From NCBI GenBank assembly GCA_019459185.1, contig JAIBEO010000101.1, positions 1-37,783 on the forward strand: a stretch of 37,783 nucleotides of DNA. The letters are read 5' to 3'. The notes under the pieces are model-generated. The model searched no databases, had not been told where the DNA came from, and saw only the letters and a list, made by a program, of their open reading frames with translations. Positions 1 through 37,783 of the stretch are shown piece after piece. The position numbers were made by a program, and so were the translations under genes. Numbering within the stretch: the first letter of the stretch is position 1; each line of letters starts with the position of its first letter. Source of the stretch: Rhizobium sp. GTDB lineage: Bacteria; Pseudomonadota; Gammaproteobacteria; Xanthomonadales; Xanthomonadaceae.

Positions 1-197
1 GGCTGTTCACCGAGGGCCGTTATCTGCCGCTTTCGGTGAGCGGCGAGCAGGCCGAGCGCCGGGGCGCCGGAGGGGGCGGACAGGGCGGGGAAAGGGGTGG
101 GGTGGGGGGGGCCCCGGCACCGGCCAGGGCGGCGGTCAGCAGGGCGGCGGCGGCGGTGGCGGGTCGCATCGGGCGGTCTCCTGGGCGCGGGCGATGA
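1..197 (+). CDS. Possible 3' end of a gene cut by the window edge
   Basis: A reading frame open from base 3 runs to a TGA at 195-197. Its first 20 or so codons (LFTEGRYLPLSVSGEQAER) have the codon use of a real gene here. They loosely recall the C-terminal strand of GH13 enzymes such as malto-oligosyltrehalose synthase; that is a weak impression only. After about base 62 the frame becomes Gly/Arg/Ala-rich and passes through long G runs, so the true end may lie near base 62 after a frameshift, or the tail may not be coding. A competing minus-strand start overlaps it at 170. Confidence 0.25.
   Translation, partial: LFTEGRYLPLSVSGEQAERRGAGGGGQGGERGGVGGAPAPARAAVSRAAAAVAGRIGRSPGRGR
20..170 (-). 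CDS. Possible short secreted proline-rich peptide or broken gene start
   Basis: A minus-strand ATG at 170 is preceded by a good Shine-Dalgarno sequence (AGGAGA, spacing 7). It starts a signal-peptide-like stretch (MRPATAAAALLTAALAGA). The frame then becomes proline-rich and stops at 20-22, giving 49 residues. A run of eight G (plus strand, about 104-111) lies just after the signal peptide. A one-base shift there would open a frame that continues off the left edge. It could therefore be the start of a longer exported protein with a homopolymer error, a true pseudogene, or a tiny secreted peptide. It conflicts with the plus-strand frame over the same bases, and at most one is likely real. Confidence 0.28.
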
Positions 198-382
198 ACA
201 AGATGAACGGGATAGCAGATGGGAGCAAAACCGCGGCTGGACAAGGGGCGTCCGGGACCGTGGCGGGGTGGTTCCACGTTACCGGGAGGCGCCAGCAACG
301 GGGTCCGGCGGCGTCTCAGGACAACTCTGGGAGTGCCGTGGAACATCTTGAACCGGCTGCCTTTTCGGGCGGTTTCGTCGTG
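198..382. other. Intergenic region upstream of the nrdJ promoter
   Basis: I see no convincing gene in this stretch. One plus-strand frame is open from 194 through nrdJa, but its codons before 656 lack the local coding pattern and nrdJa has a strong start of its own at 656. The region probably holds control sequence for the minus-strand start at 170 and upstream elements for nrdJa. Confidence 0.5.
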
Positions 383-411
383 TTGACAGCCCCCCCGGTG
401 AGGGGTAGTTT
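383..411 (+). promoter_or_regulatory. Sigma-70-type promoter of the nrdJ operon
   Basis: A perfect -35 hexamer TTGACA (383-388) is followed after 17 nt by TAGTTT (406-411), a partial match to the -10 consensus. Transcription would begin near 418, leaving a leader of about 238 nt before nrdJa. The NrdR-like box begins only a few bases downstream, which suits repression. Confidence 0.6.
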
Positions 412-417
412 TGCTTT

Positions 418-655
418 CCGCTGCCACTACATCTTGTGTCGGGCAGCGGGGGGCGGCCCCAAGGCTTGGGGTCGCAAGCTTGCACGACGCGACGGCGAGA
501 CGGCATGCGGGAACAGGGACGGACATCACGGATTGCCCGGGGCCAAGCCCCACGGGCGGGCGTCGGGTCCCCGGGGTTCCCGGCCGGCATCACCCGATAA
601 GAACTCAGACAAAGGCGCCTCCCCCCGGGGGCGTCCCGGGAGGAAGAAAGGACTT
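418..655 (+). promoter_or_regulatory. Structured nrdJ leader, possible cis-regulatory RNA
   Basis: The leader can form several helices: 418-425 with 442-449 (8 bp), 455-462 with 466-473, and 535-543 with 547-557 (9 bp with a bulge). Just before the gene, two exclusive hairpins compete. In one, CGCC at 616-619 pairs with GGCG at 630-633, leaving the Shine-Dalgarno sequence free. In the other, CCTCCC at 618-623 pairs with GGGAGG at 638-643, hiding it. Comparative studies have described a conserved RNA motif upstream of nrdJ genes in Proteobacteria, and this leader may be an example, but I could not compare it with that model. Confidence 0.5.
424..439 (+). promoter_or_regulatory. NrdR box
   Basis: The 16-mer CCACTACATCTTGTGT matches the NrdR-box consensus (ACAC-W-ATATAT-W-GTGT) at 13 of 16 positions. 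NrdR is the ATP/dATP-sensing repressor of ribonucleotide reductase genes. The box lies just downstream of the predicted start site. NrdR boxes often come in pairs about 31 bp apart; I do not see a second one. Confidence 0.65.
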
Positions 656-2806
656 ATGAGCACGGTTCGCCTGGAGGCGGTAAAGACCAACGCGGCGCAG
701 GATATCGAGATGCAGCCGGCGTCCTATGACATCTGGGACAAGAAGTACCGCCTCAAGACCAAGAAGGGCGACCCGGTCGACGCCAGCATCGACCACACCT
801 ACCAGCGCGTGGCCAAGGCCCTGGCCGAGGCCGAGCCCACCGCCGAAAAGCAGAAGTACTGGTACGAGCGCTTCCTGTGGGCCCTGCGCCGCGGCGCCAT
901 CCCGGCCGGCCGCATCACCTCCAATGCCGGTGCGCTCGAGCACAAGCCGGCCACCAGCACCATCAACTGCACCGTGTCGGGCACCATCACCGACTCGATG
1001 GACGACATCCTGGGCAAGGTCCACGAGGCCGGCCTGACGCTCAAGGCCGGCTGCGGCATCGGCTACGAGTTCTCCACCCTGCGCCCGCGTGGCGCCTACG
1101 TGTCCGGCGCCGGCGCCTACACCTCGGGCCCGCTGTCGTTCATGGATATCTACGACAAGATGTGTTTCACCGTCTCGTCGGCCGGCGGCCGCCGCGGCGC
1201 CCAGATGGGCACCTTCGACGTTGCCCACCCGGACGTGAAGGAATTCATCGGCGCCAAGCGCGAGGACGGCCGCCTGCGCCAGTTCAACCTGTCGCTGCTG
1301 GTCACCGACGAGTTCATCCACGCCGTCGAGGCCGACGCCGACTGGCCGCTGGTGTTCCCGGTGAACGTCAAGGAAGCCGGCGACGTGGACGTCAACGACC
1401 CGAAGCAGGTCATCTGGCGCGACTGGCCGCACAGCGAAAACTACGTGACCCGCGAAGACGGCATGGTGGCCTGCAAGATCTACGGCCACATCCGCGCCCA
1501 GCAGCTGTGGAACCGCATCATGGCGTCCACCTACGACTTCGCCGAGCCGGGTTTCATCCTGATCGACCGCGTCAACGAGATGAACAACAACTGGTGGTGC
1601 GAAACCATCCGCGCCACCAACCCCTGTGGCGAGCAGCCGCTGCCGCCCTACGGCGCCTGCCTGCTGGGCTCGGTGAACCTGACCAAGTTCGTGCGCGACC
1701 CGTTCACCGACAAGGCGCGCTTCGACTGGGAGGAATACAAGGAAGTCGTGCGCGTGTTCACCCGCATGCTCGACAACGTGGTGGAAGTGAACGGCCTGCC
1801 GCTGCAGCAGCAGCGCGACGAGATCATGCGCAAGCGCCGCCACGGCATGGGCTTCCTGGGCCTGGGCAGCACCGTGACCATGCTCAAGATGAAGTACGGC
1901 GAGGCCGAGTCGGTGAAGTTCACCGAGGACGTGAGCCGCGAAATGGCCCTGGCGGGCTGGGAAGTGGCGGCGAGCCTGGCCAAGGAAAAGGGCCCGGCCC
2001 CGATCATGGACGAGGAGTTCAAGGTCACCGCCGAGATGCTGCGCAAGCGCCCGGAAATGAAGAAGGACGGCTGGAAGGTCGGCCAGAAGATCAAGGGCCG
2101 CCAGCTGCACGCGCTGTACTCGCGCTACATGCAGCGCGTGGCCACCGTGGCCCCGGAACTGGTGAAGGAGCTGGCCGAGAGCGGCGCGCGCTTCACCCAC
2201 CACAGCTCGATCGCGCCCACCGGCACCATCTCGCTGTCGCTGGCCAACAACGCCTCCAACGGCATCGAGCCCAGCTTCGCGCACCACTACAGCCGCAACG
2301 TGATCCGCGAAGGCAAGAAGTCCAAGGAAAAGGTCGAGGTCTTCAGCTACGAGCTGCTGGCCTACCGCACTCTGGTGAACCCGGACGCAATGCCGTTCAG
2401 CACCGACGAGAAGACCCGCCTGCCGGACTACTTCATCTCGGCCGACGACATCACCCCGAAGGCGCACGTGGACATCCAGGCCGCCTCGCAGAAGTGGATC
2501 GACAGCTCGATCTCCAAGACCGCGAACGTGCCCACCGACTACCCGTACGAAGACTTCAAGGACATCTACCTCTACGCCCACAAGCAGGGCCTGAAGGGCT
2601 GCACTACTTTCCGCTTCAACCCGGCCGCCTTCCAGGGCGTGCTGGTGAAGGAAGCCGACCTGGAGAACACCACCTACCGCTTCGAGCTTGAGGACGGCAG
2701 CGTGGTGGAAGCCAGGGGCAACGAGGAAATTGAATACGACGGCGAGCTGCACAGCGCCGCCAACCTGTTCGACGCGCTCAAGGAAGGCTACTACGGCAAG
2801 TTCTGA
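656..2806 (+). CDS. nrdJa: Adenosylcobalamin-dependent (class II) ribonucleotide reductase, catalytic subunit NrdJa
   Basis: This gene encodes the catalytic part of the B12-dependent reductase that turns ribonucleotides into deoxyribonucleotides for DNA synthesis in the cytoplasm. The 716-residue product has the N-x-C-x-E active-site motif in NPCGE (thiyl-radical Cys324 by family analogy). The likely reducible pair is Cys105 (NCTVSGT) and Cys335 (GACLLGSVNL). GCGIGYEFS and the phosphate-binding IAPTGTIS loop are also present. The frame is open upstream to 194, but ATG 656 follows GGAGGAAGAAAGG and begins family-like sequence. The C-terminal cysteine tail found in single-chain NrdJ is missing; it is supplied by nrdJb downstream, as in Pseudomonas aeruginosa NrdJa/NrdJb. 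Confidence 0.95.
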   Translation: MSTVRLEAVKTNAAQDIEMQPASYDIWDKKYRLKTKKGDPVDASIDHTYQRVAKALAEAEPTAEKQKYWYERFLWALRRGAIPAGRITSNAGALEHKPATSTINCTVSGTITDSMDDILGKVHEAGLTLKAGCGIGYEFSTLRPRGAYVSGAGAYTSGPLSFMDIYDKMCFTVSSAGGRRGAQMGTFDVAHPDVKEFIGAKREDGRLRQFNLSLLVTDEFIHAVEADADWPLVFPVNVKEAGDVDVNDPKQVIWRDWPHSENYVTREDGMVACKIYGHIRAQQLWNRIMASTYDFAEPGFILIDRVNEMNNNWWCETIRATNPCGEQPLPPYGACLLGSVNLTKFVRDPFTDKARFDWEEYKEVVRVFTRMLDNVVEVNGLPLQQQRDEIMRKRRHGMGFLGLGSTVTMLKMKYGEAESVKFTEDVSREMALAGWEVAASLAKEKGPAPIMDEEFKVTAEMLRKRPEMKKDGWKVGQKIKGRQLHALYSRYMQRVATVAPELVKELAESGARFTHHSSIAPTGTISLSLANNASNGIEPSFAHHYSRNVIREGKKSKEKVEVFSYELLAYRTLVNPDAMPFSTDEKTRLPDYFISADDITPKAHVDIQAASQKWIDSSISKTANVPTDYPYEDFKDIYLYAHKQGLKGCTTFRFNPAAFQGVLVKEADLENTTYRFELEDGSVVEARGNEEIEYDGELHSAANLFDALKEGYYGKF

Positions 2807-2866
2807 GAACGCGCCAACCTAGGCTTGCGGCACCAGCCGCGGGGTTCCATGACGAGGAGAGCGGTA

Positions 2867-3400
2867 ATGAGCAACGGCAACGGAGTCACGGCGGCCATTT
2901 CCAGCGCCGCCGACAGCGTCAGCGAGAAGGCCCAGGAGATCGGCGGCGCCATCGCCCACCAGGCGGACGTCGTGGTGAAGGCGGCCAAGAAGAAGGCCGC
3001 GCCGGTGATCCGCAAGGCCAAGGCGCAGGTGAAGAAGGCCGAGAAGTCCGACGCCGGCAAGGCGGTGAAGAAGGCCGTCGCCGGCGCGAAGAAGAAGGTC
3101 AAGGCCGCGGTGAAGGCGGTCGAGGCCAAGGTTGGAGGCAAGAAGGCGGCGCCCAAGAAGAAGGCCGCCCCCAAGAAAAAGGCCGCGGTGAAGAAGGCCG
3201 CGCCGAAGAAGAAGGCGGCCGCCAAGAAGGCCCCGGCCCGCAAGGCCGCGGCCAGGAAGGCTGCGCCGAAGAAGAAGGCTGTCGCCAAGAAGGCGCCGGC
3301 CCGCAAGAAACCGGCCGCCAAGAAGGCGGCGGCGAAGAAGGTCGCCAGGAAGCCGGCGGCCCGCAAGACGACGGCCCGAAAGGTTGCCAGGAAGCGCTAA
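2867..3400 (+). CDS. Histone H1-like lysine/alanine-rich nucleoid protein
   Basis: The 177-residue product begins with a short ordinary segment, about residues 1-40 ([20 protein letters not shown]). The rest is almost entirely Lys, Ala, Pro and Arg in [10 protein letters not shown]-type repeats, as in AlgP/HctB-like bacterial H1 proteins, which bind and compact DNA through their charged tail. ATG 2867 was chosen because GAGGAG lies at the right distance upstream; an in-frame ATG at 2825 lacks a good site. The gene sits 60 nt after nrdJa and before nrdJb, so it is probably co-transcribed with the reductase. Such repeats change length easily. Function is inferred from composition only. Confidence 0.85.
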
Positions 3401-3432
3401 AGCCTGAGGCTGTCCCGATTGTCGTACCCCGT

Positions 3433-3456
3433 CCCCCCGCCGTCCGCGGCGGGGGG
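3433..3456 (+). other. Strong GC hairpin between histone-like gene and nrdJb
   Basis: A perfect 9-bp stem (3433-3441 with 3448-3456) closes a 6-nt loop in the gap between the two genes. No T-tract follows, so it is not a standard intrinsic terminator. It could pause polymerase or protect mRNA ends and so adjust relative expression within the operon. Confidence 0.5.
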
Positions 3457-3502
3457 CTCCGGGCGAAATCCCCCCGCACCACATAAGCGAAAAGAACCGA
3501 GC

Positions 3503-4294
3503 ATGGCCATCAAGATCAGCAAGAAAATCAAGGGTTACAGCGTCCAGAAGCCGGAAGACAAGGCCAAGGAGGCTGCCGCACCCGTCGCCGCGCCCGTGGT
3601 CGTGCAGGAGCCGGAATCGAACATCATCCACATGCACGAGAAGGTCGAGCGGCCGGAAGTGCTGGTGGGTTCCACCTACAAGATCAAATCCCCGCTGGTC
3701 GAACACGCCATGTACGTGACGATCAACGACATCGTGCTCAACCCGGGCACGGAACACGAACTGCGCCGTCCGTTCGAGGTGTTCATCAACTCGAAGAACA
3801 TGGACCACTTCCAGTGGATCGTGGCGCTGACCCGCATCATGAGCGCCGTGTTCCGCAAGGGCGGCGACGTCACCTTCCTGGTGGACGAGATGAAAGCGGT
3901 GTTCGACCCGCGCGGCGGCTACTTCAAGGCCGGCGGCGTGTACATGCCGTCCATCGTGGCCGAGATCGGCTCGGTGGTCGAAGAGCACCTCAAGTCGATC
4001 GGCATGATCCTCGACCCGGAGCTGGGCGAGGAGCAGAAGCGCCTGATCGCCGAGAAGCGCGCCGCCTACGAGGCCCGCGCAAAAAAAAAGTCCAGTGATT
4101 CCGGCCTGAGCGGTGCCCCCGCCGGTTCCGGCACCGAAGGCGCCCGCGGCGCCGACGAGGCGGTGCAGGTGACCGGCGAGGGCGCCTCTTTCCCGCCCAG
4201 CGCCACCATGTGCTTCAAGTGCAACACCAAGGCCACCGTCATCATGGACGGCTGCGCCACGTGCCTGAATTGCGGTTATTCGAAGTGCGGTTGA
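3503..4294 (+). CDS. nrdJb: Class II ribonucleotide reductase subunit NrdJb (C-terminal redox and zinc-ribbon part)
   Basis: The 263-residue protein completes the split B12-dependent reductase. Residues about 40-190 form the conserved TSCPD-like region ([33 protein letters not shown]). A low-complexity linker follows, then a Cys tail with C237, C240, C251, C254, C257 and C262 ending in GYSKCG. In single-chain class II enzymes this tail binds zinc and passes reducing power from thioredoxin to the active site. ATG 3503 begins [14 protein letters not shown], typical of the family; its ribosome site is weak. A tract of nine A (4081-4089) encodes lysines just before the linker, and both shifted frames stop within ten codons. 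The next gene starts 20 nt downstream. Confidence 0.92.
4081..4089 (+). other. A9 slippery tract in nrdJb
   Basis: Nine consecutive A occur inside GCA AAA AAA AAG, although AAG is the preferred lysine codon in this operon. An extra A gives KKKVQ then TGA (4096-4098). A lost A gives KKSPVIPA then TGA. Either slip would make a protein of about 198-201 residues without the cysteine tail. Whether slippage happens cannot be told from sequence. Confidence 0.5.
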
Positions 4295-4314
4295 TTCTTT
4301 TGGGAGTGAGATGA

Positions 4315-6279
4315 ATGGGAGAGGGTAGCGAGACCCCGGTAATCAGTTGGTTTGATGAGCCGATTAGGAAGTCGGTCAACTCTGTGTTCTCGGGTCTCAA
4401 CTCTGCAGTAGAAGCTCTCGATCTGTTCAACAGATATCGAGACTCCCATTTCAAGATGCTTTGGGAGGCTGTTGGGAAAGTAAAAGTGCTGGGCATGGCG
4501 AGCCCGATGCAGCTGTCAGATTTCTACTTCCCGGCTCAAGTGTCTTCCGATATCAAGCGCCGCCTCTATCAAGAAGAGTGGCTTCAGCCGAGCGGTCCGC
4601 AAGCTAGTTCGAAGACTCAGAGGCTTCGTGCGGTCGATGGTACCGCCTACGTAGAGAAGTCAGATCGGCTTGTGGTTCTGGGTGGCCCAGGTGCGGGTAA
4701 GACCACGTTCTTGAAGCACCTGGCACTCTCCTACAGCAAAAAGGAAATCTTTGAGTCGACGAAGTTGGTCTCATCAAAGTTGCCCTTCTACGTTTCGCTT
4801 CCGGATTTTTCGAAGTTTGAAGGGGATCTCTTTGACTTCATCTGTGCCCCTCTTGTCAAAAGGGAGGATCCTCACGCTAAGGCTTTCATTACTCGAGCCG
4901 TTAGGAAGGGGCTCGTTGCAATTCTCTTGGATTCTTTGGATGAGGTTCCCCTATCTACAAGAAACCAAGTGACAGCAAAGATTCGTGAGCTTGCAGCCAC
5001 CTATCCTGAAGCGAAGATCGTTGTGTCGTGCAGAACTGCGGACTACACAGACGTCTTGAGTGCGTTTGATGAGGTCGAGCTAGTTCGTCTTTCCGCAGAT
5101 GCAGTAAAGAAGATTGTAAAAAGTTGGTTCGCGAACGACCGAAAGGCCGCGGAAGAATTGGTGCAATTGATCCAGGCTGACTCGGGTCTGGCTGGGCTTA
5201 CAGAGACGCCGCTGCTGCTTAGTCTGCTATGTATCCAATTCAAGCATGACCTTCAGCTTCCTAGAAGGCGCGTAGAGGTATACAAGCGTTGCGTTGAGAC
5301 CCTGCTCCGGGATTGGGATACATCAAGGGGGTTTAGGCGATCGACGGCATACGAATCCTTGTCGGATGATCACAAAGAGCGGTTGTTTGAGCATGTGGCC
5401 GGCACTTCGCTTCACTCAGATCAGGCTTATGTGATTCCCAAGAAGAAGCTTTGCGAGCTCACTTCAAGCTACATCCGCAAATTGGGACTGGAGTCCGAGG
5501 ACGCAGAAGGCGTCATCAGTGAGATTGAGCGTCATCACGGAATTATTGAGCAGCATGCAATGGAAGCGTTTTGCTTCAGTCATGCCTCAATTCATGATTA
5601 CTTCGCAGCTCGCTACGCGCTTCATCAGAGGAAGGATATGGAGTGGGTCAAGACTCGGCTGGAGGCCGAGTCATGGGCGGGGGTCATTGAGTTTATTTGC
5701 GGGCTGCACCCAAATCCGGAGCCAATATTTGACCTTATGGCCCAGAAGGCTGGTCTCGCCAGCCTGAGAAACTTCCCCGCTGTTGAGCGAAGAGCCAAGC
5801 TCTTGTATCTGATTTACCGTTGCCTTGCGGTTGGTCCAATTCTTGAGCCTGAAAAGGCGGCAGAGATCTCGGATCATATTGCCAACTCAATTGTGGCTTT
5901 TACTGCGGTCCTGGCTGAGGCGAAGGTTTACCCGATGTGTGCGCTCAATGGGCAGGGCGTCCGCCATCCATATTTCTTTACCGGTGTGCGGCGCCCAACG
6001 CTGCAATCGACCCTGTTGCCATTTAGGCGCCTTACGAATGAAATATTGATGAGCCCCATCCAGAGGTACGCAAAGACCGCCCTGGGTCGTGCGGACAAGA
6101 TTGCGGAGAAGGGTTTGGGTAATTTGTCTGAGCTGTCCGCGTATATGAATCTGGTTGTACCGCTCGCAAAAGCTGACCCGGTCGCAGTTATGGAGCGTCT
6201 TGAGATCGCGAGATCTATGTCATCTGGTCAGTGGCTGAATCAAATTATCGATGAGTCTCTGTCGGTGATTCGTCAGTAA
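4315..6279 (+). CDS. NACHT-domain STAND NTPase, probable antiphage (bNACHT/NLR-like) protein
   Basis: The 654-residue protein has an N-terminal segment (about 1-90, with the VKVLGM motif seen before many bacterial NACHT domains). The NTPase follows: Walker [10 protein letters not shown] (123-131), Walker B ILLDSLDE (203-210) with the extra acidic residues typical of NACHT, and sensor VSCR ending at R240. TPLLLSLLC (about 298-306) and [15 protein letters not shown] (about 421-435) are NACHT helical and winged-helix hallmarks. About 195 C-terminal residues match nothing I recognise. They may be a sensor or a SNaCT-type domain known from bNACHT proteins. No nuclease, TIR or pore effector is recognisable. 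Bacterial NACHT proteins protect against phage; that role here is inference. GC is about 50-57% in sampled lines, well below its flanks, indicating transfer. ATG 4315 follows GGGAGTGAG. Confidence 0.88.
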
Positions 6280-6360
6280 GTGTTCTCTCGCTAGATACTG
6301 GTGCCGTTGGGGCGCCGATCTTTGGCTGAGAAGGCACTTGCTGAAATCCTCTGATCGACG

Positions 6361-6400
6361 CGCGCCGCCCCGGTGATTACCGTGGTGGCGCGTTCGTTTT
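6361..6400 (+). terminator. Intrinsic terminator after the NACHT gene
   Basis: A 9-bp stem (6361-6369 with 6384-6392, one G-U pair), one mismatch and a 4-bp inner stem close a GATT loop. TTCGTTTT (6393-6400) follows. The stem is GC-rich like the genome backbone rather than the NACHT gene, so it was probably the original end of the nrdJ operon. Confidence 0.75.
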
Positions 6401-6411
6401 GGGGGAAGGCG

Positions 6412-7146
6412 ATGGTGCGGTTCTGGTGGCTGATGGGGCTGGCGTTCGTGGACCTGGTGGTCGCGGGCGTCATGATGGGGCGCGGTCACTCGTCCCTGGC
6501 CTATCTGTTCTTGCTGATGGCGTTGGTGACGGGCGGCCTGGCGCTGTTCCTGCCGCCGCCGCCCCAGCGCGACGCGCGTGGCAGGCTGCAGCCCGCCGAG
6601 TTGCCCTACGGCAAGCTCATCGGCGTGGTCGGGGCCTTGGCCATCCTGGGCTCGGCGGCGTACGTCGCCACGATCTCCAGTTCGCCTGCCGCGCGCCCCG
6701 CGCCGGTCAGCGTGGCGCCGCCGGTCAGGCCGGCCGCTGCGCCGGCGAATGCCCGGCCGGCACCCACGCCACCCGCGCCACGGCCGCAGGGGCTGCTCTA
6801 CAAGTGCGTCGCCGCCGACGGCCATGCCAGCTACCAGTCGCAGCCGTGCCCGGAAAGAAGCCAGCAGGCCTGGGTGCGTGATGCGACGCCGGAGCCTGGT
6901 CCGACCGCCGCGCAGCTGGCGCAGCAACGCCGGCGCCAGGCGCTCGAAGACGAGCGCGCGCGTCGGCAGGCGGCTTCATCGAATCAGACTTACTGGGAGC
7001 GGCCGCAGGAACCCGGCGGCAAGGAAAGCGCCGCCTGCCAGGCGGCCCGCGCCGCGGACTCGGCCTATCGCCGCCGGCCTCTCAAGCAAGTCACCCTTGA
7101 TGGCCTGCGCCGGCACGGCGACGCCGTGCTGGCCGCCTGCAACTGA
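6412..7146 (+). CDS. Membrane-anchored DUF4124 protein
   Basis: The 244-residue protein starts with two hydrophobic spans (about residues 3-48) and has a third near 68-88. An Ala/Pro-rich linker leads to a DUF4124-type motif (LYKCVAADGHASYQSQPCP, about 130-150) and a charged, probably helical tail. DUF4124 is a small domain common in secreted xanthomonad proteins; its role is unknown. A GTG in frame at 6373 lies inside the terminator stem, so ATG 6412, preceded by GGGGAAGG, is the better start. Its end is only 12 nt from the convergent SH3-like gene. It shares the KCVAADG..SYQ..PC signature with the gene at 30415. Confidence 0.75.
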   Translation: MVRFWWLMGLAFVDLVVAGVMMGRGHSSLAYLFLLMALVTGGLALFLPPPPQRDARGRLQPAELPYGKLIGVVGALAILGSAAYVATISSSPAARPAPVSVAPPVRPAAAPANARPAPTPPAPRPQGLLYKCVAADGHASYQSQPCPERSQQAWVRDATPEPGPTAAQLAQQRRRQALEDERARRQAASSNQTYWERPQEPGGKESAACQAARAADSAYRRRPLKQVTLDGLRRHGDAVLAACN

Positions 7147-7158
7147 AGCTGTTTCGCC

Positions 7159-7527
7159 TCAGTCCTTCTTTTCGAACTGCAGCCGCTCGTTGCGGATCCA
7201 CCCACGCTCGCTGTGCCGGTCTTCGCACCAGCAGGCGCCGTGCTTCGGGTCTTCCCAGATCAGGCGAACGGTGTCGCCGGGTTCCACGGTGAGTTCGGCG
7301 CTGCAGTATTCGGCCTTGGCCTGGGGGCGGCCGGAGTTCATGTCGATCAGGTCCAGCGGCACCCAGCCGGCGCTGAGCTGGCCGTCTTCGGCCCAGACGT
7401 AACCCGCGCGGTCCGGGTGGGCGTGGCGCACGTACACCGCGTCGCCCGGCTTGAGCGTGAGCGGGATGGCGTCGGGGCCTTCCTGGTGCGCGGTGACCTG
7501 CGCGTTGATGGCTTTCAGCGTATTCAC
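7159..7527 (-). CDS. Tandem SH3-like domain protein
   Basis: About 122 residues with two similar halves. One has KPGDAVYVRHAHPDRAGYVW then GWVPLDLIDM; the other has EPGDTVRLIWEDPKHGACWC then GWIRNERLQF. The pattern (PGD, a turn, a Trp near the end) is typical of SH3-like beta-barrels, which bind peptides or cell-wall material. There is no signal peptide, so a cytoplasmic place is likely. GTG 7527 is chosen since GGGGGAGCGGGAG lies about 10 nt upstream; a GTG at 7581 would add 18 residues of unlikely sequence. It is divergent from the DUF2007 gene and may share the CRP/Clp site between them. Confidence 0.7.
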   Translation of the reverse strand: MNTLKAINAQVTAHQEGPDAIPLTLKPGDAVYVRHAHPDRAGYVWAEDGQLSAGWVPLDLIDMNSGRPQAKAEYCSAELTVEPGDTVRLIWEDPKHGACWCEDRHSERGWIRNERLQFEKKD

Positions 7528-7633
7528 TAGGCGGTGGCTCCCGCTCCCCCTGCAGGAGCGCCATGTGAAGGATACGTTCACCGCGCCCCGCTGGTCAGCC
7601 CCCAGGCGCCACCTGCCTGAAACAAGGCAAAAA

Positions 7634-7649
7634 TGTGACGTAGGTCACA
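7634..7649. promoter_or_regulatory. CRP/Clp operator
   Basis: TGTGA-CGTAGG-TCACA matches both half-sites of the CRP consensus exactly and is flanked by AAA and GTTT, extending the match. In xanthomonads this motif is bound by Clp, a CRP homologue that responds to c-di-GMP. It lies 76 nt before the GTG of the DUF2007 gene and 107 nt from the divergent SH3-like gene, and could control either. Confidence 0.75.
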
Positions 7650-7709
7650 GTTTCACGCGCCAAACGGGCCCCCAATGTCTCCCCGGACCCTTCGCAGGAT
7701 GGACCGGTC

Positions 7710-8024
7710 GTGATTCCCGTCTACATCGCCCAGAACGAACTGGACGCGCAGCTGGTGCAGGAGCTGCTGGTCACCTCCGGCATCGCCGCGCACATCTTCG
7801 GCCCGCAAATGGCCGACCCCTCCGGCGCCCTGGCCACCACGCCGCAGATCCGCGTGGTGGTGGAGAGCGACGAGGCCGACGAGGCCCGCCTGCTGGTGCA
7901 GGAATGGCAGACGGCGCCCTCGCCCGAGGAGTTCGAGTTCGACGACGGCCTGCTCGACAGCAAGGGCTTCGACGAGATCGAAGAAATCAGCTTCACCCCG
8001 GGCGACCCCGACCTGCCGGCCTGA
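7710..8024 (+). CDS. DUF2007 (putative signal-transducing) protein
   Basis: This small acidic 104-residue cytoplasmic protein has the DUF2007 pattern: an N-terminal strand (IPVYIAQNELDAQLVQELL) and the IAAHIFG segment. The motif PQIRVVVESDEADEARLLV follows, then an Asp/Glu-rich tail. The fold is PII-like in known members; the function is undefined. Translation starts at GTG 7710 with AGGATGG upstream. A perfect CRP/Clp palindrome lies in the upstream region, suggesting control by a CRP-family regulator. The GNAT gene follows after 54 nt. Confidence 0.8.
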   Translation: MIPVYIAQNELDAQLVQELLVTSGIAAHIFGPQMADPSGALATTPQIRVVVESDEADEARLLVQEWQTAPSPEEFEFDDGLLDSKGFDEIEEISFTPGDPDLPA

Positions 8025-8078
8025 GCGGCGCGACTTCCGACACATCCCCGCCAAGGCCCGCCGCGCCACACTGGCCCC

Positions 8079-8762
8079 ATGGCCCCGCACCCGCTCGACA
8101 ACCCCGTCTACGACTCACTGGCGCACCGCCACCGCGGCCTCGCGCTCGCGCTGGGTGACGTGCTGCGCTACCCGGCCGACATCGCGCCCTTCCTGGGCGT
8201 ACCGCGCGACGGCCACGCCGACGCCGCCGCGCTCGAAGCCCTGGTGCCGCCCGGCGACACGGTGCTGGTGATCGGCCCGCACCCGGCGCTGCCGCCGGGC
8301 TTCGTGCTCGAACCGCAGTTCACCCTGGTGCAGATGCACTGCCCCGAGCCGCTGGCGGAAACGCCGGGGCCGGAGATCGTCGAACTGGGCGAAGACCGCC
8401 ACGCCGACCTGCTGGAACTGATCGCGCTGGTCTACCCGCACTACTTCCGCCCGCGCGCCATGGCCATGGGCCGCTACTTCGGCCTGTACGAAGGCGGACG
8501 GCTTGCGGCCATCGCCGGCGAACGCATGGGCCCGCCCGGCCACCGGGAAGTCAGCGCCATCTGCACGCATCCCGAACACCTGGGCCGCGGCCATGCGCGC
8601 CGGCTCACCGCCTCCCTGTGCAACGAGCTGCTGGCCAGCGGGCTGCAGCCCTTCCTGCATGTCAGTCCGTCGAACACGCGTGCGTTGGGGCTTTACGAAA
8701 CCATGGGTTTCCGGCACCGCGCCGGGCTGGCCTTCTCCGCGCTGCGATGCGTCAACAAGTGA
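8079..8762 (+). CDS. GNAT-family (FR47-like) N-acetyltransferase
   Basis: A 227-residue protein. The first 100 residues or so are an FR47-like N-terminal half. The C-terminal half holds the GNAT fold: LAAIAGERM, HREVSAICTHPEHLGRGHARRL (acetyl-CoA pyrophosphate loop in the GRGHA part) and LHVSPSNTRALGLYETMGF. Such enzymes move an acetyl group from acetyl-CoA to an amine. The substrate cannot be told. ATG 8079 is the first good start. It may be co-transcribed with the DUF2007 gene. The sigma-54 promoter region follows downstream. Confidence 0.85.
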   Translation: MAPHPLDNPVYDSLAHRHRGLALALGDVLRYPADIAPFLGVPRDGHADAAALEALVPPGDTVLVIGPHPALPPGFVLEPQFTLVQMHCPEPLAETPGPEIVELGEDRHADLLELIALVYPHYFRPRAMAMGRYFGLYEGGRLAAIAGERMGPPGHREVSAICTHPEHLGRGHARRLTASLCNELLASGLQPFLHVSPSNTRALGLYETMGFRHRAGLAFSALRCVNK

Positions 8763-8861
8763 CGTGCGATGACATAGTTAGTGGCTGTTAGCGCGTCTTG
8801 TTGCACTGCCACAGCGAATCACACCCCTGAATTGATGAGTCCATCACATTCCATCCTCCAT
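8763..8861. other. Intergenic stretch upstream of the sigma-54 promoter
   Basis: No gene is visible. A loose interrupted palindrome, GTGGC near 8783 and GCCAC near 8810, could be an enhancer site for a sigma-54 activator, since such sites usually lie about 50-150 bp upstream. This is a weak observation. Confidence 0.3.
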
Positions 8862-8876
8862 TGGCACGCTTCTTGC
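8862..8876 (+). promoter_or_regulatory. Sigma-54 (RpoN) promoter
   Basis: TGGCACG-CTTC-TTGC equals the sigma-54 consensus TGGCACG-N4-TTGC. The invariant GG (8863-8864) and GC (8875-8876) are separated by the required 10 nt. Transcription would begin near 8888 and read into the giant repeat-protein gene. Sigma-54 promoters need an AAA+ activator and in xanthomonads often serve pili, flagella and exopolysaccharide genes. Confidence 0.8.
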
Positions 8877-8887
8877 CATAAGGACCC

Positions 8888-9136
8888 TCAGGCGGACACA
8901 GATCCGCCCGGGAGGCGGGTGGTTTAGGGGGCGCCGGGCCTGCAAGGCCTGGCGACTGCGTTTGGGGATGATCCCGCAAGGGGTCCTGTTCGACACCTGA
9001 CACTTGGCGACCCGGAACCGGGTAAGGCAGGCGCACTGGCTGCGCCTGCCTTACCCGGTTCCGTGCCGTTGCACGCCTGCATCCCGAGAGCGCCACCGGG
9101 CAACCGGTGCCCGTGCCCACGAACGGATACAGGTCA
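8888..9136 (+). promoter_or_regulatory. Structured 5' leader of the giant surface-protein gene
   Basis: About 249 nt lie between the predicted start site and ATG 9137, with several helices. GGCGGA 8891-8896 pairs with TCCGCC 8903-8908, an alternative to CCGCC 8904-8908 with GGCGG 8914-8918. Next is a 9-bp stem 8932-8940 with 8946-8954. A 6-bp stem capped by a GCAA tetraloop follows (8970-8975 with 8980-8985), and finally the 23-bp palindrome at 9013-9063. I recognise no known riboswitch class. Exclusive helices near the 5' end suggest a switch, but this is untested. Confidence 0.45.
9013..9063. repeat. Perfect 23-bp inverted repeat with 5-nt loop
   Basis: Arms 9013-9035 and 9041-9063 are exact reverse complements around CTGGC. 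No T-tract follows, so it is not a typical intrinsic terminator. It could be a REP/BIME-like mobile palindrome, a protein-binding site or a stable hairpin in the leader of the downstream gene. It ends 73 nt before the start codon. Confidence 0.8.
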
Positions 9137-12100
9137 ATGAGCAAATCGAAAGCCTCGCCCTTCGCCCGCCTCGGCTTCGCCGCCCTGGCCCTCGCGGCCG
9201 GCCTGCTGCCGGTGCTGGCGGAGGCCTCCAGCACCATCCGCAGCTTCGACCAGCGCTACCAGTTTACGGGCCGCGCGGATTCGACGCTGGTCGGCAACCA
9301 GCTGCTCAACTGTTCCGCCGCGGCTTCGGGTTGCACCTCTGCCCGCAACGGCACCGGCAACAACAACAACTTCAACATGGGCTACGTGGACGTGGACGCA
9401 GATGGCGCCACGTTCAACTCCAGTACCGCGACCCTGTCCCTGCCGGCCGGCTCGACCGTGCTGCGGGCCTACCTTTACTGGGGCGCCGACACCAGCGGCG
9501 GCAGCGGCGGCACGGCCGCGCCCACGCCGGCCAACCGCGGCCAGGTGCGCCTTTCCGCCGCGGGTGGCGGCTACACCACCGTGTCCGCCACCACGATCGA
9601 TGCCACCGGCAATCGCTACAGCGGCATCGCCGACGTCACCGCCCTGGTCGTGGCAGCCGGCAATGGCGCCTACGCCGTGGCCAATGTCCAGGCCGGTACC
9701 GGCCAGGACCGTTACGCGGGTTGGGGCCTGGTGGTGATCTACGCCAATGCCAGCCTGCCGCTGCGCAGCCTCACGCTGTTCGACGGTTCGCTCAACATCA
9801 ACGCTTCGGCGCCCAACAGCATCACCACCCCGGTGTCCGGCTTCCGCACGCCTTCGACCGGCGCGGTGGACGCCCGCATCGGCCTGATCGCCTTCGAGGG
9901 CGACAACAACTTCACCGGCGACCAGTTCCTGGTCAACGGCAGCAACATCAGCGACGCGCTGAACCCGACGACGAACATCTTCAACTCGACCAACTCGCGC
10001 CTGGGCGTGGCGCAGTCGGGCCGCAACCCGCTGCAGTCGAACATGCTCGGCTTCGACATCGACTACATCCCGGTCGCGGCGGGCGTCATCGCCAACAACG
10101 ACACCTCGGCCAGCCTGACCTTCACCACCAGCAGCGAGACCTACTACCCGATCGCGCTGCTGTTCCAGACCAACGTCTACGAGCCGGAGATCGTCACCAA
10201 TTTCAGCAAGGCCGCCACCGACGTCAATGGCGGCGAGTTCCGCCCGGGCGACATCCTCGAGTACACCATTTCGCTCAGCAACACCGGCGACGACGCCTCC
10301 GACCAGACCGTCATCACCGACCCGCTGCCGCTGGGCCTGACCTACGTGCCCGGCACGATCGAAGTGCTGACCGGCCCGAACGCCGGCGCCAAGACCGATG
10401 CCCCCGGCGACGACCAGGCCGAGTACGACGCCGGCAGCCGCACCGTCACCGTGCGCGTGGGCACCAGCGCCGACGCCGCCACTGGTGGTCGCGTGACGCC
10501 GGTGCCGCAGGCCAATTCGTCCACATCGCTGCGCTTCCGCGCCCAGATCGACCCGGTGCAGCCCGACGGCGCCGCGCTGTCGAACATCGCCGGCATCAGC
10601 TACGTCGGCGCCACCAGCGGCACGCCGGCCACCGGCTCGAGTTCCCCTTCGACGGTCAATGTCTCGCGCGACGCCGACCTGGCCATCAGCAAGACCGGCC
10701 CCGCCAACGTCGCGGCCGGCGGCCCGCTGCAGTACGTGCTCACCGTCACCAGTCTCGGCCCCGACGCGGCGGATGGCGCCACGGTCACCGACAACATGCC
10801 GGCCGGCATCACCGGCGTCAGCATCACCTGCGCGGCCACCGGTGGCGCGGTCTGCCCGGACACCACGGGCCTGACCACGCTGTCGGCGCTGGCGGTCCCG
10901 ACGTTCCCGTCGGGCGGCCAGCTGACCTTCACCATCGACGGCACCGCGCCGGCCGCCGCCACCACGCTCAGCAACACCGGCACAGTCGGCGCGCCCGCCG
11001 GCACCAACGACCCGACCCCGGGCAACAACAGCGCCGGCCCGGTGGACACCACCGTGCAGGCCGCACTCGACCTGGCCACCACCGGCACGCTCACGACCGC
11101 CGGAACCATCCGCACGGGTGACGCGGTGGCCTATGCATTCACGGTCACCAACAACGGCCCGGTCGCCGCCACCGGCGCACCTTTCGCGCTGCCGATGCCG
11201 TCCGGCCTGGCCGGTGCCAGCTGGACGTGCGCCCCGGTGCCGGCCTGCGGAACCGGCAGCGGCACGGGCGATATCGCCCTGTCGCTGACCCTCGCCAATG
11301 GCGAAGCCCTGACCATCAACATCACCGGCACCGCGCCGGCCACCACGCCCGCGACCATCGGCGCCGCCACCGGCACCGTTTCGGCGCCGGCCGGGCTAAG
11401 CGACACCGACGCCAGCAACGACAGCGCCACCGTGCCCGCCATCACCGTGCAGGCCCGCGACGTCGTCGCCACCAATGATTCCGGCACCGTGGCCAATGGC
11501 GCCGCCGGCGGAACCGCCGTTGCGAACGTGCTGGCCAACGACACGCTCGACGGCAACCCGGCGACGCTGGCGACCGTGTCGCTGTCGCAGGTGTCCACCA
11601 CGAATCCGAACGTCACGCTCGACCCCGCCACCGGCGTGGTGATCGTGGCCCCCGGCACGCCCTCGGGCAGCTACACCGTCGTCTACCAGATCTGCGAACT
11701 GGCCAATCCCACCAACTGCCAGCAGGGCACGGTCACCGTCACGGTCACCAACACGCCGCCGGTAGTGCAGGACGACAGCGTGAGCGTCGTCGAATCGAGC
11801 AGCGGCCATGCCGTGGACGTGCTCGCCAACGACAGCGACGCCGAGGACGGCGCGCCGGTGGTCACCGTGGCCAGCGGCAGCAGTGCCAACGGCGGCAGCT
11901 TCAACTGCACCGCCACCGGCTGCAGCTACACGCCGGTGCCGGGTTTCACCGGAACCGACAGCTTCACCTACGAGGCCTGCGATGCCGGCGGCGAGTGCCG
12001 CACGGCCACGGTGGACGTCACCGTGGTGGCGCGCACCCTGGCCATCACCGCCACTCCGGCCTGCATCGCCGACGCGGCCTACCTCGACTACAGCATCGCC

Positions 12101-15100
12101 GGCGGCAACTTCGACGCCACGGGCCTGGACGCCACCATCGAGTGGGTCGACAGCCTCGGCACCGTCGTGCAGACGCTGTCGAACCAGCCGCTCAGCGGCC
12201 AGCTGCTGTGGCCGGGCATGGTGCTCACCGGCGGCGTGCCGACCGACTGGCCGGGCTGGGTGCTCACCGGCGGCGTGTGGGTGCAGGCGGCGGACGGCTT
12301 CGAAAACGTGCGCCCCAACGCCACCGTGCGAATCACGGTGAACCCGACCCAGGACGTGGTGGTGGCCTACCCGCCGGCCACCGCGGTCTGCGCCGCCGCG
12401 CCGCCCGCCAACGCGGCGCCGCTGGCCGTCGACGACGCCGGCGCCACCGTGGGCGTGGCCCCGGTGACGACGGACGTGCTGGCCAACGACAGCGACCCGG
12501 AAGCGGGCCCGTTGGCGGTGTCCATCGCCGCGACGCCGGGCAATGGCAGCGTGGCGGTCAACGCCGACGGCAGCATCACCTACACGCCGGCCGCAGGATT
12601 TCAGGGCACCGACACCTACCAGTACACGATCACCGACGCCGCCGGCCTGACCGCCACGGCCACGGTCACCATCACGGTCGGCTGGCTGCCGCTGCTGCCG
12701 AGCGACGATTCCGCCACCGTGGCTTCCGGCGCCGCCGGCGGCACCGCCGTGGCGAACGTGCTGGGCAACGACACGCTCGACGGTGGCCCGGCGACGCTGG
12801 CGACGGTTTCGCTCTCGCAGGTGTCCACCACGAATCCCAACGTGACGCTTGATGTCGCCACCGGTGCGGTCAACGTCGCCCCGGGCACCCCGGCGGGCAC
12901 CTACACCGTGGTTTACGAGGTCTGCGAATTGGCGAACCCGGCCAACTGCGAACAGGCGTCGGTTACGGTCACCGTGGGCGCGGCCGTCATCGACGCCGCG
13001 GCCGACACGGGCACCGTGGCTTCCGGCGCGGTCGGTGGCACGGCCGTCGCCGATGCCCTGGCGAATGACACGCTGGGCGGTTCCGGCGCCACGCTGGCAA
13101 CGGTTTCGCTGTCCCAGACCGCGACCACGAATCCGAACGTGACGCTCGACGCTGCAACCGGCGCGGTCAGCGTCACCCCGGGCACCCCGGCGGGCACCTA
13201 CACGGTGACCTACCAGGTCTGCGAACTGCTGAATCCGACCAACTGCGACACGGCGTCGGTGACCGTGACCGTTGGCGCCGCCGTGATCGACGCGATGGAC
13301 GACACCGGCACGGTGGCTTCCGGTGCCGCGGGCGGCACGGCCGTCGCGAATGTGCTGGTCAACGACACCCTCGACGGTTCGCCGGCGACGCTGGCGACGG
13401 TCTCGCTGTCCCAGACCGCGACCACGAATCCAAACGTGACGCTCGACGTTGCGACCGGCGCGGTCAGCGTCGCCGCTGGCACGCCGGCGGGCACCTACAC
13501 GGTGACCTACCAGAGCTGCGAACTGCTGAACCCGGCCAACTGCGACACCGCGTCGGTGACCGTCACCGTTGGCGCCGCGGTGATCGACGCGGTGGACTAC
13601 ACCGGCACCGTGGCTTCCGGCGCGGTCGGTGGCACGGCCGTAGCCGATGTCCTGGCGAATGACACGCTGGGAGGCTCCGCCGCCACGCTGGCGACGGTCT
13701 CGCTGGCGCAGACCGCGACCACGAATCCAAACGTGACGCTCGACGTTGCGACCGGCGCGGTCAGCGTCGCCGCTGGCACCCCGGCGGGCACCTACACGGT
13801 GACCTACCAGATTTGCGAACTGCTGAATCCGACGAACTGCGACACGGCGTCCGTGACCGTGACCGTTGGCGCCGCGGTGATCGATGCCGTGGATGATGCG
13901 GGCACCGTCGCCTCCGGCGCCGCCGGCGGCACGGCCGTCGCGAATGTGCTGGTCAACGACACCCTCGACGGTTCGCCGGCGACGCTGGCCAACGTGTCGC
14001 TGGCCCAGACTGCTACGACCCATCCTAACGTGACAATGGATCCGGCCACTGGCACGGTGAACGTCGCCGCGGGCACCCCGGCGGGCACCTACACGGTGAC
14101 CTACCAGATCTGCGAGCTGCTGAACCCGACCAACTGCGACACGGCGTCGGTGACCGTGACCGTCGGTGCCGCCGTGATCGACGCGGTGGACGACATCGGC
14201 ACGGTGGCTTCCGGTGCCGCGGGCGGCACGGCCGTCGCGAATGTGCTGGTCAACGACACCCTCGGTGGTTCGTCGGCGACGCTGGCCAACGTGTCGCTGG
14301 CCCAGACTGCCACGACCCATCCTAACGTTACCTTGGATCCGGCCACTGGCGCGGTGAGCGTCGCCGCGGGCACCCCGGCGGGGACCTACACGGTGACCTA
14401 CCAGGTCTGCGAGCTGCTGAATCCGACGAACTGCGACACGGCGTCCGTGACCGTCACCGTCGGCGCCGCCGTGATCGATGCCGTGGATGATGCGGGCACC
14501 GTGGCTTCCGGCGCGGTCGGTGGAACGGCCGTCGCCTATGTCCTGGCCAACGACACGCTGGGCGGTTCGCCGGCGACGCTGGCCACGGTTTCGCTGACGC
14601 AGACAGCCACGACCCACCCGAGCGTGACGCTCGACGTGGCGACGGGTGCCGTGAACGTCGCCGCGGGCACCCCGGCGGGCACCTACACGGTGACCTACCA
14701 GATCTGCGAGCTGCTGAACCCGGCCAACTGCGACACGGCGTCGGTGACCGTCACCGTCGGTGCGGCAGTGATTGATGCCGTGGACGACACCGGTTCGGTG
14801 GCTTCCGGTGCTGCGGGTGGTGTCCCGGTTGCGAACGTGCTCGCCAATGACACGCTGGGCGGTTCGCCGGCCACGCTGGCCACGGTTTCGCTGACGCAGA
14901 CCGCCACGACCCACCCGAACGTGACGCTCGACGCTGCAACCGGCGCGGTCAGCGTCACCCCGGGCACCCCGGCGGGCACCTACACGGTGACCTACCAGAT
15001 CTGCGAGCTGCTGAACCCGGCCAACTGCGACGCCGCCACGGCTTCCGTAACGGTCAACGCGGCCGTAATCGACGCCGTGGATGACACCGGCACCGTCGCC

Positions 15101-17587
15101 TCCGGCGCCGGCGGCGGCACGGCCGTCGCCGATGTGCTGGCGAATGACACGCTGGGCGGTTCCGCCGCCACGCTGGCGACGGTCTCGCTGTCCCAGACCG
15201 CAACGACCCACCCGAACGTGACGCTCGATGTCGCGACTGGCGCGGTGACTGTCGCCCCGGGCACCCCGGCGGGCACTTACACGGTGACCTACCAGATCTG
15301 CGAACTGCTGAATCCGGCCAACTGCGACGCCGCCACGGCTTCCGCAACGGTCAATGCGGCCGCAATCGACGCCACCGACGACACCGGCACCGTCGCCTCC
15401 GGCGCCGCCGGCGGCACGGCCGTCGCCAATGTCCTGGCAAACGACACGCTGGGTGGTTCCGCCGCCACGCTGGCCACGGTTTCGCTGACGCAGACCGCAA
15501 CAACCAACCCGAACGTGACGCTCGACGTGGCGACGGGTGCCGTCTCCGTCACCGCGGGCACCCCGGCGGGGAGCTATGTCGTCACCTATCGCATCTGCGA
15601 ACTGCTGAACCCGGCCAACTGCGACATCGCCACCGCCACCGCCGCCGTCGACGCCGCGCCCATCGACGCGGTCGACGATGCCGGTATCGTCGCCAATGGT
15701 CAGCACGGCGGCATCGCCGTCGCCAACGTGCTGGGCAACGACACGCTCGGCGCCGCCGCCCTGGCGCCGGCGCAGGTATCCCTGTCCCTGGTGCGCAGCG
15801 GCAGCGCCAACGTCACGCTCGACCTGGCCACCGGTACCGTCAACGTGGCCCCGGGCACCCGCTCGGGCACCTACCGCCTCACTTACGAAATCTGCGAGCT
15901 GCTCAATCCCGGCAATTGCGACCGCGCAGTGGTCGTGGTGCGGGTGCAGGCGGCGGCCATCATCGCCGTCGACGACGCCGGCAGCGTGGCCTCCGGCGCG
16001 GCCGGTGGCACGGCGGTGGTCGACGTCCTGGCCAACGATACCCTCGACGGCCAGCCGGCCACGCTGGCCAATGTCACCTTGTCGCAGTTCGCGACCACCA
16101 CCCCGGGCGTCACGCTCGATCCCGCCACTGGCGCCGTGCAAGTCGCGCCCGGCGTCGCCCCCGGAATCCATGTCGTCGAGTACCGCATCTGCGAGCGCCT
16201 CAATCCGGGCAACTGCGACAGCGCCTACGTCGTCGTCACGGTCCTGGCCGAGGATCCGGCGGCGCCGCAGCTGGGCCTGGTGGACGACGAGGCCGGCACG
16301 CCGCAGGACACCCCGGTACGCGTGCCGGTGCTCGGCAACGATCTTCTTGGCGAGGGCGTGATCATCCCCGGCGAAGTGACCGTTTCCATCGCGTCGGGTC
16401 CGGCCAACGGCACCGTGGTGATCGAAGCCGACGGCAGCATCACCTACACGCCGTCGCTGCACTTCAGCGGCACGGACACCTTCAGCTACCGGGTCTGCCG
16501 CGTGGCCGAGCCCTCGGTCTGCGACGAGGCGGTGGTGCGCGTGGTGGTGGCGCCGGGTATCGTCACCGCGCCCGACCAGGCCGTGGCCGGTTCCCAGGCC
16601 AGCCCGGTGGTGGTGCCCCTGTACGGCGTCTCCACCAGCACCGGCGTGCCGCTCGACCCGGGCAGCGTGCAGATTGTCGCACCGCCCGCGCACGGTACCG
16701 TCGTGGTCAATGCGGACGGCAGCGCCACCTACGTGCCCGATCCCGCCTTCCACGGCACCGACGCCTTCGAATACCGCGTCTGCGACCAGTCCGTGCCGAC
16801 CCCGGTTTGCGATACCGGCCGCGTGGTCATCACGGTCGAAATGGCGGCGCCGCAGCTGCGCCTGGCCAAGAGCACGCCGGCCACCACCGTGCGCATCGGC
16901 GACTACGTGCGCTACGAAGTGGTGGTGGAGAACACCGGCATCGCGCCGGCCACCAGCGTGACCGTGGTGGACGTGCCGCCGGCGGGCTTCAGCTACGTCG
17001 AAGGCTCGCTCACGGTGCAGGACGCCGACGGCGTGCACGGCCTGGCCGGAACCAGCCCGCTGCGCGTCACCGGCGTGGACATCCCGGCCGGCGGCCGCGC
17101 CACCATCGGCTACCTGCTGCGCGTCGGCGCCGGCGTCGGGCCGGGCGAGCACACCAACGTGGTCAGTGCCATCGACACCACGGGCAGCGCCGTCGGCAAC
17201 ATCGCCAAGATCGGCGTGACCCTCGAGGGTGACCCGATGGTCGAGGAAAGCCTGGTGCTGGGCACCGTGTTCCTCGACGCGAACGGCGACGGCCGCCAGC
17301 AGCCCGGCGAGCCGGGCCTGGCCGGCGTGCGCCTGGCGACCGTGGAAGGCCTGGTGGTCGAAACCGACGTGCGCGGTCGCTACCACCTGGCCGGCCTGGA
17401 CGGCGGCAACCCGCTGCGCGGCCGCAACGCCATCCTGAAGGTGGACGTGGCCACGTTGCCGCCCGGCAGCCGCTTCACCACCCCCAATCCCCTGGTCCGT
17501 CGCATCACGCCGGGCCTCCCGGTTCGCTTCGACTTCGGCGTGCAGTTGCCCGCCGACGGCGATGCCACGACCCCTGAGCTGCGCTGA
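9137..17587 (+). CDS. Giant secreted multidomain adhesin-like protein (DUF11, Big_9/cadherin-like, 99-residue repeats, SdrD-B-like)
   Basis: The 2816-residue protein has a signal peptide (cleavage likely after AEA, residue 30). An N-terminal globular domain follows (to about 350), then three DUF11-like domains (about 355-770) and a first 99-residue repeat (about 780-875). Two Big_9/VCBS-like domains (VLANDSD...GTDSFTYE) flank a unique segment (about 965-1090). Twelve tandem 99-residue repeats with NDTL and Cys-x7-Cys (CELLNPxNC) run from about 1190 to 2380. Two more Big_9-like domains, a DUF11 domain and an SdrD-B-like domain with a calcium-loop signature (LDANGDGRQQPGEPGLAGV, about 2713-2731) finish it. 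There is no LPXTG, T1SS-type glycine repeat or membrane anchor, so export to the surface probably needs the barrel protein encoded 11 nt downstream. Adhesion is inferred from architecture. Confidence 0.85.
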   Translation: MSKSKASPFARLGFAALALAAGLLPVLAEASSTIRSFDQRYQFTGRADSTLVGNQLLNCSAAASGCTSARNGTGNNNNFNMGYVDVDADGATFNSSTATLSLPAGSTVLRAYLYWGADTSGGSGGTAAPTPANRGQVRLSAAGGGYTTVSATTIDATGNRYSGIADVTALVVAAGNGAYAVANVQAGTGQDRYAGWGLVVIYANASLPLRSLTLFDGSLNINASAPNSITTPVSGFRTPSTGAVDARIGLIAFEGDNNFTGDQFLVNGSNISDALNPTTNIFNSTNSRLGVAQSGRNPLQSNMLGFDIDYIPVAAGVIANNDTSASLTFTTSSETYYPIALLFQTNVYEPEIVTNFSKAATDVNGGEFRPGDILEYTISLSNTGDDASDQTVITDPLPLGLTYVPGTIEVLTGPNAGAKTDAPGDDQAEYDAGSRTVTVRVGTSADAATGGRVTPVPQANSSTSLRFRAQIDPVQPDGAALSNIAGISYVGATSGTPATGSSSPSTVNVSRDADLAISKTGPANVAAGGPLQYVLTVTSLGPDAADGATVTDNMPAGITGVSITCAATGGAVCPDTTGLTTLSALAVPTFPSGGQLTFTIDGTAPAAATTLSNTGTVGAPAGTNDPTPGNNSAGPVDTTVQAALDLATTGTLTTAGTIRTGDAVAYAFTVTNNGPVAATGAPFALPMPSGLAGASWTCAPVPACGTGSGTGDIALSLTLANGEALTINITGTAPATTPATIGAATGTVSAPAGLSDTDASNDSATVPAITVQARDVVATNDSGTVANGAAGGTAVANVLANDTLDGNPATLATVSLSQVSTTNPNVTLDPATGVVIVAPGTPSGSYTVVYQICELANPTNCQQGTVTVTVTNTPPVVQDDSVSVVESSSGHAVDVLANDSDAEDGAPVVTVASGSSANGGSFNCTATGCSYTPVPGFTGTDSFTYEACDAGGECRTATVDVTVVARTLAITATPACIADAAYLDYSIAGGNFDATGLDATIEWVDSLGTVVQTLSNQPLSGQLLWPGMVLTGGVPTDWPGWVLTGGVWVQAADGFENVRPNATVRITVNPTQDVVVAYPPATAVCAAAPPANAAPLAVDDAGATVGVAPVTTDVLANDSDPEAGPLAVSIAATPGNGSVAVNADGSITYTPAAGFQGTDTYQYTITDAAGLTATATVTITVGWLPLLPSDDSATVASGAAGGTAVANVLGNDTLDGGPATLATVSLSQVSTTNPNVTLDVATGAVNVAPGTPAGTYTVVYEVCELANPANCEQASVTVTVGAAVIDAAADTGTVASGAVGGTAVADALANDTLGGSGATLATVSLSQTATTNPNVTLDAATGAVSVTPGTPAGTYTVTYQVCELLNPTNCDTASVTVTVGAAVIDAMDDTGTVASGAAGGTAVANVLVNDTLDGSPATLATVSLSQTATTNPNVTLDVATGAVSVAAGTPAGTYTVTYQSCELLNPANCDTASVTVTVGAAVIDAVDYTGTVASGAVGGTAVADVLANDTLGGSAATLATVSLAQTATTNPNVTLDVATGAVSVAAGTPAGTYTVTYQICELLNPTNCDTASVTVTVGAAVIDAVDDAGTVASGAAGGTAVANVLVNDTLDGSPATLANVSLAQTATTHPNVTMDPATGTVNVAAGTPAGTYTVTYQICELLNPTNCDTASVTVTVGAAVIDAVDDIGTVASGAAGGTAVANVLVNDTLGGSSATLANVSLAQTATTHPNVTLDPATGAVSVAAGTPAGTYTVTYQVCELLNPTNCDTASVTVTVGAAVIDAVDDAGTVASGAVGGTAVAYVLANDTLGGSPATLATVSLTQTATTHPSVTLDVATGAVNVAAGTPAGTYTVTYQICELLNPANCDTASVTVTVGAAVIDAVDDTGSVASGAAGGVPVANVLANDTLGGSPATLATVSLTQTATTHPNVTLDAATGAVSVTPGTPAGTYTVTYQICELLNPANCDAATASVTVNAAVIDAVDDTGTVASGAGGGTAVADVLANDTLGGSAATLATVSLSQTATTHPNVTLDVATGAVTVAPGTPAGTYTVTYQICELLNPANCDAATASATVNAAAIDATDDTGTVASGAAGGTAVANVLANDTLGGSAATLATVSLTQTATTNPNVTLDVATGAVSVTAGTPAGSYVVTYRICELLNPANCDIATATAAVDAAPIDAVDDAGIVANGQHGGIAVANVLGNDTLGAAALAPAQVSLSLVRSGSANVTLDLATGTVNVAPGTRSGTYRLTYEICELLNPGNCDRAVVVVRVQAAAIIAVDDAGSVASGAAGGTAVVDVLANDTLDGQPATLANVTLSQFATTTPGVTLDPATGAVQVAPGVAPGIHVVEYRICERLNPGNCDSAYVVVTVLAEDPAAPQLGLVDDEAGTPQDTPVRVPVLGNDLLGEGVIIPGEVTVSIASGPANGTVVIEADGSITYTPSLHFSGTDTFSYRVCRVAEPSVCDEAVVRVVVAPGIVTAPDQAVAGSQASPVVVPLYGVSTSTGVPLDPGSVQIVAPPAHGTVVVNADGSATYVPDPAFHGTDAFEYRVCDQSVPTPVCDTGRVVITVEMAAPQLRLAKSTPATTVRIGDYVRYEVVVENTGIAPATSVTVVDVPPAGFSYVEGSLTVQDADGVHGLAGTSPLRVTGVDIPAGGRATIGYLLRVGAGVGPGEHTNVVSAIDTTGSAVGNIAKIGVTLEGDPMVEESLVLGTVFLDANGDGRQQPGEPGLAGVRLATVEGLVVETDVRGRYHLAGLDGGNPLRGRNAILKVDVATLPPGSRFTTPNPLVRRITPGLPVRFDFGVQLPADGDATTPELR
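12704..16282 (+). repeat. Tandem 297-bp coding repeats (12 units, plus one separate copy at about 11474)
   Basis: Units start at 12704, 13001, 13298, 13595, 13892 and so on at exactly 297-bp spacing to 15971, with the last unit ending near 16282. Central units are nearly identical in DNA, while the last two have drifted. Each encodes VDDxGTVASGAxGG, NDTLxGxxATL, NVTLDxATGxV, GTPAGTYTVTYQ and CELLNPxNC. The array is prone to recombination and to assembly collapse, so the copy number here may not be exact. Confidence 0.9.
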
Positions 17588-17598
17588 GGCCGGCCCCG

Positions 17599-20500
17599 AT
17601 GAATTTCCGAATGAAGCTGCTCGACCTGACCCTGATCGGCCTGCTGTCCGCGGGCCTGGCCACGCCGGAAGCGCTGCAGGCGGCCGAAGCCGGCCGCGCC
17701 CTTGAAACCTCCGATGCCGCGCCCGTGCGCGCCGTCGGGCGCCACGTGGTGGACCTGCCCGGTGGCGGCGTCGCCTGGGCGGTGGAAGACCCGCAGCCGG
17801 CGGACCCGCGCCTGTCGGTGGCGGGGCCGGCCACGGCGCCGGTGCGCGACGGCCGTGTCGCCGGTCCCGTGCGCTTCCAGGCCCACGCCAACTACGGCGC
17901 CTTCATCGAGAAGATGGAGGTGGTGGTGTTCGACGGTCGCGATGCCGACCTGGTCGCGCCGCTCGCCACGCTGCCGCTGGGTCGCGACGGCCTGCCGGCG
18001 ACGGAGTGGGACGGTCGCCTCGACGGTGGCCGCCGCCTGCTGCCCGGCGACCAGCTGCGTTTCCTGCTGCGCGCCCATGGCGCCGGCGGCGAAGTGGATG
18101 AGACCCACGCCCAGCTGCTCACGCTGGTGACGCCCGAGGAGCACGCGCGCGGCCAGCAGGCCTTGCGCGATGACATTTCGCGCGAGCGTGGCAGCGCCCT
18201 CTCGGCCGAGCAGGCCGAGCGCGAGCAACTGCAGGCCGGCGCGCTGTCCGGCAACGGCCTGCGCGTGCAGTCGATCCCGCTGTATGGCTCGCGCGTGCGC
18301 CTGCACGGCCGCGGCCTGGCGCCGATGGCGCCGCTGCGCATCAACGGCGAACCGGTGCCGGTGGACGGCGAGGGCTACTTCAGTACCGATTACCTGGCGC
18401 CCGTCGGCCCGCGCCGCTTCGAGTTGTCCACCGGCAGCGGCGCGCCGACCCCGCTGGACGTGGACGTGACCGGCCGCTACCTGTTCCTGGTGGCGCTGGC
18501 CGACCTGACGCTGTCCGAGGGCAATGCCAGCGGCAACCTTGAGCCGCTGGCCGGCGATGAGCGCTACGAGGACGGCTTCCTGTCCGAAGGCCGCCTGGCC
18601 TTCTACCTCAAGGGCAAGGTGAAGGGCCGTTACCTGGTGACGGCGCAGGCCGACACCACGGAGCGCGAACTCGACCAGATGTTCGACGGCTTCCTCGACG
18701 CCGACCCGCGCGACGTGTTCCGCCGCCTCGACCCCGATGCCTACTACCCGGTCTATGGCGACGATTCCACCACCGTGCGCGACGCCGACACCCAGGGCAA
18801 GCTGTACGTGCGCGTGAACTGGGACCGCAGCCAGGCGCTGTGGGGCAACTTCGCCACCGGCATCGGTGGCACCGAGTACGGCCAGTACCAGCGTTCGCTC
18901 TACGGCGCCGGCCTCGACTACAAGTCGCGCGCCAGCACCGCGCTGGGCGACGCCCGCACCGAGCTGCGCGGTTTCGTTTCCGAGGCGCAGAGCGCGCCCG
19001 GCCACAGCGAGTTCCTGGGCACCGGCGGCAGCCTGTACTACCTGCGCCACACCGACCTGCTGCCGGGTTCGGAGCAGCTGGTGCTGGAGCTGCGCGACGA
19101 GCGCACCGGCCGCATCGAGTCGCGCATTCCGCTGCAGCCGGGCGCCGACTACGAGATCGACTTCCTGCAGGGCCGCGTGCTGTTGACGCGCCCGCTGTCG
19201 CAGGTGGCGCACGAGAACGCCCGCAGCCTGACCCGCGACGGACTGCTCGACGGCTACACCCAGGTGCTGCTGGCCGATTACGAGTACGTGCCGCAGGGCT
19301 TCGAGGCCGACCAGGTCGGCGCGGGCCTGCGCGGCCGCCGCTGGTTCGGCGAACACGTGGCCGTGGGCGCCACCTACGTGGACGAGAATCGCGCCGGCGA
19401 GGATTACCGCCTGGCCGGCGCCGACCTGACCCTGCAGGCCGGCCGCGGTACTTACCTCAAGCTCGAGCACACCCGCAGCGACGCCACCGCGGCGCCGGTC
19501 TTCTTCTCCGACAACGGCGGCCTCAGCTTCAGCCGCCTGAACCCGGTGGCCGTGGCGCGTACCGGCGAGGCCAGCGCGGTGGAAGCGCGTGCGAACCTGC
19601 GTGAACTGGGCTGGACCCGCCGCGACTGGACCGCGGGCGCCTGGTGGCGCGACGTGGACGCCGGCTTCTCGGTCTCGCGCTTCGACACCGGCCTGCCGGT
19701 GCGCGAGGCCGGCGCCGAGTTCGCGGGCGAGTTCGGCGAGGACCTGCAGCTGCTCGGCCGTGCCACCCGCGCCGAACGCGGCGATGCCCGCCAGGACAAC
19801 CTGCAGCTCACCGCCGACTGGCGAGCCACCGAACGCGATCGCTTTGGCGCTGAACTGCGGCACGTGCAGGAAACCGGCGCCGGCTTCGACCAGGAGGGCC
19901 TGCTGGCCGCGCTGAGCTACCGTCGCCAGGCCACCACCACGCTGGAGCTGTACGGCATCGCCCAGGCCAGCCTGAACGAGCAGGGCGGTTACGAGGACAA
20001 CGACCGCCTGGCGCTGGGCGCGCGGCGCAGCTTCGGCGAGCGCTCCACCGTGGGCCTGGAACTGGGCAGCGGCGACCGCGGCGATTCCGCGCGCCTGGAC
20101 GCCGAGTTGGGCCTGTCGGCCACGCACAGCGTCTACGGCGGTTACACCTGGAGCGCCGACACCACTTCGCAGCGGGTCGCCAGCGCCTTCGACCAGCGCC
20201 AGGCCGACGGCTGGACGCTGGGCCAGCGCTGGCGGGCGTCCAACCGCGTCAACGTGTTCAACGAAAGCCAGTCGCTGCGCGATGCGGCCACGGGCAGCGA
20301 CGGCATCAGCCACACCGTGGGCGTGGATCTGTTCCCGGCCCAGGGCTGGCAGCTGGGCGCCACCGTGACCGACGCCAGCCTGGCTGGTGCCTCGGGCCAG
20401 GTCGATCGGCGCGCCTACAGTGTGTCAGGCGGTCGCACCGACCCGGGCATGCAATGGGCGAGCAAGCTTGAATACCGCGAGGACGAGGGCGCCGAGCGGC

Positions 20501-21123
20501 GCGAGCAGTGGGTCACCACCCACCGCCTGATGTTCAAGCTCAACGAGGACTGGCGCGTCGCCGGCCGACTCAACTGGGCCGACACCCAGGACCGCATCGA
20601 TCCGGCCGCCGACGCGCGTCTGGTGGAAGGCAACGTCGGCGTCGCCTGGCGCCCGGCCGACCGCAGCGACCGCGCGCTGCTGGCGCGCTACACCTATCTG
20701 CTCGACGAGGCCTCGCTGGGCCAGGAGGGCACGCAGCAATACGACCAGCGCAGCCAGGTGCTGGCGGTGGAAGGCGTGTTCGGCCTGGGCGCCCACTGGA
20801 GCCTGGCGCCGAAGCTGGCCAGCCGCTGGGGCGAATTCCGCCTCGACCGCGGCGTGGGGGCCTGGCTCGACAGCCGCGCCGATTTCATGGCGCTGCAGCT
20901 GCGCTACCACCTGCCCGGCGGTTGGGACGCGCTGGCCGAACTGCGCCAGCTCGACGTGCGCCAGGGCGGCGTGCGCCGCGGTGGCCTGCTGGGCGTGGAC
21001 CGCCAGCTGGGCGAGCACTTCAAGGTGGGTGTCGGCTACAACTTCACCGACTTCAGCGACGACCTCACCGACCTCGGCTTCGACCACCGCGGCTTCTTCC
21101 TGAACCTGGCGGGCTTCTACTGA
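17599..21123 (+). CDS. Large outer-membrane beta-barrel protein, partner of the giant surface protein
   Basis: The 1174-residue protein begins with a signal peptide (MNFRMKLLDLTLIGLLSAGLATPEALQA). A periplasmic beta-rich region follows to about residue 300. The rest alternates polar and aromatic strands and ends LNLAGFY, a C-terminal aromatic beta-signal for BAM. YYPVYGDDSTTVRDADTQGK and LYVRVNWDRSQALWGNF are motifs I associate with outer-membrane proteins encoded beside DUF11 proteins. PGADYEIDFLQGRVLLTRPL (about 514-533) resembles a motif found in SprA-type and other large barrels. The start lies 11 nt after the previous stop, so the two are translationally linked. Export or anchoring of the giant protein is inference. 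ATG 17611 is an alternative start. Confidence 0.8.
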   Translation: MNFRMKLLDLTLIGLLSAGLATPEALQAAEAGRALETSDAAPVRAVGRHVVDLPGGGVAWAVEDPQPADPRLSVAGPATAPVRDGRVAGPVRFQAHANYGAFIEKMEVVVFDGRDADLVAPLATLPLGRDGLPATEWDGRLDGGRRLLPGDQLRFLLRAHGAGGEVDETHAQLLTLVTPEEHARGQQALRDDISRERGSALSAEQAEREQLQAGALSGNGLRVQSIPLYGSRVRLHGRGLAPMAPLRINGEPVPVDGEGYFSTDYLAPVGPRRFELSTGSGAPTPLDVDVTGRYLFLVALADLTLSEGNASGNLEPLAGDERYEDGFLSEGRLAFYLKGKVKGRYLVTAQADTTERELDQMFDGFLDADPRDVFRRLDPDAYYPVYGDDSTTVRDADTQGKLYVRVNWDRSQALWGNFATGIGGTEYGQYQRSLYGAGLDYKSRASTALGDARTELRGFVSEAQSAPGHSEFLGTGGSLYYLRHTDLLPGSEQLVLELRDERTGRIESRIPLQPGADYEIDFLQGRVLLTRPLSQVAHENARSLTRDGLLDGYTQVLLADYEYVPQGFEADQVGAGLRGRRWFGEHVAVGATYVDENRAGEDYRLAGADLTLQAGRGTYLKLEHTRSDATAAPVFFSDNGGLSFSRLNPVAVARTGEASAVEARANLRELGWTRRDWTAGAWWRDVDAGFSVSRFDTGLPVREAGAEFAGEFGEDLQLLGRATRAERGDARQDNLQLTADWRATERDRFGAELRHVQETGAGFDQEGLLAALSYRRQATTTLELYGIAQASLNEQGGYEDNDRLALGARRSFGERSTVGLELGSGDRGDSARLDAELGLSATHSVYGGYTWSADTTSQRVASAFDQRQADGWTLGQRWRASNRVNVFNESQSLRDAATGSDGISHTVGVDLFPAQGWQLGATVTDASLAGASGQVDRRAYSVSGGRTDPGMQWASKLEYREDEGAERREQWVTTHRLMFKLNEDWRVAGRLNWADTQDRIDPAADARLVEGNVGVAWRPADRSDRALLARYTYLLDEASLGQEGTQQYDQRSQVLAVEGVFGLGAHWSLAPKLASRWGEFRLDRGVGAWLDSRADFMALQLRYHLPGGWDALAELRQLDVRQGGVRRGGLLGVDRQLGEHFKVGVGYNFTDFSDDLTDLGFDHRGFFLNLAGFY

Positions 21124-21138
21124 GCCCGGCAGGCGGCG

Positions 21139-22020
21139 TCATCGGGCCACGACGCAGCGGTCGCGGCCGGCGTGTTTGCCCTCGTAGAGCGCCTGGTCGG
21201 CGCGTTCCACGGCATGTTCCAGCGATTCGCCGTGAGCCACCTGGGTCAGGCCGATGGTCACTCGCAGCGGAAGCTCCGTCTGGTCCGGCAGGGCCGCCGG
21301 CGAGCTGCGCACGGCGTCCAGGAAGCGTTCGATCGCGGCCTCCGCTTCGGCGAGGTCGTCGGCCAGCATCAGCAGCAGGAATTCCTCGCCGCCGTAGCGG
21401 TAGAGCCGGTCACTCGGCCTCAGGATGCGCCGCAGCGTGTCGGCCAGGTGCCGCAGGGCGAGGTCGCCGGCCAGGTGGCCCCAGGTGTCGTTGATCTGCT
21501 TGAAATGGTCGATGTCGAACATCGCCGCGAAGAGGAGCGAGCCATTGCGGCGGGCAAGGCGCTGGCTGAGCACGAACTCGCCCTCGAGGCTGTAGCGCAG
21601 CGGCAGCGCGGTGAGCGGATCGAGGCGCACGGCTTCCGCCAGGATGCGCGTCTTGAAGTTTGCCAGGCGCTGCACCAGCCCCGACTGTGCTTCCTCGAAG
21701 GCGGCCAGTGCATCGCCGTCGCCGGAACGGCCGGCCAGGATGTTCGAGCAGATGACGCGGACGGCATCGTGCATGCGGCGGTGCAGCGCTTCCAGCTGCT
21801 GCGCCCTCTTCGCGTCCAGGCGCTCCAGCTCCGGCCGGGCCTTGGCCAGCCAGTGGCCGAAGTGGCACAGAAGGTGCGCATCGGGCGAGAGCATCTGCTC
21901 GCCGGGCGGCTCCCGGGTGATCGCGAAGCGCAGGATCCGCCGGGTCCAGTCCAGGTGCACGTCCATCGCCGCGTCCAGCTCGGCGATGATGTCGGCGGCG
22001 CGATGCGTCAGGTCGGACAT
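21139..22020 (-). CDS. Diguanylate cyclase with N-terminal CZB zinc-sensing domain (DgcZ-like)
   Basis: The 293-residue cytoplasmic enzyme makes c-di-GMP from two GTP. The N-terminal CZB domain carries all four zinc ligands: H22, C52 (LLCHFGHW), H80 and H84 (HRRMH). In E. coli DgcZ (296 residues; ligands H22, C52, H79, H83) bound zinc inhibits the cyclase. The GGDEF domain (about 130-293) has an intact GGEEF (210-214), metal-binding FDIDHFKQIND and an RPSD inhibitory site five residues before the GGEEF. ATG 22020 has a G-rich ribosome site; an upstream in-frame ATG at 22095 would overlap the CoA-transferase gene. It follows that gene by 37 nt on the same strand and is probably co-transcribed. 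Confidence 0.92.
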   Translation of the reverse strand: MSDLTHRAADIIAELDAAMDVHLDWTRRILRFAITREPPGEQMLSPDAHLLCHFGHWLAKARPELERLDAKRAQQLEALHRRMHDAVRVICSNILAGRSGDGDALAAFEEAQSGLVQRLANFKTRILAEAVRLDPLTALPLRYSLEGEFVLSQRLARRNGSLLFAAMFDIDHFKQINDTWGHLAGDLALRHLADTLRRILRPSDRLYRYGGEEFLLLMLADDLAEAEAAIERFLDAVRSSPAALPDQTELPLRVTIGLTQVAHGESLEHAVERADQALYEGKHAGRDRCVVAR

Positions 22021-22057
22021 GCTTGCCCCCGGAGGCTGGCGACGGAGCGGGGCAGGG

Positions 22058-23569
22058 CTAGGGCCGCATGCTTCCCGTCCGGACCAGCCGATCATGCCAT
22101 GACAGCGCCTCGCCCAGCAGGTGCGGCGTGTGTTTGCCGGCGCTGTCCCGGCAGGCGCGGTCGAAGTAGTCCTGCAACATCGGCCGGAAGTCGGGGTGCG
22201 CGCAGTGCTCGATCACCACGCGCGCGCGCTGCTTGGGCGACAGCCCGCGCAGGTCGGCCAGGCCCTGTTCGGTCACCAGCACCATCACGTCGTGTTCGGT
22301 GTGGTCCACGTGGCTGGCCATGGGCACGATCGAAGAAATGGTGCCGCCCTTGGCCGTGCTCGGCGACATGAACACCGACAAATAGCCGTTGCGGGCGAAA
22401 TCGCCGCTGCCGCCGATGCCGTTCATGATCTTGGTGCCGGCGATGTGCGTCGAGTTCACGTGGCCGTAGATGTCGGCCTCGATCATGCCGTTCATGGCGA
22501 TGCAGCCCAGGCGCCGGATCAGCTCGGGGTGGTTCGACATCTCCTGCGGCCGCAGCACGATGCGCTCGCGGTAGAAATCCACGTGCCGGTTGAATTCCTC
22601 GATGCCCGCAGGGCTGAGCGAAAACGAGGTGGCCGAGGCCAGCTTCAGCACGCCGTTCCTGAGCAGGCCCAGCATGCCGTCCTGGATCACCTCGGTGAAG
22701 GCGCTCAGGTCGCGGAAACCGCCTTCGGCCAGGCCAGCCAGCACGGCATTGGCGATGTTGCCCACGCCCGACTGCAGCGGCAGCAGGTTGGGCGTGAGCC
22801 GGCCGCGGGAAATCTCGTGGCGAAGGAAATCCACCAGGTGCCCGGCGATGGCCCTGGAATCGGCGTCAGGCGGCGCGAAGGCCGAATTGCGGTCGGGCGC
22901 GTCGGTTTCCACCACCGCCACCACCTTGGCCGGGTCCACGTGCAGGTAGGGTTCGCCGATGCGGTCGCCCGGCGCGACCAGCGGGATGGGCTTGCGGTCG
23001 GGTGGCAGCGCAGTGCCGTAGTAGATGTCGTGCATGCCCTCGAGCGCGGCCGGCTGCCAGCGGTTCACTTCCAGCACCACGCGCTTGGCCTGCTCGAGCC
23101 AGGTCTTGTTGTTGCCCACCGACGACGAGGGCACCAGCCGGCCATCCTCGAGGATGCCGCTCACTTCGACCACCGCCACGTCGATGTCACCGAAGAAACC
23201 GAACCAGGCGTGCTGGGCGACGTGGCTGAGGTGGATGTCGAGGTAGTCCACTTCGCCGGCGTTGATCTGGGCGCGCACGGTGGGGTCGGACTGGTAGGGC
23301 AGGCGCAGTTCCATGCCCTGGGCGCGGGCCAGCGCGCCGTCGAGTTCGGGCGCGGTGGAGGCGCCGGTGAGCACGCGCACCTGGAAGGCTTGGCCGGCGG
23401 CATGCGCGGCCTCGATGTGCCTGGCCAGCGCGCCGGGCACCGCCTTGGGGTAGCCCGCGCCGGTGAAGCCGCTCATGGCCACGGTGTCGCCGGGGCCGAT
23501 CAGCGCGGCGGCTTCGTTGGCGGTCTTGAGCCGCGCCAGCAGGGCGGGGCAGCGGATGCGTTCGGTCAT
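22058..23569 (-). CDS. Acetyl-CoA hydrolase/transferase family CoA-transferase (acetate/propionate:succinyl-CoA type)
   Basis: The 503-residue protein matches the Cat1/AarC/ScpC family, which moves CoA between succinyl-CoA (or propionyl-CoA) and acetate or succinate. It has the N-terminal GPGDTVAMSGFTGAGYPK, the GVGNIANAVLAGL loop and the catalytic glutamate in FTEVIQDG. That glutamate is residue 293, next to the known E294 of AarC. IYGHVNSTHIAGTKIMNGIGGSGDF lies in the C-terminal domain. ATG 23569 follows GAGGTGAACGA. It would let the cell use or release acetate, or finish a variant TCA cycle. The diguanylate cyclase follows in the same transcript. Exact acyl specificity cannot be told from sequence. 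Confidence 0.88.
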   Translation of the reverse strand: MTERIRCPALLARLKTANEAAALIGPGDTVAMSGFTGAGYPKAVPGALARHIEAAHAAGQAFQVRVLTGASTAPELDGALARAQGMELRLPYQSDPTVRAQINAGEVDYLDIHLSHVAQHAWFGFFGDIDVAVVEVSGILEDGRLVPSSSVGNNKTWLEQAKRVVLEVNRWQPAALEGMHDIYYGTALPPDRKPIPLVAPGDRIGEPYLHVDPAKVVAVVETDAPDRNSAFAPPDADSRAIAGHLVDFLRHEISRGRLTPNLLPLQSGVGNIANAVLAGLAEGGFRDLSAFTEVIQDGMLGLLRNGVLKLASATSFSLSPAGIEEFNRHVDFYRERIVLRPQEMSNHPELIRRLGCIAMNGMIEADIYGHVNSTHIAGTKIMNGIGGSGDFARNGYLSVFMSPSTAKGGTISSIVPMASHVDHTEHDVMVLVTEQGLADLRGLSPKQRARVVIEHCAHPDFRPMLQDYFDRACRDSAGKHTPHLLGEALSWHDRLVRTGSMRP

Positions 23570-23684
23570 TTCGTTCACCTCGGTGCCATGGTCGGCCATG
23601 CCGCGCACCCGGGGCGACGCTGCAGGCGGAACGATACGTTTTTTGCCAGACTGGGTGCAGCCCACTTGTCCCGGATGCCCAGAC

Positions 23685-24437
23685 ATGAACCCATGGTTCC
23701 GCTCGATCGCCTGCGCTTGCCTGCTGTGGTTGCCGTACCTGTCGGCGCAGGCCGCGGACGCTCCCGCCGGGGAAGTGCGCAAGCTGCCGCTGGCCGGCTG
23801 GGTTGAAGTGTCGGCGCAAGGTCGCGTGACGGCCTTCGAGCCTGATCCCGCCGGCAAGCTGCCGTCGGTGCTGCAGCCCACGGTGGAGGAGCAACTGAAG
23901 GCCTCGCTGTTCAGGCCGGGTTCCCGCGATGGCCGGCCCGCGCCCAGCCGCAGTTGGCTCACCGGCCATGTCGTACTGCGCCACCTGCAGGGCGACGACT
24001 ACCACCTGGGCTTCGATGAACTCCGGCTCGGGCCGAAGCCGCTGCTGCGGGAAACGCCACGCCTGGCGCTGGGCACCCAGGACCCCATCGCCCTGGTGGT
24101 GGCCTTCACCGTGACGCCGGAGGGCGTGCCCGCCGAAATCGAGGCGCAGGACGTGCTCCATGCCACCCGCGCCCACCTCGGCGTGGCCCGGCTGGCCATC
24201 GCCCGCTGGCGCTTCGAGCCCGAGCAGGTGGGCGGCGAGCCGGTGCCGAGCGCGGTGCGCCTGCCCATCGTGTTGGCGAAGACGAGCTTCGATGCGCCGA
24301 TGCCGGCCGTCGGGTTCCCGCCCGCGACCCTGCCCGAAGCCCGACCCGCCGCCCCCGGCCAGGACGGCTACCTGCCGGCGCTGGAAATCCGCGCGGTGCG
24401 CCGCGGCACCCCGCGCGGCGACGGCTTCCAGGACTGA
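23685..24437 (+). CDS. Secreted TonB-C-like (energy-transducer-like) protein
   Basis: A 250-residue protein with a signal peptide (MNPWFRSIACACLLWLPYLSAQAA). Two weakly similar halves end in a TonB C-terminal-like pattern: VVAFTVTPEGVPAEIEAQDV, then ARLAIARWRFEPEQVGGEPV and VRLPIVL. Unlike true TonB it lacks an uncleaved membrane anchor and a Pro-rich spacer, so it is probably periplasmic and not an energy transducer. ATG 23685 is supported by the signal peptide. It is divergent from the CoA-transferase gene and shares form with the protein at 25360. Function unknown. Confidence 0.75.
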   Translation: MNPWFRSIACACLLWLPYLSAQAADAPAGEVRKLPLAGWVEVSAQGRVTAFEPDPAGKLPSVLQPTVEEQLKASLFRPGSRDGRPAPSRSWLTGHVVLRHLQGDDYHLGFDELRLGPKPLLRETPRLALGTQDPIALVVAFTVTPEGVPAEIEAQDVLHATRAHLGVARLAIARWRFEPEQVGGEPVPSAVRLPIVLAKTSFDAPMPAVGFPPATLPEARPAAPGQDGYLPALEIRAVRRGTPRGDGFQD

Positions 24438-24446
24438 CCCGCGCGC

Positions 24447-25262
24447 ATGGGCGAAATCCTGCGCCCGCTGCCGCCCGCCGACCAGGCCGAGCTCGAGCGC
24501 GCCCGCGCCCTGCTCGAATCGCCGGGCCTGGCGGTGCAACTGGCGAACGTGCTCGGCGCGCCCATCGAAGGCATGCTCGGGCGCCTGCCCGGGCCGGCCC
24601 AGCGCCTGCTCGACCGCACTGCGCGCAAGGCCGTGGAAACCGCCTTCCGCGCCGCGCTGCTGACCCTGCGCGAGGGCAAGCCCGGCGCCGCCGCCAGCCC
24701 TCGCCTGCACAAGGCCGCCGTGGCCGGCACCGGCGCTATCGGTGGCTTCTTCGGCCTGCCGGGCCTGCTGGTGGAACTCCCGCTCACCACCACCGCCATG
24801 CTGCGTTCGATCGCCGACATCGCCCGCAGCGAAGGCGAATCGCCGGCCGATCCGGACACCCGCATCGCCTGCCTGGAGGTGCTGGCGCTGGGCGGCACGC
24901 GCAGTGACGACGACGGCGCCGAATCGGGCTATTTCGCCACCCGCGCCGCGCTGGCGCAGCAGGTGACGGCCGCCACGCGCTACGTCGCCGCCGGCATGGG
25001 CAGCGGCGCGGCACCGGCCATGGTGAAGCTCATCAACGGCGTGGCCAGCCGCTTCTCCATCCCGGTCACGCAGAAGGCGCTGGCCCAGGCCGCGCCGCTG
25101 GTGGGCGCCGCCAGCGGCGCCACGCTCAACCTGGTGTTCATCAGTCATTTCCAGCAGGCCGCGCGCGGGCATTTCATCGTGCGCCGGCTGGAGCGCAAGC
25201 ACGGCGAACTGGCCGTGCGCGCCGCCTATGCCGCGCTGGCGCCGGGCGCTACGAGCCGCTGA
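24447..25262 (+). CDS. EcsC family protein
   Basis: The 271-residue protein has the EcsC pattern: an amphipathic N-terminal part, then AAVAGTGAIGGFFGLPGLLVELPLTTTAMLRSIADIA (about 91-127), an acidic middle part, and GAAPAMVKLINGVASRFSIPVTQKALAQAAPLVGAASGATLNLVFISHFQQAARGHFIVRRLE near the end. EcsC in Bacillus is linked to an ABC transporter, but the family's role is not settled, and no transporter gene lies here. The hydrophobic stretches suggest membrane association. It starts 10 nt after the previous gene, so they form one transcript. Confidence 0.85.
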   Translation: MGEILRPLPPADQAELERARALLESPGLAVQLANVLGAPIEGMLGRLPGPAQRLLDRTARKAVETAFRAALLTLREGKPGAAASPRLHKAAVAGTGAIGGFFGLPGLLVELPLTTTAMLRSIADIARSEGESPADPDTRIACLEVLALGGTRSDDDGAESGYFATRAALAQQVTAATRYVAAGMGSGAAPAMVKLINGVASRFSIPVTQKALAQAAPLVGAASGATLNLVFISHFQQAARGHFIVRRLERKHGELAVRAAYAALAPGATSR

Positions 25263-25359
25263 CACGGTGAGAAAATTCGGACATCCCTGCCAGATTCAGG
25301 CGGCAGCAGGCCAGTACGCGGCTATGGTGGGATCGTCCCCGCCCTGAAGAGGTGAACCG

Positions 25360-26118
25360 ATGGAGCTGCGCCTCGCGTCCTGCCTGCTGCTGTTGCTGTC
25401 GCCCCTTGCCGCTGCCGCGCGCGAGGATGCGCCCCCGGCCAAGGTCGAGTACTACTCGGCCTACGTATCGGTGGACGCCACCGGCCGCGTCACAGGGGCC
25501 GAGATGCTGGGCGACGTACCCAGGGCCGTCCGGAAGCTGCTGCAGGACACCGCCCGCAAGGTGGAATTCGAGCCGGCCCGGAAAGGCGGCGTGGCGGTGC
25601 CCAGCCGCACCTCGCTGACGCTGAAGATGAGCCTGGAGCAGGCGGGGAATGGCGACTACTTCGCCCGCGTGGAGGGCGTGGATGGCGGCTCCGTGGCCTT
25701 CGACAAGCGCCGCCGCGTGCCCTTCCCGGGCATCGCCGCCAGCGCCGGGTATGGCGCCGGCGTGCTGGCCGAGCTGGCCATCCGTCCCGACGGGCGGGTG
25801 GACATGGCGGCCTCGCACATCGAGCGCGTGGACCTGGCGCGCCACGGCAAGCCCTCCGACGACGCCGCGCGCCGCGAGTCCTTCGAAAAGGCCGTGCTGC
25901 GGGCGATGGCGAAGTGGACCTTCGCCGTCGAGGAGGTCGACGGCCAGCCGCTGGCCACGCGCGTTCGGGTGCCGGTGAGCTTCTGCCCCCAGGCCAGTTG
26001 CGCCGGCTGGCCGATCGATGTCTCGGCCCCGGACGACGCTCGTCCCGCGCCGCAGGATGCCGACGTGCAGCTGGCCAAGCCCCGCGAACCCGCGCCAGGA
26101 GGCGTGCAGGCGCCCTGA
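25360..26118 (+). CDS. Secreted TonB-C-like protein, paralogue of the protein at 23685
   Basis: A 252-residue protein with a signal peptide (MELRLASCLLLLLSPLAAAA). Two TonB-C-like halves follow: YVSVDATGRVTGAEML with VEFEPARKGG, and LAIRPDGRVDMAASHIE with AMAKWTFAVEEVDGQPL and VRVPVSF. It ends in a disordered Pro/Ala tail. The layout matches the protein at 23685, with the EcsC gene between the two, which suggests duplication. The ribosome site GAAGAGGTG precedes ATG 25360. There is no membrane anchor, so it is probably periplasmic. Function unknown. Confidence 0.75.
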   Translation: MELRLASCLLLLLSPLAAAAREDAPPAKVEYYSAYVSVDATGRVTGAEMLGDVPRAVRKLLQDTARKVEFEPARKGGVAVPSRTSLTLKMSLEQAGNGDYFARVEGVDGGSVAFDKRRRVPFPGIAASAGYGAGVLAELAIRPDGRVDMAASHIERVDLARHGKPSDDAARRESFEKAVLRAMAKWTFAVEEVDGQPLATRVRVPVSFCPQASCAGWPIDVSAPDDARPAPQDADVQLAKPREPAPGGVQAP

Positions 26119-26185
26119 CGCCGGCGATGCCCCGTCATCGTGCGGGGAGACTGGAATTCGCCCGCCCAAGGGATAGACTCCGGGC

Positions 26186-27814
26186 ATGGTCGATTCCGAC
26201 CCCTCGGGGCCCCAAGCGCCAACCTGCTCGCGAAGCCCGCTGTGGCTGGGTGGGCTGTTGTTCGTGGTTACCCTGGCGGCCTCGTTCTGGTTCGTTGACC
26301 AGATGGTGAAGTTCGGCGAACGCGTGGAACACCACCACGGCCTGGGTCTGGCGCGCACGGCGGCAGTCTTGGTGGACGCCCGCGAGGTCGCCGCGCTGCG
26401 TGGCCGTTCCGACGACGCCGGTACGCCCACGCACGACGCGGTGCGCGCCGACCTGCGCGCCGTGCTGGAGGCAAACCCGGAGTTCCGCTTTGTCTACCTG
26501 ATGCGACCGGTGCAGGGGCGTACCACCCAGTTCGTATTCCTGGCCGATGGCGAAGACCCGGCATCACCCGACTACTCCGCGCCCGGCGACATCTACGACA
26601 CCCCTTCCGACGAACTGCGTGCCGTGGCTGAAACGGGGCAAGCCGCATTCTCGGGCCTGTACAGCGACAAATGGGGCACCTGGGTGAGTGCGATGGCGCC
26701 GATTCACGACGACCAGGGCCGCCTGATTGCGGTGCTGGGTGTGGACATGGCGCATGAGGACTGGCTGAACACGCAGTCGCGCTACCGGAATTTCGGCCTG
26801 ACCATCTCCGGCCTGGTGCTGGCGCTGGTGGGGCTGTTCCTGATCGGGCTTTATCTGCAGCGCCGTTCGGCAATACAAATGGAGGTGCTGGGGGGGCGGT
26901 TGGCCGATCAGCTGCATGCACTTGAGCAGGCCCAGGAAGGTCTGCGCCTGGCCGACGTGGTGGTGCGCAACACCAGCGAATCGATCCTGGTACTCGACCC
27001 GCAGCTGCGAGTGCTGAGCGTGAACCCGGCCTACGAGCGGCTCTCCGGCCGCCCTGCCGCGGATGTGGTGGGCAAGTTGCCGCCAACGCTTCAGATCGAC
27101 GAGTCGATGGCGAAGCGGGTTGCCGCGGCGATCGAGGCCGGCAATCACTGGGAAGAGGAGATATCGGGAACGCGCGTCGACGGCACGCGTTATCCCGTCA
27201 GCGCATTTGCCGAGGTCGTGCGTGATGCTGCCGGCAAGGTCGAGCACTTCGTGGTGGTGCTGCATGATATGGCGGCGCAGAAGGAGCTCGAGGAGCGCCT
27301 GCGCGAGCTGTCCGCCACCGACGGACTGACCCATATCGCCAACCGCCGCGCCTTCGACGAGGCGCTGGTGCGCGAATGGGAGCGCGCGCTGCGCAGCGGC
27401 GGGCCGCTGTCGGTGGTCATGGCGGACATCGATTTCTTCAAGCGCTACAACGACCTGTACGGCCACATCGCCGGTGACGCCTGCCTGCAGCAGGTGGCGG
27501 CGGCGCTGAAGGCCGGCGTGCGCCAGGGCGGCGACCTGGTGGCGCGTTACGGTGGCGAGGAATTCGTGGTGGTGCTGGCGGGTGCCGACGAAGGCGCCGC
27601 CCGTGCCGTGGCCGAGGCGCTGCGGCAGCGGGTGGAGGCGCTGGCCCTGCCGCACGAGGGCAACCCGGCTACCGGCGTGGTCACCATCAGCCTGGGCGTG
27701 GCCACCTGCACGCCCGTGCGCGGCCGCGAGCCCACGACGCTGGTGGAGGCCGCCGACAAGCAGCTCTACCGGGCCAAGGAAGGCGGCCGCAACCGGGTGG
27801 AAGCCGCCGGCTGA
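26186..27814 (+). CDS. Membrane diguanylate cyclase with periplasmic sensor and PAS domain
   Basis: The 542-residue protein has a membrane helix (about 17-38), a periplasmic Cache-like region (about 40-200, including FRFVYLMRPVQGRTTQF and WVSAMAPIHDDQGRLIAVLGVDM), and a second helix (about 205-226). A PAS domain (about 250-365) and a C-terminal GGDEF domain follow. GGEEF lies at 456-460 and MADIDFFKRYND holds the metal ligands, so it should make c-di-GMP. The inhibitory RxxD site is not intact: the four residues before the five-residue spacer read QGGD. The ligand cannot be told. It stands alone between the TonB-C-like gene and the peptidase gene. Confidence 0.92.
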   Translation: MVDSDPSGPQAPTCSRSPLWLGGLLFVVTLAASFWFVDQMVKFGERVEHHHGLGLARTAAVLVDAREVAALRGRSDDAGTPTHDAVRADLRAVLEANPEFRFVYLMRPVQGRTTQFVFLADGEDPASPDYSAPGDIYDTPSDELRAVAETGQAAFSGLYSDKWGTWVSAMAPIHDDQGRLIAVLGVDMAHEDWLNTQSRYRNFGLTISGLVLALVGLFLIGLYLQRRSAIQMEVLGGRLADQLHALEQAQEGLRLADVVVRNTSESILVLDPQLRVLSVNPAYERLSGRPAADVVGKLPPTLQIDESMAKRVAAAIEAGNHWEEEISGTRVDGTRYPVSAFAEVVRDAAGKVEHFVVVLHDMAAQKELEERLRELSATDGLTHIANRRAFDEALVREWERALRSGGPLSVVMADIDFFKRYNDLYGHIAGDACLQQVAAALKAGVRQGGDLVARYGGEEFVVVLAGADEGAARAVAEALRQRVEALALPHEGNPATGVVTISLGVATCTPVRGREPTTLVEAADKQLYRAKEGGRNRVEAAG

Positions 27815-27876
27815 TCGCGGCGCGCCGGGCACAGGCGTACAGTCGGGGCCTCACACCGCCCGCCGGAGCCCGAGCC

Positions 27877-29850
<1,974 letters not shown>

Positions 29851-29853
29851 ACG

Positions 29854-30324
29854 ATGCGCGCCGTCCTTTTCCTGGTGTTGCCGCTGCTGGCCGCGGGGCC
29901 GGCGGCGGCCGAATCCCTCTACAAGTGCACCGACAGGCAGGGCGCGGTGAGCATCCAGTCCGAGCCTTGCCCGGCGGGCAGCACGCAGGCGTGGAAACGC
30001 GACGCCACGCCCGAGGCCGGCCCCAGCGTCGAGGAGTTGGCGGCCCGCGCCGCGCTGGCCGACGCCGAAGCCCGGCGCGCCGCGGAGACCGCGCGGCTGG
30101 CCGAGGAAGCGCGCCTGGCCGAGCAGGCCCGCCTCGAGCAGCAGGCCCGCCAGCGCGCGGCTGAAGCCAGCGGCGAGCGCCCGCCGACCAAGAGCGAATG
30201 CACCCAGGCCCACGATTTTTCCGACGCGGTGCTGGCCAAGGACTGGCTGCAGCTCGACGAAACCCAGAAGGCGAACCTGCGCCAGTGGGTGGTCGAGCAG
30301 TGCAAGGACGTGTACGAGTCCTGA
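29854..30324 (+). CDS. Secreted DUF4124 protein with charged coiled-coil tail
   Basis: A 156-residue protein with a signal peptide (MRAVLFLVLPLLAAGPAAAES). The DUF4124 motif follows at once: LYKCTDRQGAVSIQSEPCPAGSTQAWKRDATPE. A long Glu/Ala/Arg heptad-like helix (about 60-110) and a C-terminal part with two cysteines (ECTQAHDFSDAV, VEQCKDVYE) complete it. It is probably periplasmic. It begins 3 nt after the peptidase stop codon, so the two are co-expressed. A likely terminator overlaps its stop. Function unknown. Confidence 0.82.
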   Translation: MRAVLFLVLPLLAAGPAAAESLYKCTDRQGAVSIQSEPCPAGSTQAWKRDATPEAGPSVEELAARAALADAEARRAAETARLAEEARLAEQARLEQQARQRAAEASGERPPTKSECTQAHDFSDAVLAKDWLQLDETQKANLRQWVVEQCKDVYES

Positions 30325-30358
30325 CGCGGCTTTTTCCACGCCGCCGCCGCGTCGTTTT
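30323..30358 (+). terminator. Likely intrinsic terminator after the DUF4124 gene
   Basis: GACGCGGC (30323-30330) pairs perfectly with GCCGCGTC (30346-30353) around a 15-nt loop, and GTTTT follows. It overlaps the stop codon. The loop is larger than usual and the T-tract short, so efficiency may be modest. Confidence 0.5.
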
Positions 30359-30414
30359 CCGGGCGACGCGGGCGCGGCCTTGGCGTGAACTGGTCCTCCC
30401 GCGTGGAGGACCCG

Positions 30415-30795
30415 ATGAATCCGATCCCCCTCATCCTCGTGCTGGCCGTGTTGCCGCCGCCGGCCAATCTGTTGCGCAAATGCGTGGCCGCCGACGGCGC
30501 GGTCAGCTACCAGGCCTTGCCCTGTGCCGAGGGCAGCGAACAGCGCTGGGCGCAGCCGGTGAAACCCGATCCGGTGTCCGCGCCGCGCGCCGCGGCACCG
30601 GCGGAGCGGACCGCCGCGTCCCGCACCCGCGCCGGGGTGGCGGATCCGGCCCGGCCGCGGCGGGATCCGCGTCGCGAACGCTGCGAAGCCGCGCGCCGCG
30701 ATGCCGACGAACAGCGCGACCGGCTCTGGAACCGGCTCACCTTCGACCAGCGCTCCGCGCTCGACGCCAAGGTGGCGCGGGCCTGTGCGCGCTGA
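30415..30795 (+). CDS. Small secreted DUF4124 protein, arginine-rich
   Basis: A 126-residue protein with a short signal peptide (MNPIPLILVLAVLPPPA). A DUF4124 core follows (LLRKCVAADGAVSYQALPCAEGSEQRW), then a Pro/Ala linker and an Arg-rich tail (RRDPRRERCEAARRDADEQRDR). ATG 30415 is preceded by GGAGGA at good spacing; the ATG-like frame start at 30385 would add ten residues before the signal peptide and is less likely. Its core resembles the protein at 6412 more than its neighbour at 29854. Function unknown. Confidence 0.75.
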   Translation: MNPIPLILVLAVLPPPANLLRKCVAADGAVSYQALPCAEGSEQRWAQPVKPDPVSAPRAAAPAERTAASRTRAGVADPARPRRDPRRERCEAARRDADEQRDRLWNRLTFDQRSALDAKVARACAR

Positions 30796-30856
30796 GGACG
30801 CCCGGCCATGACCTGCGGGCCTCCCCGTTTGCCGGCGCCGGCCGCACAATGGCGGC

Positions 30857-31738
30857 ATGACCCGGAACCCTTCGAACCTGCGCGGCATCGTGGCGATGCT
30901 GCTCGCCGTTGGCCTGTTCTCGCTGATGGACGGTGGCCTCAAGCACCTGGCCAGCCATTACCCGCCGATGCAGGTGGCGGCCATCCGCGGCTGGTCGGCG
31001 CTGCCGCTGGTGCTGCTGTGGGTGTGGGCCACCGGTGCGGTGGCCAGCCTCTGGCGCGTGCGCTGGGGCCTGCACCTGCTGCGCGCGGGGCTTTCCATCG
31101 CCATGCTCTCGTGTTTCGCCTACGCACTGGCGCGCATGCCCATGACCGGCGCCTACACGCTGTTCTTCGTGGCGCCGCTGCTGATCACCGCGCTGTCGGT
31201 GCCGCTGCTGCACGAGAAGGTGGGGCCGCGGCGCTGGGCGGCCATCGCGGTGGGCCTGCTGGGCGTGCTGGTGGTCATGCGCCCCACGGGCGAGGGCGTG
31301 TTCACCTGGGCCGGGTTGGCGGTGCTGGTGGCGGCCACGGGTTACGCGCTGTCGGCCATCATGGTGCGCGTGCTGCACCGTACCGACAGCAGCCAGTCCA
31401 TGGTGTTCTGGATGATCTCCATGACGGCGCTGGGCGCCGGCGCGCTGGCGCTGCCGGGCTGGGTGCCGCTGCGCGCCGACGATGCCTGGGTGATCGCCGG
31501 CGTGGGCCTCACCGGCTTCCTGGGCCAGGTGGCCATCACCGAAGCCTTCCGCCTGGGCGAGGCGTCCATCGTGGCGCCGTTCGAATACAGCGCGCTGGCC
31601 TGGGGCCTGTGCCTGGACCTGCTGGTCTGGCAGGTGCTGCCCGACGGCTGGACCTTCGCCGGCGCCGGCATCATCGTCGCCAGCGGCCTGTACCTGATCC
31701 GGCGCGAACGCGTGCACGTGGAAGCCGAGCATCCCTGA
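30857..31738 (+). CDS. EamA/DMT-family transporter
   Basis: The 293-residue inner-membrane protein has about ten hydrophobic helices in two EamA repeats. The first contains AMLLAVGLFSLMDGGLKHLA; the second starts near LAVLVAATGYALSAIMVRVL. GEASIVAPFEYSALAWGLCLDLLVWQVLP near the end is typical of the family, which exports or imports amino acids, nucleosides and other metabolites. The substrate cannot be told. No partner gene adjoins; a lipoprotein follows after 58 nt. Confidence 0.9.
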   Translation: MTRNPSNLRGIVAMLLAVGLFSLMDGGLKHLASHYPPMQVAAIRGWSALPLVLLWVWATGAVASLWRVRWGLHLLRAGLSIAMLSCFAYALARMPMTGAYTLFFVAPLLITALSVPLLHEKVGPRRWAAIAVGLLGVLVVMRPTGEGVFTWAGLAVLVAATGYALSAIMVRVLHRTDSSQSMVFWMISMTALGAGALALPGWVPLRADDAWVIAGVGLTGFLGQVAITEAFRLGEASIVAPFEYSALAWGLCLDLLVWQVLPDGWTFAGAGIIVASGLYLIRRERVHVEAEHP

Positions 31739-31796
31739 GCCCGCCGCGGGGCGCGACGGTTTATGCTTCGGGGCACGTCCCCCTGGAAGCGCCCGG

Positions 31797-32390
31797 ATGT
31801 CCAAGTTCCGCCCGTTCGCCGCCGTGTTCCTGCTGCTGCCCCTCGCGGGCTGCGGTGGCGATGACGCGCCGGCCCCCGAGGCGGCGGCCCCGGCGGCCGA
31901 GGCCATTCCCGCCGAGGCCGGCCCCGACTGGAGCCACTGCCGCTTCCCCGGCCTGGCATTGCCGGTGGCCGCCCGCCTGTTCGTGGTGGACGGCGGCACG
32001 CCCGATCCCGGCGCCGAACCGGGCCGCGAAATCATCCGCCGCGTGGACATCGCCGTGCCCGGCCCGGTGGCGCTGCTGCTCACCGCGCCCGAGGCCACCG
32101 CCTGGCACGTGCGCCCCGGCCCGGAAACCGAACTGCGCGCGGTTATCGCCATCGGCGACGCACCCCAGCGCATCACTGGCCAGCGCCTGGGCGTGCACCG
32201 GCTCGAGCGGTCCACCGCCATGGGCGACATCTGCGGCGGCTACCTGCTGCGCGACGGCGCCGGCCCGGCGCTGGCGGCCGCCACCGACGCCATTTTCGGC
32301 AAGCCGCATGACGCGCTCTACGCCATGCGCATCGGCTCGGTGGTCATCGGTGGCACCGACCCGGGGCTGGACCAGCCGGTCCGCCACTGA
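31797..32390 (+). CDS. Predicted lipoprotein of unknown function
   Basis: A 197-residue protein with a lipoprotein signal (LLPLAGC, Cys19), an Ala/Pro/Glu-rich spacer, and a globular domain with two cysteines (WSHCRFPG, MGDICGGYL) that may form a disulfide. The residue after Cys19 is Gly, not Asp, which fits transport to the outer membrane. A -10-like TATGCT lies in the preceding gap. I do not recognise the domain. The HAD gene follows after 17 nt, so they may share a transcript. Confidence 0.75.
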   Translation: MSKFRPFAAVFLLLPLAGCGGDDAPAPEAAAPAAEAIPAEAGPDWSHCRFPGLALPVAARLFVVDGGTPDPGAEPGREIIRRVDIAVPGPVALLLTAPEATAWHVRPGPETELRAVIAIGDAPQRITGQRLGVHRLERSTAMGDICGGYLLRDGAGPALAAATDAIFGKPHDALYAMRIGSVVIGGTDPGLDQPVRH

Positions 32391-32407
32391 GCTACGGACG
32401 CGCGGCG

Positions 32408-33139
32408 ATGATCGAACTGGTGGGTTTCGACGGCGACGACACGCTCTGGCACAGCGAAGGTTATTACCGCGTCGCGCACGCGGCCTTCGAGGGCATCGTC
32501 GGCCATTACGTGGACCTCGCCGACGCCGGCCTGCACGAGCGCCTGCTGGCCACCGAGCGCCGCAACATCAAGCTGTTCGGCTATGGCGCCAAGGGCATGA
32601 CCCTGTCCATGGTCGAGGCCGCCATCGCCATCACCGGCGAACGCATCAGCGCCGCCGACATCCACCGCATCGTCACCCTGGGCAAGGAAGTGATGGCGCA
32701 CCCGGTGGAGCTGCTGCCGGGCATCCGCGCGGCCGTGGAAGCGGTGGCGCGCGAGCACCGCGTCGTGCTGATCACCAAGGGCGACCTGTTCCACCAGGAA
32801 GCCAAGGTGCAGGCCTGCGGGCTGGCCGGGCTGTTCCACCGCATCGAGATCGTGTCCGAGAAGGACGTGCGCGCCTACGACCGCGTGCTGGGCGAGTTCG
32901 GCCTGGCGCCGGGGCAGTTCGCCATGGTCGGCAATTCGCTGCGCTCCGACATCGAGCCGGTGCTGCGCCTGGGTGGCTGGGGCGTGCACATGCCCTACCA
33001 CGTGACCTGGGCGCATGAACTCGAGCACGGCCTGGGACCGGAGGACGCCGCGCGCATGGAGACGGTGCAGGGGGCCGACGGCATTCCCGCCGCCATCGCC
33101 GCGCTGCGTGAACGCGCCTCGGCGGCGGCGCCGCGCTAG
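32408..33139 (+). CDS. HAD-family phosphatase
   Basis: A 243-residue cytoplasmic protein with HAD motif I at FDGDDTLW (nucleophile D8, acid D10), motif II in VLITKGD, a lysine in the VSEKD segment (motif III), and motif IV in MVGNSLRSDI. A helical cap lies between motifs I and II. It should hydrolyse a small phosphorylated molecule; the substrate is unknown. The acyl-CoA dehydrogenase gene starts 9 nt after its stop, so the two are expressed together. Confidence 0.88.
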   Translation: MIELVGFDGDDTLWHSEGYYRVAHAAFEGIVGHYVDLADAGLHERLLATERRNIKLFGYGAKGMTLSMVEAAIAITGERISAADIHRIVTLGKEVMAHPVELLPGIRAAVEAVAREHRVVLITKGDLFHQEAKVQACGLAGLFHRIEIVSEKDVRAYDRVLGEFGLAPGQFAMVGNSLRSDIEPVLRLGGWGVHMPYHVTWAHELEHGLGPEDAARMETVQGADGIPAAIAALRERASAAAPR

Positions 33140-33148
33140 TCTGGCGGC

Positions 33149-34951
33149 ATGAGCCACGCCCCGCTGATCGACCGCCGCGAACTCGACTTCCAGCTGCACG
33201 CCCTGCAGGACGTGGCCGCGCTTTGCCGCTACCCGCGCTTCGCCGCCCACGGCCGCGACACCTTCGACGCCGTGCTTGATTCGGCGCGCGCGCTGTCGCT
33301 GTCGCACTTCGCCCCGCACAACCGCGCCTCGGACGAACGCGAGCCGCGATTCGCCGACGGCCGGGTCGAGGTGATTCCCGAAGTGAAGTCCGCGCTCGAC
33401 GCCTACGCCGACGCTGGTTTCCCGGCCCTGCTGGCCGACGAGGCCGAGGGCGGCATGCAGCTGCCCTACACGGTGGCCCTGGCCTGCGACGCGCTGTTCT
33501 GCGGCGCCAACGTGTCCACCACCGGCTACGCCCTGCTGGCGCGCGGCGTGGCCAACCTGCTGCAGGCGCACGCCAGCGCGGAGCAGAACGCGCGCTACCG
33601 CACGCCCCTCCTGCAGGGCCGTTTCCTGGGCACCATGTGCCTGAGCGAACCGCAGGCCGGCTCCTCGCTGGCCGACATCCGCACCCGCGCCGAACCCGCC
33701 GGCGACGGCAGCTACCGGCTCACCGGCGCCAAGATGTGGATCTCCGGCGGCGAGCATGGGCTCGCGGAAAACATCATCCACCTCGTGCTCGCGCGCCTGT
33801 CCGATGCCCCGCCGGGCGTGAAGGGCCTGAGCCTGTTCATCGTGCCGCGTTTCCGCGTCGGCACCGACGGCAAGCTTGGCGAACGCAACGACGTGCAGCT
33901 GGCCGGTGTGAACCACAAGCTGGGCCAGCGCGGCATCGTCAACACCTTCCTGAAGTTCGGCGAGCGCGGCGACTGCCACGCCGAGCTGGTGGGCACGCCC
34001 GGCCAGGGCCTGGCGCAGATGTTCCACCTGATGAACGAAGCGCGCATCGGCGTGGGCGTCGGCGCGATCAGCCTGGGCATGGCCGGTTACCGGTATTCGC
34101 TGGACTATGCACGCGAGCGCCGGCAGGGCCGCCACCCGGACCAGAAGGATCCGGCCAGTCCGCCGCTGCCGATCGTCGAACACGCCGACGTGCGCCGCAT
34201 GCTGCTGCAGCAGAAGGCGCTGGTGGAAGGCGCCCTGGGCCTGGCCTTCGAAGCCGCAAGCCGCGTGGACGTGCTGGCCCATGACCCCAACCCCGAACGC
34301 CGCCGCGAAGCCGGCCTGCTGCTCGAACTGCTCACGCCCGTCATCAAGGCCTGGTCGGCCGAAGAATGCGTGCGCGCCAACGACCTGGCCATCCAGGTGC
34401 TCGGCGGCTACGGCTACACGCGCGAATACCCGGTGGAACAGTACTGGCGCGACAACCGCCTCAACCCCATCCACGAGGGCGCCAATGGCATCCAGGCGCT
34501 CGACCTGCTGGGCCGCAAGGTAGTGATGGCCGATGGCGCAACGCTGGCCCTGCTGCGCCGCGAAATCGCCGGCACCGCGCGCGAGGCCGCCACCGTGCCC
34601 GCGCTGGCCGGCCACGCCGCCGCGCTGGAAGCCGCCGCCGCGCGCCTGGCCGAGGTGACCGCCACGCTGGGCGCGGCGATGGCCCGCGGCGAAGTGCGCG
34701 TGGCCCTGGCGCAGGCCAGCCGCTACCTGCATTTCACCGGCCACGTCGCGGTGGGCTGGTCCTGGCTGCGGCAGGCGCTGGCCGCCAGCCGCGCCGTTCC
34801 CGCCAACGACGCCGAGCGCGATTTCCTGGCCGGCAAGCTCGCCGCCTGCGACTGGTTTTTCCGGCAGGAGTTGCCCACCGTCGAACACGATGCGAGGCTG
34901 CTCGTGTCGCTGGACCGCAGCCTGGTCGATCTTCGTACGGAGTGGCTTTGA
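33149..34951 (+). CDS. Acyl-CoA dehydrogenase
   Basis: The 600-residue flavoenzyme oxidises acyl-CoA to the 2-enoyl form in fatty-acid breakdown. [16 protein letters not shown] and MWISGGEH are flavin and substrate-binding motifs. The likely catalytic base is E443 in [10 protein letters not shown]. The extended C-terminal helical domain after about residue 465 places it with the longer FadE-type or AcdX-type enzymes (about 590-600 residues). It follows the HAD gene after 9 nt and converges on the MipA gene 25 nt downstream. Chain-length preference cannot be told. Confidence 0.92.
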
Positions 34952-34976
34952 GCCTCGTCGCCGCGGTGGCGCTGGC

Positions 34977-35735
34977 TCAGTCCGCCAGCGCGTAACCCAG
35001 GCCCACCAGCACCGTGGTGCGGCCGCCCTGGTCCACCAGCGGGCTGTCGGTCACTTCCGAAGGCAGCCAGGTGTGGCCGGCGCGTGCGAACAGCTGCCAG
35101 CGGCCGGCCAGCGGACGCGTCGCCAGCACCGCCAGTTCCGGGAACAGCGCCGAATCGCCGGCATAAGCCGGCCGGCCGACAAGGGCTTCGTCGGCGCGCA
35201 CGCCGTAGTAGTAGTCCACCAGGTCGCTGCTCTGCCAACGCAGCGACAGCGAAGGCAACACCGTCCAGCCGCCGGCGCGCAGCAGCACGGTGTAGGAGAG
35301 TTCGGCTTCCTGGCCGCCGCTGCGGTCGAGCGCGTCGGTGGCCAGCGAGGCCTCGAACTGGCCCACGCGCGGGATGCGCCAGCTGGCCGCCACGCCGGCA
35401 TCGAGCGAGAACTTCCGGTCGTCCATGCCGGCGAGGTAGGGCGAATCGGCGGCGTCGTAACCGTCGCCGCGCACCTGCAGGAAGGGGCCGAACTCGAAAC
35501 CCTCGCTTTCCACCAGCACGATGCCGCCGCGCAGGCCGCGCAGGTAGGCGCGCTCGCCTTCGAAGCGCACCAGCGGCACGACCAGCAGGTCCTCGTCGAT
35601 CTGGCGGTAGGGCGCATCGCGCTCGATGGCCAGCAGGCCGACGGTCCAGCGCGGCTGGGTGGTGTCCTGCGCGTGCGCGGGCAGGGTGGCCAGCAGGGCG
35701 GCGGCCAGGGCCGCGAGGGGCAGGCGCAGGATCAT
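34977..35735 (-). CDS. MipA/OmpV family outer-membrane protein
   Basis: A 252-residue protein with a signal peptide (MILRLPLAALAAALLATLPAHAQ). Beta-strands of the MipA/OmpV barrel follow: DEDLLVVPLVRFEGERAYLRG, then VDYYYGVRADEA, and a C-terminal strand TTVLVGLGYALAD. MipA in E. coli scaffolds murein synthesis machinery, but many family members act in other ways. It lies 71 nt downstream of the TonB-like gene on the same strand. Confidence 0.85.
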   Translation of the reverse strand: MILRLPLAALAAALLATLPAHAQDTTQPRWTVGLLAIERDAPYRQIDEDLLVVPLVRFEGERAYLRGLRGGIVLVESEGFEFGPFLQVRGDGYDAADSPYLAGMDDRKFSLDAGVAASWRIPRVGQFEASLATDALDRSGGQEAELSYTVLLRAGGWTVLPSLSLRWQSSDLVDYYYGVRADEALVGRPAYAGDSALFPELAVLATRPLAGRWQLFARAGHTWLPSEVTDSPLVDQGGRTTVLVGLGYALAD

Positions 35736-35806
35736 CGGGGGGAACTCCGGTTCGACGGGGACGTCACTGTTGGCGACGATCCGTCGAACCGGCGTGATTG
35801 TCCAGT

Positions 35807-36475
35807 TCAGGGCAGGCTGAACTCGACCGGCACCAGCGCGTAGGCGGCGATGGCGCGGCCGCCGCGCTGCGCCGGGTGGAAACGCCAGCGCTGCAGCACC
35901 TGCTCGCGCGCGGCCTTGTCGAGCCGGCGGTCGCCGCTGCTGCGCTCGATGGCCACGTCCACCGGCTGGCCGGTTTCATCCACCAGCACCTTCAGCAGCA
36001 CCGTGCCTTCGATGCCGGCGATGGCGGCCTGGCGCGGGTAACGCGGCGCGGGGGCGAAGGCGTAGGCCAGCGTGGCCAGGCCCGGCGGGCCGGCCTCGAT
36101 GCTTTCCACGGCGGGGCCGGCGTCGGTGGCGGGTGGGGCTTCGATTTCACCGGTTTCGAACGCCGGTGCGGTGTCGATGGGCACCGTCGGCTGCACGATC
36201 GTCTGCGTCGGCGTGACCAGGTTCGGTTCCGGATTGGGCTGCGGCGTCGGAGGCGCCTGGGTGGGCGTGATCACCGGCGGTGGCAGCGGCTGCATTTCTA
36301 TCACGGTGGTTTGCGGCCGGGGCTTGGTTTCCGGCGGGGTCCAGCGCGTCGGCACCAGCAGCAGGCCGAATACGACGGCGTGCACGCAGAGCGCGAGCGT
36401 GGTGCCGGCGATGCGCTTGGCATCGAGGCCGGCGAGCGGGGACGACGGGGTGGGGTGGGGCAGGCTTCGGACCAT
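35807..36475 (-). CDS. TonB-family energy-transducer protein
   Basis: A 222-residue protein with an N-terminal membrane anchor (IAGTTLALCVHAVVFGLLLVP, about 22-42). A Pro-rich periplasmic spacer (PLPPPVITPTQAPPTPQPNPEPN) and a C-terminal TonB domain (APRYPRQAAIAGIEGTVLLKVLVDETGQPVDVAIERSSG, RWRFHPAQRGGRAI) follow. TonB passes proton-motive energy from ExbBD to outer-membrane receptors; no exbB or exbD gene is in the window. ATG 36475 has a very good ribosome site (GAGGAGGTG). It is followed by the MipA gene on the same strand. Confidence 0.9.
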   Translation of the reverse strand: MVRSLPHPTPSSPLAGLDAKRIAGTTLALCVHAVVFGLLLVPTRWTPPETKPRPQTTVIEMQPLPPPVITPTQAPPTPQPNPEPNLVTPTQTIVQPTVPIDTAPAFETGEIEAPPATDAGPAVESIEAGPPGLATLAYAFAPAPRYPRQAAIAGIEGTVLLKVLVDETGQPVDVAIERSSGDRRLDKAAREQVLQRWRFHPAQRGGRAIAAYALVPVEFSLP

Positions 36476-36605
36476 GGAACACCTCCTCGGGTGGGTGCAA
36501 GGTCGCCAACGCGCCGGCGCGGAAGGCAGGGTCGCGGCCGCCGCTCGTCGTTGCCCCGAGCGTGCGACGGCCCCGCCGACGCGCGCAAGCGCTAGGATGT
36601 GCGCC

Positions 36606-37082
36606 ATGTCCCGATCCGTGTTTTCCGGTTTCTTCGCATTCATGTTCGCGGCCGTGCTGCTCGCCGGCTGCGGGCGCGAAACCGCACCCGCGCCCGAGGC
36701 CCCGCCCGGGGATGCGCCGCTCGCCGAAGCCAACGTGCCGGACGACGGCGAGGCCTTCGAAACCGCCTGGCTGGGCGTGCTGCCCTGCGCCGACTGCGAC
36801 GGCATCCAGACGCGCCTGCAGCTGCACGGCGACGACGGCGAGCGCCGCTACGAGCTGGAGGAAACCTACCTGGGCGCCGCGGGCGACAACGTCTTCGTCA
36901 CCGAAGGCGACTGGGTGCAGGAAACCCTGCGCGGCGACGGCGCCGAAGCCACCGTTTACCGGCTCGACCCGCAAGGCCCGGACCGCTGGTTCGAACTGCG
37001 CCCGGATGGCAGCCTGGAAATGCTCGACGGCGAGGGCCGGCCGCTGGACGGCGCGCTGGCCTACCGCCTGCAGCGGCTCTGA
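36606..37082 (+). CDS. NlpE-like copper-homeostasis lipoprotein
   Basis: A 158-residue lipoprotein (LLAGC, Cys22) with the NlpE N-domain signature LPCADCDGIQTRLQL, holding a C61xxC64 pair. ETYL...VFVTEGDW and a C-terminal LDP..PDRWFELRPDG segment follow. NlpE senses surface contact or lipoprotein sorting stress and relates to copper tolerance in E. coli; only the N-domain is present here. ATG 36606 follows AGGATG; an ATG three codons earlier (36597) is possible. It is divergent from the TonB gene. Confidence 0.82.
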   Translation: MSRSVFSGFFAFMFAAVLLAGCGRETAPAPEAPPGDAPLAEANVPDDGEAFETAWLGVLPCADCDGIQTRLQLHGDDGERRYELEETYLGAAGDNVFVTEGDWVQETLRGDGAEATVYRLDPQGPDRWFELRPDGSLEMLDGEGRPLDGALAYRLQRL

Positions 37083-37150
37083 GCGGTTTCGACAGCATTC
37101 ACCCGCCTGCGGCAAACTCCGCCGCGTCCCCCCGGTTCCAGGAGAACCCC

Positions 37151-37735
37151 ATGAAGAAGATCAGTGGCTTCGTTCTCGCCGTCGGCCTGGCGTTCTCGGC
37201 CGGTGCCCAGGCCATCGTCGACGAGTTCGCCTTCGGTTTCAGCCCGCGCACGGGCGACGCCTGGGTGGACACCCAGCTCGGCGACATCAACGTCTTCGCC
37301 CGCGGCGACACCGACGGTTTCATCGACGACGTGGTGGTCAGCTACGGCGCCCCGCGTCACCTGGTGCGCGAGCTTTATTACGACCGCCGCTGGGCGCCGG
37401 GCGACATCTACTACGCCTGCGCGCTGGCGCAGCTGGTGCGCCGCCCCTGCCTCGAGGTGGCGGACATCTACCAGCGCGACCACGGCCAGGGCTGGGGCGC
37501 CATCGCCCAGCGCTTGGGCATCCGCCCGGGTTCGCCGGAGTTCCATGCGCTCAAGGGCAACGTCGGCAAGGGCCACGGCAAGATGAAGGCGCGCGGCGGT
37601 CCGCAGGCGGGTGGTTCGCGCGGCGGCGACAACGCCGGGCCGGCGCCCAAGGGCAATCGCCCCGAGGGCGGGCAGGGCCGCGGCCAGGGCGGCAAACCCG
37701 ACAAGGGAAACAAGGGTCGCGGCAACGGCCGTTGA
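37151..37735 (+). CDS. Secreted protein with Gly/Lys/Arg-rich C-terminal tail
   Basis: A 194-residue protein with a signal peptide (MKKISGFVLAVGLAFSAGAQA) and a globular part (about 22-140) containing ARGDTDGFIDDVVVSYGAP and a CALAQLVRRPC pair. After it comes a disordered basic tail (about 141-194) of Gly, Lys, Arg, Pro and Asn ending KGRGNGR. The ribosome site CAGGAGAA precedes ATG 37151. I do not recognise the domain. The tail could bind RNA, DNA or cell-surface polymers; this is only a guess from charge. Confidence 0.78.
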   Translation: MKKISGFVLAVGLAFSAGAQAIVDEFAFGFSPRTGDAWVDTQLGDINVFARGDTDGFIDDVVVSYGAPRHLVRELYYDRRWAPGDIYYACALAQLVRRPCLEVADIYQRDHGQGWGAIAQRLGIRPGSPEFHALKGNVGKGHGKMKARGGPQAGGSRGGDNAGPAPKGNRPEGGQGRGQGGKPDKGNKGRGNGR

Positions 37736-37740
37736 GCCCG

Positions 37741-37783
37741 CTTTCCCTGCCTGCGTGGGAAAGACGGCGGCCCGCGGGCCGCC
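37741..37783 (+). terminator. Inverted repeats downstream of the last gene
   Basis: CTTTCCC (37741-37747) pairs with GGGAAAG (37757-37763), and a second palindrome of nine base pairs fills 37766-37783 at the window edge. They may form a terminator, but any T-tract would lie outside the window. Confidence 0.4.

What the first reader, a model, noticed from the sequence alone, without database searches (positions are those of the whole stretch)
9137..21123. Two-gene giant surface protein and outer-membrane barrel cassette under sigma-54
A 2816-residue repeat protein with only a signal peptide for export is followed 11 nt later by a large barrel protein. There is no sortase motif, type I signal, autotransporter domain or anchor on the giant protein. 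The simplest reading is that the barrel carries or holds it at the surface, in the manner of two-partner secretion but with unrelated proteins.
Basis: partly seen in the sequence, partly recalled or inferred. Interest (0 to 1): 0.72.

Follow-up and report, generated by a model that had tools for sequence, protein, structure and literature searches.

The report
Giant surface fibre with barrel partner
Two neighbouring genes make a very long fibre-like protein and a very large outer-membrane barrel that are nearly always found together and are sometimes fused into one protein, which points to an unnamed, widespread way for bacteria to hold, and perhaps export, long surface fibres.

Summary
In detail: a 2816-aa repeat protein (9137-17587) is followed after 11 nt by an 1174-aa barrel (17599-21123), and no known export or anchor domain was found on the giant. 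The pairing is real. Of 80 barrel relatives fetched with flanks, 72 have the same SdrD-type C-terminal domain directly upstream (68) or in the same frame (4); six are cut by contig ends, one (L137) has a DUF11-like neighbour without SdrD, one (L119) is an orphan. In a 398-genome phylum sample, 45 of 47 genomes with the SdrD domain also have the barrel. SdrD is more conserved (median identity 0.70) than the barrel (0.58); the stalk is not (0.23). Fifteen single-frame fusions were seen. The window's pair lacks it. Best reading: an adhesin-like fibre whose SdrD end docks in the periplasm on a barrel modelled with about 40 strands, which holds, and probably passes, it across the outer membrane. 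Docking, surface exposure and translocation are inferred, not shown. The sigma-54 site is plausible here but not conserved.

The parts
8862..8877 (+). sigma-54-like promoter site TGGCACG-N4-TTGC (one mismatch to TGGCACGNNNNTTGCW)
   Evidence: 49 of 100 shuffles of the whole window also give at least one; not conserved upstream of relatives
9011..9065 (.). long hairpin in the leader; the two 22-nt arms 9014-9035 and 9041-9062 are exact inverted copies
   Evidence: z -5.2 for 8885-9136; only these two places in the held genome at up to 3 mismatches
9137..17587 (+). giant repeat protein, 2816 aa (DUF11 / Big_9 Ig-type fibre)
9137..9226 (+). Sec signal sequence of the giant (residues 1-30, by eye)
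   Evidence: sequence
9227..10216 (+). N-terminal head region (to residue 360); relatives lie in other open frames of 552-1212 aa
   Evidence: 10 of 100 genomes, the window's own included; no Pfam family
10217..11506 (+). N-terminal DUF11 stretch (residues 361-790)
   Evidence: best DUF11 stretch 514-633
12704..16068 (+). tandem array of 297-bp (99-aa) Ig-type repeats, 11.3 copies, 81% matches, with a CE-NP-NC motif
16832..17221 (+). last DUF11 domain (residues 2566-2695), conserved in relatives
17222..17554 (+). SdrD_B-like C-terminal domain (residues 2696-2806), the most conserved part of the giant among those measured; proposed docking domain
17599..21123 (+). outer-membrane barrel partner, 1174 aa, without a family in Pfam or NCBIfam
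17599..17682 (+). signal sequence of the barrel protein (residues 1-28, by eye)
   Evidence: sequence
17746..18477 (+). N-terminal, presumably periplasmic part: beta (Ig-like) domains joined by helices (residues ~50-293)
   Evidence: secondary structure of the model
18478..21120 (+). barrel domain (residues ~294-1174), 40 strands of 8 or more residues in the printed model
   Evidence: fold comparisons

Best explanation
The two genes are one functional unit for displaying a long surface fibre. The giant enters the periplasm by Sec. Its conserved C-terminal DUF11-SdrD end stays on the periplasmic side and docks on the partner, a very large outer-membrane barrel with N-terminal Ig-like domains. 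The N-terminal head and the variable Ig/DUF11 stalk lie outside, most simply having passed through the barrel. In most relatives an OmpA domain next to the SdrD domain ties this base to peptidoglycan; here that module is missing and the barrel alone, or an OmpA protein in trans, would hold the fibre. Shown: the pairing, the single-frame fusions, the conserved C-terminal domain and the OmpA module in varying places. Inferred: physical docking, surface exposure, exit through the barrel.
For: Close relatives: barrel in 25 of 100 genomes, own included. All 28 SdrD hits of at least 49 bits in the same 100 genomes (23 genomes) lie on the same contig as a barrel hit; in 27 of 29 fetched neighbourhoods SdrD is next to or in frame with the barrel; the other two (L050, L054) hold barrel fragments at or near contig ends. 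Wider set: 72 of 80 genome-contig loci. Phylum sample: 48 of 53 SdrD rows have a barrel hit within 15 kb on the same contig and strand, 47 of them 99-2041 nt before it; 45 genomes have both, 2 SdrD only, 12 barrel only, of 398. The barrel's start codon overlaps the giant's stop by 4 nt in 39 of 68. Fusions: L056, L064, L147, L149-L154, L156, L162, L135, L144-L146. Conservation over 55 loci: SdrD 0.70, barrel 0.58, stalk block 0.23. OmpA: on the giant in 57 of 68, on the barrel N-terminus (L053; weaker in L061 and L137), between SdrD and barrel in fusions (L150, L144; L135), or in the next gene (L163, L155). A DUF11 protein with an OmpA-like end is described as a putative fibrillar adhesin (PMC12617251, passages and section 2.4 read).
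Against: No experiment places the giant outside the cell. Gene order and fusions show a shared function, not translocation. The docking model (SdrD plus barrel N-terminal domains of fusion L145) was uninformative: pTM 0.52, disordered linker. Four fusions keep a signal-like stretch with an AxA-type end between the halves, so these chains may be cut apart; hydropathy does not separate them cleanly from the other 11 (1.48-2.01 against 0.83-1.75). L119 has a barrel and no DUF11, SdrD or OmpA hit in its 10-kb flanks; in G279 the order is reversed; L137 lacks an SdrD hit. Nine of the 12 barrel-only genomes of the phylum sample were not looked into.
Confidence: 0.6

Rival explanations
1. The pair is an outer-membrane-to-wall scaffold: the giant stays in the periplasm, bound to peptidoglycan by OmpA domains in most relatives, and tethers or spaces the outer membrane through the barrel.
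For: OmpA domain beside SdrD in 57 of 68 relatives; OmpA on barrels or in neighbouring genes.
Against: A chain of some 25-30 Ig-size domains would be far longer than the periplasm is wide (general knowledge); the stalk block varies freely (0.23) and holds near-identical repeats, as adhesins do; a published DUF11 protein with an OmpA-like end is read as a fibrillar adhesin (PMC12617251).
Confidence: 0.17
2. The barrel is an assembly platform (usher-like) for several DUF11 proteins; the giant or the fused DUF11 part is only its base or first subunit, and small secreted DUF11-like proteins polymerise on it.
For: Some fusion operons carry several small genes with signal sequences and weak DUF11-type hits just upstream (L150, L152, L162; L064, annotated DUF11). 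The seven best aligned solved chains are ushers FimD/PapC (Z 13.1-17.3, rmsd 7.9-14.4).
Against: No small DUF11 gene among the 20 other window ORFs scanned. Barrel-fold matches of this kind are generic; no usher Pfam family was matched.
Confidence: 0.13
3. The barrel is an ordinary transporter (some homologues are labelled 'TonB-dependent receptor') and the giant leaves by another route such as type II secretion; the genes are neighbours for regulation only.
For: Labels in public records; type II secretion can bring adhesins to the surface (PMC12802150, passages seen).
Against: No TonB-receptor Pfam domain; fusions of the two; near-obligate pairing.
Confidence: 0.1

Closest known systems
Gram-negative fibrillar adhesins with DUF11 (CLIPPER) stalks and an OmpA-like end, e.g. 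B9T28_05395 of Acinetobacter silvestris (PMC12617251)
   Same: Long secreted DUF11/cadherin-type stalk, N-terminal head, OmpA-like C-terminal anchor as in most relatives of the window's giant
   Different: 'barrel', 'secretion' and 'type V' gave no match in that paper's main text; whether that gene has a barrel neighbour was not tested; the window's giant lacks the OmpA part
Two-partner secretion (type Vb)
   Same: Large exported protein plus outer-membrane barrel in one operon
   Different: No TPS domain and no POTRA or ShlB-type match; the conserved end is the C-terminus of the passenger
Classical autotransporter (type Va)
   Same: Fused forms have the order signal, passenger, C-terminal barrel
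   Different: No autotransporter barrel family matched; barrel far larger in the model; OmpA domain between passenger and barrel in some fusions
Trimeric autotransporter AtaA (start of an abstract seen in the listing) with its peptidoglycan-binding partner TpgA (recalled)
   Same: Adhesin held at the outer membrane with a peptidoglycan-binding helper
   Different: Trimeric coiled-coil fibre with its own barrel; unrelated by what is known to me
Chaperone-usher pathway (FimD, PapC)
   Same: Large barrel in an operon with Ig-type proteins; highest Z among solved folds
   Different: No usher Pfam match; rmsd large; a chaperone gene was not specifically sought
SprA translocon of type IX secretion
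   Same: Very large single-chain barrel; third Foldseek match (E 1.4e-6)
   Different: No PDB chain of SprA matched the sequence profile at E up to 1; no type IX C-terminal family among the giant's Pfam matches

Membership tests
Two-partner secretion (type Vb) | TpsB barrel with POTRA/ShlB-type domains | tested here: not met
   No such family for the window barrel at E up to 0.1 in Pfam or NCBIfam
Two-partner secretion (type Vb) | N-terminal TPS (haemagglutination activity) domain on the passenger | tested here: not met
   Not among the 12 Pfam and 4 NCBIfam families matched by the giant
Two-partner secretion (type Vb) | Passenger and barrel encoded together | tested here: met
Autotransporter (type Va) | C-terminal autotransporter barrel domain on the passenger | tested here: not met
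   No match; fused relatives carry this barrel instead
Type I secreted large adhesins (LapA/BapA kind) | RTX repeats and the family's C-terminal model | tested here: not met
   No GGxGxD motif; NF045619 at 22.6 bits against a cut-off of 180, best stretch in the repeats
TonB-dependent receptor | Plug and TonB-receptor barrel domains | tested here: not met
   No such Pfam match for the window barrel or the L053 and L055 barrels
Chaperone-usher pathway | Usher sequence family | tested here: not met
   No usher Pfam match
Chaperone-usher pathway | Usher fold | tested here: inconclusive
   FimD Z 17.3, rmsd 14.4, 364 residues; many other barrels have Z above 10
Type IX secretion SprA | SprA sequence family | tested here: not met
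   Profile A2 against PDB chains: no SprA at E up to 1; no SprA Pfam match
Fibrillar adhesin with DUF11 stalk | Signal sequence, tandem DUF11/Ig stalk, long chain | tested here: met
   (signal sequence by eye)
Fibrillar adhesin with DUF11 stalk | C-terminal OmpA-like anchor | tested here: not met
   Absent in the window; present in 57 of 68 relatives
Fibrillar adhesin with DUF11 stalk | Surface location and adhesion | not testable with these tools
   Needs experiment

The most novel reading that the evidence does not exclude
An unnamed outer-membrane secretion and anchoring pathway, found in several phyla: a barrel of some 36-40 strands that exports Ig-type fibres, either as one giant chain from a partner gene, as a passenger fused to the barrel, or with sets of small DUF11-like subunits, and fixes them to peptidoglycan through an OmpA module that has moved between fibre, barrel and a third gene.
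Probability: 0.35. Interest if true: 0.9.

Novelty: new variant of a known kind. Interest (0 to 1): 0.68.

Why it matters
DUF11 fibres with OmpA-like ends are already described as putative adhesins, but the one such paper found here does not deal with how the chain crosses the outer membrane (the word 'secretion' does not occur in its main text). It would also question the 'TonB-dependent receptor' label that some of these proteins carry. If the strand count is right, it is among the largest single-chain barrels (SprA with 36 strands is the comparison I recall).

Tried and rejected
Sigma-54 control as a family trait: rejected. Known RNA in the leader: 13 matches up to E 1, none reaching its gathering score, mostly miRNA models fitting the hairpin. 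c-di-GMP link through neighbouring GGDEF genes: GGDEF found in the flanks of 5 of 80 loci, so the window's convergent GGDEF gene looks local. Docking of SdrD on the barrel's N-terminal domains using natural fusion L145: inconclusive. Sequence relatives of the barrel in the PDB: nothing better than E 0.57. Usher or SprA kinship by fold: generic barrel matches, left open. Acinetobacter fil operon as a relative of the fusion operon in L064: a lead only, not tested (no sequences at hand); FilF is listed there as a lipoprotein. The two Brucella papers opened were word-start matches (DUF1176, DUF1192, DUF1849).

Literature: eight searches. No listed title or abstract start described this barrel-fibre pairing; that is a statement about those listings only. 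Seen: PMC12617251 passages and section 2.4; PMC4751259, PMC12802150, PMC6304850 and PMC12343572 passages; the rest as listings.

Limits and dropped rows: the phylum searches scored at most 2 barrel and 11 SdrD candidates per genome, so a second or third barrel can be missed (G042:C67, found, is such a case). In one search I entered 53 of the 56 SdrD rows (three tandem repeats of one G199 gene left out) and 64 of the 73 barrel rows (later pieces of the same gene left out). The identity comparison used the 55 loci that had all three regions. In one search some of the 33 upstream regions may rest on a wrong start codon, and L141's is not a giant. One search missed the giants of L128 and L139 because a wrong frame was taken; they were put right. 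Of the 11 fusions called free of a signal-like stretch, five linkers were read in full (L056, L064, L147, L151, L156), the other six only around their most hydrophobic point; L149 and L152 are the least clear.
Full report
Observation. The window contains a 2816-aa ORF from ATG 9137 to 17587 and, after 11 nt, an 1174-aa ORF 17599-21123. The giant has a Sec-type signal sequence (by eye), a head of about 330 residues without a Pfam family, DUF11 domains, 12 copies of a ~99-aa Big_9-type repeat (11 of them in tandem), a last DUF11 domain and a C-terminal SdrD_B-like domain, and ends ten residues after it. No known export or anchor domain was found. The second protein has a signal sequence (by eye), no cysteine (the giant has 42), no named family and an aromatic C-terminal strand. 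The organism is close to Arenimonas (Xanthomonadales): a broken barrel up to 95% identical lies in an Arenimonas MAG (L134).

Pairing in close relatives. The barrel is in 25 of 100 genomes, own included, and single-copy in the own genome. I fetched 29 neighbourhoods; in 27 an SdrD-type protein lies directly before the barrel or in the same frame, and the other two (L050, L054) hold barrel fragments at or near contig ends. From the other side, a profile of the SdrD domain (A3) gave 39 hits in the same 100 genomes: 28 of 49 bits or more, all on the same contig as a barrel hit, and 11 under 40 bits, none beside a barrel hit and not examined further. Twenty-three genomes have both; the two with barrel only are G014 and G040, those of L050 and L054.

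Pairing at distance. The SdrD domain is directly upstream in 68 and in the same frame in 4. Six are cut by contig ends (L106, L109, L124, L132, L133, L141). L137 has a DUF11-like, serine-aspartate-rich protein upstream but no SdrD hit. L119 is an orphan: no DUF11, SdrD or OmpA hit in the locus, about 10 kb on either side. In 39 of 68 the barrel's start codon overlaps the giant's stop by four bases. In 398 genomes drawn from the phylum, 57 have the barrel and 47 the SdrD domain; 45 have both. The two with SdrD only are G199, where the domain is repeated within another long frame, and G355, a 70%-complete genome. Of 12 with barrel only, two that I fetched carry a weaker SdrD match in the same frame (L151, L152), one is cut (L148) and nine were not examined. 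Fisher's test gives p about 1e-45, which ignores shared ancestry. Of the 20 neighbourhoods fetched from this sample, nine are fusions, nine have the giant upstream, one (L161) has it downstream and one is cut.

Fusions. One reading frame joins DUF11, SdrD and barrel in L056, L064, L147, L149-L154, L156 and L162. In these 11 I saw no clear signal-like stretch in the linker (highest 12-residue hydropathy 0.83-1.75), but this is a judgement by eye: five linkers were read in full, and the range overlaps that of four further fusions (L135, L144-L146; 1.48-2.01) whose linkers do hold a hydrophobic stretch ending in an AxA-type site. Those four chains may be cut in two; they still tie the halves in one translation product. 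L056 sits among unfused cousins (L055, L057, L058) whose giant ends in the same tail.

Where the constraint lies. Over 55 loci the last 85 residues of the SdrD domain have median pairwise identity 0.70, the barrel 0.58 and a 400-residue block of the stalk 0.23. A freely varying stalk on a conserved C-terminal domain beside a conserved barrel is what a docking domain would look like.

The moving wall anchor. After SdrD, 57 of 68 giants have a Pfam OmpA domain; eight, like the window, stop within 25 residues; the other three have longer tails without an OmpA match at E 0.001. In L053 two OmpA stretches are instead on the barrel's N-terminus, in L150 and L144 OmpA lies between SdrD and barrel of the fused chain, and in L163 and L155 it is the next gene. 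OmpA domains of this family bind peptidoglycan (general knowledge), so the SdrD end and the N-terminal side of the barrel are most likely in the periplasm. The window has no OmpA domain in either protein; the own genome has seven OmpA-family matches, none on this contig.

The barrel. AlphaFold2 with 61 sequences gave mean pLDDT 78.9 and pTM 0.73: N-terminal beta domains joined by helices, then 40 strands of eight or more residues from residue 294 to the end, counted from the printed secondary structure. The best aligned solved folds are ushers (Z up to 17.3, large rmsd); Foldseek lists FptA, a deinoxanthin-binding S-layer complex, SprA and LptD at E around 1e-6 to 1e-7. No PDB chain matches the sequence profile better than E 0.57. 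In plasmid records the homologues are called TonB-dependent receptor, OmpA family, outer membrane protein transport protein, DUF11 domain-containing or hypothetical protein.

Mechanism. Shown here: the pair, its tight gene order, its fusions, its conserved C-terminal domain and the varying place of the wall anchor. Inferred: docking of SdrD on the barrel, exposure of the stalk outside, exit through the barrel. The published description of a DUF11 protein with an OmpA-like end in Acinetobacter silvestris as a putative fibrillar adhesin, with an isopeptide-bonded DUF11 domain solved, supports the adhesin reading of the giant (PMC12617251). Rivals are a periplasmic scaffold, an usher-like platform for small DUF11-like subunits (some fusion operons do carry such genes), and mere neighbourhood.

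Regulation. The sigma-54-like site is good but not shared. The leader has a hairpin with two exact 22-nt arms, found nowhere else in the held genome. GGDEF neighbours are not a trend.

Verdict. The parts are of known kinds (Ig fibre, barrel, OmpA anchor) and the logic is like type V secretion, but the barrel family and the three-module arrangement were not in the libraries and paper listings searched. I rate it a new variant of a known kind, with a fair chance of being a distinct pathway.

Noticed in passing
window 4315-6279: NACHT-type NTPase gene in a stretch of lower G+C (0.53-0.56 against 0.65-0.69 on either side); PADLOC candidate model PDC-S60 at E 1.5e-7. Possibly an acquired defence gene.
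   Followed up: partly
window 9011-9065: Hairpin with two exact 22-nt inverted arms in the giant's leader; only these places in the held genome.
   Followed up: partly
L135, L144, L145, L146 (junction of SdrD and barrel): Single-frame fusions that keep an internal signal-like stretch with an AxA-type end; possibly polyproteins cut by signal peptidase.
   Followed up: partly
L150 1676-4949, L152 5065-7662, L162 3124-5750, L064 6951-10296: Several small genes with signal sequences and DUF11-type hits or labels directly upstream of the fused SdrD-barrel gene, as if fibre subunits and platform.
   Followed up: partly
L039 1069-2982: A 637-aa protein with the window giant's head domain (42% identity) and DUF11 lies directly downstream of the barrel.
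   Followed up: no
L137 3-2900: Upstream protein ending in a long serine-aspartate repeat like that of Gram-positive Sdr proteins, beside a barrel with an OmpA-like insert.
   Followed up: no
L134 (and L052, a contig of the same length) 2199-5678: Barrel gene 88-95% identical to the window's but broken into several frames.
   Followed up: no
G279:C1:1528727-1542409 (L161): Reversed order: barrel first, DUF11-SdrD giant after it.
   Followed up: partly
window 11396-17386 and 17380-20313, minus strand: Long open frames antisense to both genes (1996 and 977 aa), probably a by-product of G+C-rich codon usage.
   Followed up: no
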